A DNA stretch of 64,000 bases from Blastomussa wellsi (lineage: Eukaryota > Cnidaria > Anthozoa > Scleractinia > Plerogyridae). Numbering within the stretch: the stretch's first letter is position 1; each line of letters begins with the position of its first letter. The translations under genes were made by a program, and so were the position numbers. The notes under the pieces were generated by a model. That model was given only the letters and a program-made list of their open reading frames with translations. It did not search any database and was not told the origin of the DNA. The DNA is taken from assembly GCA_947652115.1 (NCBI GenBank), contig OX393568.1, positions 8,205,175 through 8,269,174 of the forward strand, read 5' to 3'. Positions 1 to 64,000 of this stretch are shown here, piece after piece.

Positions 1-2748
1 TACAAATTCGCTAATTTGTTTACCTCCACATTCATCTTTCATCATTCCAATTACCTTTTTATTACCATCAGTCTTAATTCCAGAAGGATGACTCTTAGGA
101 TAATTACTGGTATCAAACCTCGCTTCTACATCTTTTGAAATATCTTTATAGAAATCTTCAGTCTCTATTTCATATAATAATGAGTCTGTATCAGTAAATA
201 GTAACTTGGCTTTTTCATTGTATTTTGGTTAATGAAATTGATACATTAATGTCTTAGAAAGATCAAGAATAGACATACCTAGGAATACTGCTTTATTAAA
301 ATATAAATTTGTCTTTTGCATATGAATGGCTGCAAATCGTTCACAAAAAATGGTATGCTGTTCAAAGTTTGGCTTTGACACTAAATTTTTGGCATTCTTT
401 TGTGAAGTAACTAGCTTAATATCTACTCTATTGCGTAAATCTTTCTCGAAATCGTTTTTACCTTTTGTTCTAAGGTTAGTATTCAATTCAATGTAAGACT
501 TCAACCACTGAGATTCATTAAATTTAATACCTCTATGAATCGCTTTGATTTTTAAACCAAGTTTTTCATAAAGTTTTAAGGTCTGATAGTGAACAACGTA
601 TTTGCTTTTATTATAAAGGTTGGGATTAGTTTTTCTACTCTTTCTGCTTTTATTCTTTCTGGTGCTAGCGGGTAATCGTTATGTAAATCATGTAATTCTT
701 TTGGATATTCTAAATCTACCTCTAAAAAACAAGTGCTCTCTCGCCAAGATTCTAATTCTTTATTATTCATCCACGTAAAACCATCAGCTGGTAATGGTTT
801 ACACATAGCCCAACCTTACAAATTATTGGTATCTAGATAGGTTAAATATTTAGCTGTTCAGATGGATTATATTCTTTCATATAAGGGTTATTAGCTTTGC
901 CATATGTATTAGTTATCATAGAAACACCTCCCCTTATACCTGCTTCTATCATGAGCAGCATATCAGGATCACTTAAAAGTTCTAGTTCTACTCCAGTTAT
1001 TTTTAAACAAGCATCCCAGGCTAATCCCGCTGCTGTGTAATACCAAGCTGGATGGAGTTAATAATTTTCTAGACAAACATCTGTGAAGTTTTCAAACACA
1101 TCTGCTAATAATAGTACATCACTGGTTAGATATAAGTCGTGGTAATCCCTCATAGTTTTCATTCCAAACTTTTGCCAGACTTTTTGTGCTTGTTGGTAAT
1201 CTTTTTCTGTTATATCGATATCATTTAGTTTTGAATAAAAAGACTCTAAATTTGGAAGAGTTGTAGCATTTGGTTTATTAAATCAATCAAACCAGTCATA
1301 GGGAAATAATCCCTTTCTTAATAATAATTCTAATTTTTCTCCTTCATAGTAACCTGAAATGTTTTCAAAAGATTCTTTGGGAAGATTATTCACTAGCTTT
1401 TCTAGACTAGTAGCCATAAATTTAAAACTATCCATAAATCTTATTTCACGCTTTACCCCATTTTCTTTTTCATTTTCATTATCACCTTTTTTTTTGATTT
1501 ATCTACTACAATTTTTTTGCTAAATGAAATACATCTCTCTTCAGTATTGGGAATACAGTTAATTTCGCCTTTTGTTTTACCAATTTCCTTAATAAAAAGA
1601 TGTGAATCATAGCCACTAAGATTGTGAAAGATGACATGAAAAAATTTGGGAATCTTGTAATTTATATTACATAAATTATGGGCAGCTCCTCTATGCTTAC
1701 CTGTTAAGTATCTAATCTGTTGTCACAAATGTGACAGTGTGTAGCTCGCTCATTGTCTATTTTATCTTCAAGAGTCATCTGAGCTTTCTTAACAAATTTA
1801 AATTTATTGTAAATGGTTTTAATATCTCGTTCTAAATTTTCAATAAATATTTTAGCAATATTATCATCAGGTGATTTTGCTGTATATAAAACAGATATTG
1901 GTTCAAAGATATCATCATCAAAACAATTAATATAACAACAAAAGCCAGAAGGCTTGTGTTTTTGATATTCTACAGTATATCCTTTATTAATTGTTGTGTA
2001 AAGCTTTCAAAATCAGCATAAATTACAAAAGGGACTCTCATTTTCCTGTTGTAGTTTTTAAAATAAAGATATTGTGGTCCAATTACATTTCCCTTTTCAT
2101 CTGTCATAAATGGCATTTCTACCTTAACTTCTTTATGATTCTGACAATATTCAAGATGCTTATCTAGCGATGATTCGGTATTAAATGAATTTAAACATCT
2201 TAAGCAAAAATGTTTTTCCCCTTATGTTTATTTATTTGTGATGATAATAACCTACTCATATTTTTAATCCAGCAGTAGTGACTATTATTATCATCACTTA
2301 TTAGTAACAAGTTAATAGGAACAATATTTTCTCGCTTACTGATTCTCAATGGATAGACTTCATTTTCATATCCATAAACATTAACCCCATAATCATCATT
2401 TTGCTTTTCAAACTTATCTATTTGTTTAAGAGAAACAGGAAATTCTATACCAGACCAATCAAACTTTTTGGAGTTTGCTCTCATTTGATTATTTAAACGT
2501 TCACGATGAATCTCTTTTTGATATGTGGCAGATGTAACTGCCCATTTAAAACATTTATGATCATTTACATTGTTGACATTGACTGTAGCTTTTTTAGAAG
2601 CTAATTTATCCGGATGAGGCATATAAGAACGTCCAGAAAGTGGTTCAAATGGAGCTATATTAATATCAAAACTTTCAAAAAAATTAAAACTCCAACCAGA
2701 GCCTTGATTTTGACATTGTTGGACTAATTCAAGCAATTGCCCGGTCAT
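1..2748 (-). pseudogene. Decayed protein-primed DNA polymerase B (Polinton/adintovirus type)
   Basis: The minus strand carries pieces of one long family-B DNA polymerase that would copy a linear element by protein priming. The pieces run in order but in shifting frames: an amino-terminal block (2748 to 2200), a short zinc-finger-like CxxC...H...C stretch followed by YADFES, the exonuclease I motif (about 2210 to 2000), then 806-576, 504-229, and a final piece containing FTDTDS, the polymerase motif C (about 210-180). Frameshifts and stops separate the pieces. In the 504-229 piece NDFEKD runs straight into LRNRVD; in this family the polymerase motif B region normally lies between, so it looks deleted. 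The carboxyl end lies outside the window. The family assignment rests on protein recognition; no capsid, integrase or terminal repeat is visible here. It cannot be functional. Confidence 0.8.
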
Positions 2749-3193
2749 ATATATTGTTGTAAATATCTGATAGGTCTGTTGATTGATATATTGTTTCTAC
2801 TTCTTAATGAAAATGAGTGTAACTAATGTGCAAGCCTGCGAGTCGGAGCCTAGAGCCACGCGTCGCGAGCCTCTTTTTGCGAGCCTCCGTTTTTCGCCGT
2901 AATTTTAGCTTTTTGTTGAAATTTAGATGCAAATTTACTGACAAGCGATCATGTTAAGGAAAAGAAAGTGATCTGCCTACAACAATTGCACCTTGCAATT
3001 TACCGCATAGATCGCTTGACTAGACACTTCATCAGGTGGGAAAGAAATGAACTCTTGTTTTAGCTTCTTGTGTAACCATTCTGTACGGTTCCTTAATTTT
3101 CACTGACTTATTGTTGGGAAACGAAGAAGAAAAAGAAAAAAAAGAAACATCCAAATAATCGCCGCATTCAACGGGGTTTAAGTTCGTCGATCA
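2749..3193. other. Intergenic, no gene seen
   Basis: No open frame or RNA gene could be supported. A short run at 2835-2900 repeats the words GCGAGCCT and GAGCC, similar in flavour to the GCTCGCATG repeats at 43.8-44.0 kb. Confidence 0.4.
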
Positions 3194-3232
3194 GAATGGA
3201 ACTGGTGCTTCCTTGTGGTATCGGTTTCAGAC
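3194..3232 (-). pseudogene. 5S rRNA-like fragment, inverted
   Basis: The reverse complement contains GATACCACAAGGAAGCAC, the same 18 bases that open the 5S-like sequence at 3373. Only this fragment is present, about 180 bases before the longer copy and in the opposite orientation. Confidence 0.5.
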
Positions 3233-3372
3233 GAGACAAAAGACTAAGAGACTAAGAGGCAAGTAAATTAGGAAATGAAAGCTAGTCTAGAAAAGAGTAG
3301 AGTGTCAAATTAAACGAAGATCATATAAACCATGCTGTTTTCTGTTTGCATGAACTCGACCCTTTGTCACTG

Positions 3373-3478
3373 AGGATACCACAAGGAAGCACAAGTTCAG
3401 TCCGATCACTGAAGTTAAGCCTTGTTGGGCAGGGTTAGTATTGGGATGGGTGGCAGACAGGAATATTAAACCCTGTTT
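3373..3478 (+). pseudogene. 5S rRNA-derived sequence
   Basis: The block follows the animal 5S rRNA order from helix II to the 3' side: ATACCAC, then TCCGATCACTGAAGTTAAGC (the conserved loop C/helix III region with the internal promoter A-box area), then GGTTAGTA and GGATGGGTG (box C region). The 5' strand of helix I is absent and the segment after GGATGGGTG diverges, so it is a pseudogene or the 5S-derived head of a SINE3-type element. A run of T lies just downstream (3488-3500). Confidence 0.7.
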
Positions 3479-4349
3479 AGGCTCTTTTTTCCTTTTTCAA
3501 TGAATATATCAGTACAGTGAAAAAAAGAAAAGGCGAAAAAAAGTATTGGCTGGAACTTGACTTGTGACTCGAACTTGACTCGTGTTATGAGGAAACTCAC
3601 TCTTCATAAACTATTAAAATACGACGGAAGAGCGAACGAATATACAGAATGACAAATGAACAAATGTCACCAACATAGGAGCCGCAAGCCTGCCAACCCG
3701 ATTTTTTCTTTAAAGTACTTTTACGTTACCGGTACTTATTTTGCCGGTAGGAAAAATAGGGGGTCCATGGACCCGTCCATAGAAGGCGTCCATGTTTTGT
3801 CCTCTCCCAATCAATTTGTATCTCACAGCAACTGCTTCGGCGACTAAAAATGGAAACAGAGCTTTCTTCCGCTCTGTCGTTCAATCTTATATCTTAAAAT
3901 TGATATTTGGTTAATAACAAGAGATTTTTTAATTATATAGAAAGAGTTTTGTAGAAACGAACTCCTAATACACCATCGCGACTTTGTTTACACGTGGGCA
4001 TGCTTGTAGATCAACAGACAGATAAGAAAATCTCGGAGGCCAAAAGATTTCGGTCCTTCATTTTCGGTTCGTGCTGTACAGTACCGAGATAGACATGAAC
4101 GGTGATTGTGTCCCTTTTTGGATTTTTTGGCTGAAAACTTTCGAGGCAAAAGAGGCTCGCAGAATAGATTCCCCCAATGAAAATAGCCTGAATTTTCTTC
4201 AATCTGTCCTGTTGAAGGAGTCTCTTTTATAAAGTGACAAATAAATATAAACTTTAGCTTGATAGGCAGAGTTTGTTTTTTTAATTTTGTTCTATTACTT
4301 TAGGCCTGATACTAATAATAAAGTTCTTGGAAAAAATCGAAATCAAAAC
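3479..4349. other. Intergenic, no gene seen
   Basis: Only short open frames of about 60 codons occur, on both strands, without recognisable domains. Low-complexity A/T-rich stretches are frequent. Confidence 0.4.
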
Positions 4350-4422
4350 CACCTCCGACGGGATTCGAACCCGCAATCTTCGGCTTAGGAGGCCGACGCC
4401 TTATCCATTAGGCCACGGAGGC
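4350..4422 (-). tRNA. tRNA-Arg (CCT)
   Basis: A full 73-base cloverleaf reads on the minus strand: 7-bp acceptor stem (first pair G-T), D arm with TAATGGATA, anticodon stem TCGGC/GCCGA with loop CTCCTAA (anticodon CCT), T arm GCGGG-TTCGAAT-CCCGT, discriminator G. No CCA is encoded, as expected for a eukaryote. T-runs follow within a few bases on the minus strand and can serve as a Pol III terminator. It differs from the three plus-strand copies at position 9 (G instead of A) and lacks their shared 5' flank. Confidence 0.95.
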
Positions 4423-4545
4423 AACTTCAACGACACCGCGCAACCTTCTATGGATGACATTAGCTAGCTGTTTCTTGAGTATGCCATCATGTAAAATAAC
4501 TTCAATATTAATTCCTAAATAGTTGGTTCGCTGAACCAGAAAGAT

Positions 4546-4694
4546 ATGTATTTATCATGGGTCGCATAGCCTTTTCTTTGGGGTGTTAAATGGTATGCTG
4601 TTCTCTTGCTTCATTAGCGGTAGGCTATAAATATTTGAGTTGTTCTCATTTATATTCATTCGCGTCTTACGACCGTCCCTACGCCCTCAAAATT
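4546..4694 (+). repeat. A1 repeat of YR element 1
   Basis: This matches 10857-11004 almost base for base and stops exactly before the gag ATG at 4695. It should carry the element promoter; TATAAATA lies at 4627-4634. An open frame starting at 4590 runs through it into gag, but the same leader is encoded in A2, so I take 4695 as the gag start. Confidence 0.85.
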
Positions 4695-5534
4695 ATGTCC
4701 GACGTTGAAGACGTTACTCCAGCGAACACAGATTTTCCTAGCCGCGACGTTTTGCTGCCTTCGCTTCCTAAACAACCTTTGTCTCAATCTCTCGAAGCTT
4801 CAGTACCATTCCAGTCTTCAGAATCCAGTGATATAGCGTCCGCGTTCTCTCTATTTAAGGATTATTTCGATAAGAAGTTGGGCGCCTTGAAGCGCGATAT
4901 TCAAGACGAGTCGTGCAGTAATACCGATTCTGTGGCCAAAAAGCTTAAAGAAGAATCCAAGATCACGTTTAGATTCGAAGGTAATAAGAAACAGTTTCAA
5001 TTCAACTCCGACCTTGCAGAAAAGGTGAAGTCGGCGTCAGTCGCTCTCGGGAAGAGAAAATTAGACCTTGTTAAAACTCAACTGGAAGAGCTAGACTCTG
5101 ACATCAAGAAGCGCAACAAACTTATCAGACTGGCAGACAAGTCCGCCGCCGGTTGGGATTTGGTGAACGAGTATTTATCAGACGAGCTGGCTGGCGGGTC
5201 AGAGGACGAAAAGCGTATCCGCCGCGCCGAGCAGAGGGCCCTCCGTAAACGCAACCTACGCCAACAGAAAGCGAAGCCATCAAAGCAAGGTTATTCACAG
5301 CCCCAATCTTCTACTGCAACCACCGCGTTTGCTGACCAACATTCGTCATCCTCCAGACCTATTTCTCGTACTTTTGGCGTTTTCAAAAAACCAAGACCAA
5401 GTGATATTTGTTTCGCCTGTGGCCAGCAAGGTCATTGGAGATCTCAGTGTCAAGTTAATCCTCAAGCCAGATCTTCAAGCTCGGGGCAGTCCTTTCCTAG
5501 TTCTTCTGGTCTTTCGGGCATTGGAGGTAAATAG
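4695..5534 (+). CDS. Gag-like protein of YR element 1
   Basis: The 279-codon open frame starts at the ATG directly after A1. It has a Ser/Pro-rich amino end, a charged helical middle with the block LIRLADKS...GWDLVNEYLSDEL that is matched in the gag of YR element 2, a Lys/Arg-rich stretch, and near the carboxyl end one CCHC zinc knuckle (CFACGQQGHWRSQC, spacing CX2CX4HX4C). Such proteins bind the element RNA in a ribonucleoprotein particle. The frame is intact although the downstream frames are not. Starting upstream at 4590 would add 35 residues encoded by the repeat. Confidence 0.8.
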   Translation: MSDVEDVTPANTDFPSRDVLLPSLPKQPLSQSLEASVPFQSSESSDIASAFSLFKDYFDKKLGALKRDIQDESCSNTDSVAKKLKEESKITFRFEGNKKQFQFNSDLAEKVKSASVALGKRKLDLVKTQLEELDSDIKKRNKLIRLADKSAAGWDLVNEYLSDELAGGSEDEKRIRRAEQRALRKRNLRQQKAKPSKQGYSQPQSSTATTAFADQHSSSSRPISRTFGVFKKPRPSDICFACGQQGHWRSQCQVNPQARSSSSGQSFPSSSGLSGIGGK

Positions 5535-5596
5535 GACCACAGGATTAAAAGCTTGTCCTCCAAGGTTAGATATTAGCTTTAGTCAATTTATTAGAC

Positions 5597-7080
5597 ATGT
5601 ATCCTTCGTATTTGGAGTATTTCAGGGAAAGGGACTCTATTTCTTTAGTCGATTTCGATTACGATCGCAATCTATTTGAATTTGAACAGAATTCCGCATT
5701 GCCAGTACTTAAGGGTAGACTTAGGTCCTGTTTAAGTTATTGGCACGCTATTGGTGCCAATAGTTTTGTTATCGATACTATTAAATTCGGTTATCGGATT
5801 CCATTCATTAGTACACCTTGTCAGGCGCGTTTTTCTAACAATCAGTCAGCTCTTAATAATGCGTCTTTCGTGGAGTCGGCTATAGCTGAATTAGTCCACA
5901 CTCACGCCGTCGTTGAGTTACCCTCTATTCCACACGTTGTTAATCCGCTCTCTGTCTCGATACAGTCTTCAGGCAAGAAGAGGCTTATTCTGGACTTGCG
6001 TCATGTCAATCATTTCGTTTGGAAACAGAAGTTTAGGTGTGAAGATTGGAGAGTTTTATTATCATATGTTAATAAGGGCGACTACCTTTTCAGTTTCGAT
6101 CTTAAGTCTGGATATCACCATATCAATATTTTTCCGGATCACCAAACTTTTCTAGGTTTCTCCTGGGTTTTTTCTGGTACTGTTCGGTATTTTTGTTTTG
6201 CATCACTTCCGTTCGGTCTAAGCTCAGCAACACATGTCTTTACCAAGTGTCTCAGACCACTCGTTAAGTTTTGGAGGTCTAACGGGATTAAAATTGTTGT
6301 GTTCCTTGACGATGGGTGCGGAAAAGGGGACTCACTGCCTACGGCCAAGGAAAATTCATTGTTTGTGCAATCATCCTTAAGCAGTGCGGGGTTTGTTGCC
6401 AATTCCGCCAAATCACTATGGAACCCCACTCAGACGCTTGTTTGGTTGGGTTTAAACTGGGACTTAGTTATCGGTACCATTTCTATTACCGATATACGTA
6501 TTTGCAAATTTGTCGCTCTGATTGACAAATTTCTTTTATCCGCACCTTATGTTACGGCTCGGGATTGTGCCTTTATCGCAGGTCATGTTATGTCCATGTC
6601 GCCAGTTTTGGGCATTCTGACTCGCCTCAAAACCCGGTTTCTTTACAAGGTCATAGAATCCCGCCGTAGTTGGGATTCCCGTTTTAATATCGGGCTTCAT
6701 AATGATTGCCTCTCTGAAATATTTTTCTGGAAAAACAATATGCTCCCCTTTTGTTTAGCTATTCGGACGCTAGCAACGTCGCCTGCGGGGCTTTTGTGGT
6801 GGGCACTAATGAGGTGTCCCATCGTATGTGGACTGCTTCCGAAGCAGTTAAGAGCTCTACCTGGAGAGAACTTAAGGCTATACAATTTGCCTTAAGTGCG
6901 TTCAAAGCCTCGGTTAGGGGTAAGTGTGTGAAGTGGCATTCCGACAGCCAAGGGGCCGTTCGTGTTGTGGAGATAGGGAGTCCTAGTGCAGAATTGCACT
7001 CTATTGCGCTTGATATTTTCTATTTTTGTCGAACTTACAATATCACACTTATTCCCCAGTGGGTTCCCAGGGAACTTAAT
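5597..7080 (+). pseudogene. Reverse transcriptase/RNase H of YR element 1, first part
   Basis: The reverse transcriptase is recognisable from KKRLILDLRHVN, FSFDLKSGYHHINI (motif A), LPFGLSSA and VFLDDG (catalytic motif C). The open frame begins at ATG 5597 and true similarity continues to about 6740, where the frame is lost; RNase H continues in another frame (6751-7080) with YSDAS, WRELKA and HSDSQGA. At 7080 it is cut by the 2.0-kb transposon and resumes at 9090. Homology to the intact 760-codon protein of YR element 2 shows these pieces belong to one gene. Confidence 0.85.
7075..7080 (+). repeat. Target site duplication CTTAAT, left
   Basis: The same six bases occur at 9084-9089 on the other side of the 2.0-kb transposon. 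Removing the transposon and one copy restores a continuous RNase H reading frame (VPRELN then ACADAIS). Confidence 0.85.
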
Positions 7081-9083
7081 GAGGCCCTGTTAGGGGGGGT
7101 ATAGATGTCGCCCGTCTGAATTTCAAAGCTTGTCACGTCGCCATTTCGGAACGTTCCGATGTCGCTGTCGCAATTTCAGCAATTTCGTGCTCGAAGTTTT
7201 GAAACGTCGGGATGTCTCTTAAAGTTGATGTGTTTAATGGTTTTAAAATAGCAAGAGCTGTATTAAAATGGCTACCACTGGCGCTTATACGGCTACTGGA
7301 ATTAAATTTCACAGAAAACGTGACACCGCAGGCGTCAGTAAAGTGAGGCGAAAATTTCTATGTTAGTCGGAAATTTTTTGTCGAGTGCAGATACATAGCA
7401 CGGCAGCTGTATTAGCGCCAGCCGTAGTGATTTCATTTCAATCTGTAACGTTGCGTGATGTTAAAGAAAGCTCGTATTAAAAGTCATCCCTCAGTTCTAA
7501 TAGTTCCATGGCTATGTTTTCAAGTCCAGGCGATTCGGTGGAATCACTCTTCTGCCAGATGATGTCTGGACAGGGGTGTATTCTTCGTCGGACTCGTCAT
7601 CGCTGTCGCAACTTTCACCTTCAGGCAAAAGATCTGCAATATCGTGAAGTTCGCTTAACAATTGTTCGTAGAACTCCTCAGAGAGCTTTATGAAATCATC
7701 TCCTTTCTGCAACGCCTTCTCGTCAGCAACACTAATTTCGTACGGGCAGGGAAGGGAGAGAAGCAAAAAAAGCAGGATGAGGCAATTCTAATTATCGATA
7801 TTTCGGAAATCAAATTTTGAACAATTAACGACTTGCCCAGTTAAGAATTAAAGCACATGAAAGCACTTACCAAACTTGACAAATGTTAATTATTTTATAC
7901 GACCAGCACTGTTATGCACTTTTATTAAATTTTCCCATACAGTTTCCCATCGATGACATTAATGTCATAAATGTTCTGTAGATTTACGCTCCGATTTGGT
8001 GAGTTGGTAGGCTCGATTACCAGCCGCTGATCGGACACGAGAGAGCGGGGAAAATTTAGCCCAGTGAGTTGGCGGTTTTCCCAATAACCCGGATAACAAA
8101 TTAAATCATAAAAAAATGTGTGGCTGTTAGTAGTAGCATGGTGTGGTCCCAAGAATGACCAGAAAGCTAGGAAAGGTCAGGAAAACGCACATTTTATTTT
8201 TTCTATCGCCACTGACGAACTTAAATATCTGGTACATGACCGTATATGTCAGCGAGGCATTTCCGGCTGCGGTTTTATTCCGCCGTGGTTTCTCATTGAC
8301 CTCATTGAGCTCAAATATTACATCATTTTCAAACTTTCGTATCTTAAAAGTCACAACTACTTCAATTCAGGAAAACACCAATGCGGACCAACGCTGACCA
8401 CGTTCCAATACTCAATTTAGTTTGGACCGGGATTATAATATAAACAGACGAGAAATCGTTGACCATGAGTTGATCACTGATCATAGACCATCATGCCGGT
8501 TCTGAGTCGTGACCAGTCGTGTCAGTAGTTTTACTGGACTTTTAATTTACTTTCACCTACCTGTCTTTTCTCTATGCTTTTTCTTCTTCTTTTCTTTTTT
8601 GTGCTTGTGCTTCGGCATTCTGTCTTAAACCGAAGTCGATCGAAACGTTCACAAACGACTCACAAACACCACAACACAACTGACTGCTCCGACTGCTCCC
8701 GCTGTAAATAGGTCAAAAGTGGCTAAAACGGCTGAGTTGGCTGACAGCTGAGCACGTGTGAACCTTAACCGGGCGAGATCGAATGTCAAATGTGACCATT
8801 CGTGACATTAGTACGTGACATTCGAAGCGTAACGCGTAATAAGGTCTAACAAGAGGGATATTTTGGGCGATGTGAACATTATTTTTTTTTTCAAATACAA
8901 TTCTAAGTGATTCTAAGTCGCTGTCGAATGTCTAAACAGACGAAATTCGCTGTCCATTTTGAACTTTTTCCCGTCGCTTTCGCAGATTGCAGCAGTTATC
9001 TTGTCGCTCGTCGCCATTTCATTTCCCTGATGTCGCTGTTTCAACGCCATGTCGCCCGTCGGAATTTACCCTATCAGGGCCTC
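7081..9083 (+). mobile_element. 2.0-kb DNA transposon of unassigned family, copy 1
   Basis: This 2003-bp block begins GAGGCCCTGTTAGGG and ends CCCTATCAGGGCCTC, imperfect terminal inverted repeats, flanked by the 6-bp duplication CTTAAT. A second copy, nearly identical apart from an 8-base indel near one end, lies reversed at 12979-14989. No transposase domain can be seen; the longest frames are under about 100 codons, so it is non-autonomous or its enzyme is spliced beyond recognition. Inner parts of the ends share GTCGCCCGTC and GACGGGCGAC words in opposite orientation. The 6-bp duplication excludes TTAA- and TA-specific families and does not fit hAT (8 bp). Confidence 0.85.
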
Positions 9084-9539
9084 CTTAATGCTTGTGCTGA
9101 TGCGATTAGCCACATTGTAGACTTCGATGACTGGTATACAACTCCCGAGTTCTTTACACACCTGGACCGCCTTTGGGGCCCACATACAGTCGACAGGTTT
9201 CGCGTACCCGGCACTGAAGCTGTTGACGCATTTTCAATCTCCTGGAATGGAGAGAATAATTGGCTAGTCCCTCCCGTCCACTGCATTACTAGGGTGATTC
9301 AGCATCTCCTTGTATGCGGTGCGGTTGGTACTTTAGTCGTCCCTTATTGGCCGTCTAATGTGTTTTGGCCTTTCTTGTTTGCAAATGCAATTCAATTTCA
9401 ACCGTACGTCCTTGAGTACATTCATTTTCCTGATCCCTCAGGGATTTTCGCCCTCGGGTGTTACAAAGATTCACTCATTGGTTCAGACAGGTTTAACAGC
9501 GCGGTGTTGGCAGTCAGAATTGGTGCTAAGGGGCCTTAG
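9084..9539 (+). pseudogene. Carboxyl part of RT/RNase H of YR element 1
   Basis: The RNase H tail (ACADAISHIVDFDDW) resumes right after the inserted transposon, followed by a domain of about 130 residues with LWGPHTVDRF, WNGENNWLVPPV and LVVPYWPSNVFWP, ending at the stop at 9537-9539. YR element 2 has the same tail. It sits where DIRS and PAT elements carry a Dam-like methyltransferase-type domain, and the PP after a hydrophobic run is compatible, but I do not claim activity. An open frame from 8907 fuses the end of the transposon to this tail by chance. Confidence 0.75.
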
Positions 9540-9657
9540 TTTTCCCAAGCCGAGTGGCTTTATGCTGGCCCGTGTGTTTTTGAGTTGGCCTATTCGGCCT
9601 TAAATAGTTTTCCATCTGGTCAGAGGCATTACCAAGTGTCCATTTTTTATTACTGCA

Positions 9658-10733
9658 TTGACTCCCAGTGCGCGTATTGAGGAATTTTTGCCATATATTC
9701 TTGTTCTTATCCTCGTAGAAGTTCTCAAAGATGCCTTGCAGCCTAATTTTAAACAGGTTGAAGACAGCCGACTCCGGGCACTGGTTCAAGATCTCCCCGC
9801 AGTTCTTCTTAAATCCAAAGCTGATAGTACCGCGAAGAAGTATGAAAAGGGATTCAATACGTGGAGAAAATGGGCTTCTCAACTTAAAGAAATTGTTGTA
9901 TTTCCCGCTTCTAGTGTGCACGTTTCATTGTTCTTTCTTAGCTTGATTCAAGAATCTGCTTCTTGCAGTACTATTGACGAAGTCCATTATGGGCTCAAGT
10001 GGGTGCATGATTTGGCAGGTCTACCCGACCCCTGTAATTCCTCGTTAGTTTTACCTTTAATAGAATCTGCTAAGAGGCTTCTCAGTATCCCTGTTAAAAA
10101 GAAAGAGCCGGTGACCCCCGAGGTTATCCAGCTGTTATTTTCTAAGTATGGATCGTCTTCAGCTAGTTTGTCTGATTTACGAGTGCTTACTTTGTGCCTT
10201 TTGGGTTATGCGGGGTTTTTTTTCGCTTTAACGAGTTGGTTCAGTTACGCAGGTGTGACTTTCAGTTTGAAGATTCTTTTATGAGAGTCTTTGTTCATCG
10301 AAGTAAGACTGACGTTTACAGGGATGGGGCTTGGGTTCTTATCGCTAAAACTTTCAAGCATGCATGTCCTTATTTATTAGTTCAACGATATTTTGTGGCC
10401 GCTTCTTTTTCAGCAGACAGCGAAGAGTTCATTTTTCGCCCTGTTGTTTTTCTTCGCAGTACCGGAACCTATAAATTGCGCGGGTCTGTTCCTTTGTCTT
10501 ATTCTAGAGCGCGGGAGATAGTGCTTAGCGCTTTCGATTCCATCGGTCTTCCCAAGCAAGACTACGGTCTCCATAGCCTTAGGGCCGGAGGTGCCTCCGC
10601 TGCTGCTAATGCTCGAGTGCCTGACAGATTGTTTAAAAGACACGGCCGTTGGAAATCAGACAAGGCAAAAGACGGTTACATTAAGGATAGTGTTCATTCA
10701 TTGTTGTCGGTTTCGTTATCACTGGGTATTTAA
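9658..10733 (+). pseudogene. Tyrosine recombinase of YR element 1, frameshifted
   Basis: The protein would cut and rejoin DNA through a covalent phosphotyrosine to insert the element. The amino-terminal core-binding part (LKSKADSTAKKYEKGFNTW) and the catalytic part (FFRFNELV with the first Arg, HSLRAGG with His and the second Arg, FKRHGRW, and the Tyr in KDGYIKD) are all present but in two frames; the switch falls in the eight-T run near 10215. No ATG precedes the domain in frame; instead a pyrimidine-rich tract ends in CAG at about 9669, like a splice acceptor. The eight-T frameshift could be a sequencing error. Confidence 0.85.
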
Positions 10734-10759
10734 TTTGCCGTATTTCCCGTTCTTTTAGT

Positions 10760-10856
10760 TCGCACACGGCTCCTGTTGACACACCCCAATTGAGGTTGCT
10801 TGTTACATGATAAATGTTTTATATTCGTTTGAGCAGGGTAGCGAATTAGAATATAA
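10760..10856 (+). repeat. B1 repeat of YR element 1
   Basis: The 97 bases match 11226-11321 and are joined directly to A2. Confidence 0.85.
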
Positions 10857-11004
10857 ATGTATTTATCATGGGTCGCGTAGCCTTTTCTTTGGGGTGTTAC
10901 ATGGTATGCTGTTCTCTTGCTTCATTAGCGGTAGGCTATAAATATTTGAGTTGTTCTCATTTATATTCATTCGCGTCTTACGACCGTCCCTACGCCCTCA
11001 AAAT
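10857..11004 (+). repeat. A2 repeat of YR element 1
   Basis: This is the internal copy of A1. The B1-A2 junction is presumed to be the template that restores the element ends during reverse transcription. Confidence 0.85.
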
Positions 11005-11225
11005 TAAATACCCAGTGATCAGGGGTTTCTTTTAGACGTAGTTTTTTGCATGCTGCTACACGAAAGGTTTAGCACGTTTTGTATGTCTACTGAATGATTG
11101 TTATACGAGCATAGTTTAGATCATTTTGTCGGGTTTCTTGCTGTAATTTTGTGCATTTCCGAGTTTTCATTCTGTTTGTTGTATTATTTCCATCCATTCT
11201 GTTGATGAAGGCATAATAAAGAGGG

Positions 11226-11321
11226 TCGCACACGGCTCGTGTTGACACACCCCAATTGAGGTTGCTTGTTACATGATAAATGTTTTATATTCGTTTGAGC
11301 AGGGTAGCGAATTAGAATATA
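11226..11321 (+). repeat. B2 repeat of YR element 1
   Basis: This is the terminal copy of B1; the element ends here. The 220 bases between A2 and B2 (11005-11225) hold no frame; they begin with AAATACCCAGTGA, the reverse complement of the recombinase gene end TCACTGGGTATTT. Confidence 0.8.
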
Positions 11322-11980
11322 AAGAAAAGAACTAAGAGTCGTGACAAAAATATAAAACAATCAACCTTTGGTACATGTGTATAGTAACACGTTGCTCAGG
11401 CTATCTAATATAGGTCACTTTATAAGGATATAAGAGATTGGTTGGAGGGAGAAAGATAGCAGGCAGTTTTTGTGGGGGGATGCTTCGAAAACAGCGATCA
11501 CGAAATACCGGCCGCCATTTTGAGCGCGCGAACACTGGAGAGGGGAAAAAAGAGAAGGGGAGGTGGTAGGGCGGAGGTTGCAAATTACCATTCGGTCTTT
11601 CTTGATTGATGTTTTCGAAGTATTCCCCCCCCCCCCAAGAGGCTGCGAAACAGTCTTAAACTCCGAAATACACATCATTTTCACTAATTTTGTCAATGTT
11701 TCAACCACACACCAGAAAAAAATAAAATAGCAATTTTGCCTAAAACTCCCCGTGAGGACTCCCCAATGGAAACCAGGTGTCCCGCATGACAGGCAGGATA
11801 CTCACCACTACAAAATATAATCTGATGTTGTGCTAAGAGCAGCACAGCATACAACGTTAACTTTGAAAGTTTCTTGAGCCTGTAACATACAATGTCAAAA
11901 GGTTTACTGTTCATGGCGCAATTATAACTGGTTTACGAGAGAAAAGTAAGCGAAAAAATATTTGTCGTGATATCGACAAA

Positions 11981-12454
11981 GCGACGACGTTTCGACGTTT
12001 ACTCAACGTCATTTTCAAGTCAAAATGAATACGAATAGGTTTTTTGAATATGAATGTACAAAACAAATCCTTAGAGAATAAAATAAACCACTATTAAATG
12101 CGAGAAATATTTGCACGCAGTGTCACGTAAACAATTTAGCACGAACGGAGTCCTTCTGGGTATTTAGCCCAGGTTTTAGCTCCTTAATAAACAACATCTC
12201 AAATATTAAGCAGTCAAACTTTGTTCTACATTTCCTCAAAACAGAGAATTGTTTGTCCTTCAAATCGGACTTTGATAGGCCATGGTCTTCCAAGTGTCTT
12301 CCAATTGCGGAATGTTTATGCTCAAACGTGACAATGCGTTGGTGCAAGTGTCGGGTTGTATACCCGACATAATCTGTGTCGCACAGATCACAAAACCTTT
12401 TCGTATTCATTTTGACTTGAAAATTACGTTGAGTAAACGTCGAAACGTCGTCGC
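11981..12454 (-). mobile_element. Penelope-like element fragment with inverted ends
   Basis: The fragment is bounded by 53-base inverted repeats (11981-12033 and 12402-12454, both containing GTTTCGACGTTTACTCAACG in mirrored orientation with few mismatches). It carries only the carboxyl GIY-YIG nuclease piece (12410-12123). Paralogous segment II at about 26185 lacks it, so it arrived after that duplication or was lost there. Confidence 0.7.
12123..12410 (-). pseudogene. GIY-YIG endonuclease piece of a PLE
   Basis: The 95-codon frame has the PLE-type GIY-YIG pattern CDTDYVGYTTRHLHQR, SAIGRHLEDH, FSVLRKC and KFDCLIFEMLFI. In PLEs this domain follows the reverse transcriptase and nicks the target. 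No reverse transcriptase precedes it here, so it is a truncated copy. Confidence 0.75.
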
Positions 12455-12978
12455 TTTTTAAAGTCAGTTTAAAGTTTTTAACAGTTTTTAACCGTGATGG
12501 TTTTAACTTTTGTCCTATCGCAATGTTTCATAGTTAAAAAAATATTAGAACAAAAGTTTCCGGCAGGGCTCGAACCTTCGAACTCAAGGGCTGAGGGAGG
12601 AGGTACTCCGATATTTCACGACATCTTCTGGCATTCATTTCCTTCACCTTTGAATCGTCTTGAATTGCTGGAATTAAGGCGTTAATTGAAACGCTCTGTA
12701 GAGAGAGGTAAGGTAGATTGAAGAGGGGTGGGTTTGATATTGATTGAAGTAAACTACACAAGAACCGACTGGAGTGGACAGTTGAATAGAGTGGACTGGA
12801 GTGGGCTTCCATGGATCATTAGAGGTACATGTTTTGGGCCTTCAAAGGGCTAACCAATTACTAGTAAAATACGCACTTGTAATGCACTGAAATCAAAAAC
12901 ACGCTTCATAAGAGGGGGCAGGTATAACAAACGTTTAACATATCGCTTGATAAAAACGAATAGAGAGTACTCATGAAA

Positions 12979-14989
12979 GAGGCCCTGATAGGGTAAATTC
13001 CGACGGGCGACATGGCGTTGAAACAGCGACATCAGGGAAATGAAATGGCGACGAGCGACAAGATAACTGCTGCAATCTGCGAAAGCGACGGGAAAAAGTT
13101 CAAAATGGACAGCGAATTTCGTCTGTTTAGACATTCGACAGCGACTTAGAATCACTTAGAATTGTATTTGAAAAAAAAAATAATGTTCACATCGCCCAAA
13201 ATATCCCTCTTGTTAGACCTTATTACGCGTTACGCTTCGAATGTCACGTACTAATGTCACGAATGGTCACATTTGACATTCGATCTCGCCCGGTTAAGGT
13301 TCACACGTGCTCAGCTGTCAGCCAACTCAGCCGTTTTAGCCACTTTTGACCTATTTACAGCGGGAGCAGTCGGAGCAGTCAGTTGTGTTGTGGTGTTTGT
13401 GAGTCGTTTGTGAACGTTTCGATCGACTTCGGTTTAAGACAGAATGCCGAAGCACAAGCACAAAAAAGAAAAGAAGAAGAAAAAGCGTAGAGAAAAGACA
13501 GGTAGGTGAAAGTAAATTAAAAGTCCAGTAAAACTACTGACACGACTGGTCACGACTCAGAACCGGCATGATGGTCTATGATCAGTGATCAACTCATGGT
13601 CAACGATTTCTCGTCTGTTTATATTATAATCCCGGTCCAAACTAAATTGAGTATTGGAACGTGGTCAGCGTTGGTCCGCATTGGTGTTTTCCTGAATTGA
13701 AGTAGTTGTGACTTTTAAGATACGAAAGTTTGAAAATGATGTAATATTTGAGCTCAATGAGGTCAATGAGAAACCACGGCGGAATAAAACCGCAGCCGGA
13801 AATGCCTCGCTGACATATACGGTCATGTACCAGATATTTAAGTTCGTCAGTGGCGATAGAAAAAATAAAATGTGCGTTTTCCTGACCTTTCCTAGCTTTC
13901 TGGTCATTCTTGGGACCACACCATGCTACTACTAACAGCCACACATTTTTTTATGATTTAATTTGTTATCCGGGTTATTGGGAAAACCGCCAACTCACTG
14001 GGCTAAATTTTCCCCGCTCTCTCGTGTCCGATCAGCGGCTGGTAATCGAGCCTACCAACTCACCAAATCGGAGCGTAAATCTACAGAACATTTATGACAT
14101 TAATGTCATCGATGGGAAACTGTATGGGAAAATTTAATAAAAGTGCATAACAGTGCTGGTCGTATAAAATAATTAACATTTGTCAAGTTTGGTAAGTGCT
14201 TTCATGTGCTTTAATTCTTAACTGGGCAAGTCGTTAATTGTTCAAAATTTGATTTCCGAAATATCGATAATTAGAATTGCCTCATCCTGCTTTTTTTGCT
14301 TCTCTCCCTTCCCTGCCCGTACGAAATTAGTGTTGCTGACGAGAAGGCGTTGCAGAAAGGAGAGGATTTCATAAAGCTCTCTGAGGAGTTCTACGAACAA
14401 TTGTTAAGCGAACTTCACGATATTGCAGATCTTTTGCCTGAAGGTGAAAGTTGCGACAGCGATGACGAGTCCGACGAAGAATACACCCCTGTCCAGACAT
14501 CATCTGGCAGAAGAGTGATTCCACCGAATCGCCTGGACTTGAAAACATAGCCATGGAACTATTAGAACTGAGGGATGACTTTTAATACGAGCTTTCTTTA
14601 ACATCACGCAACGTTACAGATTGAAATGAAATCACTACGGCTGGCGCTAATACAGCTGCCGTGCTATGTATCTGCACTCGACAAAAAATTTCCGACTAAC
14701 ATAGAAATTTTCGCCTCACTTTACTGACGCCTGCGGTGTCACGTTTTCTGTGAAATTTAATTCCAGTAGCCGTATAAGCGCCAGTGGTAGCCATTTTAAT
14801 ACAGCTCTTGCTATTTTAAAACCATTAAACACATCAACTTTAAGAGACATCCCGACGTTTCAAAACTTCGAGCACGAAATTGCTGAAATTGCGACAGCGA
14901 CATCGGAACGTTCCGAAATGGCGACGTGACAAGCTTTGAAATTCAGACGGGCGACATCTATTATTCTATACCCCCCCTAACAGGGCCTC
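12979..14989 (-). mobile_element. 2.0-kb DNA transposon of unassigned family, copy 2
   Basis: This 2011-bp block is the reverse complement of 7081-9083 with few differences (an extra eight bases near 14965 and scattered substitutions). It is flanked by ATGAAA at 12973-12978 and 14990-14995. The paralogous site at 31236-31260 has the flanks joined without it. Read on the plus strand it has ATG CCGAAG at 13444 opening a Lys-rich leader, a possible GT donor at 13503-13511, and an acidic frame at 14326-14550 behind a pyrimidine tract ending in TTAG. Confidence 0.85.
13444..14550 (+). CDS. Possible two-exon acidic protein of the 2.0-kb transposon
   Basis: Exon 1 would start at ATG 13444 with a strongly basic leader (MPKHKHKKEKKKKKRREK) and end near 13511 at AG/GTGAAAGT. 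Exon 2 would start after the acceptor ending at 14325 and run to the stop at 14548-14550 with an acidic block (CDSDDESDEEYTPVQ). The reading phase agrees across this junction. The same sites and frame exist in copy 1. The domain is unknown to me, and the join is inferred from sequence signals only. It is not a transposase I can name. Confidence 0.35.
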
Positions 14990-15158
14990 ATGAAAATTAC
15001 TGAGGTTAGAACCCAACATTATCACTTTAATTTTATTGAAGGGCATTTCTCAAGGTTTAGTAAACAGATCTTATCGCTTATCAAAATGGAACACTGAACT
15101 GGAGGCAGTATGGACAATTTTCATGAGAAATGAATTGCGAAAAGAGTGATTTATGAAT

Positions 15159-15232
15159 AGGCGCCGATGGGATTCGAACCCATGACCTCCTGTTTACTAG
15201 ACAGGCGCTCTAACCAACTGAGCTACGGCGCC
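15159..15232 (-). tRNA. tRNA-Thr (AGT)
   Basis: A complete 74-base cloverleaf reads on the minus strand: acceptor GGCGCCG/CGGCGCC, D arm TAGCTCAGTTGGTTAGA, anticodon stem CCTGT/ACAGG with loop CTAGTAA (anticodon AGT), T loop TTCGAAT, discriminator T as in other animal tRNA-Thr. A TTTT run follows about 16 bases downstream. The second copy (31407-31480) is damaged. Confidence 0.95.
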
Positions 15233-16037
15233 CCATCTGTGAGAAAGAGGTTTTTAATTCAAGTGAATTTTTTTGTTTTCAATAACGTGAATGATTTATC
15301 ATAAAATGGGTGAGACTTGCGCCACTAGAAAATGACTGTGACGAAGCTAAGGGTTTCATTTTACTAAGCGGCGGAGAAGCCGGTGCTGATAACACCCGAC
15401 GGCACTGGACGTATCCGTTGACTGCTGCCACTTGGTGTCAACAGGTAGTACGTGCGTACGTTGGTCGCTTAGCTTTGCTACTCCTGGAAATCCATGCTGC
15501 CGCGCGTCTCTTCAGAGGTCTTCAGAAATAGATGACGTCAAAATGTGGTAAGAAAAAAAAAGTGGCACACGAGGTAATAGCCGAGTGTTCACTGATGTTC
15601 TTACCATATTTTGACGTCTTTTGTCGGATCTATTACTGAACAGACGCACGGCAATATATGCAATCTGTCTGTTTTATATAATAAAGAAACAGACTGAAAA
15701 AGACCAAATTGCTGTGTTTCAAGTTAACGTGGTGACTGACGACTCCTGTTGACGGGAGTCTCAATACAGTATGCATATCTGTATATGTGCCTGAAAATTT
15801 GAACATTTCGTCGATTTCTAATTAATAAACCCTGGATGATTTAGGTCAATATTTATACTAAAGGTAGACTGTTTTGTGCTTTTTTTATTGAATGTAATAG
15901 TTCTTTGCTATCTTTCTGGGTAGGCAAATCAATCAACTTTTTAGGAATTAATATTGAAGATATGATGCATGATGGTCAACTAAAAAAAACGGCTACCTTA
16001 TGTCATTCATAGAAGGACACTCGGTGGCGTGGCAGTT
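15233..16037. repeat. Spacer of paralogous segment I between tRNA-Thr and tRNA-Arg
   Basis: No gene is seen. 15240-15700 matches 31485-31940 and 15705-16037 matches 32815-33153 and 25520-25729. The shared flank TCGGTGGCGTGGCAGTT directly precedes the tRNA-Arg in all three copies. Confidence 0.7.
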
Positions 16038-16110
16038 GCCTCCGTAGCCTAATGGATAAGGCGTCGGCCTCCTAAGCCGAAGATTGCGGGTTCGAATCCC
16101 GTCGGAGGTG
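16038..16110 (+). tRNA. tRNA-Arg (CCT)
   Basis: A 73-base tRNA identical in all stems and loops to the 4350 copy except A at position 9. Anticodon loop CTCCTAA gives CCT. The next T-run is at about 16130. Confidence 0.95.
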
Positions 16111-16756
16111 AATTAGCTTTCGTTATTATTTTAAAATTGACATTTTCATAAGGACAGTACGCTTAGTAACTTTTAATACACGATCACGAAAGCGATTCTT
16201 CCAAAAGTACTCGACCTTCGAGGATTCCACACTGTTTATTCCAAGTGTTTGGAACTCCTTATTCACTAGCAGCTCAGCCTTGAAAGATTTATAACCGCTT
16301 TCATGTATGATTTCGTCTTCGATCTTTCATAATAACCCCCGCGGGTCACTTCCGTAGCTTTCCAACGCATCGATTGCTTGATACACAGGGATCTTGAGTA
16401 TACAGCAAACTGTACAGAGCTGACTTTGTTACTTTGAAATTCTCCTCTACCTTGAACCAGACTTCTGTAGTTGTGATTCACAACAAGCGAAATAAACTGC
16501 GAAAAATCACTCGTGAGTTACGGTTAATGTTTTCCGCTTGCGTGTTAATGAAAACACAACGCATAATTATGTTGAGTATTTTACGATGACAGCCAATCAG
16601 GGTTGATTCTGACAATGCCTACTGTCAAAGCAACCAATGAGAGAGCGGTCCCCAGATTCTGGAGAAACAGCAGGATACTGGAACACGATTAACGACGCCG
16701 TTTCGAAGACGTCACTTTTCCACTTTAAGAAATAGGAGACGGCTGCACGCAGGCTA
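16111..16756. other. No gene seen
   Basis: Two short minus-strand frames (71 and 79 codons) have no recognisable domain or splice context. Similarity to the other tRNA-Arg flanks fades after about 16160. Confidence 0.4.
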
Positions 16757-17205
16757 GCAACACGGCGACAACCACGCGGGAACCCACGCAAATGTGCGCG
16801 GAATCGCGCGAGTATATGACATCGGAGGTGGCGCAATTTTTAAATTACAAGAAATTCCACAACACAGTTTTTGCTCAAACTTTTTTATTTGAAACAGCGT
16901 ACTGAATGTTAACCACATGCAAAAAATCAAGGTAGGTCACCGAGTTAATTTTTGAAATAAAAAGAAATGTTTTTCGCACGTTTCATTTCCGGTTTAGCTG
17001 ATTTCAGATGTAGCGCGCGCATATTTAATGGAAAATTGGATCAAAAGCTGACGCGAGCAATGAAAGCGCGCGCACAGCGCGCGCAGCTGAAAACGACGAA
17101 GCACCACGCGGGTGGCCCTGGGGACGAGGTTGCTGAAAACCATTTCGAGCCTGACGCGAAAAAGGAATGCGCGCGCTTATATACTACCCGAGCGCGAGGG
17201 CCGCA

Positions 17206-17267
17206 CTGGGGAATATTGGCCCGAGGTCGTGGCAGTACAAAAACGACCGAGGGCCAATATTCCGCAG
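17206..17267. repeat. Hairpin (inverted repeat) in segment III
   Basis: Arms of 25 bases containing GGGAATATTGGCCCGAGGTCGT and its complement face each other over 12 bases. The same hairpin is at 37779-37846 with slightly longer, better-matched arms. Confidence 0.75.
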
Positions 17268-18952
17268 TACAGCTCCAGCAAGCTAGGTTAGTAAGTAGTT
17301 TATTATATGGCACTCGGGTCGTGCATGCTTGTTAAAAACTGACGCACTTTCGGTGACTTAAATTCAGAGGTTTTCGCCGTAACGTGTCTTGATACTACGA
17401 ACAACTCTGAAAGAACAAGGTACCACGTTTTTTTAAACATTTGTTTTAATTAGAGTAGTTATATACGTTTTCTTTCCGCAAGTATAGTTGCAAATTTTAA
17501 ATTATCCAATTTACAAAAGAAAACGCGGCTAAGGACCGTTTCTATGGATACGGTCCGTATGGCAAAATCCCGACCAAGAAAACAAATCAGAACGCTCGAT
17601 TTTCCACAAGCATTTGACACCATTCGAGTAAGGGCCGCAAATGACACTACGCGGGCGCCAATAAACAATAATCCCTCAAAAAGTCATGTTAAGGTCATTC
17701 CCCTGTATTGCATTGTGCATCCTTACTGTGCACGATTTATTGCGTCATCAGCGCGCGCACCTAAAGAAAACTGCGGCGTTTTATTTACGGCTTTGCTCGT
17801 GAAGGAGATAAATCGTCGTTTTCTCGTAAACGAGTATGGTGACCTATATCTTTTTACCCTTTTTCTGAGACTAGCAATCACTTTCTTCCTATAACAGGAA
17901 TATAAACAAATTCCCATTGCAGAAAAATAAATAATCGACGGAAACGTGAACTTATTGAACAGATATTGTGGCCTCGAGGTCACTGCATACTAGTAACAAG
18001 TTGAATCAAGGTCGACTGGAAATGCGTGCTTTCATAATGAAACATATATTAAATTGTTCCTTGAAGGCGATACAGTATATCTATAGTTTTTCCCATTGTT
18101 TTGCTTTCTCCCTATTTTTTACTTCTCCCATTAGACGTGGCATGAGCTAGTCAAATGAAAACATTTCTGAAGCTGATATTTTAACCAATTATGGGGTATT
18201 TTCAAGGTGCTCCTGCTCCTAAACGAATATGGGAACCCCTCTTTTTCATTACAAAATTTAAATTCCCTTACGATGAACAACCAATAGGCAAAGTTTGAAC
18301 GAAAATCTATTGTCAGTTCTATTTCAGGGGAATGACCTTAATACCCTATTGGCGTCATTTTTAGACCCTCGAAAGAAATCTTCGTACGGGCCAGCCATAA
18401 AACATGGTCAGAAAATGGAAAATGCGAGAGTTACCGAGTTACCCTACCTGTCTACCCCACCCGATGGCACTGCGGGCGGCACTCAAAAATTAGACAGCTT
18501 TTTGTTGTACCACCGTCAAATGAAAGCTGATGAAATTAGCGCGGAAAGTAGCGCGGAAATTTTACATTGTAAATTTACCCTGGTCATCGTAATCACCTTC
18601 GAATAAGGCGGTGGAATAGTTTCATCACCGCTGTTTGTGTTATATTTTCAATAAAGTTTCAGCCTTGTTTCAGCGCTATCTTTCTTTTTGTGTCCCAATA
18701 TGTATAATCGCCTTTTTTTAGCGAAGTAAAAGGAAATCCATTCACAGTATATATTTCACATTACAATGTGACCACTGATTCACTGACTAATAGCCAACAT
18801 TCAGTCATATTACTGTATCTTAACTCTAGTATGTGACAGTTTGAATAGTTTGCTCTCCATATTCTTCCAACTCTGAAAAAGAAGAACATCGACAGGCGAA
18901 CGACCTTGGTGTTAGATCTTGTTTCAATTTTCGTGTAAAGGCAAATGAAAAT

Positions 18953-19025
18953 GGGGGATTAGCTCAAATGATAAAGCGCTCGCTTTGCATGCGAGATGTA
19001 CCGGGATCGCTACCCGGATCCTCCA
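18953..19025 (+). pseudogene. tRNA-Ala (TGC)-like gene, probably degraded
   Basis: A 73-base cloverleaf can be drawn: acceptor GGGGGAT/ATCCTCC, anticodon stem CTCGC/GCGAG with loop TTTGCAT (TGC), T stem CCGGG/CCCGG, discriminator A. The T loop reads ATCGCTA, so the near-universal A58 is C, and the D loop is altered (AAATGATAAAG). It could be a weak gene or a tRNA-derived repeat. Confidence 0.65.
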
Positions 19026-19090
19026 TGAATTCTTTTGCATTTTTTTCAGACGTCTGCTTTTTCTCCCCAATCTCGGTCACTTGTTCTTCA

Positions 19091-19196
19091 ACTCTCGTCT
19101 AAATTCCCTGACCATTAAACACCCGTGCGCAAAAAACAAATGAACCAAAAAACATTCACAAGAAAATTGCGATCGTGCGCTCACTGGAGGCCGCAC
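19091..19196 (-). repeat. B2 repeat of YR element 2
   Basis: This matches 21341-21446 over about 106 bases, starting CTCTCGTCTAAATTCC on the plus strand. Confidence 0.85.
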
Positions 19197-19408
19197 AGTT
19201 TATTGATTGATTGACTTGCTGACAATACTGACATACAAGACGATTCGATAATAAGAACAACAAGGCCTAGAATAATAATAAAGTACACTAGGACAGTACC
19301 AACGAGCATCCACAGGATGAAAAAACCTCACCGCGCTCGTTGCGGTAACAGAGAGGAAAAACCCCAGCCCCATGGATGGTACTGTCCGACCTGCTGGGCT
19401 CGGTCTTA

Positions 19409-20407
19409 TCAAATTCCTAATGATTTCGAAACAGACAGTAAGGATTGAAAATTGTCTTTAACATAACCATCTTTAGCATTTTCACTCAACCAACGACCAT
19501 GTCTTTTAAAAAGTCGATCATTAATGCCCGCATTAGCGGCAGCGGTGGCTCCTCCGGCCCTGAGACTGTGAAGACTTATACAGGAAACGTCTGTTATGTC
19601 CTTAAAAGCGTCCTTAACGATCTCTCGGGCTCTGCTGTAGCTCAAGCCTTGACACCGGACTTTGGAGGTGGATCTAGAAGACGATAAAGCCCTAAACAAC
19701 GGCAGATCCTCACCAAGGTCAATTTTTGCGGCAGCAATGTATTGCTCCAACGCCTTAACAGGGCAAGTGTCTTGATTCGACCGCGCGATTGCAACCCACG
19801 CCCCGTCACGAAATTGGTCTGTCTTGGACGATTCTAAAAATATAGACACGTAAGTAGGAAAAAATTTAATGTCACAAGCTCTTATGGAGCACAACTCACT
19901 GAAACGAAAAAAGCCAGCATAGCCTAAGAGACATAAAGCTACTGTCCTCAAATCCGACAAAGAAGCAGACTTATCTGAAATCTTTGAAGTTACAAGCGCT
20001 TTTAACATTTCGCTGGTGATGGGCTCTTTCTTTGCCTTCGGTTTTCCCAGAATTCTTTGGGACGCACTAACCATGGAAGAAACAATAGGATGATCAGAGA
20101 CCTTCGGCAGACCGGCCAAGCGTTGAGCCCAATCGATACTGTAAACAGCATTAAGTACAGGAGAAGGAGAATTAGCTTCAAAAATCAGGCACTGCAAGTA
20201 GGCCGCAACATGAAACGAATTGGCAGGCAAGTGGCGAAGACAGTAAGATGAAGCCCAAAGCTTCCAGCGCTTAAACCCAGCCAAATAAGTACGAATGGTG
20301 CCTTCCGCTTTCGATGCAAGCACTGTTTCCTGGACGCGGCTAGCCAATGGCTGCAGATCATCAGGGAATGCGGCAAAGAATTCACACCACATCTCAGACT
20401 GGAACAC
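19409..20407 (-). CDS. Tyrosine recombinase of YR element 2
   Basis: The open frame covers about 330 codons. It has the amino core-binding half (ASKAEGTIRTYLAGFKRW) and the catalytic half with the first Arg in GFFRFSEL (about residue 168), His and Arg in HSLRAGG (about 280), FKRHGRW, and the nucleophile Tyr in KDGYVKD (about 315). It would integrate a circular DNA copy. The first in-frame ATG is at 20392; the frame is open upstream to a strong acceptor-like tract (TTTTCCTTTTTTCCAG) ending at 20412, so the protein may be made from a spliced RNA, perhaps starting in an A repeat. It is full length and shows no breaks. Confidence 0.88.
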   Translation of the reverse strand: MFQSEMWCEFFAAFPDDLQPLASRVQETVLASKAEGTIRTYLAGFKRWKLWASSYCLRHLPANSFHVAAYLQCLIFEANSPSPVLNAVYSIDWAQRLAGLPKVSDHPIVSSMVSASQRILGKPKAKKEPITSEMLKALVTSKISDKSASLSDLRTVALCLLGYAGFFRFSELCSIRACDIKFFPTYVSIFLESSKTDQFRDGAWVAIARSNQDTCPVKALEQYIAAAKIDLGEDLPLFRALSSSRSTSKVRCQGLSYSRAREIVKDAFKDITDVSCISLHSLRAGGATAAANAGINDRLFKRHGRWLSENAKDGYVKDNFQSLLSVSKSLGI

Positions 20408-20629
20408 ATCTGGAAAAAAGGAAAATTAAGAAAAGAACCGACAAACAGGCAAAAAGCGACCAATCAAAAATAAAGCATATAGGAACAAAAGCAAACAAAC
20501 AGCAATGAAAAATGAGGATAACAACGACAAGTTCGAGGGAAAGCTGGAAAATAACCTCTCCACAATAAAAGTTGCTTCCAGGTAAAATCTACATTTTGGT
20601 CACAGATAGTCCAAAGCCACACGGCTGAT

Positions 20630-21075
20630 AAAAGGCATCCCTATAAATATCTCAGGGCACAGATGGTCTTAGGTAAAAAACGATCCCATTAAGGTGAAAA
20701 AATCATCCCTAATTATCACGAGCATGGTCCGACTTAGGTGGAAAAACCATCCTTAGATATCTCCGGCACAGATGGACCGACTTGGGTGAAAAATCACCCC
20801 TAAACATCTCGGGCACAGATGGTCCCGTTCAGGTGAAAAAATTACCCCTAAATATCTTGGGCGCAGGTGGTCCCACTCGGGTGGAAAAAATCACCCCTAA
20901 ATAACTTGGGCACAGATGGTCCCACTCGGGTTGAAAAAATCATCCTTAAATATCTTGGGCACAGATGGTCCCACTCGGGTGGAAAAATCACCCCCAAATA
21001 ACTTAGGCACAGACGGTCCCACTTAGTGTAAAAAACACCTAGGAGTTCTGGGCTCAGATAGTCCCAATATAGACG
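20630..21075. repeat. Minisatellite, about 48-bp period, inside YR element 2
   Basis: About nine diverged units share the words CACCCCTAAATATCTTGGGC, ACAGATGGTCCCACTCGGGT and GGAAAAA. It lies between A2 and the recombinase, so it would be the leader region of any RNA started in A2. A minus-strand frame through it is a by-product. Confidence 0.8.
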
Positions 21076-21192
21076 GGCGCAAATTGCCCCGATAATAACA
21101 AACTTATTATGCAAGGAGTCATCAAGAACTGAATCTGAAAAAAAAAAACAAAAGAATGTAAATATATAAAATAAAATAAAATCTATAAAATA

Positions 21193-21340
21193 AAAAATAA
21201 AAGCGAGTCGCCTCCAGAGAACACCAAGAGGATGAATTTGCATACGACCACTCCTAATATACTCTCCCGAGAGTCCCTTGATAGTTCATACCAACGAGAG
21301 AATGTTTTTCCGCTAATTTTCAAACCGCGGAAAAATTCAA
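21193..21340 (-). repeat. A2 repeat of YR element 2
   Basis: This matches 24303-24450 with about two differences. It encodes the same short leader (MQIHPLGVLWRRLAFIF) as A1. Confidence 0.85.
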
Positions 21341-21446
21341 CTCTCGTCTAAATTCCCTGACCATTAAACACCCGTGCGCAAAAAACAAATGAACCAAAAA
21401 ACATTCACAAGAAAATTGCGATCGTGCGCTCACTGGAGGCCGCACG
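21341..21446 (-). repeat. B1 repeat of YR element 2
   Basis: This is the internal copy of B2, fused to A2 at TTCAA. Confidence 0.85.
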
Positions 21447-21616
21447 GCCCCAAGAGTACAAAGAAAGGAAAAGAAAGAGTATATGAATAACAAAATACGT
21501 ATAAACAAACAAACGATCTAACCGAAAAGCGAAAAACAAAATATATTCAAGGAAGTAAATCAAGCAATAATAAAATCAGAAAAAAAAATCTAACAGAGAA
21601 AATAAATTCACAACCG

Positions 21617-23899
21617 TCAAAATCGAATCCCTAAAGCGAGCATTCTAAAACTTAGATCCTCGTTGCCAAAAATGCTATTACATCTGCCAGGAGTGAAAGC
21701 TTCTTTGCTTGACGGAATATCCATCCAGCTAATGATAAAGTTAGAAAAATTAACGCCATCAGCACAAATCATGGGCCAGAAAGGAGCCGAGTGCCACAAA
21801 GGAACAACAAGAGTTCCCAACGCCTTACAATTACGCATATGTAATAACACTCGCGGAATAAGGCAAACGGGCGGACATACAAAATTGTTCTCTCCTGCCC
21901 AGTCCATAACAAATGAATCAATTCCTTCCGAACCTGGATTCCAAAATCTCGAATTAAATCTAGGAAGCTTAGCATTTAAGTAATTAGCAAAACGATCGAT
22001 AGAGTGCGGACCCCAAACCAAATCAATGTTTTGAAATGTGTTCCACGAAAGGCCCCAGTCATCGGAATCACAAATGCGGCTTAGAAAATCAGCCTTATCA
22101 TTCTGAGTTCTTGGAATCCACTCCATCTCTATCGAAATACGACTGCAACAAATGTTAAAGATGGACAACGCTTCAGACTGCAAGTGACCTTTGCTGCTGC
22201 CAGACGAAACAATCCGGGGAACATTCTGATTGTCTGTGAACCATTTAACGGTTAATCCCGACAACTGATCGAGCAAAGATAAAAGAACAAATTTCACAGC
22301 CAAGATCTCTCGCAAAGTGGAACTCGTTCGCATCTCCTCGTCGGACCAAGTGCCTGACACTAAATCCTGGCCGCATTGAACGAAATAACCACCAAATCCA
22401 GTGTCACTTGCGTCAGAATAAACAACTCCCACAGCACTAGACTTTGGTGACATTGGCTTCCCATTAATGGAGTCGATGTTGCTTTGCCAAAAGGAAAGCT
22501 CGTTGCGAATCTCAGGGGACACGAACAGATGCTGATCCCAGGAGGTTCTCCGTTCGATAGCTGCATAACAATTTCTTGTCAACAATCTTGTAACATTACC
22601 CACAGCGCACGACATGGAAATAATCTGACCAGTAATTGAAGCAAGACCTCTAGCGGAGATAAAGTTATCTTGAAGACAAGAATCAATAGACGACTTAAGC
22701 TTGAGAATACGTTCTTCAGGAATAGCAATCAAACCCGTTTCAAAATCCAAGACCATTCCAAGAAAAACTAAGTTTTGCACAGGTTCCCAATTGGATTTTT
22801 CATCATTAGATGTAAAGCCGGCTGAAGCGAGATCTTTACGAACTTGAACACTGATATTTTTAGCGCTCTCGCGAGATAAATTTCCACCGATGCCATCGTC
22901 AAGATACGTCAAGGCTAAAAAGCCGCAGCCCCTCCAGAACTTAACTAACTGGCGCATAACTTTGGTAAAAATGTATGGCGCTGAAGTAAGACCAAAAGGC
23001 AACACCTTAAACTCGTAGAATTTCATGGCGCCGTCAACCGAAGGCCATTTGAACGACAGAAACTTCCTATGTTCTTCACAGATATCAATGTGATGATACG
23101 CCGATTTAAGGTCAAATGAAAACACAAACATACCAGGTGAAAACAGCTGAAGAACAGTTCTTAAATCTTCGTATTTGACAGACTTCTTCACAACAAATTT
23201 ATTCAGATGAGATAAATCCAAAATCAGACGTAGCTTTCCTGAAGACTGGACAGCAACATGTAATGGATTACAAAATTGAGGATAGTCTGAAACTTCTCTT
23301 AAACAACCACGAGACATCAATTCTGAAATCGCCCTCTCCACAAAGCTATCTTGACGACGTGCAGAAGATCTATTTTCAATCGAATATGGCAAGGGAGTCT
23401 CCCGAAAAAGAATCTTGTAACCATTACGGATGATGTCTAGAACAAAGTCCGAAGCCTGAATGGTATCTTGCCAAAAAGAAGAGTTTGCCCATAACTTCCC
23501 TTGAACAAAGCTCAAGCTCGATCCTTGGACATCCCGCTCAAATTCGCATGGTTCCAAACAGTCAAGGTTTGGATCCTGACGACAAAGGTTTGTCTCTGGA
23601 ATTACAGAAATTGGCCCAGTGACCTCGCTTGCCGCATCGAAAACATAAGTCGGAAGCTCTGGATGAATTGTAGGAGAATCGACTTTGAGGGCGAAAATAG
23701 CTAGAAGCTGAAGGAAAAGAGCCAAAAGAACTACCAGGTCTGGAAGCGCTGAAGGATGGCGGCGCAGAAGCCGAGGAAACTTTAGAACTGGTTTTTCTCT
23801 TTTTCTCTTGAAGTGTCTTAATCTTAACAGCGGCTCTCTTCTCTGCTTTTTTGATCTTCGAAGCGTCGGCCTCGTCGTCGGCCAATTCATCAGAAACAT
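21617..23899 (-). CDS. Reverse transcriptase/RNase H protein of YR element 2
   Basis: The open frame has 760 codons. Reverse transcriptase motifs are SSGKLRLILDLSHLN, FSFDLKSAYHH (motif A, about residue 262), LPFGLTSAPYIF and TYLDDG (motif C, about 333). RNase H follows with VVYSDAS (about 495), TLREILAVKF and FTDNQNV. After RADFLSR-like DKADFLSR comes a tail domain with LVWGPHSIDRF, WAGENNFVCPPV and LVVPLWHSAPFWP. The first 112 codons overlap the gag frame in another register, so the true start is probably lower, by frameshift or re-initiation; the Arg/Lys-rich first residues are likely an artefact of that overlap. Confidence 0.88.
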   Translation of the reverse strand: MFLMNWPTTRPTLRRSKKQRREPLLRLRHFKRKREKPVLKFPRLLRRHPSALPDLVVLLALFLQLLAIFALKVDSPTIHPELPTYVFDAASEVTGPISVIPETNLCRQDPNLDCLEPCEFERDVQGSSLSFVQGKLWANSSFWQDTIQASDFVLDIIRNGYKILFRETPLPYSIENRSSARRQDSFVERAISELMSRGCLREVSDYPQFCNPLHVAVQSSGKLRLILDLSHLNKFVVKKSVKYEDLRTVLQLFSPGMFVFSFDLKSAYHHIDICEEHRKFLSFKWPSVDGAMKFYEFKVLPFGLTSAPYIFTKVMRQLVKFWRGCGFLALTYLDDGIGGNLSRESAKNISVQVRKDLASAGFTSNDEKSNWEPVQNLVFLGMVLDFETGLIAIPEERILKLKSSIDSCLQDNFISARGLASITGQIISMSCAVGNVTRLLTRNCYAAIERRTSWDQHLFVSPEIRNELSFWQSNIDSINGKPMSPKSSAVGVVYSDASDTGFGGYFVQCGQDLVSGTWSDEEMRTSSTLREILAVKFVLLSLLDQLSGLTVKWFTDNQNVPRIVSSGSSKGHLQSEALSIFNICCSRISIEMEWIPRTQNDKADFLSRICDSDDWGLSWNTFQNIDLVWGPHSIDRFANYLNAKLPRFNSRFWNPGSEGIDSFVMDWAGENNFVCPPVCLIPRVLLHMRNCKALGTLVVPLWHSAPFWPMICADGVNFSNFIISWMDIPSSKEAFTPGRCNSIFGNEDLSFRMLALGIRF

Positions 23900-24290
23900 A
23901 CTCTTGGATTGTGGCCCAGCCGAATTCCGATTTATCAGCTAGCTTGATTATTTTCTGTCTACTATTAATCAAAGAAATACCTTTGTTAAGTTCCTCCTTG
24001 GCTTTAGGAATGTTTCCGCTCTCCAAAGCTTTCAATGCTGTACCACTCGTCTTGGCCACTTTACGATTGAAACTAAACTGCTGCTCGTTTCCTTTTTTCT
24101 TGAACACGTAGGTGTCAGGTTGAAGGTCTGACGCTATTTGAACGGCCAAATCTGACTGCGCTTGAAGCAAATTGGTCTGGAGACCTTGAATTTGTGCGTT
24201 AACAGCGGTCAAGATAGCATTCTTCTGAGCATCTAAAATAACAGTCAATTCAGGAGAAAGAGAGTCACCAGCTTCTTGTTCGCTACCCAT
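23562..24290 (-). CDS. Gag-like protein of YR element 2
   Basis: The 242-codon frame from ATG 24290 has a coiled-coil-like amino region, the block KIIKLADKS...GWATIQEYVSDEL shared with gag of YR element 1, a Lys-rich and then Ser/Phe-rich stretch, and a terminal CCHC knuckle (CFRCGKRGHWANFC). An upstream in-frame ATG at 24353 lies inside A1 and would add 21 residues. It should package element RNA. Confidence 0.85.
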   Translation of the reverse strand: MGSEQEAGDSLSPELTVILDAQKNAILTAVNAQIQGLQTNLLQAQSDLAVQIASDLQPDTYVFKKKGNEQQFSFNRKVAKTSGTALKALESGNIPKAKEELNKGISLINSRQKIIKLADKSEFGWATIQEYVSDELADDEADASKIKKAEKRAAVKIKTLQEKKRKTSSKVSSASAPPSFSASRPGSSFGSFPSASSYFRPQSRFSYNSSRASDLCFRCGKRGHWANFCNSRDKPLSSGSKP

Positions 24291-24302
24291 GAAGACAGGA
24301 AT

Positions 24303-24450
24303 AAAAATAAAAGCGAGTCGCCTCCAGAGAACACCAAGAGGATGAATTTGCATACGACCACTCCTAATATACTCTCCCGAGAGTCCCTTGATAGTTCATA
24401 CCGACGAGAGAATATTTTTCCGCTAATTTTCAAACCGCGGAAAAATTCAA
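24303..24450 (-). repeat. A1 repeat of YR element 2
   Basis: This is the 5' terminal repeat on the minus strand, matched by 21193-21340. It ends at TTCAA against the host TTTTTTTTACCG. Confidence 0.85.
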
Positions 24451-25519
24451 TTTTTTTTACCGTAAAAATTGGATTTATCACACAGCTCCGTTGACGGACC
24501 CACAGGCCTGGCCCGCCGCTGGCGCCCTATCAGCGGCAAGTGACTGCAAACCCGACACTAAAAAAACGATACAAATACCACTCTACAAACACAAGGTAAT
24601 TAAGTGAACTTTATTTATCTGGCTTACATGATATCCCATTTTGGGATCAAAAGGTGCAAAATTATGCATTTTTTGGAGCATTTCCATGATCAATAGAAAT
24701 TCAAGTCGTTGAAAAATACAGTAAATGTAAGAGATCAAATGGTTTGTACTCGACGTCATAAAATTTTAAAATCAGAATTCGCTTGACCTGCTAAATTTTT
24801 ATTGACACCACGTGAAAGAAATCCTAAAAAATATAAAGATATTTTGGCTTTATCAACTGGGTTGATAATGTGAATTGACCACCGTAAAGAGATTCGAGAG
24901 CTGACGTTTCGAGCGTTAGCCCTTCGTCGGAGCGACGAACGAGTTTCGAAAGCTGACGTTTCAAGCGTTAGCCCTTCATCGCTCCGACGAAGGGCTACTC
25001 GAAGGGCTAAACGCCAGCTTTCGAATTTCTTTACAGAGGCCAATTGACATTATAACATAGCGCGCGCGCTAGTCCTATCTAATCATGGACAAAAATCATC
25101 ATGAACCAATTCTTTATATACGCACGGCCGTGCTCCATAAAATGACGTGTGCAGTTTCAATTTACCTGCAAAATTTTCGTCGAGTCTCAGGTGTTAGCTC
25201 CTTAACTTAGAGTTTATCTTGCTATACTTCCCACCGACGTAGCACCAGTTTCTTTAGAAACTTACCCCCGCTAAAAAAATATCTCTTTTCACAAGTTTCC
25301 AGCTAGATAATATCCTTTGTGTTTGAAACACAGTATATTGAATCACAGGCAGCCCAAGCTCACGAGCAATACACAACAGTTGTTCCGAAACAGCCCTCTA
25401 TTTTCCCGTATTTTTCTTCGATCGCGGTTGACCTGCACGCCAAGGCAAGCGTTCACTCATTAGCGACTAAATACACAGCAGTTGGTCGTCCACGAAGCTT
25501 CGTTTTGACTGATACATAA
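24451..25519. repeat. Paralogous segment III-b and PLE terminal-repeat copy
   Basis: 24451-25040 matches 39161-39700. From 24850 it contains the PLE terminal-repeat words TATCAACTGGGTTGATAATG and GACGTTTCGAGCGTTAGCCC, then a partial inverted copy (24960-25045). The stretch at 25225-25275 resembles 51865-51910 beside the PLE at 51.8 kb. No gene is seen. Confidence 0.7.
24903..24930 (-). ncRNA. Hammerhead-ribozyme-like motif in PLE terminal repeat
   Basis: The minus strand reads CCGACGAAGGGC-TAAC-GCTC-GAAAC-GTC, the layout of minimal type-I hammerheads known from PLE terminal repeats (CUGANGA, short stem II, GAAA, then GUC). Core position 4 is C instead of U, so activity is doubtful. Related copies are at 39619-39670, 41488-41515, 47316-47343 and 51762-51790. 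Confidence 0.5.
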
Positions 25520-25729
25520 ACCCTTCTTGATGATTTAGGTCAACATTTATACTAAAGGTAGATTGTTTTATGTTTTTTTTCATTTAATGTAATAGTTCTT
25601 TGCTATCTTCCTGGTTCGGCGAATCAACTTTTTAGGAATTAATATTGAAGATATGATGCATGATGGTAGACTGAAAATAAACAGCTACTTTATGTCATTC
25701 ATACAAAGTCACTCGGTGGCGTGGCAGTT

Positions 25730-25802
25730 GCCTCCGTAGCCTAATGGATAAGGCGTCGGCCTCCTAAGCCGAAGATTGCGGGTTCGAATCCCGTCGGAGG
25801 TG
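25730..25802 (+). tRNA. tRNA-Arg (CCT)
   Basis: This is identical in the tRNA body to 16038-16110, with the same 5' flank. TTTTT follows at about 25808. All stems pair. Confidence 0.95.
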
Positions 25803-26509
25803 AATTCGTTTTTGTCATTATTTTGAAATTGACATATTCATAACGACAGTACGCTTATACCTACCCTGGGTGCCAGATGTTTTTCATGCGCGGTTTCCGG
25901 TTTCGATCTTTGTCTTTGTTGAGAGAAAACCTCTGGTACCCAGTGTAATCCGCAACATGTAAAGTATCTGCTTCGATACTCGCCACTATAAAATACAATC
26001 TGATGTTGTGCTAAGAGCAGCACAGCATACAACTTTAACTTTGAAAGTTTATTTAATTACAGGCGTTGAAATGAACGTAGACGACCTTTAACATACAAAG
26101 TCAAAAGGTTTACTGTTCATGGCGCAATTATAACCGGTTTACGAGAGGAAGGTAAGCGAAAAAATATTTGTCGTGATATCAACAAAGAAAAAAAAATATT
26201 AGAACAAAAAAGAGAACTAGTGTTTCCGGCAGGGCCCGAACCTTCGAACTCAAGGGCTGATGCAATAACCACTATATTGAGGAAACGTAGGGAGGAGGTA
26301 CTCCGATATTTCACGACAGCTTCTGACATTCATTTCCGTTACCTTTGAATTGTCTTGAATTGCTGGAATTAAGGCGTTAATTGAAACGCTCTGTAGAGAA
26401 AAGTAAGGGAGATTGAAGAGGGGTGGGTTTGATATCGATTGACGTAAACTACACAAGAACCGACTGGAGTGGACAGTTGAATAGAGTGGAATGGAGTGGG
26501 CTCCCATGG
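25803..26509. repeat. Paralogous segment II, left part
   Basis: 25960-26509 matches 11800-12800 of segment I minus its PLE fragment. No protein gene is seen. Confidence 0.7.
26228..26296 (-). pseudogene. tRNA-like relic (Val-like outline)
   Basis: The minus strand reads GTTTCCTCAATATAGTGGTTATTGC then GAAGGTTCGGGCCC and GGAAAC, giving an acceptor pair GTTTCC/GGAAAC, an A-box-like D arm and a B-box-like T arm. The anticodon and T stems do not pair. The partner at about 12557-12600 keeps only the 3' half. It is a decayed tRNA or SINE head. Confidence 0.35.
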
Positions 26510-26514
26510 ATCAT
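26510..26514 (+). repeat. Target site duplication ATCAT, left
   Basis: This matches 31078-31082. The empty site CCATGGATCATTAGAGG is present at 12809-12825. Confidence 0.9.
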
Positions 26515-26671
26515 TGTAGTGTATTGAGGACAGCGGTTGCATATGTAAGAATATACATCCGGGACAGAGAGAGCGCGGGAAAATAGAGTGTTGGAGCGTG
26601 TACTGTGTGTACTCCATTAAACCGTATGTTTTAAGCCTTTGTGGCTGTCTTTGTGGCTTAACAACACTACA
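26515..26671 (+). repeat. 5' LTR of the Gypsy element
   Basis: Identical to 30921-31077. A primer-binding site is expected in the bases right after 26671 (AATTGGCGACGAGGATG); the priming tRNA was not identified. Confidence 0.95.
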
Positions 26672-26685
26672 AATTGGCGACGAGG

Positions 26686-29600
26686 ATGTCGAATTCAGTG
26701 GAGAGAGCATTGCCGCCTCTAGATTTAACAGGATCTTCCTTTCAGGTCGCCGAACGGTGGCGACAGTGGAAACGTTCGTATCAGTATTACACCGATGGCA
26801 AAGGAATCACGAATCCTTCGAGAAAAAAGGCCCAATTGCTTCATTTGGCGGGCATGGAAGTGCAGGATATTTACGAGGATCTCCCAGACCCTGGACCGGT
26901 GAATGCGGACGAGGATAATGAATATATTGTGTGTCTGCGAAAACTGGATGCTCATTTTCGAGCGGAGGACAATGTGCCATACGAGCGACATGTTTTTCGT
27001 CAACTTGCGCCGACACAAGGGGAGACCGCTGACAAGTTCATGGTTCGTTTACGTAAACAAGCTCGTCATTGCAATTTTGGAGGGGCTTTGGAGGAAAATT
27101 TGCGAGACCAATTGATCGAAAAGTTGCCTGATGTTGAGCTAAAGAAGAAATTACTTGAGGTCAATAATATTACTCTGGATGCTGCAATGGATAAAGTTCG
27201 AAAGTGGGAAGCCTCGCGTGAACAAGCAAGTCAAATGGTCACGCCAAAGCAAGAAGTTGGAACAGGTGCTAATGTGGTTGAGGAAAAGTTTGGGCACGGA
27301 TCCAAAGGAAAAAGTGTTTGTTTTAATTGTGGTAAAGAAGGTCACTTTGCTCAAAGCAAGGGTTGTCCAGCTCGAGGTCGGAAGTGCAGTAAATGTGGGA
27401 AATATGGTCATTATGCTAGCTGTTGCAAAGGGGGAGGAAATCCGAAGTCTGGAAAACAAGACACCACCCAACAACAGGGAGGTAGACAACAGCGTCGTGG
27501 TAAAGGAAGACAGGCCAATGTTGTCGAGGATTTTGAGCAGTCAGGTGAGGATGACACATTTGCTTTTACTATAGAAGAACAGACATGTGCTTTGTCGAAT
27601 TCTGCTGAGCCAGTGATCTCTGTGAACATTGGTGGAATCAGCAGAGAAGTGTTAATTGATTCTGGTTCTGCAAGTAACCTTATCAGTAAAGATACTGTAC
27701 AGGAACTTAAACATCAGGGGCTAAAGATTGAATTACAGCCCTGTACCAAGAGATTGTATGCCTATGGAGGTCAAGAGGTCAAAGTTGAGGGCCGGTTTCA
27801 AACTGAAATTTCAGTATCTAAATCAAAGATTGTGGCAGATTTCATTGTTGTTAAAACGGGGCGTTGTTTGCTGGGATGTTCAACTGCCACAGAGCTTGGA
27901 ATCCTTCATGTGGATCCAGCGGGAACTATTGGGTCAGGGGACTGTAACACTGTTGATGATAATTTTGTGGGGCAACTCAAAACAAAATACCCCAGTGTGT
28001 TTCATGGCATTGGAAAACTCAAAGATTATCAGCTAAAGCTACATGTTGATCCAAGTGTAACTCCAGTGGTTCAAAAGATGCGAAGAGTGCCTTTCTCCCT
28101 TAAAGACAAGGTAACCATGAAGGTTAATGAACTCCTTGAAAAGGACATAATTGAGAAAGTCGAGGGGCCTACGGCGTGGGTGAGCCCGGTCGTTGTCGCA
28201 CCAAAAGCGTCAGGGGACATAAGGTTATGCGTCGACATGCGAAGAGCTAACGAAGCAATTACCCGGGAGAGGCTGCCCATACCGACCATAGATGAAGTCC
28301 TCGAGAGCCTAAATGGGAGTGGCGTGTTCTCAAAATTAGATTTGCGGTGGGGTTTTCACCAAATCGAGTTGGATCCTGATTCAAGGGATATCACTGCTTT
28401 CGCCACCCATGACGGTATATTCCGGTACAAGCGTTTGAGCTTTGGTGTTAATGCCGCACCAGAGAAGTACCAGCATATTATCACCCAGTCAATGGCAGGT
28501 CTACAGGGAGTGGCAAATATAGCAGATGATCTTATTGTTCATGGTCGAGACACAGAGGAACATGATAAGAACTTACACAGTGTGCTGCAGCGTCTTAGTG
28601 AGAAGCAGTTAACTGTGAATGCAGAAAAATGCACCTTCGGGATGAACAGAGTTGTGTTCATGGGTCTTTTGCTTAGCAAGCATGGCGTCGGACCTACTCA
28701 GGAAAAAGTCAGAGCCGTTGCTGAAGCAAGTCAGCCACAGACACCTTCAGAAGTTCGTAGCTTCTTAGGACTTGTAGGATTTAGTGCCAGGTTTTTACCT
28801 GATTTCGCTACCACTGCTGATCCCCTCAGAAAACTTGCAAGAAAAGGAGAACCATTCGTGTGGAGCAAGGAACAGGAGCAGTCATTTCAGAAATTGAAGA
28901 GTCAAGTTGCAAGTGCACCAGTCCTGGCTTACTTTGATAAGGATGCGCCTACCCGTGTTATTGCTGACGCAAGTCCAGTTGGTCTTGGTGCTGTGCTGGT
29001 GCAAGAGAAGAATGGGGAAAGTCGTGCTGTTTGTTATGCCAGTCGAAGTTTGAGTCAAGTGGAGCGCCGTTATAGTCAGACAGAAAAAGAAGCACTAGCC
29101 TTAGTCTGGGCGTGTGAACGCTTCCACCTCTACTTGTATGGGCTCCCGCAGTTTGATCTCGTGACAGACCATGAAGCACTTAAAGTCATCTACTCGAGGA
29201 AGTCTAAACCTTCAGCCAGAATAGAGCGCTGGGTTCTGCGTCTGCAGCCGTACAACTATCAAGTTTGTTATGTGCCTTCAAGAAAGAATATCGCTGATGC
29301 ACTTTCTCGACTGACAAAGATACCAGCCTCAGATCAGTACCTGAAAGATGATGGTTATGTACGCTTGGTAGCACTGCATGCTGTCCCTGCTGCATTGAGA
29401 ATAAAAGAGATTGAACGGGTCTCGGCACAAGATTCAGAGTTGCAAGCAGTCAGAAATTGCCTCATAGAAGGAAATTGGGACAGTGCTTCTAAGTCGTATT
29501 TGCCAGTTCGCAATGAGTTGACCTTCATTGGTCATGTAATTCTTCGGGGAACAAGAATTGTTATACCCCAATCACTTCGCAAGAGAGTTGTCAGTTTGGC

Positions 29601-30741
29601 CCACGAAGGACACCAGGGAGTCGTAAAAACAAAGGAGAGACTTCGAACAAAGGTCTGGTGGCCTGCAATGGATCGTGATGCAGAGAGAAGATGCGCAGAG
29701 TGTTACGGATGTCAAGTGGTTACCAAGAACGTTCCACCACCACCAGTAAAACCGACACCATTACCCAACCAACCATGGGAAGAGGTAGCTGTGGATCTAA
29801 TGGGTCCATTACCTTCTGGAGAACACCTGTTAGTTCTCGTCGATTATTACAGTCGGTGGATGGAAGTCGATGTCATCCGAACAACCTCCAGCAAAACCAT
29901 TATTCATTGCCTGGATGCCCAATTTGCAAGACATGGGATACCTAAAGGTCTCCGTACCGACAATGGCTCAAATCTCGTGTCCAAAGAGGTAGAAGAGTAT
30001 CTGAGAGAAATGGGGATTGAGCACCGTTACACGACACCCCTATGGCCAAGAGCTAACGGCGAAGTAGAAAGACAAAATAGGTCACTTCTGAAGTCCATGA
30101 GAGCAGCCCATGCAGAAGGCAAAAATTGGAGAGAGGAGCTAAACCGGTTTCTTTTGGCATACAGGTCCACACCACATTCAACTACAGGAAAAAGCCCTGC
30201 TGAGTTACTGTTTAGAAGGAAGCTAACAACCAAAATGCCTGAGCTAGTTGATGTTGACGAGGAAAAGGAAGTTAGCGACCAAGCTGTCCGTGATCGGGAC
30301 ACCGAGAGAAAGCAGTCCAGCAAGGACTATGTTGACAAGAAGTTTCATGCCAGAGACCGAAATGTGAGAGAAGGGGACACTGTCCTGCTTGAGAAGAAGA
30401 AAGAAAATAAGTTGTCACCTTGCTACGAAAAGGAGCCATATGAGGTGGTATCTCGTTATGGGGACCAAGTGATGTTGCAATCACAACAAGGTGTTCAGTA
30501 CAAGCGCAACCTTCAGCATATTAAGCTCTTTAATAAGGCAGATCAGAAAGAACAGGAGACGCCTCTACAGGATGCTGAACCTCAGATTGCTCACCCTACA
30601 GCTGAGAAAGAACAGGAGATGTCGCTACAGGATGCTAAACCGCAGGATGCTAAGCCTGCAGCTGAGCAGCCATTGAGAAGGTCCACTCGAATTTCGAGCA
30701 GTCCGAAGGCTCTGAACGATTATGTTCTATACTTAAACTAG
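26686..30741 (+). CDS. Gypsy Gag-Pol polyprotein
   Basis: The 1351-codon frame starts at ATG 26686, 15 bases after the LTR. In order it has a Gag capsid-like region (1-205), two zinc knuckles (CFNCGKEGHFAQ... and CSKCGKYGHYASCC, about 211-247), an aspartic protease with LIDSGSASNL (about 325), reverse transcriptase with FSKLDLRWGFHQI (about 550) and NIADDLIVHG (about 613), RNase H with VIADASPVGLG (about 760) and TDHEALK, the integrase HHCC finger (HEGHQG...CAECYGC, about 975-1010), and the integrase catalytic Asp, Asp and Glu in VAVDLMG (1036), RTDNGS (1091) and NGEVERQ (1127). The end is charged with a short repeat PQ(I/D)A...EKEQEM. Single-frame gag-pol without frameshift is common in this group. 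All catalytic residues are present, so it may be active. Confidence 0.95.
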   Translation: MSNSVERALPPLDLTGSSFQVAERWRQWKRSYQYYTDGKGITNPSRKKAQLLHLAGMEVQDIYEDLPDPGPVNADEDNEYIVCLRKLDAHFRAEDNVPYERHVFRQLAPTQGETADKFMVRLRKQARHCNFGGALEENLRDQLIEKLPDVELKKKLLEVNNITLDAAMDKVRKWEASREQASQMVTPKQEVGTGANVVEEKFGHGSKGKSVCFNCGKEGHFAQSKGCPARGRKCSKCGKYGHYASCCKGGGNPKSGKQDTTQQQGGRQQRRGKGRQANVVEDFEQSGEDDTFAFTIEEQTCALSNSAEPVISVNIGGISREVLIDSGSASNLISKDTVQELKHQGLKIELQPCTKRLYAYGGQEVKVEGRFQTEISVSKSKIVADFIVVKTGRCLLGCSTATELGILHVDPAGTIGSGDCNTVDDNFVGQLKTKYPSVFHGIGKLKDYQLKLHVDPSVTPVVQKMRRVPFSLKDKVTMKVNELLEKDIIEKVEGPTAWVSPVVVAPKASGDIRLCVDMRRANEAITRERLPIPTIDEVLESLNGSGVFSKLDLRWGFHQIELDPDSRDITAFATHDGIFRYKRLSFGVNAAPEKYQHIITQSMAGLQGVANIADDLIVHGRDTEEHDKNLHSVLQRLSEKQLTVNAEKCTFGMNRVVFMGLLLSKHGVGPTQEKVRAVAEASQPQTPSEVRSFLGLVGFSARFLPDFATTADPLRKLARKGEPFVWSKEQEQSFQKLKSQVASAPVLAYFDKDAPTRVIADASPVGLGAVLVQEKNGESRAVCYASRSLSQVERRYSQTEKEALALVWACERFHLYLYGLPQFDLVTDHEALKVIYSRKSKPSARIERWVLRLQPYNYQVCYVPSRKNIADALSRLTKIPASDQYLKDDGYVRLVALHAVPAALRIKEIERVSAQDSELQAVRNCLIEGNWDSASKSYLPVRNELTFIGHVILRGTRIVIPQSLRKRVVSLAHEGHQGVVKTKERLRTKVWWPAMDRDAERRCAECYGCQVVTKNVPPPPVKPTPLPNQPWEEVAVDLMGPLPSGEHLLVLVDYYSRWMEVDVIRTTSSKTIIHCLDAQFARHGIPKGLRTDNGSNLVSKEVEEYLREMGIEHRYTTPLWPRANGEVERQNRSLLKSMRAAHAEGKNWREELNRFLLAYRSTPHSTTGKSPAELLFRRKLTTKMPELVDVDEEKEVSDQAVRDRDTERKQSSKDYVDKKFHARDRNVREGDTVLLEKKKENKLSPCYEKEPYEVVSRYGDQVMLQSQQGVQYKRNLQHIKLFNKADQKEQETPLQDAEPQIAHPTAEKEQEMSLQDAKPQDAKPAAEQPLRRSTRISSSPKALNDYVLYLN

Positions 30742-30904
30742 TGATATTTGCAGTCATATGATATTCGTTGTTGTGTTGAACAGGTGACATTGGAGCATTG
30801 TTTTATGAACTAAACAGCAAGGCCATGTTTATGGCTAGTGTGACTTGTGAACATTTGAGCATAAGAACATGAAATGAACTTTAGTTTTTGATTAAGTAAA
30901 CAAG

Positions 30905-30920
30905 CGAAGAAAGAAAGGGA
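30905..30920 (+). promoter_or_regulatory. Polypurine tract of the Gypsy element
   Basis: GCGAAGAAAGAAAGGGA-type purine run abuts the 3' LTR and would prime plus-strand DNA synthesis. Confidence 0.8.
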
Positions 30921-31077
30921 TGTAGTGTATTGAGGACAGCGGTTGCATATGTAAGAATATACATCCGGGACAGAGAGAGCGCGGGAAAATAGAGTGTTGG
31001 AGCGTGTACTGTGTGTACTCCATTAAACCGTATGTTTTAAGCCTTTGTGGCTGTCTTTGTGGCTTAACAACACTACA
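30921..31077 (+). repeat. 3' LTR of the Gypsy element
   Basis: Identical by eye to the 5' LTR; followed by the duplicated ATCAT. Confidence 0.95.
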
Positions 31078-31406
31078 ATCATTAGAGGTAGATGTTTTGG
31101 GCCTTCAAAGGACTATCCAATTACTAGTAAAATACGCACTTATAATGTACTAAAATCAAAAACACGCATCATAAGAGGGGGTAGGAATAAAAAACGTTTA
31201 ACATATCGCTTGATCAAAAACAGTAGAGAGTATACGTACTCATGATTATTACTGAGGTTACAACCCAACATTATCACTTTAATTTTATTGAAGGGCATTT
31301 CTCAAGGTTTAGTAAACAGATCTTATCGCTTATCAAAATGGAACCTCTGGAGGCAGTATGAACAATTTTCATGAGAAATGAATTGTGAAAAGAATGATTT
31401 CTGAAA

Positions 31407-31480
31407 AGGCGCCGATGGGATTCGAACCCATGACCTCCTGTTTACTAGACAGGCGCTCTAACCAACGGAGCTACGACGCC
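31407..31480 (-). pseudogene. tRNA-Thr (AGT) copy, damaged
   Basis: This paralog of 15159-15232 keeps the anticodon arm and T arm, but the D-arm base A14 (invariant in functional tRNAs and in the A box) is C, and acceptor position 5 is T, leaving a T-G pair. It is probably not functional. Confidence 0.8.
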
Positions 31481-33153
31481 CTGTCTGTGAGGAAACGATT
31501 TTTAATTCAAGTGAACTTTTTTGTTGTCAATAACGTGAATGGTTTATCATAAAATGGCTGAGACTTTCGCCACTACACCGGAGTTCCAGAGACAACAATG
31601 ACTGTGACGAAGCTAAGGGTTTCATTTTACTAATCGGCGGAGAAGCCGGTGCTGATAACACCCGACGGCACTGGACGTATCCGTTGACTGCTGTCACTTG
31701 GTGTCAACAGGTAGTACGTGCGTACGTTGGTCGCTTAGCTTTGCTACTCCTGGAAATCCATGCTGCCGCGCGTCTCTTCAGATCGTCAAAATGTGGTAAG
31801 AACAAAAAAGTGGCACACGAGGTAATAGCCGAGTGTTCACTGATGTTCTTAACACATTTTGACGTCTTTTGTCGGATCTATAACTGAACAGACGCACGGC
31901 AATATATGGAATCTGTCTGTTTTATATAATAAAGAAACGGACTGTAAAAAGCTTGACGTCATCAGTGCGTGTGTCCTTTAATAGATCATAGGTAGGACCC
32001 AATCAAAATTATAACTTATTATATAAACGTTTATCATACCTACCTCCTCTTATGAAGTATTGTTTTTTATTTTTCATCGTAGTACATTACGAGTGCGTAT
32101 TTTAAAAGTTGGTTATTCCTGGAAAGGTTCAAAACATGTACCTTTAATGATCCATGCGATCCACTCTGGACAGTCCACTCTATTTGACTGTCCCCACCAG
32201 TCGGTTCATCAGCTTAATCTAGTCCAGTATAATTTACCTGATCAACATCAAACCCACCCCTCCTCACTCTACCTTAGGTCACTCTGCAGTTCGCTTCAGC
32301 ACTCTCCATTGTTTAATGCTTTAATTCGAGCAATTCAAAGGTAACGGGAATGAATGTCAGAAGCTCTCGTGAAATATTGAAGGCAAAATTATTATTCCTT
32401 TTCTGTAGTGTGCGGTTGAAACATTGATTAATTAGTAAAAAAAAACATTAAAAATACACAGAGGACAAACAAATTTGTTCGGAGTTTACAACTGTTTTGC
32501 AATCACGGCCCAGAAAGGAATTTTTTTTATTCGTCATCCAATAAACCCCTTATATCCTTATAAAGTGACCGATTTTAGACAGCCAGAGTTATGTACGCGT
32601 ATTACTATACCAACCTTTTAGTTTTCAAGTTTTCAGAGAAAGCATGCATGATTGTGGTCCCCGTTGTAGATTGTCAATAGAAAAAAGGGCATTTTACTTT
32701 TGGGGTCCAAAGGAATGGAATGGGCTAGCATAGAATATTAATACGTGGATACCTTTTAACAAAATGTTTTATATGAAATAATGGAATATATTTTGAATTT
32801 AAATTAAATTAGACCAAATTACTGTGTTTTACGTTAACGTTGTGACTAACGACCCCTGTTTACGGGAGTTTCAATACAGTATGCATATATGTATATGTGA
32901 CTGAAAATTTGAACATTTTGTCGATTTCTAATTAATAAACCCTTGATGATTTAGGTCAATATTTATACTAAAGTTAAACTGTTTTATGCTTTTTTTTCAT
33001 TGAATGTAATCATGGTTCTTTGCTATCTTTCTGGTTAGGCGAATCAATCAACTTTTTAGGAATTAATATTGAAGATATGATGCATGATGGTAAACTAAAA
33101 AAAAACGGCCACCTAATGTCATTCATAGAAGTTCACTCGGTGGCGTGGCAGTT
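31481..33153. repeat. Paralogous segment II, right part
   Basis: 31485-31940 and 32815-33153 match segment I. 32040-32345 is an inverted, more diverged copy of 12655-12930, and 32540-32620 resembles 11400-11480 inverted. No gene is seen; short frames have no domain. Confidence 0.65.
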
Positions 33154-33226
33154 GCCTCCGTAGCCTAATGGATAAGGCGTCAGCCTCCTAAGCCGAAGAT
33201 TGCGGGTTCGAATCCCGTCGGAGGTG
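33154..33226 (+). tRNA. tRNA-Arg (CCT), one stem mismatch
   Basis: This matches the other copies except TCAGC for TCGGC in the anticodon stem, which creates an A-C mismatch at 29-41. The internal promoter boxes are unchanged. It may be a weak gene. Confidence 0.85.
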
Positions 33227-33894
33227 AATTAGCTTCCGTTACTATTTTAAAATTGACATTTTTATAAGGACAGTACACTTGGTAATATCTACCCTGGGTG
33301 CCAGAGGCTTTTCATGCGCGGTTTAATTCCGCTTTCGATCTTTGTCTTTATTTTGACCCGCGCGAAAAGCCTCTGGACTAGTCTGAAGTGTCAGAAGACG
33401 TCTGACAATTCAGACTACCTCTGGACTAGAGCGCTATTTCTTTGATTATGCCGATCCACTGACAGGCCTGTTTAAATCAGTTTAGTCCAGATTTTGGACT
33501 AGCGAGCTGATTGGCTTCTAATGAACACCTACGAGATTTTGAATCTAACAGACGCTGCGATTGGTTGCCAAGAACAGCAACGCCGTCGGCTTAGAAAGTG
33601 TCGAACAAACAAGCTTTCAAACAAATCATTATGGCGGCGGTCGAAGTTTCCTCTTCACCCACGGAATCTTTTGAGAGAGCATTACAACAGCAGTGTCCTT
33701 GAAACCTTCGACGGGCCACAGGTAGCCCATACAAGCAGTGCGTATATTTGTATGCTCGACCGAAATATAAAGAAATGTATGGGTATATTGAAAGTGTCCT
33801 ACTATCGAAAACTTATTTCGAGTAATGCCTATTTTTTGGTTGAAATAAACGTGAACTTACCTCAGGTGTTGTTTATTGTCGTTCCTTGGTTCAA
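33227..33894. other. No gene supported
   Basis: A 142-codon plus frame (33521-33949) has no recognisable domain and runs into a foldback repeat at its end, so I do not call it a gene. GTCTGAC and CTCTGGACTAG words recur at 33380-33510. Confidence 0.4.
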
Positions 33895-33997
33895 AATGGC
33901 GAATCTGAGCGATTTTGAGGATTTTGCGTTGATTTTCGCGTTGACCTGAAGCAACAATCAACGCAAAATCCTCAAAATCGCTCAGATTCGACATTTT
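33895..33997. repeat. Foldback repeat
   Basis: Arms of about 39 bases (ATGGCGAATCTGAGCGATTT and its complement) are separated by about 22 bases. Confidence 0.8.
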
Positions 33998-35030
33998 GAT
34001 TGGCATTTCACCACTATCAGCCAATCCGAAATTTGCGTTCCTGGGTAAACGCATAATTCCAAAAAACCCATCCATTAGAGCAGGCGGGATTTCAACTCGG
34101 CTCGTCACCAATCTCTCCACGGCTTTGCCGCTCCGACCACCTCGATTTCAAAGAATAATTGTTAAATATTGTTCACACGTAGCGGACATGTATCAGGGAG
34201 CAGCATAATCACAATAGATGCATACACACGAAAATGCAGCGGCGACAAGTCGCCGAGACATGACGCAACGACACGTCCCCTTGTGTGTACTGGTCATTTT
34301 AAACGCATGCAATACGAATTTTGCAGCAGTTTTGCCTCCATGCCCCTCACATGATCTTCTCGCTTCTACATGTCGCTGCGACATGTCCCTTCATCATGTC
34401 CCCTCGTGTGTAGGCGCCTGGGAGTGCCAACAGCGCGTTCTGAGAGAAATTGAATAAGAGGGAAATATTGAAATTTAATTTGTGTTCTAAAAATGGACCC
34501 CATATGTATGCGCGTTGTGAGACTGGAACTATCCAATAAATGGTCAGATAGAATCCGCTAATAACAAATCAGATTCGGAACATGTTTAAAGTTAGGATTG
34601 GGGCGAGTTCTGATTTATAAAGACTGCTGCGAAACAAGAATTTTTTTTAAGACTGCTCAGTGATCGACTTGGCTACTAACACAAGAAATTCATATCTGCG
34701 AAGATGTATGTGGTCAAAACCGAAAGATCGGTAAAAAGGACAGGATGTTAGCGTGATAGCGGACTCAGCGGTTTGTTGGCCAGAATATTCTGTATGTGGA
34801 ATTGATCAAGTTATTGTTCTAACTTGACCTCTCCAATCATATTTCGTATAGAACTTAACTAATATAAAATACCTTTCGTAATCCTTCCATGATAGATCGG
34901 CGTCCATCACCAACCTTGTTGACAAGGTTACTCTAAAACAAGAGAGACCCTGGAAACAAGGTTGTTGCCGGCCCCAAATTAGATTGGTCAACTGAGCTCC
35001 ATTTTCCTACGCGTTCATTGATTTGGTTGA
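33998..35030. other. No gene seen
   Basis: GCGACATG/CATGTCGC words and CACACGA/TCGTGTG words recur in both orientations at 34205-34420, suggesting a small decayed inverted-repeat element. Nothing else is supported. Confidence 0.35.
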
Positions 35031-35085
35031 AATCCTTGTGAATCGAGTTTTATATCCGGGATATAAAACTCGATTCACAAGGATT
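35031..35085. repeat. Perfect 27-bp palindrome with a 1-base spacer
   Basis: AATCCTTGTGAATCGAGTTT... on the left (35031-35057) is exactly complementary to 35059-35085. Confidence 0.9.
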
Positions 35086-35089
35086 TAAA

Positions 35090-35266
35090 GGCGGTGGCAA
35101 ACGAGGACACATTGTTGCTCATGACGTTTCCTCGCGAGCGCAAACGAGGAAACATTTGTGGCGGACACAAAATAAAATCAAAATTTGTGTCCGCAACAAT
35201 GTTGCGCGAGCGGGCAAACAGGGAGACAGTTGTGTCCGCAATAATGTGTTCTCGTTTGCCACTGCC
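35090..35266. mobile_element. Small TIR element (MITE)
   Basis: Ends GGCGGTGGCAAACGAGGACA and the near-complement of it (ending TCGTTTGCCACTGCC) form terminal inverted repeats of about 29 bases; internal parts are also mirrored (TTGTGTCCGC). The target duplication is unclear. Confidence 0.65.
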
Positions 35267-36928
35267 TGAAAAGCCAGGCGGGCGAGGAATTTTAACATCG
35301 GCGGCGTAAGATGACGAGGTTCTGAACGTAAGAGGCTCGAAAGAGTTGTCTCACTGTTATAGTACTTGTAAAACGATGCAGGACTACAGAAAAGTTGTTG
35401 CGATCATTCGGACAAGGTTTGAATAGATTTAGAACTCTGTTATTGGGTAATACTTTAAGAATGGTTATGACCTCATAGCAGCTACAATGGCAACACCTCA
35501 ACAGTGACAAAAGAACCCCCAAATTTCAGTTTCTGCCAATTATCTTTGAAACTAAGTGGGTGACCGGCCATTTTTATTTCGTTATTTAAAAGATCGCTTA
35601 ATTCTGTATTTTATCTGCCAGTATTAGAAAAATCTGTGCTGTGGAAATTTTATCAGGAGCCATAATCGGGTTGGAAACCGTACGCGCGTGTCATTTCTAG
35701 TATTGGGGTTGTCCCTATGATATGGGACAATTTTGCTATTTTTAGAACAAATTGCGCCATCGCCTGTGGCACTCGCACGTACTCCCACACGGATTTTTGC
35801 GACAACATCTCGCGGAGAAAATGAAACAAAATGGCGTCCAAAAATTACTTCGTTAGTGTAAACTACTTTGTAATTTCTCTCACCAGTTTTCTTTCCAAAT
35901 TTAAATAAAGCCTCAGCTGTGAACTCCCGTGATAGTGACAAAGAACTTGTGAATGATAAAAGTGATTGGGATGTTTGCAGTGACATTCTTTTTGCACAAA
36001 TCCAGTGCCGAAGAAGTGTCGGATATCTCGGACGAGAATCGCGCAGCGCTCAAAACAATGTTTCACAGCGTCACAATATCGAGATACAAGGTATTAAGAT
36101 TACAGCGAAAAGCCAAAAAAAAAGGTTTTTGCTGAAATACAATTTATACCACGCCTGTCTTTCTTTGATTCTTTGTTGTACTAAGTCAGGCTCGTAAGTT
36201 ATCAGATATGGCACTAATTACAGACACTGATCACGAGTAATATGCGAATAGATCCATAAACATCTAACCAGTTTCTTAAATAGTACCCCATGTAAGCTAC
36301 TTGTGTTGCTTCAAAATATATCTTGCAGCATTCTTTCTTTTAATTTCAGTTCTTCTTTCTTGACATGTGATTGTACTTACTTTGTTAGATGACATGGAAT
36401 AATAAAAAACACTGGAATTCTGAAGTTTAGTTTGGTCTTTCTATCAATGTTCAAATTTGTGATGGCTTATTGAAATTTAGAGTCCGAAAAGTAGTGTTTT
36501 TCGAAAGGTTAGGGTTAACCTTGAAACCCGAGGCAAAGCCAATAGGAAGAAAAATTATCGACGGCTTCCGTGAGGCAGTTTTGGCGAGATTAGGCCATTT
36601 TCGTGTGATTTATGGAGCTTCGAGTGTGGACCGTTGGTGGACTAAGTTGCCAGCCTTTCGCTTCGCTTTACTCGTAGGCAAAACCTCAGAAGGTAAACTC
36701 GCCTAAAGTTCTTTAAATCGTCTCCAGGACTACAGAGACATCAAAATAACGTAAGGAAAACACAAGGTAAGTCATTTTTATTTGCATTCTTTTCCACATG
36801 TAGAATTTAGGGCAATTTTTTCCATATAATAATGTCATGTAAATCACATACAACGTATGGGCCGCCTGTGCAGATACTTGCTGACACTCGAATGCGCCTC
36901 AGTCTGTTACTCGTGACTGACGTGACAC
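35267..36928. other. No gene supported
   Basis: A minus frame of 120 codons (35624-35986) and a plus frame of 60 codons starting with a hydrophobic stretch (35953-36135, followed by AAG/GTATTAAG) were examined. Neither shows a known domain or a partner exon. 36470-36706 is an open frame of unknown nature. Confidence 0.35.
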
Positions 36929-36930
36929 TA

Positions 36931-37299
36931 GGGACCTTACGAAACCACGACGGCGACGTCAACAAGGACGTCGCCAAACAAAAGATTTAATGAGCAGAAC
37001 AATAGTCCTGCACGTGCGTTATCCATCTTTGTTCATTTCTTTGGCGTCCTCTGGAAAACAACGACGTGAAATAACTAAATTCTGCGTGGTGTGGAGAACG
37101 TAAACCGCAACGGCAAGTTTTTCATGTTTCTAGTTTGAATTGAATGAGCGCTTAAAAATCCAAGAAGAAACGAGCTCTAATACTGATCATCACACTAAAC
37201 AAATTTTGATAGTGCAGCATTCTAAAGTAGAATTTAAATGCATTTTTTGTGGACGCCACCGTCGGCGTCGCCGTCGCGTTCGTGGTTTCGTAAGGTCCC
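36931..37299. mobile_element. TIR element with TA target duplication
   Basis: GGGACCTTACGAAACCACGA at 36931 is mirrored by the sequence ending GGTTTCGTAAGGTCCC at 37299, both flanked by TA. Inner ends are rich in GACGGCGACG/CGTCGCCGTC. The TA duplication fits a Tc1/mariner-type MITE. Confidence 0.75.
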
Positions 37300-37638
37300 T
37301 ACTGATCATGCAACACGGCGACAACCACGCGGGAACCCACGCAAATGTGCGCGGAATCGCGCGAGTATAGGACATCGGAGGTGGCGAAATTTTTAAATTA
37401 CACAACACAGTTTTTGATCAAACTTTTTTTATTTGAATCAGCGTACTGAATGTTAACCGCATGCAAAAAATCAAGGTAGGTCACCGAGTTAATTTTTGAA
37501 ATAAAAAGAAATGTTTTTCGCACGTTTCATTTCCGGTTTAGCTGATTTCAGATGATATGTAGCGCGCGCATATTTAATGGCGATTTGGATCCAAAGCCGA
37601 CGCGAGCAATGAAAGCGCGCGCGCAGCTGAAAACCCAA

Positions 37639-37705
37639 CCTCGTCCCCAGGACCACCCGCGTGGTGCTCACGACGAAGCACCACGCGGGTGGCCCTGGGA
37701 CGAGG
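37639..37705. repeat. Foldback repeat, CCTCGTCCC ends
   Basis: Arms of about 29 bases (CCTCGTCCCCAGGACCACCC and complement) face each other. The partner segment at 17098-17130 has only the right arm. Confidence 0.75.
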
Positions 37706-39023
37706 TTGCTGAAAACCATTTCGAGCCTGACGCGAAAAAGGAATGCGCGCGCTTATATAGTAACCGAGCGCGAGGGCCGTACTGGGGAATATTGGCCCGA
37801 GGTCGTGGCAGTACAAAAACGACCGAGGACCAATATTCCCCAGTACAGCTCCAGAAAGCTAGGTTAGTAAGTAGTTTATTATATGGCACTCGGGTCGTGC
37901 ATGCTTGTTTAAAATTGACGCACTTTTGATGACTTAAATTCAGAGGTTTTCGCCGTAACGTGTTTTGATACTACGAACAACTCTGAAAGAACAAGCTACC
38001 ACGTTTTTTTAAACATTTGTTTTAATTGGAGTAGTTATATACGTTTTCTTTCCGCAATTATAGTTGCAAATTTTAAATTATCCAATTTACAAAAGGACCG
38101 TTTCTATGGCAAAATCCCGACCAAGAAAACCAATCAGAACGCTCGGATTTCCCTTGCCATATAATAAAATAGGATAACGTCAAAATAAAAAAAAAACCAT
38201 TTCCAATAACAGTCCGCGAAAAATGCGATCCATCCTTGATCTCCACATAATCAGCTTTACAATTTTGAGATTGTTGTACATGAAATGAATGAAATGTTAG
38301 CTGAACCACGTGACCAATCGGACGCTCGATTTTCCACAAGCATTTGACACCATTCGAGTAAGGGCCGCAAATGACACTACGAGGGCGCCAATAAACAATA
38401 ATCCCTCAAAAAGTCATGTTAATACCCTATTGGCGTCATTTTTAGACCCTCGAAAGAAATCTTCGTACGGGCCAGCCATAAAACATGGTCAGAAAATGGA
38501 AAATGCGAGAGTTACCGAGATAGTTGCCCTACCTGTCTACCCCACCCGATGGCACTGCGGGTGGCACTCAAAAATTAGACAGCTTTTTGCGGTACCACCG
38601 TCAAATGAGGGCTGATGAAATTAGCGCGGAAAGTAGCGCGGAAATTTTACATTATAAATTTACCCTTGTCATCGTAATCACCTTCGAATAAGGCGGTGGA
38701 ATAGTTTCATCACCGCTGTTTGTGTTATATTTTTAATCAAGTTTCAGCCTTGTTTCAGCGCTATCTTTCTTTTTGTGTCCCGATATGTATAATCGACTTT
38801 TCAAATTTGTAAGCACAGTATTTATTTCACATTACAATGTGACCACTGATTCACTGACTAATATCCAACATTCAGTCATATTACTGTATCTTAACTCTAG
38901 TATGTGACAGTTTGAATAGTTTGCTCTCCATATTCTTCCAATTTTGAAAAAGAAGAACATCGACAGGCGAACGACCTTGGTGTTAGATCTTGTTTCAATT
39001 TTCGTGTAAAGGCAAATGAAAAT

Positions 39024-39096
39024 GGGGGATTAGCTCAAATGGCAGAGCGCTCGCTTTGCATGCGAGATGTACCAGGATCGCTACCCGGATCCTCCA
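39024..39096 (+). pseudogene. tRNA-Ala (TGC)-like gene, degraded
   Basis: This paralog of 18953-19025 has a better D loop (AATGGCAGAGC) but CCAGG against CCCGG in the T stem and the same C at position 58. Confidence 0.65.
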
Positions 39097-40168
39097 TGAA
39101 TACTTTTGCATTTTTTTCAGACGTCTGCTCTTTCTCCCCAATCTCGGTCACTTGTTCTTCAATTTTTTTTACCGTAAAAATTGGATTTATCGCACAGCTC
39201 CGGAGAAGGACCCACAGGCCTGGCCCGCCGCTGGCGCCCTATCAGCGGCAAGCGACTGCAAACCCGACACTAAAAAAAACGATACAAATACCACTCTACA
39301 AACACAAGGTAATTAAGTGAGGTAGGTTTATCTGGCTTACATGATATCACATTTTGGGATCAAAAGGTGCAAAATTATGTATTTTTTGGAGCATTTCCGT
39401 GATCAATAGAAATTCAACTCGTTGAAAAATACAGTAAATGTAAGGGATCAAATGGTTTGTACTCGACGTCATAAAATTTTAAAATCAGAATTCGCTTGAC
39501 CTGCTAAATTTTTATTGACACCACGTGAAAGAATCCTAAAAAATATAAAGATATTTTGGCTTTATCAACTGGGTTGATAATGTGAATTGACCACCGTAAC
39601 TGACGAGTTTCAAAAGCTGACGTTTCGAGCGTTAGCCCTTCATCGCTCCGACGAAGGGCTACTCGAAACGCCAGCTTTCGAATTTCTTTACAGAGGCCAA
39701 TTCACATTATCAACCCAGTTGAAACCCGGTTTGCTAAAAGGTCACAACGTGAGCTTGGGCTGCCTGTGGTTGAATTTTCAAGATTTCCGCCGTACGTGAC
39801 ATCGTGACAAAGCTTTCGTGCTTGAAGGAAAGGTCTTTTCTTAAGATTTTTGCAGTTTCTACAGTTCAAGTATTGGGGAAGATGTTAATGTGTATATACA
39901 TTAGCTGGGAAGGAAAGAGCAATCGCTTTCACGGCAAAAGTGGGCGTCGAATGTTTTCTTTGATTTCCAGTCGCCGTATTGGTGTCCCTCAAAGGGAAAC
40001 CAAGATGGCGTCTCCATACTGAGCTCTATAAATTTACGTGAAATGATTCGGCAAATAACTTAAGAATGGTGTACCGCACAGTTTGCTAAAAAAAAGTGCA
40101 GAGGGATTGGCTGCAAACAGTTTCTTCAAATGACAACATTTTAAAATTTCTATCTTTATCCTGCGGAG

Positions 40169-40240
40169 TCCTCGGTAGTATAGTGGTGAGTATCCCCGCC
40201 TGTCACGCGGGAGACCGGGGTTCGATTCCCCGCCGGGGAG
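40169..40240 (+). tRNA. tRNA-Asp (GTC)
   Basis: A complete 72-base tRNA: acceptor TCCTCGG/CCGGGGA (one T-G pair), D arm TAGTATAGTGGTGAGTA, anticodon loop CTGTCAC with GTC, T arm CGGGG-TTCGATT-CCCCG, discriminator G. TTTTT follows at 40244. Confidence 0.96.
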
Positions 40241-40512
40241 GTCTTTTTAGGCGACTTTAATGTTTATTTTTGGTTTTGTATTTTCTGAGGCAATTTTTTT
40301 CTTGCGATCAATTTTCACGGTGTTAGGAGAAAGTCTGTGTTAATCATTTTGGAAAATTAACAGAAAAGAACAACGTAAGCAAAAACAAAAACACGTTGCT
40401 GCTAAAACATTACTGAAGAAAATGAAGTTACTGTTCACAAGCAATCATCAGTAATCAACCAAAACGAAACTGACGAAACTCACTTGTAAATAAAAGCAAA
40501 CGAGCAAAACTA
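40241..40512. other. Spacer, no gene seen
   Basis: The right half resembles 50330-50432, the 3' flank of the tRNA-Asp at 50433, so the tRNA-Asp copies moved with flanking DNA. Confidence 0.4.
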
Positions 40513-41247
40513 ACTCCCCGGCGGGAAAAATCGAACCCCAGTCTCCCGCGTGACAGGCAGTGACACCTAGGCCCGGTTCAAACGTCGAACTTTACATGTG
40601 CCGAATCTAATAATTTGGTTCGGCACATGTAAGGTTCGACGTTTGAATCAATTAGGTTCGACAGATTTGTATTTGGGTCGACCTGCCGTTCTATTCGACA
40701 GGGCTTGTCGAATAGAACGGCAAAAGATCGACTTCGTTTCATACGTCGGTCTTTACCTGTGCCGAACCTAATGCATAAATTATGCTAATGTATTTCTTGA
40801 TATAAGAGAGTTTGTGATTGGCGAGTGAGTTGTCAAAAACGCGGTCGTGCATGAAATGGCGCGACATAACACTGGACCGCAAAAAACATAGCCAGAGTTT
40901 AGCGGACACAATTCGCATATGCGTCTAGACCAAAATAAAACAAAATACAAGGCTAGAAACTAAAGTCACTAGTTAAAGTTACAGTCTAAACGATACTGAA
41001 GAAATTTGACCGAAGCCTGGCGACCACATTACAAGTACGATCTTCAAAAAGTGTTGTTTGTGTTTTTTTATAAAGCAACAGAGATATGCGGTCCCATTAT
41101 ATTGTAGAGTACAGTGAAGAGTATTTATTTCGTTCAATAAATTGTACAACTGGAAAATTCACCGTTTTCCTCTTAGCCGATATTGAGTTCGGCACATGTG
41201 AAAGTTCGACGTTTGAACCGGGCCTTAGCACTATACTACCGAGGATA
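40513..41247 (-). pseudogene. tRNA-Asp copy split by a MITE
   Basis: The 3' half (40513-40566, with GCGTGACAGGC anticodon arm) and the 5' half (41228-41247, CACTATACTACCGAGGA) of a minus-strand tRNA-Asp flank a 655-bp element inserted in the D arm. The T stem also carries extra A bases. Confidence 0.85.
40570..41224. mobile_element. Harbinger-like MITE inside tRNA-Asp
   Basis: Terminal inverted repeats start GGCCCGGTTCAAACGTCGAA and extend about 40 bases (ACATGTGCCGAA); flanking triplets are CTA and TTA, an imperfect TWA duplication. Internal inverted copies of GTGCCGAACCTAAT and TGCCGTTCTATTCGACA suggest earlier nesting. No frame encodes a transposase. A relative lies at 60680-61394. Confidence 0.8.
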
Positions 41248-41324
41248 CCACGTGGTGAAAGTAATAAATTCAGCAAACACAATAGTTGGCTGGATTCCCG
41301 TCCTCGTCACCCGTTCAGGCGCTA

Positions 41325-41550
41325 AATCATGTACTCGACGTCATAAAATTTTAAAATCAGAATTCGCTTGACCTGCTAAATTTTTATTGACACCACGTGA
41401 AAGAAATCCTAAAAAATATAAAGATATTTTGGCTTTATCAACTGGGTTGATAATGTGAATTGACCACCGTAAAGAGATTCGAGAGCTGACGTTTCGAGCG
41501 TTAGTCCTTCGTCGGAGCGACGAACGAGTTTCGAAAGCTGAGGGCTAGGG
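41325..41550 (-). repeat. Solo PLE terminal repeat
   Basis: This matches 24750-24940 and 39450-39620, with the hammerhead-like motif at 41488-41515 (here with one more change, GGACT for GGGCT). Confidence 0.7.
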
Positions 41551-41817
41551 TCCATTGTTACTGTTGTTTATTTATCATATTTCAGCCAATATTGTACACC
41601 CCCCTCCGGTTAGCCTACTGTGGCACTATAAAGTTTTAAAATTTTAATGTTTGATTGGCTGGGCCTCGGTGGTGTGTAGTCTCCGGTGCGATTCCTGTAT
41701 TTAGCTGCGCGTATTCACTCGCTCCCCGCCACCACCCCCGCTTCAGTCGCTGTTTGAACTGCGGATGAAGATGAACGTGACGTGAGAACGAGAAAAAAAA
41801 TTCAGAGCTTCAACGGG

Positions 41818-41866
41818 ATTCGCGATACCGGTGCGATGCTCTACCAACGGAGCTTCGAAGCCATAC
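41818..41866 (-). pseudogene. tRNA-derived fragment
   Basis: The minus strand reads GAAGCTCCGTTGGTAGAGCATCGCACCGGTATCGCGAATCCCGTT, an A-box-like D arm fused to the end of a T arm with the anticodon region shortened. The same family appears on the plus strand at 41947-41970 (5' half) and 44022-44076 (3' half). Confidence 0.5.
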
Positions 41867-42033
41867 ATTGCTAGCGAGGTCAATTTTGTGAATTCATATT
41901 TCGTAGTAAATGTTTCATATGTTTGCTCACTCGCTCCCAATGTATGGCTTCATAGCTCAGTTGCTTGGTCTCTGGAGATCTGGAGGGGGCTGCACAATGT
42001 ACGAGGCAGCGAGGCATGCGAGCCATGCGTAGT

Positions 42034-43313
42034 CTCCTACGCAGCCGTTATTAGGGGATTGCGTTACACTTGTCCCCACTAACGTCTGCTTAACCGAGGC
42101 CAACATTCCTATCCGCCGCTTCGCCAATCAGATTTTACCTACTAAAATCCGGAAAGCCGACCTTCCCCTTGACCGCCGCTTAGCCAATCAGATTTTACCA
42201 ACTAAAATCCCCACGACGCCTCTCCCGCCGCGAGACAACCTGCCAGAGACGATTGATTTTGCTCCAAGTCAGAGATTTCTCTGGTAAATTCATTTTAAAT
42301 GAAAGCAAGTTCTGAATTTGCGAAGGGAAACTTATTCACTGAAGGGAAGAGAGATACACTCCTTAATTTATCAACTGGCTACGGTAAGTCGTTTGTTATC
42401 AAGCTTTGCCTTCAGTGTGTTCGACAGTCTCATTGATTTTCAGTTTTCATATTTTTCCACACAGCTCCTCAAAAAGACGTACAATCCAGCAACGAATTAC
42501 TGAACTTCAGCCAAATGAAAAGCTAGCCCATGGGTCAAAGTTTCCACGTTTCAGACTCTAAACGACTGCGTGGCGATTTTGGTGTTCGGAAAAATATTAT
42601 TTCAAGTGTGTTCGCCGTTCACAATCGTCGGTTGTTCAAACCCAATTTTAAGCAAAAGGAGGCCTCAAATCAAAGGGCCAATGAACTATCGAAAGGAGAA
42701 GTTGAACATATTTTCAAGCCAGCCTTTTAACCCAGCAGCGCTGGCCGTTCTAAATCGTTCTGTGGCAAGTTTGTCGAATGAATGATTCAGCGCGGTGAAG
42801 TTGTATTCGCTTTGACTGGCTCTTTCCAATTTTACCCTTCGATTTGTTCGCTCGTAAATACCACGGATGTAGGCCTCTTTGATGATTTCTAAATTAATTC
42901 CGCTTTGCGCTTTCGAGTTGACGAAGTCTTTTGTAGCATTTTATAGCGTTGAAATAAATATTTCTGATCCACTGTTGTGTTCATGGGAGAGAGATCATCT
43001 TTCCCAAAATATTAACCCTTCCAACTTATGAGAGAATCAGACTCGCACGCTTACCTCTTGTATTCACAATAAATAATATTTTATTTGGTGTTTCAAACAT
43101 CGAAATACACCAGAGTATTGTATCCAACAGCGCCGGCATCCCGAAGAACGGATTCGCGGGAAATTTTATAACGATCATTTTGAATGCCTCCAGACAATGC
43201 TGATTGGTTAGTTTGTCTGGCGAGAGACAATGGGAAAGGAATGTTGGTCGCGGTTAAGCAGGCGTTAGTGGGGACAAGAGTAACGCAATCCCCTAATAAC
43301 GCCTGCGTAGGAG
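42034..43313. mobile_element. DNA transposon with about 80-bp TIRs, non-autonomous
   Basis: CTCCTACGCAGCCGTTATTA at 42034 and the matching inverted end at 43313 stay similar for about 80 bases (through GGGGATTGCGTTAC and CTTGTCCCCACTAACG). Two direct copies of CCAATCAGATTTTACC sit inside the left end. Frames up to 76 codons show no transposase. It sits between short GCCATGCGAG repeats, so the target duplication cannot be read. Confidence 0.75.
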
Positions 43314-43477
43314 GCGAAGCCATGCGAGGCAGACTTGCGAGGCACCTGGAAACACGCTAGGCAGTCAGTAGACTTGTAAGATGGAATTCGATGCAGTGAA
43401 AAAGTAATTCCATGCATTCGGATCGGTCACATGAGTTTCAAGAGGATGTAAACGCCCTCTTCAGTGGCCACAAGTGC

Positions 43478-43727
43478 GATGAACTAAGGGGGGAGGGGTG
43501 GGGGAGGGGGAGGCCGGGCATAGGCGGGGCATTTGAACTGAGCTGAGACTTTCTGTTCAAATGCCCTACCCCAGGGAATTGTGGATTGTCAAAATAGTAA
43601 CTAATAGTCAATAAAATGTTGCCAGAAAGGCCACTAAACGGTCAAAAGTCCCCACTACGGCACTACTGTCAAATCCCCCACCTATGCCTGGCCTCCCCCC
43701 CCCAGCGGCTTAACATTGATAGGAGCA
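43478..43727 (-). mobile_element. G-rich TIR MITE, diverged copy
   Basis: Reading on the minus strand it has TATCAATG, a long G run, AGGCATAGGTGGGGGATTTG and GGGGACTTTTGACC, as in the element at 60919-61172. The right end is followed by TAA; the left end is unclear. Confidence 0.6.
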
Positions 43728-43839
43728 TAAAAACTTCAAAAGCCCATCTCGGATTCACGGCAAAAACCAGGGAGAGTGGGGGGAGAAACCACGAAATGTG
43801 TTTTGAATGGTCACGTAAACACTCAATTTGAATACAAAG

Positions 43840-43995
43840 GCTACATGTTTTGAATGGCTCCCATGTTGATTTCCATGGCTCGCATGTTTTTTTTTTCATG
43901 GCTCGCATGTTTTTTTCATGGCTCGCATGGTTTTTCCTGCCTCGCAAGTCTGCCTCGCATGGCTCGCATGCCTCACAAGTCCGCCTCGTATGGCT
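43840..43995 (+). repeat. Short imperfect tandem repeat, ATGGCTCGCATG
   Basis: About ten imperfect copies of GGCTCGCATG or GCCTCGCA separated by T-runs. Inverted copies occur at 41995-42028 and 43318-43345, flanking the 42.0-43.3 kb transposon. Confidence 0.75.
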
Positions 43996-44021
43996 CGCTG
44001 GCTCGCATATTGTATACACTC

Positions 44022-44076
44022 GATCTAGAGCGTCGCACCGGTATCGCAGAGGTCACGGGCTCGAATCCCGTTCAAG
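44022..44076 (+). pseudogene. tRNA-derived fragment, 3' half
   Basis: AGAGCGTCGCACCGGTATCGCAGAGGTCACGGGCTCGAATCCCGTT gives a paired T arm (ACGGG/CCCGT) but no proper acceptor or anticodon stem. Probably a SINE head. Confidence 0.5.
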
Positions 44077-44356
44077 TCCTGATTTTTTCCGGCTTCTTTA
44101 TTCCAATTGCTTAAACTGGAAATTCACTGCGAAGATCATTTCTCACGCTCAGTGTGAACAGTCTAAAAACATACATAATATATAGCTTAGCTAAAATTTA
44201 TTGAAAACGCTCTGTAGGTCCTCAGTCGGAGGTTACATAAATGAGATAGTCAGCAAGACTTCGAAACTTAGTATTGCTTAAAATATTTACAGAAATTATA
44301 TGGTATGTACCCTCCGTACGACATATGTCTTGCTAGTCATCTAGCATCTGATGCTA
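44077..44356. other. No gene seen
   Basis: Unremarkable AT-rich sequence. Confidence 0.3.
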
Positions 44357-44797
44357 GAGGGTCTCAATGGGGTTAACCGTTAGCCGTAAAATGGCCAAAG
44401 TCAGAGTCTGATGTGTTGTGCGTATGTGTTCTGGTAGCGAGAAAAGCCGCTCGAAACCGGAAGTGTCGTAAGTGTCTGCATAATTTCATTGTTTATAATT
44501 TAAACTCTATCTTATTTTGGTATTCTTAATATTTTCCACCTCAGTAAAATCATAAGAGTTATATAGTTCACTGGGAGTGTACACACACACACACAAAATA
44601 CTTTTTTATCTCAAAATAGTCCAAAGACTTTCAGTATGTTTTACAACAATGGAAATTAATATAACACTTCTTAAAACAATAGAAATTATTTTTTAACTCC
44701 TCCTGCTAACCGTAATGGAACAAAATTAACCGTTAGCCGTAAAAAAGCCAAAAAGTTAACCGTTAACCGTAAAAGCCACTACCCCATTGAGACCCTC
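44357..44797. mobile_element. MITE with GAGGGTCTC ends and 6-bp duplication
   Basis: GAGGGTCTCAATGGGG at the left is exactly inverted at the right; flanks are ATGCTA on both sides (44351-44356, 44798-44803). Inside, TTAACCGTTAGCCGTAAAA occurs near both ends in mirrored and direct forms. The GAGG start and 6-bp duplication match the 2.0-kb transposon family. Confidence 0.85.
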
Positions 44798-44803
44798 ATG
44801 CTA

Positions 44804-45810
44804 ATGGCACTGTTTAAAAATTATAATTCTCAAAATGTATACATAAAAAAGCTGTGAAAGTTCAAGAAATTCGCAGATTCTTAATTAGTTCTAAATAAGA
44901 AATAAGCAATTAAAGGAAGCGAATAAGCGAAAATAAGAACTTTTATCAAGAATAGGGGGCTGTAAACTCCCTCTTTCCCGAATCCTGAAAAATGTCGACA
45001 ATTTTCGAAATGGGAGGAAGGGGGCTATAGCCTCCCGCCCTCCCCCGGCTCGTACGCCTGTGTAGCTGTATTTCAAATGGATTACGTTTTCTTGACAAGA
45101 ATTTAGTATTTTTCTTGTTACTAATTTTCAGTTAAAAAATTTGTCTATATTTGTGCGATTGCCAGTTTCAAGAAATCAATCATCACAACTATTAGCTCTT
45201 TCCTCCCACCACAATAACCAACATTTATAAATAAGTCATTTCCGAGTTGCCATCTTACTCTGTTCAAAATCGAGGCTTTGTACACAAGGGAGCTATATGG
45301 AAGTGATTTTGATTTTCAAGACAAAAGACGAGATATGAAAAGGTTGTGCGCCAAGACTCGTCTTGAAACAGAGGAAAACCGCATCTCGGAAATGGCCACA
45401 GGTTTGTTGTGCAACTCTTCTCAAAAACCAAAACGGCAAAAAAGATGTATGTACTGCATGGAAAGTCTATTTACGTAGTTACTGTATATCCCTGAACGCG
45501 AGGGATAAATGTCGCATTTGCAAATTAACAAAAATATGCATTTCACATAAATGCATGAGTAGGTCAAAGATATTTGGCGGCTACCTAAAGAACGTTAAAT
45601 TTTTAACACACTCTGATTTGTCAACCCGATTTTTATGAAGTGAAGTCCGCGGAAAAGTGTGTGCGTGGACTTGTGGGAATGTTGCAGTACCAGACCGCGT
45701 TTCGCCGCCTAACCATCAACCCCCGGGCTCCCTGTTTCCTTCTTTCACTTAAGATACTAACAAAGCGAAAACATAAGACCGACAAATTGTAACATGTAAA
45801 TACGCCTTTT
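44804..45810. other. 3' flank of the membrane-protein gene, no further gene seen
   Basis: Short frames only. A 3' UTR of the minus-strand gene is expected at its right side, but I see no clear polyadenylation signal. Confidence 0.35.
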
Positions 45811-46589
45811 TTAACGGCCATTATGATAGAATTTTCCCATGTAACCATTAACGTATTCGGCAGAGGACGGACGCGCTACCGTTCGAGATCCTTTCGATTT
45901 CTTTGTCTCTCCTGGGCTGGCAAGATTTCCCTCACTGCCAAAGGTCTTTGCTTTTCTTGAGCTTTCTGGCGGCTTTGTAGCCAAGTTTACTGGATACTTT
46001 TTTCCTCCGGTTTTTGAGATAAGATGCATATATACCCTGTTTTCATTACAGTTTACATACAGTGGATACTGTTTTGCCGATGTTTTCTTCAGTTTCTTTG
46101 CTTTCTTTCCCCGTTTGCTTCTTCCAAATGGCGTGGCATCTTCCAATTCATCGACACAGCTGTCGACGCCATTGTCTCTCGCGATAGCCCCCCTTTCAGT
46201 CTCAGTTGAACCTGGATAGGGCGGTGGAGTTAGAGTTTCACCGCTGCCTTCTGCTGGTATGTCGTGATTTTGTTGGACATCGTCGTAAACTGCTAGAACA
46301 GGTCGACTTCCGTTTTGTGTCTGGATAGTTAGACCCCTTGAAAGATAATCACCTTCTTCGATTACAGCTTGGCACCCAACGCTGTTCGTTCTTTGTGCGT
46401 GGCTTACTTCAGTTAGCTTACATGGTGATTTTTTCCTCCTCTGTTTCTTTAAATAACAGCTTAAGCTCGAACGAAATAAAGTCAATAAGATCAGGAATCC
46501 AGCCCCGAACGCCAAGCCGTAGAGGAAGATCAACAAGAAATCATGCGGTGCTTTTGTGGGTTCTTCGGTGACTTGAGTTTCTTTTGAGT
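45811..46589 (-). CDS. Exon 3 of a single-pass membrane protein: stalk, TM, cytoplasmic tail
   Basis: Behind an acceptor (TTAAATTACAG) the frame enters in phase 1 and runs 258 codons to a stop. It has a short Thr/Glu-rich stalk, a transmembrane helix (LLIFLYGLAFGAGFLILLTLF), a basic stop-transfer KKQRRKK, and a cytoplasmic tail of about 215 residues with VYDDV, TPPPYPG (a WW-domain-type PPxY motif), Lys-rich KRGKKAKKLKK, and a Tyr-rich end (YVNGYMGKFYHNGR). Phase agrees with exons at 55361 and 56451. The family is not recognised. It is likely a receptor or adhesion protein of the plasma membrane; the function is unknown. Confidence 0.75.
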
Positions 46590-47261
46590 CTGTAATTTAA
46601 GGATTAAAAATCAAGCGTCAGTATTGTTTGTAAAACTAGACTACGAACAGTCTCTCTTTTTATCTAAAGTCATTGGGCATAAACAAAAAAACAAAATGAA
46701 ACTAGTCATGGAAAGAGCGCGATACAGGAGCGGCGAAGCCTCTAGCTGCGAGTAGCGCCAGGGCCGGGAAAATACTTAATCGTCGGTCAGGATTAAAAGG
46801 GAGACTACTCGCAGCCTAAACCAAAATCATTTAAATATTTAGCTTGGGACATTATTCGTATGTATTACAGTCAAACCTTAATTGATTTTAAAATTTCCGG
46901 GGAGATTGTTTTTGGCGAGGTTGCCCAGTGTCCTTCTTATGGCACTCGATAACATCTCTTGAATGGCCCCCAACACTTAGATTTTTTTTAGACATTGATT
47001 TTTTGTCTGAAACCAATGAAACACGGTTCAACATCTTTCAACTTCTGTTGACCAACAAATGTTGATCATCTTTGCGACTTGTTGAAACGTTTTTGCGTTT
47101 TCCCATGTCGTTCAACAAATGGCAACTTGATGAACGGAATAGAGCCAAGCTCTATATTCGTTCAACAAAGGTCAACATGTTGAATGGCATATTTCAACGT
47201 TCAACATCACACCACACATCACATCACACCGTCGGTGGGAAGTATAACAATATAATTTGGT
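46590..47261. other. Start of intron 2, repeat-rich
   Basis: TTCAACA/TGTTGAA words recur at 47025-47215, typical of a decayed MITE. AGTCTCC/CTGCGAGTAG words at 46745-46820 form a weak inverted repeat. Confidence 0.4.
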
Positions 47262-48312
47262 TTTATCAACTGGGTTGATAATGTGAATTGGCCACCGTAA
47301 AGAGATTCAAGAGCTGACGTTTCGAGCGTTAGCCCTTCGTCGGAGCGAATCGAGCGTTAGCCCTTCGTCGGAGCGAATCAAGGAATTGTGGGTCGTACGT
47401 TTTTTATATAGAGAAAGATGGAGCTACGCTATTGGCTGGTGCCTGGTAACGTGAAAACAACGGAATAAATTAGTTGAATGAAAAGCGTTCGTTGATACCG
47501 TGAGGATTAAGAGTGCCGGTTTGAAAAATAAATTTTTTGTTTTGAGTTTTGCGGCTTTCCGTGTTTCCTTGGTAAAGGGAAAGGCCGCAGACTTCCATGT
47601 GCTGCTTACAATGATTTGGGAGATTGAAGTGTCTCGCGACCGGTTTTGGTGCAGTTTTGTCGTCTTTCTCTACGTCGCGAAGGTGTTCTCGGAATCGGTC
47701 GCCTAGTCGTCTCCCTGTTTCGCCGATGTATAACTTTTTGCAAAGAGTGCAAGTTATGCAGTAGATGACATTGGCTGAGGTACAGGTGAAATGATCAGTG
47801 ATCCTGATAGATCGCTTGGATCCCGATATTTTGTCAACGTTGTGAATGAAAGGGCATGTTTTGCATCGTGCGCGAGCGCATTTAAAAGTTCCGGGTTGAT
47901 CACTTGTTTGGAATGCACTACAAAGACGGCGAAGTCTAAGAAACTGAGAATAAGGAATGGAATTCTTGACATGTGATGGATGTGAAGATGAATACAACAA
48001 ATAACTATGAGAATCTGTGGGTTTGTAGTGCACACTGATGCATAAAACGTTGCCTTCGATGGAAACTTTGATATCCAGGAATGCTAAGGAAGTAAAGGAA
48101 ATTTCCCAGGTATCTTTAAGGGCAGGATGAAACGAATTAACAGCGGTTATAAATTGATTGAGATCCTCTCTGGTAGAAGAGGTAGCGCCGATACAGTCGT
48201 CAATGTAGCGACGATAGAGTTCAGGTTTTGGGCCGTTGTATTGATTGAAAAATTGGTGTTCAACGTAGCCTACGAAAAGATTGGGGTAGCTGGGTCCCAT
48301 TTTGGTACATTG
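47262..48312 (-). mobile_element. PLE remnant 1 with terminal repeat
   Basis: It includes the terminal repeat (47262-47390, with a hammerhead-like motif at 47316-47343) and the 3' part of the single PLE gene. The 5' part of the reverse transcriptase is missing; the break is at about 48312. Confidence 0.85.
47470..48312 (-). pseudogene. PLE reverse transcriptase end plus GIY-YIG endonuclease
   Basis: The open frame has the catalytic RT motif YRRYIDD (about 48200), the linker with SAFQTSDQPGTFKCARARC and CKTCPF (zinc-finger-like cysteines), and the GIY-YIG nuclease with KLYIGETGRRLGDRFREHL (about 47700-47760). Compared with PLE remnant 2, about 110-120 residues between LRRLC and SAFQ are missing, in frame. 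Without its amino part it cannot be active. Confidence 0.85.
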
Positions 48313-48353
48313 GCTTAATAAAGAGAAAAAACAAAGTCTACCATAAAAGCAAA

Positions 48354-48424
48354 GAGGTGGAATCGATCCCGGGTCACTCAGATTGCGAGTTATTCCCACT
48401 AACCACTACACTAACGAGTCCCGG
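48354..48424 (-). pseudogene. tRNA-like sequence
   Basis: The minus strand reads CGTTAGTGTAGTGGTTAG (A-box-like) and GACCCGGGATCGATTCC (B-box-like), with a 4-bp anticodon stem ACTC/GAGT. The loop lacks T33, so no isotype is assigned. Probably a SINE head. Confidence 0.45.
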
Positions 48425-48479
48425 CTGCCGAACACCGAATATTTTGAATTTATCGTGTTGCCCTTACCATTCTTGAGAG

Positions 48480-50215
48480 CTAACCATATAACCGCAGTGC
48501 TCAGTAGACTAACCGGATTGCTTAATTTTAATAGGCTAACCGCAATGCTCAGTAGGCTAACCGGATTGCTTGATAGGCTAACCGGATTGCTTTGCAGGCT
48601 AACCGCAGTGCTCAGTAGGCTAACTGGATTGTTTAATAGGCTATAACCGCAGTGCTCAGTAGGCTAACTGGATTGTTTAATAGGCTATAACCGCAGTGCT
48701 CAGTAGGCTAACCGGATTGCTTAATAGGCTAACCGCAGTGCTCAGTAGGCTAACCGGATTGCTTAATAGGCTAACCGCAGTGCTCAGTAGGCTAACCGGA
48801 TTGCTTAATAGGCTAACCGCAGTGCTCAGTAGGTTAACCGGATTGCTTTGCAGGCTAACCGCAGTGCTCAGTGGGCTAACCGGATTGCTTAATAGGCTAA
48901 CCGCAGTGCTCAGTAGGCTAACCGGATTGTTTAATAGGCTAACCGCAGTGCTCAGTAGGTTAACCGGATTGCTTTGCAGGCTAACCGCAGTGCTCAGTGG
49001 GCTAACCGGATTGTTTAATAGGCTAACCGCAGTGCTCAGTAGGCTAACCGGATTGTTTAATAGGCTAACCGCAGTGCTCAGTAGGTTAACCGGATTGCTT
49101 TGCAGGCTAACCGCAGTGCTCAGTAGGCTAACCGGATTGCTTAATAGGCTAATTGCAGTGCTCAGTAGGCTAACCGGATTGTTTAATAGGCTAACCGCAG
49201 TGCTCAGTAGGTTAACCGGATTGCTTTGCAGGCTAACCGCAGTGCTCAGTGGGCTAACCGGATTGCTTAATAGGCTAACCGCAGTGCTCAGTAGGCTAAC
49301 CGGATTGTTTAATAGGCTAACCGCAGTGCTCAGTAGGCTAACCGGATTGCTTAATTTTAATAGGCTAACCGCAGTGCTCAGTAGGCTAACCGGATTGCTT
49401 AATTTTAATAGGCTAACCGCAGTGCTCAGTAGGTTAACCGGATTGCTTTGCAGGCTAACCGCAGTGCTCAGTGGGCTAACCGGATTGCTTAATAGGCTAA
49501 CCGCAGTGCTCAGTAGGCTAACCGGATTGTTTAATAGGCTAACCGCAGTGCTCAGTAGGTTAACTGGATTGCTTTGCAGGCTAACCGCAGTGCTCAGTGG
49601 GCTAACCGGATTGTTTAATAGGCTAACCGCAGTGCTCAGTAGGCTAACCGGATTGTTTAATAGGCTAACCGCAGTGCTCAGTAGGTTAACCGGATTGCTT
49701 TGCAGGCTAACCGCAGTGCTCAGTAGGCTAACCGGATTGCTTAATAGGCTAACCGCAGTGCTCAGTAGGCTAACCGGATTGTTTAATAGGCTAACCGCAG
49801 TGCTCAGTAGGTTAACCGGATTGCTTTGCAGGCTAACCGCAGTGCTCAGTGGGCTAACCGGATTGCTTAATAGGCTAACCGCAGTGCTCAGTAGGCTAAC
49901 CGGATTGTTTAATAGGCTAACCGCAGTGCTCAGTAGGCTAACCGGATTGCTTAATTTTAATAGGCTAACCGCAGTGCTCAGTAGGCTAACCGGATTGCTT
50001 AATAGGCTAACCGCAGTGCTCAGTAGGCTAACCGGATTGCTTAATTTTAATGGACTAACCGCAGTGCTCAGTAGGCTAACCGGATTGCTTAATAGGCTAA
50101 CCGCAGTGCTCAGTAGGCTAACCGGATTGCTTAATTTTAATAGGCTAACCGCAGTGCTCAGTAGGCTAACCGGATTGCTTTGTAGGCTAACCGCAGTGTT
50201 ATAATAGGCTAACTA
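48480..50215 (+). repeat. Minisatellite, 42-bp unit with 600-bp higher-order repeat
   Basis: About 40 units of 42 bases each consist of two related 21-mers, AGGCTAACCGCAGTGCTCAG-T and AGGCTAACCGGATTGCTTAA-T. Variants (CTTAATAG, TTTAATAG, CTTTGCAG, and a 6-base-longer CTTAATTTTAATAG) recur in fixed order, and 48841-49345 is repeated at 49441-49945 with an exact 600-base offset (14 units plus two 6-base extensions). Because 42, 6 and 600 are multiples of three, a 502-codon frame stays open; it is not a gene. The array lies in intron 2 of the membrane-protein gene. Confidence 0.95.
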
Positions 50216-50432
50216 GGGTGATTTTGTAGTCTAATTTAGCTAACCAAACTCGTTCCCAGTGCATTCCGAGCCAGAGGGCCATTCGAGGGATGTTATTGAT
50301 TGCCGAAATTTGATCTTTAGTAGTATTGTATTTGTAAATCTTGCCATTAATTTTTTTATAATTATTCACAACAAATCAGTAATTAAATCAACCAAATCAA
50401 AACTGACGTACAATTTGCGAAAAAAAAACTGT
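50216..50432. other. Spacer
   Basis: The right part resembles 40420-40512 beside the split tRNA-Asp. No gene. Confidence 0.4.
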
Positions 50433-50504
50433 CTCCCCGGCGGGGAATCGAACCCCGGTCTCCCGCGTGACAGGCGGGGATACTCACCACTATACTACCG
50501 AGAA
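50433..50504 (-). tRNA. tRNA-Asp (GTC), intronic
   Basis: The body matches 40169-40240 except TT for TC at positions 1-2, leaving a T-G wobble at the second acceptor pair. Anticodon GTC and both promoter boxes are intact; a T8 run follows on the minus strand. It lies on the same strand as the host gene. Confidence 0.88.
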
Positions 50505-50540
50505 TTGCACGAGTAAATTGTTATAAAAATTCGAATCAGT

Positions 50541-51845
50541 TAAGCGGGCTCGAAAGGTTTGTAAAACTATCTTTTCGTGGGCTACGTTGAACACAAATTT
50601 TTCAATCAATACAACGGCCCAAAACCTGAACTCTATCGTCGCTACATTGGCGACTGTATCGGCGCTACCTCTTCTAGCAGAGAGGATCTCAATCAATTTA
50701 TAACCGCTGTCAATTCGTTTCATCCTGGGAAATTTCCGGTACTTCTTTAGCATTCCTGGATATCAAAGTTTCCATCGAATGCAACGGTTTATGCACCAGT
50801 GTGCACTACAAACCCACAGGTTCTCATAGTTATTTGTTGTATTCATCTTCACATCCATCACATGTTTTCAGTTTCTTAGACTTCGCCGTCTTTGTAGTGA
50901 CGACTCTGAAATCAGAGGAAATGTGCAATTTCTTCGACAAACGCGCCTATCCTGCTTCTGTTGTTCAAGAGGGCCATCATCGTGGCCAACAAATTGATCG
51001 ACAGTCAGCACTACAAACGTCACAGAGAGAAAACAACGATAGGATTCCATTCACCCTCACATTTCACCCTCACAACCACGCAGTAAAATCCACTCTTCTT
51101 AAAAACTTTAAATTACTTCAAAATGATCCCGATACTGGTAGAATCTTTTTGCAACCTCCATTGATTTCATTCAAACGCGACAAAAACAAAGGTAACTTTT
51201 TATTCAGAAGTGCATTCCAAACAAGTGATCAACCCGGAAGTTTTAAATGCGCTCGCGCATGATGCAAAACATGCCCTTTCATTCACAACGTTGACAAAAT
51301 ATCGGGACCCAAGTGATCTATCAAGATAACTGATCATTTCACCTGTACCTCAGCCAATGTCATCTACTGCATAACTTGCACTCTTTGCAAAAAGTTATAC
51401 ATCGGCGAAACAGGGAGACGACTAGGCGACCAATTCCGAGAACACCTTCGGGACGTACAGAAAGACGACAAAAATGCATCTAAACAGGTTGCGAGACACT
51501 CCAATCTCCCAAATCATTCTGAGCAACACATGGCAGTCTGCGGCCTTTCCCTTCCCTTCACCAATGAAGCACGGAAAGCCGCAAAACTCTAGAACAAAAA
51601 TTTATTTTTCAAATCGGCACTCTTAATCCTCACAATATCAACGTATGCTTTTCATTCAACTAATTTATTCCGTTGTTTTCACGTTACCAGGAACAAACCA
51701 ATAGCGAAGCTCCATCTTTCTGTATATAAACCACACACGACCCACAACTCCTTGATTCGCTCCTAACGAAGGGCTAACGCTCGAAACGTCAGCTCTGGAA
51801 TCTCTTTATGGTTGCCAATTCACATTATCAACCCAGTGGATAAAA
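50541..51845 (+). mobile_element. PLE remnant 2 with terminal repeat
   Basis: It lies head-to-head with remnant 1. The same gene segment reads on the plus strand in several frames: FVGYVEH...YRRYI(G)D where the second catalytic-region Asp codon is Gly, a linker segment (50885-51262) that remnant 1 lacks, a stop after KCARA, then KLYIGETGRRLGDQFREHL (about 51390-51450). The terminal repeat (about 51755-51845) carries a hammerhead-like motif with A for core G5. It is dead. Confidence 0.8.
51762..51790 (+). ncRNA. Hammerhead-ribozyme-like motif
   Basis: CCTAACGAAGGGC-TAAC-GCTC-GAAAC-GTC: core U4 is present but G5 reads A, the opposite defect to the other copies, where position 4 is C and G5 is kept. 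Confidence 0.5.
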
Positions 51846-51864
51846 CCAAATTATATGTTTTTAC

Positions 51865-51909
<45 letters not shown>

Positions 51910-52113
51910 CTATCATTCACAAAGACTTGATGTGCGCGGGAATGAGAGGGAACGTAGACGAAGTTTTTGTTTCAAAAGTGTTTTAGGAACACCGGCTTTC
52001 GCGCTTAAAGAACTCTTCAAAATCGTCCGCAGTTCTTGTCTGGCGACTTGTCTGAGCCATGCCGTCACTCGCGTGCGTCGCTATTTCTCCGACCTGTCTC
52101 GGGCCGTGAGTTA
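51846..52113. other. No gene seen
   Basis: 51865-51910 resembles 25225-25275. A minus frame over the next MITE is not supported. Confidence 0.35.
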
Positions 52114-52271
52114 GGGTGCGTTCCTTTGATGTGATCCGGATCAGGATCAGTGATCCGAGATCATTGAGATCATGGTGCATCACAGGAACCGGCGAATCCT
52201 TGCTCAGAGTGGATTCGCCGGAGGGTTTGATACACTGATCGTGATCTAGATCATCCCAAAGGAACGCACCC
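52114..52271. mobile_element. 158-bp MITE with TTA duplication
   Basis: Ends GGGTGCGTTCCTTTGATG and the inverse (CATCCCAAAGGAACGCACCC-like) are flanked by TTA on both sides. Inside, GATC words alternate in both orientations. This fits PIF/Harbinger MITEs. Confidence 0.85.
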
Positions 52272-53243
52272 TTAGAAGCCACAAGCGGATGCTTTCTTAG
52301 TGAATGAGATAGCCGGTTCGTCCGACGGAAAGTATTGGAAGAGATCATCAGTTTCTCAATTTAACCTGAAGTGCACAGTTTCAGGCTCTCGTTTCGGCAT
52401 CTCTCATGATCTCGTATCTAATCGAACTTTCGGTAATCGAACACCAATCGTTCAATTGGGTTCGGTAATCGAACATAATCGAGCTCACACTGAAATTTGG
52501 TCAATCGATCAAAATCGAACGTTCGATTGCGTGCTGGTCGAACGGTCGACAGTCGAACAAAATGGAACGTTCGACAGGTCGTACGCAATCAAACGTGCGG
52601 TTATCGAAATCCTGATAAAAAAGTAATGAAAGTGCCCAAATATTACCCCTGTGAACTGTCTCCCTCATCACCCCCCCGAATCCTTTGTTAGCGATTTGAT
52701 AGGGCGATTGTCACCACAGGTGACCAAAGCGTACTATAAGAGTTTGTAAGAGAGTTTGTGTGGATTTATAATTTAGCTAAAAACCTTACCTGGAGTCCAT
52801 TTTTAGCCTTTCTTGAACTTTTGAAAGCCATGCGCGTGATTTTCATTCCGGCAACGGTCTCTTCACGTACTAAGAAGAGACCGTTGATAAAACCAAATTA
52901 TATTGTTATACTTCCCTTCCCTTCACTGCGTTCGGTCAGTCTGTACTCACGACCTCGGTCAAGATTCTCCCATACAGACCTCCCGCTCGGTTAATAAGAG
53001 CTAAATACACACTCAGTGATCTTGGCGTTTCAAGCAATCTGATTGGTTCGCTATCTCTGGCTAATGAGCATTATTAAAAACTAGCTATGGTATATTGCAT
53101 TTCCTGAGTTTTGATTGGTTGAGAGGCAATGGTATGTGAGCTCATATACCATTGACCTACCAAAAAGGTACGGTACGTGTACGCGTAAAAGAATGCATTT
53201 TTGCAATGTTTGTACAATATATATATATTTTTTTTTAATAAAA
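52272..53243. other. Intron sequence, TCGAAC-rich stretch
   Basis: 52395-52610 repeats (A)TCGAAC and GTTCGA many times in both orientations, like a decayed inverted-repeat element; 54815-54925 is similar. A donor-like CAG/GTAAGG on the minus strand at 52791 is preceded by a short open frame only in phase 0, which does not fit the phase-1 exons, so it was not used. Confidence 0.4.
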
Positions 53244-53278
<35 letters not shown>

Positions 53279-53282
53279 GTAG

Positions 53283-53315
<33 letters not shown>

Positions 53316-53356
53316 ATCTACCATCTCATATCCAACGCACGCTCGTGGAATAATTG
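53244..53356. repeat. Foldback repeat
   Basis: Arms of about 48 bases (AATTATTCCACTCGCG, GGATATGAGATGGTAGATAG) around a CGGCGCTACGCGCCT centre. Confidence 0.85.
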
Positions 53357-54412
53357 TTAATTATTGACCCACTAGCGAGTGGCTAATGCCTGATCCGAAT
53401 TAAAACAAAATGACCGGCGTAAACTCGCGTTTAGCGAGCGTTTCGGAATCAGAAATAATAAAAATACTGGAAGATGCTGTCCCGGACAATACAAAGAAGG
53501 CAACTAAGTTCGGCCTGAAAGTGTGTAAATAGTAAATAGTTTTGCGCGTGCTTTGTACCGCTTGCGCGTTTTCCACGTTAAATAGCCACGTGGTCGGGGG
53601 AAATGTCTTCTGAAGGTCGAATTACTGCTAGTTTTCAGTAAACCCTAAAGGAAATATCGAGAGCGTCAAGAAGCCGAAGTGATATCCGGGGGACCCGGGA
53701 ACCGAACATTGACGTTAAGTTTGATATTAATTAGGCCGTTTTTTATCCCATTCAACAAGAATTTGATGACGATTACTCCTTCAGTGATTTACTTATCAAG
53801 AAATGAATTCCCAACAAAATCGAATATTATTTATCTTATTTGCATATATGTATTTTATATTTATTAAGAATTATAATATAGATAGGACTCTGCGTGCGCT
53901 CTGATTGGTCCAAAACCCATGTTTTATCAGAGTATAAAACGTAGAAAAAGCGTGTTTTATTGTTTTTCGTCAGCTTTACCCTAGTGAAAATTCGCAAGGG
54001 AGTGCGGCGAACATTTTCCATAAAGAAATTCCGGACAAAATTCTGAATCAAGCTGCAAAGATTGTCGAAGAAGCTTCTAAGTTCGAGATGAAAGTAGAAG
54101 AAGCGAAATTAAATTGCTTCAATTTAGCGATCGTGCGTGTTCTGGTGTTTTTACTCGCGGCGTACAAAATCTATATCGTAAAGCACTCGAGAAAAGTAGC
54201 AAACACTCACCGGCGGCTCGTGTTTTCTACATTTCCCTCGTGTTTCCAAATGGCCGTCGTGTTTTATGACAGTATAATACATGGCTTAGGCTTCTTTATT
54301 TGTTAAGTAATTTTATCATTTGAAATTGTAATATATTACTTTTTATTATATATATAGCGACAATTTTAGGTAATAAACCTTGCAGATAGAATTCTATATC
54401 TGCTATATTTTC
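53357..54412. other. Intron sequence, no exon found
   Basis: Short plus-strand frames have no domain. The phrase CGTGCGCTCTGATTGGT at 53890 recurs at 58230 beside another foldback. Confidence 0.35.
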
Positions 54413-54479
54413 ACATGTGAGAAAAGCTATACGTCCAATCAGCTTCGCGTATAGCTTTCTTCACATGTGAAAAAATATA
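54413..54479. repeat. Foldback repeat
   Basis: TATTTTCACATGTGAGAAAAGCTATACG is mirrored after a short CGCGTA-containing centre. Confidence 0.8.
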
Positions 54480-54582
54480 ACCAATCGTAGCGCTGCCTTT
54501 CACTCTTTAATTATAGACTAGAAAAAATCGCTTTAAGTTTACAATGGTTGAGTACTCGTCATATATAATAAACAAATTACAG

Positions 54583-54719
54583 CATAGAAAGTGCTTTGTA
54601 CGGATTATTATTCACTCGTCGCAAAACTTTGGAAAACTCACTCGTTCGCTGCGCTCACTCGTTCGTTTTCCAAAGTTTTGCAACTCGTGAATAAAAATCC
54701 GTACGTCGCACTTTCTATG
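54583..54719. repeat. Foldback repeat
   Basis: Arms of about 54 bases (CATAGAAAGTGC, CGCAAAACTTTGGAAAAC and complements) around CGCTGCGCTCACTCG. Confidence 0.85.
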
Positions 54720-55134
54720 AAGTAATCTATATATATTGTATTGTTGATATTGTAATTTATTTAATTTATATTGACTTGATTCGTAAGCGTTGTCGATTAA
54801 TAAATGTTGATGTAAATGGATTGAATTCGACTGCGCTTGATTTTGCTCGATTACCGAACTCAATCGAAAGATTGGTGGTGTTCGATGACTCTTCGATCGG
54901 GTTCCATAGAATTTTGGTTCGATTAGATACGCCAGGTAATATGCAGCCTCAGCAGATTTTTTTTACCATAACTGCCGAAATTCTCACCCACTCATTGGCT
55001 AATATTCACGGTCGAAAATACATCAAAACATTATGACGTAGTATGAGGCCATCACGCGCGCTTGTTTAAAACTTTCATATCCAAAGGAAGTTCAATATCA
55101 AGCAACTTCAATATCCAAAGGGATTGTCAAGGTG

Positions 55135-55310
55135 AATATGGATCCGGATTGAATTAATCTGTGGAAAAGGCAACTTTTTTCTCCGGATTCGCCTTACGTC
55201 CGCACTAAAACGGCGCTTTCGTTTACCGAAAACGGAACTTTTATCCGCTTTCGAAGCGAAAACGCCGTTTTCAAATTTATCCGGCTTAGTTTCGACATCG
55301 CTTAATATGC
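55135..55310. repeat. Probable decayed MITE
   Basis: CCGGATTCGCC, AAAACGGCG and CGTTTTCG words recur in both orientations. No clean ends could be set. Confidence 0.4.
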
Positions 55311-55360
55311 CTTTCCAGATTTTCAAATCGTACAATAGACTCACATAATTCTCAGCTTAC

Positions 55361-55525
55361 CTGAACATTCAGATGGTGACTCCAGTTTCGTACACTCGAA
55401 CAGGATTAGTACACTTTCATTAGATTTTTCGGTGCATCGCCAAGCTCTTGTTACATTATGTTGAACACCACATGAACCCAAAAATTCGGTAACATTCACA
55501 GGTAACCATTTGATACAATTAGCAT
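55361..55525 (-). CDS. Exon 2 of the membrane-protein gene: Cys-rich ectodomain
   Basis: A 165-base exon lies between a strong acceptor (CCCGTTCTGTTCACTTTAG) and a consensus donor (CAG/GTAAGC). In phase 1 on both sides it encodes 55 residues with five Cys (NCIKW, SCGVQ, WRCTE, FECTK, SECS) and three N-glycosylation sequons (NVT, NVT, NES). The spacing SCGVQHNVTRAWRC is loosely like a thrombospondin type-1 repeat, but I do not claim the family. It is too short to stand out as a plain ORF. Confidence 0.7.
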
Positions 55526-56450
55526 CTAAAGTGAACAGAACGGGAAAGTTACGATCATTTCCAAAGTTTTCCCCCAGTATTCAAAATATGCAGTGGTACT
55601 GTTAAATCTCATTTTTTACTGGCAAATCTCATTTCTTATTTTTTTATGTAGTCAATGTAAAGTGCAGATTAAAATATCTCATATCTTTTCAAAACTGAAA
55701 ATTCCGAGGAAAAACTGAAAGTCTATACAATCTACGCAATGAGTTTTTCATGGCCTTCCATGACAATTTTCAATCCGATAAACTCAGTAAGCTGCTATCT
55801 TTTTCACAAGAAGTAATCAGTTGTTTGAACATATTTCATGCTGATAACCTGGTCTTTACAGGAAAGAGATTTACATGTAATGATCGCATGTACTGAGCCT
55901 AAAACCACAACAGAACACATCCGTTTCACGGGATGGGCTGTGACCTCCCTGCCAAAAGAAATCCACAATGCCCGAATGAGTCAGCATTAAACCGGTATTA
56001 CAAACGCCCAGAAATTCATTAAAAATCAAAACGTTCGCAATTCGTACGCTTATACTTTTACATTTGGAAAACTAGTTCTCCGACTCAAACTTGTAAGTAC
56101 GTTGTTGATCATCGAGGAACTCGTATAAATAAAAAATCCGATTAAGCAGTCCATCATTCCATCTGAACACCAGCTTGATACAGACAGACGGCCGAGTTTT
56201 GTTCGTTTTCTTCCAACTACTGTTGACCGAATTCTGAGTGTTATGCCCAAAAATATTGACGCTTTCGAAACCTCCCTCAAACCCTCCCCCTCCGCGCTCG
56301 TACACCTAAGAATACATGGTACGAAATCAAAATAATAAATATTTGTTTACAGAGAAAGTTTAGATTAGTATGAAACAAAAAAAGGAAACAAACCTGTGTA
56401 CGCTACATTAGGTATTGCAATTACATTTCAGTAAAACCTTGTCTACTTAC
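55526..56450. other. Intron 1 of the membrane-protein gene
   Basis: 925 bases from the exon 1 donor to the exon 2 acceptor. A minus frame at 56072-56305 has no fitting splice phase. Confidence 0.55.
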
Positions 56451-56523
56451 CCATGGTTGTGTTATGCGAAGTTTCAGACGAAATCCTCACGAAGAGGCCC
56501 ATTAGTACAACAATGTTAAACAT
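56451..56523 (-). CDS. Exon 1 of the membrane-protein gene: signal peptide
   Basis: ATG at 56523 opens 24 codons (MFNIVVLMGLFVRISSETSH...) with a hydrophobic core typical of a signal peptide, then G and a perfect donor GTAAGTAGAC, phase 1. It joins in phase to exon 2 and so to the transmembrane exon, giving a type I membrane protein of about 338 residues if no exon is missing. The upstream region shows no clear core promoter. Confidence 0.65.
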
Positions 56524-58319
56524 TGAAACGAGAATTTTCCGCAATGGCTGCAAACTGTATAACAATCAGACCTTCGAAAACCTTAGTGACACTTCAACAG
56601 AAAGTTTTCTCTTCGGTTTGCGGGACTCAGTACAGTCGGCTTTGATACTTTTCCGACTCGGTGGACAAGAAAAGGGTGTTTTAAGTTTCCAATATCCTAG
56701 ATCCTAACTTGAGTAAGATATGTTTTCAGTGAAATTACGGAAGTAGTAGCATTGATTTAAATATCATCAACCGAAAGTGGGAGTTTTACCATCGGACATC
56801 GCGGCATGAGGATTTCCGGCAGAACAATCAACGGGCATTCAACGTCTTCAGTTGTTCGGTGATCGAAAAAAGTCGACCGTCGATATTTCATTAATTATTC
56901 GATATAGTGGCCGAACTACATCACCAGCCAGCTTTAAAGAAGTTATTACTCCTGCCGGTTTGCTCAAATCCTGAAGAGTTTTGTAATTATTTTTGAATAC
57001 AGATACCGGTTCGACGTAATCCATTTTACAGTTAACTCCCCTTTTGTACATCGCTGAAAGTGACTTGAAAGGATAGTGATTGAATTTACACAAAGTTCCA
57101 AAGTATTTTTTTTAATCTACATGTAGGCATGCCGTATTGTGATATTAGAAGCTTAAAATTATAATAGAGCACGCAAATATGATAATATTAGAAGACATTT
57201 GTTTTATTCAAAGTTCAATCCGCCATCAGCTGAGTCAGCGGTGAGATATGTATGTAAACAGGAAGGTCATGACAATTTACCGATTGTTCATTAAAATCTT
57301 CCAACTAAAACTTGGTGCGGTATAAGATATACATGTCGCTGACAAGTTAGAGTAACAAGGAGAATTGATACTTTGAATTATAGGAAACGTTATTTTCAAT
57401 ATAGGCGAAGCTATTCGAATGTCCGCCTCCTCCCCCAATACACTTGTGGCAAAGCCGCTTAAAAATAGAAATAGTAATTGTATGCTTTGCAGTTGAATAT
57501 TTACACTCATCTTCCATGCACTGCGGAATGGTTGAAAATCGTGAATTAATAAGTTAAGAATCTGGGACCGTCGCAATTTTTAAACGAAAACTTCTCCGAA
57601 AAATAGCGAGTTGATTTCTTTCTCCTAAGTATTAATTGCTATTCTACTTCAATCCGGAAGTTGGCAACATTTGGTTGAAAGGAACAAGGAGTAGATGACC
57701 GAGGGGTCACGTTTTTCCGGCGGATGAGGTGGTCGGCATAGAGTTGACCATAATTTTCCTTTCAGCATCCCCCAAAACGACATTTCTTTTTAACGGAAAG
57801 AACATGAATTTCATACAACAGGTCAAGAACATTCGAAAACATTAAAAAGGGGAAAACTGACTGACTGTCGAGTTCAATGGGCGCTGAGTGGGCACTGACT
57901 GGCCTGACTGTTAACGGCCGAGTGTTTTCAAAACTGCGTCGAATGGCGTCTCAAAACCCAGGGCTAAAAGCTAGATAAAGAATCAAACGTGATCCACTCA
58001 ACAGTTTCAGCGCTTCAATCCCCCCTAAAATCGATTGAATTTGACTGAAGGTACAAACTTGGAGAAAAAGGCATGTCGCCAACGTAGTTTCAATATATGT
58101 TTGGAAATAAATACGCATTTGAAATTTTACCTGGTGAAATCTAATTTTGCTATCAACGTGACAAAAAAAAAAACGAAGAAAAAGCCAATAATTGGAATCA
58201 ATATTATAAAATAACTAAGATACAACGTGCGCTCTGATTGGTCGATAGGTGTGATTTGATGAGTGGACGCAGTTCAGATTTAGATTCTCGCGTATTTTGA
58301 GAGGCGTTTTATAAAAGCA
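56524..58319. other. Upstream of the membrane-protein gene; one candidate exon
   Basis: A minus frame from ATG 57510 starts with a signal-peptide-like run (IQLLFLFLSGFATSVLG) and ends at 57277; possible donors are poor. A second minus frame (57093-56848) has an acceptor-like CTTTCAG. Whether these belong to another gene is open. Nothing else is supported. Confidence 0.3.
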
Positions 58320-58417
58320 ATGACTTTTTCCGTGTTTACATAAGCTCATATAAACATTCGGGGCATTAGGAGAATTGGAGAGTTTGCGTCTCGGGTTTGC
58401 AACACGGAAAAAGTCAT
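58320..58417. repeat. Short foldback
   Basis: ATGACTTTTTCCGTGTT and its complement lie 64 bases apart, 90 bases after CGTGCGCTCTGATTGGT. Confidence 0.7.
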
Positions 58418-59416
58418 CTATTACTTATAAAGGAGCACTGTAACAGAGGTTTTGGTGTTTTCAGCTCCATTCATTGCTAAAATCATTACCTGGTACCTTT
58501 ACTCGTGCTCAAAATGCTCCTGATGGACTAACAGGAAGATATCAAACGAATTGTGGCTCAGAGAGCAAACCATAATGAATTTCTGGCGATATTTACAAGG
58601 AATGGCTCTAGTTTTTTCAAATTTCAATCCACTGCCATCCTTGCCATCCTAAGTGATCTAGGCGGCAATAAACGGTTTCAGTGTAGTGTTATAGTCCTAG
58701 GTAACAAAACCATACCATTATTTTTGGGTTTCCATTGATGCAAGAACATATTTCAGCATTTTAAAATGCGCCAAAATACCGTGACAATGTCACTTTTAAC
58801 GCGCACACGGACAAACAAAAGCCACAGTCCACTCTTCAGCAACGGACACTTCTGTGAGAAGGGCAGCTTGTCCTGGCCCCATAGCGAGTTATTCTTTTAT
58901 CTTAACTCTATATAATTAAGGCAGACTCCTTTCTAGGTAAGAACAGTTCGTGCTGCTCCAATTGATCTGACTGTCTTACTTTTGCTCAGAAATGGAAAAT
59001 TGTTAAAGGTAAGTTTCATCGACGCTAATCAATTTTGAAGAAACAGTAAAAGCGTAATGATGCGGTTTTTCGTTTCACTGCTACTGAAGAGCTAAAAAAA
59101 CATGCACCTCGCCTTTGGTCATACCGGAAAACCGAATTTAATAACGCACAGCTACAAAGTATCGGAGAATTCTGAATATTATGACTAGCACGCGTTGCGT
59201 TGTGAGTGAAACATAGTTTTGCGAGATTTCGGTCTGCAATACCTTACCCCTCCTTCCCCCTCCACCTTAAGCAAAAAATTACACCCGATTATAAGACCCG
59301 TCTAGCTTTTAATGTTTTGACTTTGTAGGAACTCTGCATTACTTCAAACAGGAAAATTAAGATTTAAGATTTCTTTGTTCTCAATCCCCAGAGACTTACT
59401 TCCCTAGACATTCTCG
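58418..59416. other. No gene seen
   Basis: A 61-codon plus frame at 58553 and C-rich CCCCTCCTTCCCCC at 59245 are noted; nothing is assignable. Confidence 0.35.
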
Positions 59417-59670
59417 CCGCTTGTCCCTCTTAGCTGGCTGGGCCTGTGCACGAGAAACAAGTGGCTCTGGGGACACACGATTTGATTCGCTGAATTCAAA
59501 CAAAGGGAATCCAATCACATCAGCTATTTTTAAAATCCTTTATCGTTAGCACGTTTAAAACGGATGATGTGATTGGATTCCCTTTGTTTGATTTCAGCGA
59601 ATCAAATCGTGTGTCCCCGGAGCCACTTGTTCCTCGTGCACAGGCCCAGCCGGCAAAGAGGGACAAGCGG
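59417..59670. repeat. Large foldback, arms about 105 bases
   Basis: CCGCTTGTCCCTCTTAGCTG...TCCAATCACATCA (59417-59522) is mirrored by 59566-59670 with few mismatches over a spacer of about 43 bases. GCGGCTCTGGGGACGA after it continues the arm-end motif. It ends about 170 bases before the glutaredoxin ATG. Confidence 0.9.
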
Positions 59671-59838
59671 CTCTGGGGACGACAATGTGGAGCCCTTCGT
59701 TTGTTTCTTGTTCCAAGGCCCCACCGGAGAAACGAAACGGAAAGGGCTATGGGGACGAGAATCGAATGTGTAGAATTCACAATGGCGGCCCAGTGATAGA
59801 TCGAACTTGTTCGAACTTTTTGGCTTTGGTTTAAAGTT

Positions 59839-60021
59839 ATGGCGTCGGTTCGTGCAGCCCTTACATTCATAGAAACAGCCATTAAAAACCACAGCGTTGT
59901 GGTATTCTCAAAGACAACTTGTCCTTTTTCGATTCTTGCCAAAAATATTCTATCGGAAGTCGGCGTTCAAGAGATGCAAGTTTACGAAATTGAACGGAGA
60001 GAGGACGGTCCAGAAATCCAG
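59839..60021 (+). CDS. Glutaredoxin-like protein, exon 1
   Basis: ATG 59839 sits in a good context (GTTATGG) and opens 61 codons ending at a donor (CAG/GTATGA), phase 0. The peptide has the glutaredoxin start: an amphipathic helix, the beta strand SVVVFSKTTCPFS with the active site, then AKNILSEVGV and the conserved ...REDGPEIQ. The catalytic motif is CPFS: the second Cys of CPYC/CSYC enzymes is Ser, giving a monothiol site, but not the CGFS of iron-sulfur-carrier glutaredoxins. The GSH-binding TVP and GG motifs belong to later exons, which I could not find before the window end. Likely a glutathione-dependent oxidoreductase; closest in outline to animal GLRX2-type proteins. Confidence 0.85.
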
Positions 60022-60679
60022 GTATGAATTTCAGAATTCAGCGTAGCCGCTAAATCCGAAACATTCCATGGGTGGATTGTTGCGACGACGTCCGGTGTTA
60101 AGGTGGCCGCGTAGTTATTCCGAGCGAACTCGTCATTGCCAAACTTTGCGTCCTAACTTTTTTCGGCTTTGGCGAGATCATGGCAATCAAACTTTGGGAC
60201 AACCTTCTCCTATTATTCAGTAATAATATGATTAAATTTGATTTGAATGATGAAAAATATTTTTAAAGTTATTGGCGTTTTCATGGACCCATCTTCTCGA
60301 AAAAAATCGCACCCAGCAAAAAATTTTGCTGATAAATGTTTGATAAATTTCTAGAATCAGTATTCATAAACCTTAAGTTAATACACACTAAACAGGTTCG
60401 TGGGTGCTTTGCGCAAAAAGATCCTCACGAGCGCGTAATTTGAGGGAAGTGGCTAAGCCTATACATCATTTTAAATATTATAGAATATAGAACCAAGAAT
60501 GGAAAAACTGGTGAAATTAAATATACGAGCCTTTGCAGTCAGTTAAATGCAAATAGAGCAATGTTTATAAGTTATGACACAACGTTTGGCAATGATGAAT
60601 TCTCTTGGAATAACTACGGAGCCACCTTAACAGCAGAATACCCTACCACTTGAACAAAGAATATAATATATTCAAGTAA
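60022..60679 (+). other. Intron of the glutaredoxin-like gene
   Basis: No second exon was found; sequence is AT-rich without recognisable features. Confidence 0.5.
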
Positions 60680-61394
60680 GGCCAAGACACCGATTCAAAC
60701 GTCGAATTTCCACCGTGTCGACTCTAATGCAATAAGCCTCAATTGAGTATCTTGGTCCGCCATATTGGATACGTTACCTTTGTGACATTTTTCCACTGAC
60801 CAACATACACGGCACTACCATATCTACATGTTTTATTCTCAAAATCCTATAAGGATATCTAGCAAATTCTTTTGCAAAGTGCAAGAGTAAAAATGAATAA
60901 AAAAATATGTACAAATAATGCACCTATCAATGTAAATCCTGTGGGGGGGGGGGGGGGAGTGCAGGTATAGGTGGGGGTTTTGACAGTAGTTACCGTCCCA
61001 TAGTGGGGACTTTTGACCATTTTATTGGCCTTTTCTAGCATCATTTTATTGACTTTTAGTGACTCTTTTGACCATTTACAATTGCCCTGGGGCTGGGCGA
61101 TTGAACAGCTCAGTTCAAATCCCCCACCTATGCCCGCACTCCACCCCTGCGGGATTTACATTGATAGGTGCATAAGGTAATAGATAATTGTGGTATAATA
61201 GCGATAAAATAAATAATTGCTAATAATTGCCCATGCTAACTGATAAAACTAGAACTAAGCAGAGATATAATTATTTACAGCTGCTTTAAAATTAAGTTCG
61301 ACATAAGTGTGACGTCTGAATTGACAGTCGCATTTCTGCTGCACTTAATTGCATTGAATTAGACACAGCAGAAATGTGACGTATGAACCAGGCC
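60680..61394. mobile_element. Harbinger-like MITE with TAA duplication, carrying a nested MITE
   Basis: GGCCAAGACACCGATTCAAACGTCG at the left and the inverse of GGCCTGGTTCATACGTC at the right are related to the ends of 40570-41224; flanks are TAA on both sides. A second MITE (60919-61172) sits inside. Confidence 0.7.
60919..61172. mobile_element. G-rich TIR MITE, nested
   Basis: TGCACCTATCAATGTAAATC and its complement form the ends with TAA on both sides. Next to the left end is a run of about 14 G. Inside are GGGGACTTTTGACC and AGTGACTCTTTTGACC. Confidence 0.8.
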
Positions 61395-61430
61395 TAACAA
61401 ATAAATTGCGAATTCATTGAAAGAATGTGT

Positions 61431-61725
61431 CTATTCCTCGTTCTAAAAACGTGACTCGCGAAGTAAGCACTGATCTATTGAGAAACACATTACCTTGTTC
61501 GTCATCATCAAAATGACAGGACTGTTAAAATGCCTGTGGTATTCCTCGTTCTAAAAATGTCACTCACAAAGTAAGCACTGATCGATTGGGAAACACATTA
61601 CCTTGATCGCCATCATTAAAATGAAGGTACAGTGTAAAAGTGCCTGTGGTATTTGTTGTTCTATAACGTGTCTCGAAAAGTAAGCACTGATCAATTGTGA
61701 AACACATTACCTTGATCGCCATCTT
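61431..61725. repeat. Tandem repeat, about 108-bp unit, three copies
   Basis: Each unit has TTCTAAAAA-GTC..., AAGTAAGCACTGATC and GAAACACATTACCTTG; a partial copy of CATCTTGAATTGATTATC follows at 61721 and 61776. Confidence 0.8.
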
Positions 61726-61921
61726 GAATTGATTATCTTCCACGTACCACATAGCCAGCTCCTAAGATAGCCTTCCATCTTGAATTGATTATCCTCAGCA
61801 TACCGCACAGCCAGCTTCTAGGCCTTCTACATACCATGTACTTAGTAGCCACTGATTTTCAGTAATGCAGTCGAAATGGCAGGGTATTCTGCAGTTACTG
61901 TACTCCAATGTTTGTTGTTCA

Positions 61922-61985
61922 AGGGAGTGGGTAGTGGGATTGGGGGGAGGTGGGTGGTGGGGGAGGCAGGGCGGTTGTGTAGGGA
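61922..61985 (+). repeat. G-rich tract with G-quadruplex potential
   Basis: Runs GGG, GGGGGG, GGG, GGGGG and GGG occur within 55 bases. Confidence 0.6.
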
Positions 61986-62119
61986 GAATTAGTCAAGTCA
62001 GTTGTAAACCTTGGATAACTTGTTTACCATTTAGCCAACAGAACTAATCAAACTCAATAGAATGCAATCTTATCACACTCTGTTGAATATTTGGGCTCGA
62101 TTAGTTCGGTAATTAAACA

Positions 62120-62245
62120 CCCAATTCAGGTCATGTGATAATTCATTTGGGAGGTTGCAATTGTACAATTTGTCACATGCAACTGAAAAAAAGGAAAAGA
62201 ACAATTGTAACCTCCCAAATGAGTCATCACATGATCTGAATTGGG
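62120..62245. repeat. Foldback repeat
   Basis: CCCAATTCAGGTCATGTGAT and AATGATTTGGGAGGTT-type arms of about 45 bases mirror each other over about 36 bases. Confidence 0.8.
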
Positions 62246-64000
62246 TAGCAACAGGGATATAAACATGTTAGCCAAATAGGTCTTTCGAACTCAATTGAAT
62301 TGTGTAAAATTTAAAATTCACCCTAAATACCCCACCCGAACTAAATGAAACTGATCAAGGTCATTGGAACCAAGTTGAACATATTTGGACGTTCAATTGC
62401 CTTGAGAGTTCGCATGTGTTTGATTACCAAACCCGATCAAAGTTAATCATGTGAATGGGTTCAGTTCACACGATTAAGTTCAATATTTGATTTAGTTTGA
62501 TCTGTAACATGAGGTATTTACCAAATTTGGTTGGATGTAGTTTCCTGATGTTAATGGTAAACAACCTACTAAATAAAATTAGTTGTTTACCATTGACAAA
62601 AAATTCAGAAGTTTCAGCTGGATCGTAAATAGAACACACCTTTTCAGCATTAATTTCCCCAGGAAAAATGTGCGAAATGAATGGGACTTCTAAAAGTTGT
62701 CCTAGCATTCCCAGTTGGGACATTCAGAATGGAAGTTTATTTGCATTAGAAAATTTCATCCTGTGAACCAGTTCCATACATTCTGGCTGTTGCAGCACAG
62801 GTAGTCCAAGCTCAGTATATGAGCACATTACGAAATATAACAAGGACTGTATGAGTTCTGTTGTATCGTTTGTAGTTAATAACACTTTTCAGGATTAATC
62901 ATAAGAGATTGTGTCAAAAATATTCCTGTTCCCTATTAAATTTTTAATGTGTGAAAGTCACGTGCACGATATAAGGTCAAGTAAGTTTCTGAACGCCCTA
63001 CCGCATCAGAAGAATAGTAAGGAGTTAACAATTAGTTACGCTTCTTGCACAAAGAGATGGTATGGAAAATACTCCTGTCGCTTTGAAATGTACGAAATTT
63101 GCAATAAACTTTTTCTTTGAACTCACCGTTTTTCTTCTTTTATCATTTCTTGTGATTGTAAGTGTCCTGGTGGCGGTTAAACACTTTACCTGAACGGGGT
63201 GGTTTTCCACTCCAAGAAGCGAAGCGAAGGTTGGAGTCTGTCTCAGGACTGGGGTCGCTTTCGGCGGCGCTAAATCTCACAGAATGAGCGCAAGGCTGAT
63301 TTTTCCTCCAAAAGCTGCCTTGCCGATTATTAGGCTACATTTTCCAGTTTTCGCATTGCTTAATTCCAGGTTTTGAGGATGTAAATTGCCATTTGAGTGG
63401 ACTATGCAACGACCTGACTACCTGCTGATCGAGCAGCCCTTAGACGAAATCCAACCATCAACGACAGCCTTACCCACCTAGCACAGGCTGTTTGTACAGG
63501 GACAATTCGAAACCAAGGTGAGTCGGACTTACATGTAGTATAAAGATTGTCACTTGTCACATTGCCACCGGGAGACATGCATTGTTCTTCTTACCAATCA
63601 GGTGTGATGATAACATCGCCCATCAGGTGATGACCTTTTTGGAGTGTTTGTACTTTCCAACGTCTATACCGCGACACCAGATTATGAAGCTAAATGTGTA
63701 TCTTTAACGGTATACCTTTGGAAACCTTTTTGGATACCTTAACGGTATAACTTCCCGTGCCAGCTTCCCCACTAGTAGTAGATTTGTGACCAGTTGTAGC
63801 TGTTTCAAGAACAGCACATTGTTCTTCTGTCAGTCTATAATGAAAGAAATGTACCGTAGTTGGAGAAATAATTGGAGATCGTGAGCCACTTGTCCAAATA
63901 TAAAAATGTCAGGAAGAATAAGACTCGTTCAAAACTCATCTCACCTCTTACTCATGATCGTGGGATCGCGCTCAATGGAACATCTAATCCAACCGACAAC
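62246..64000. other. No gene supported
   Basis: Short frames only (up to 85 codons) without domains. 63190-63250 has GAAGCGAAGCGAAGG. AG/GTGAGT at 63518 is donor-like but no exon could be tied to it. This is probably still intron of the glutaredoxin-like gene or intergenic. Confidence 0.35.

Follow-up and report, generated by a model that had tools for sequence, protein, structure and literature searches.

The tyrosine-recombinase (YR) retrotransposon on the minus strand of the window (the whole 64,000-nt stretch of Blastomussa wellsi DNA analysed here) carries its internal repeat junction, B1-A2, between the reverse transcriptase (RT) and the recombinase. This split layout is the normal form of its family, F1, and is common to sister families of the same genome. 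The layout is already known in nematodes and algae, from the nematode form of PAT and from Kangaroo as described in PMC4157794, and F1 presents it in a host group for which that account gives another form. From 24450 to 19092, ORF, repeat and tandem-repeat searches find the order A1, gag, RT/RNase H/MT-like (methyltransferase-like), B1, A2, minisatellite, YR, B2, as the preliminary description had read it. It had also called all frames open, which is true of the gag, RT/RNase H and YR ORFs of the window copy, and had given the span as 19091..24450, of which the start at 24450 stands and the end moves to 19092. The features are:

24303..24450, minus strand: A1, left terminal repeat, 148 nt, starting TTGAATTTTTCCGCG
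23562..24353, minus strand: gag-like ORF, 263 aa, with a zinc knuckle (zf-CCHC_5 above cut-off)
21617..23899, minus strand: RT/RNase H/MT-like ORF, 760 aa (ORF, Pfam, alignment with relatives)
21341..21445, minus strand: B1, internal right repeat, 105 nt (110 nt counting 5 nt in common with A2)
21193..21340, minus strand: A2, internal left repeat, 148 nt; the B1/A2 junction can be folded as a hairpin
20724..21023, minus strand: minisatellite, 48-nt unit, 6.2 copies, between A2 and YR
20408..20433, minus strand: pyrimidine-rich tract followed by AG/AT, a putative 3' splice site before YR (read from sequence only)
19409..20407, minus strand: tyrosine recombinase ORF, 332 aa (Phage_integrase; Cre-like by sequence)
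19199..19204, minus strand: AATAAA, poly(A)-signal-like, just upstream of B2
19092..19196, minus strand: B2, right terminal repeat, 105 nt, ending GACGAGAG

Between A1 and A2 there are 2 mismatches in 148 nt, and over 110 nt B1 has exactly the sequence of B2. The element consists of two blocks, A1-gag-RT-B1 and A2-YR-B2, with an A at the start and a B at the end of each. In A1 there is a TATA-like motif, seen by eye only.

The Pfam matches of the element are RVT_1, an integrase-family YR and the zinc knuckle of gag (zf-CCHC_5, 29.2 bits for a cut-off of 27); a zinc finger in Gag is a PAT-like trait. The RT/RNase H protein of the window has no Pfam Dam match at E ≤ 1, and neither has its closest relative scanned (P0001, 82%). 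A Dam methyltransferase match after RNase H appears at E ≤ 1 in seven of the eight RT relatives scanned, above the cut-off in two of them (P0031 and P0050), and the C-terminal region of the window protein aligns throughout with the Dam-scoring relatives, with PP conserved. By sequence comparison the recombinase resembles Cre (1crx, E 2.8e-5). Corals are among the named close relatives, with Oculina at 86% for YR and Acropora at 50% for RT.

Across the 368 Mb of the genome searched, F1 (the family of the window element) has at least 9 copies with both ends and at least 4 junction-bearing copies with one end lost, among the best 40 of 96 candidates. The preliminary description had asked whether YR lies after B1-A2 in other copies as well. 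It does in every complete F1 junction found: in 13 of 13, RT is on the left and YR on the right (junction search, best 40 of 65). Among the fetched loci, F2 (L031) and F3 (L035) have the same order. That the layout is an accidental recombinant of two insertions is ruled out by the thirteen junctions together with these two further families, and with nothing found in its favour we give that reading practically no chance. The minisatellite lies before B1-A2 in F2 and F3 and after it in F1. Minisatellites with differing units are found between RT and YR in L031 (5141-5313), L035 (5001-5362), L037 (5622-5910) and the window (20724-21023). The window also holds a 42-nt minisatellite of 39 copies at 48532-50213, which overlaps a plus-strand open frame of 502 aa.

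Other families have all genes before B1-A2-B2: F5 (L033), F6 (L036), F8 (L038) and F10, the latter being the element that the preliminary description had called YR element 1, whose gene order it had right. F10 is a second YR retrotransposon of the window (4546-11323, plus strand), in canonical order and with about 2 kb between two RT pieces. In F9 (L039) we see YR, B1 and B2 and do not see the A repeats, and F7 (L037) stands outside the layout comparison. The RT tree groups F1, F2 and F3 with support 88/92, its F2 row containing an out-of-frame stretch in which 13 stops are written as X; in the YR tree the three families do not come out as a single group. F2-like YR units (A tail-YR-B) also form a tandem array among long minisatellite stretches at C4:21158195-21212813, of which L034 holds 9 kb. 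Two F1 copies, L004 and L025 (C2:9124961-9137935), lie about 6 kb apart with the same left flank, which makes a local duplication likely.

Amongst known elements, as described in PMC4157794, internal repeats lie between MT and YR in Kangaroo and in nematode-form Pat1-like elements, and downstream of YR in Ngaro and Viper. The earlier statement that PAT-type elements keep all genes between A1 and B1A2B2 was therefore too broad, since the nematode form of PAT and Kangaroo differ from it. The window element has split direct repeats in the PAT-like arrangement A1...B1A2...B2, and its internal repeats lie between the RT/MT-like ORF and a co-directed YR, as they do in all 13 F1 junctions among the matches listed. 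With split direct repeats, a gag zinc finger, internal repeats between the MT-like region and YR and a co-directed YR, F1 is like nematode-form Pat1 (Panagrellus PAT and its kin; PMC4157794), a likeness of described features. It is unlike nematode-form Pat1 in its host, a cnidarian, and the same description places Nematostella under the echinoderm form, in which the internal repeats are located elsewhere than in the nematode form. F1 also resembles Kangaroo of Volvox carteri, whose internal repeats lie between MT and YR (PMC4157794), in having them after the MT-like region and before YR; however, Kangaroo has an inverted YR and a gag without zinc finger, whereas in F1 the YR is on the same strand as RT and a knuckle is present in gag. 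Split direct repeats, RT and YR are common to F1-F3, echinoderm-form Pat1 and Ngaro, and F5, F6, F8 and F10 (and F9 as far as seen) also have the gene order of the latter two, but in F1-F3 the B1-A2 junction precedes YR. Ngaro is described as lacking MT; the region after RNase H in F1 aligns with the Dam-scoring relatives. The combination of RT/RNase H with YR, and one insertion without target site duplication (see below), agree with the DIRS order. From the split direct repeats, the zinc-knuckle gag and the MT-like region we take F1 to be, probably, of the PAT/DIRS type.

Several clues bear on how the two blocks would be expressed. AATAAA is found within 60 nt before B2 in all 17 F1 YR modules and before B1 in none of 16 RT modules; the window B1 itself has no AATAAA in the preceding 60 nt. 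F2 and F3 have it only before B2. So do the canonical families F6 and F9, and the arrangement is therefore no mark of the split layout; in F5 and F8 the motif is inside B. A pyrimidine tract with AG/AT precedes YR in F1, F2, F3, F5, F7 and F8, and is not found there in F6, F9 and F10. In F1-F3 codon 6 of YR is an ATG with TGG after it; F5, F7 and F8 have a codon other than ATG there. The sixth-codon ATG and the AATAAA and splice clues fit a separate YR message in the split layout, although the families are related. It is plausible that A2 acts as a promoter for YR. One RNA that starts in A1, runs through B1-A2 and ends at the signal before B2 would be the genomic RNA, and A2 may start a shorter YR message.

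The blocks are also found singly. In F1 there are at least 4 RT-only loci (L012, L013, L016, L018) and at least 6 YR-only loci (L017, L019-L023), leaving out L025, L027, L029 and L030 as fragments or diverged. Each block begins TTGAATTTTTCC and ends GACGAGAG, and the flanks differ. To the right of L012 the flank (TTGAATTTTC) looks like the beginning of A, as does that of L013 to a lesser degree, so that these two may be deletion products. F3 has at least 1 RT-only and at least 3 YR-only loci with the ends of the family (best 34 of 127), the copies being nearly identical. An F2-like YR piece at C12:15847142-15848533 has no RT match nearby, and a single A-B unit of F10 is found about 190 bp from an F3 RT-only module (C22:2775284-2779641). 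Eight of the ten F1 single blocks (all but L013 and L017) can be assigned to RT types I/II or YR types a-d, where they are interleaved with full copies; modules may have been reassorted, one full copy, L005, combining RT type I with YR type a, but only three of the four type combinations are seen in F1. In an age test for deletion after insertion, private substitutions do not differ between single blocks and full copies (RT p=0.68, YR p=0.57), hence the F1 single blocks are not older than the full copies. All six YR-only blocks retain the stretch before the putative 3' splice site, so none of them comes visibly from spliced RNA.

Canonical families leave single units too. Amongst the best 40 of 188 matches, F5 has at least 10 A2-B2 units for at least 11 full copies, and no A1-B1 copy is among the matches listed. 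F6 has at least 8 units for at least 10 full copies, and at least 2 copies in which A1, the genes and B1 are present but B1 is followed by no A2 match (best 40 of 173; the unpaired A matches C4:9251881 and C16:15203280 left out). F10 has at least 12 near-identical units for at least 4 full copies (best 40 of 62, only A2-B2 units being counted and the pieces C1:33051284 and C9:19850840-19853247 left out). The twelve F10 units are related approximately as a star, with one substitution common to two units and one gap common to a unit and a full copy. Single modules might in principle also spread as a lineage of their own, a reading on which this F10 pattern and the interleaved F1 blocks bear. As a control we use a Gypsy family whose repeats are of similar length and spacing, and of which the window has an element at 26515-31078 (plus strand) with identical 158-nt LTRs and a 1355-aa ORF. 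With its 158-nt LTRs 4.4 kb apart, this family has 14 full copies and 2 unpaired LTRs (39 of 39 matches scored, nine diverged ones left out); diverged matches, of about 81% identity or less, are left out of the F5, F6, F10 and Gypsy counts alike. Pooled over F1, F3, F5, F6 and F10, there are 39 A2-B2 units to 52, against 2 to 14 for Gypsy (p=0.025, matches listed), a comparison that uses one control family and counts some truncated copies among the junction-bearing ones of F1 and F3. By family, again among the matches listed, the excess is found in F10 (12 to 4, p=0.001) and F5 (p=0.035), and is not significant in F6 (p=0.063), in F1 (10 to 13 counting all single blocks, p=0.076) or in F3 (4 to 14, p=0.66). 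Downstream blocks outnumber upstream blocks 27 to 7 among the matches listed (F1 6:4, F3 3:1, F5 10:0, F6 8:2), the bias being slight in F1 and F3. Judged by the order and adjacency of matches, there is no permuted A-YR-B-A-RT-B copy among the 52 junction-bearing copies listed (13 F1, 14 F3, 11 F5, 10 F6, 4 F10).

The flanks of F1 copies favour an AAA-N6-TTT-like target. On the left, A is at -1, -2 and -3 in 18, 17 and 16 of 21 copies, and on the right, T is at +7, +8 and +9 in 15, 15 and 14 of 22; L010, L014 and L027 are without a left end, L011 and L024 without a right end, and duplicate loci and the diverged L029 and L030 are left out. In F3 the pattern is not clearly repeated (A at -2 in 11/14, G at -4 in 10/14, T at +7 in 6/14), and the left flanks of F5 are A-rich. 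One F1 copy, L003 (C22:8386963-8392318), is nested in an F2 element, and when its flanks are joined they align with the F2 element L031 at 99.4% across 801 columns, ungapped at the joint; at this one site, then, insertion took place without target duplication or loss. In the window the five bases just past 19092, TTGAA at 19091-19087, are on the target side of the junction. The element's own spacer is on the left in 21/21 F1 copies and in 14/14 parsed F3 copies (one F3 row unparsed), and L001 and L012 carry TTGAA on the right as well. With N6 taken to be the crossover spacer, two-strand exchange over a non-matching spacer should also give the reverse arrangement, with repair bias as the alternative account of the polarity.

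On all this evidence, we are moderately confident that F1 is a young PAT/DIRS-type element of the nematode form, with one genomic RNA, whose single blocks are by-products of recombination between its repeats. The internal B1-A2 would serve as the template that restores the missing cDNA ends, a step that follows the model published for DIRS-order elements on DIRS1 (PMC3266345), and the recombinase would attach the element to the target by one B end and one A end, always in the same polarity. Recombination of A1 with A2 or of B1 with B2, homologous and perhaps recombinase-assisted, would leave the single blocks, which without an internal B-A junction should be dead ends in cis. Since the F1 single blocks are not older than full copies and A2-B2 units are, among the matches listed, commoner than Gypsy solo LTRs, plain homologous recombination may not suffice.

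The preliminary description had proposed instead that an element circle would hold two identical B-A junctions between the RT and YR modules, so that each module might integrate alone; on this reading the recombinase would resolve the circle into an RT circle and a YR circle. RT-only and YR-only modules with clean ends do exist in the same kind of site, as young as the full copies and with single units commoner than in the one LTR control, and that much of the proposal agrees with the genome. The circle itself predicts permuted copies, of which many would be expected were both junctions used; none is among the 52 copies listed, and canonical families leave A2-B2 units as well, which disfavours the two-junction circle. 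The excess of downstream blocks (slight in F1 and F3) and the right flanks of L012 and L013, which look as if deleted from a full copy, also speak against it, and we regard this origin as unlikely; recombination between repeats, perhaps with help from the recombinase, is likelier. Alternatively, single blocks might be retrotransposed from the short A2-started RNA, with their ends restored in trans on the B1-A2 of full-length RNA. This fits the excess of A2-B2 units (at least 6, 3, 10, 8 and 12 in F1, F3, F5, F6 and F10) and their youth, but it leaves the A1-B1 blocks unexplained (at least 4 in F1, 1 in F3, 2 in F6), and in F1 the sequence ahead of the putative splice site is still present in all six YR-only blocks. 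We consider this route distinctly improbable. For Cafeteria Ngaro, PMC8547959 describes solo AB repeats and reads them as solo-LTR-like products of repeat recombination. Single A-B units occur in both systems, although the single blocks of F1 and F3, unlike those described there, hold whole or nearly whole genes.

The boldest lead comes from folding the B-A junction as DNA. Compared with 200 base shuffles, the junction gives the more stable fold in 7 of 8 families (z -3.7 to -8.7), the exception being F10 (z +0.5). In the swap test the native B with the native A has the lowest energy in 7/8 columns and the most B-A pairs in only 5/8; here the F2 boundary lies 10 nt to the right of its proper place, and that of F9 is a guess, no F9 A1 being seen. 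Ungapped complementarity between the B end and A is weak in F1, F2 and F3 (75, 63 and 85 out of 500 shuffles did as well), stronger in F5, F6, F8 and F9 (13, 2, 2 and 0) and absent in F10 (214 of 500). In integrons the attC site forms a hairpin that has two paired boxes and, close to the crossover, a spacer. The B-A junction can fold in a comparable way; this is a likeness only, known from sequence folding, and the F1 recombinase is by its sequence Cre-like. Among the papers listed for attC with retrotransposons (12 of 52), and for circle junctions with single strands (7), nothing on such a likeness is evident by title or start of abstract. By this analogy the elements might integrate as a folded single strand like integron cassettes, with a two-box B-A hairpin in which the very end of B would pair with bases about 41-54 nt inside A to form the outer box, and with one strand exchanged at the border of box and spacer. 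Such one-strand exchange would keep the spacer of the element at the left end and that of the target at the right end, without producing permuted copies. We hold it to be doubtful, as the tests do not all agree; the hairpin together with the fixed polarity is a lead worth testing. If true, B1-A2 would be a ready attachment site in addition to a cDNA template, which would explain why single blocks are frequent.

Little is known of how tyrosine-recombinase retrotransposons integrate or of why their repeats have to be split. In this genome there are several young families of both layouts, and their many near-identical copies, together with single blocks, an empty site and junctions that can fold, make the polarity, the use of the spacer and the origin of single blocks testable by comparison and in vitro. 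The gene-bearing blocks found alone show how RT and YR can become separated.
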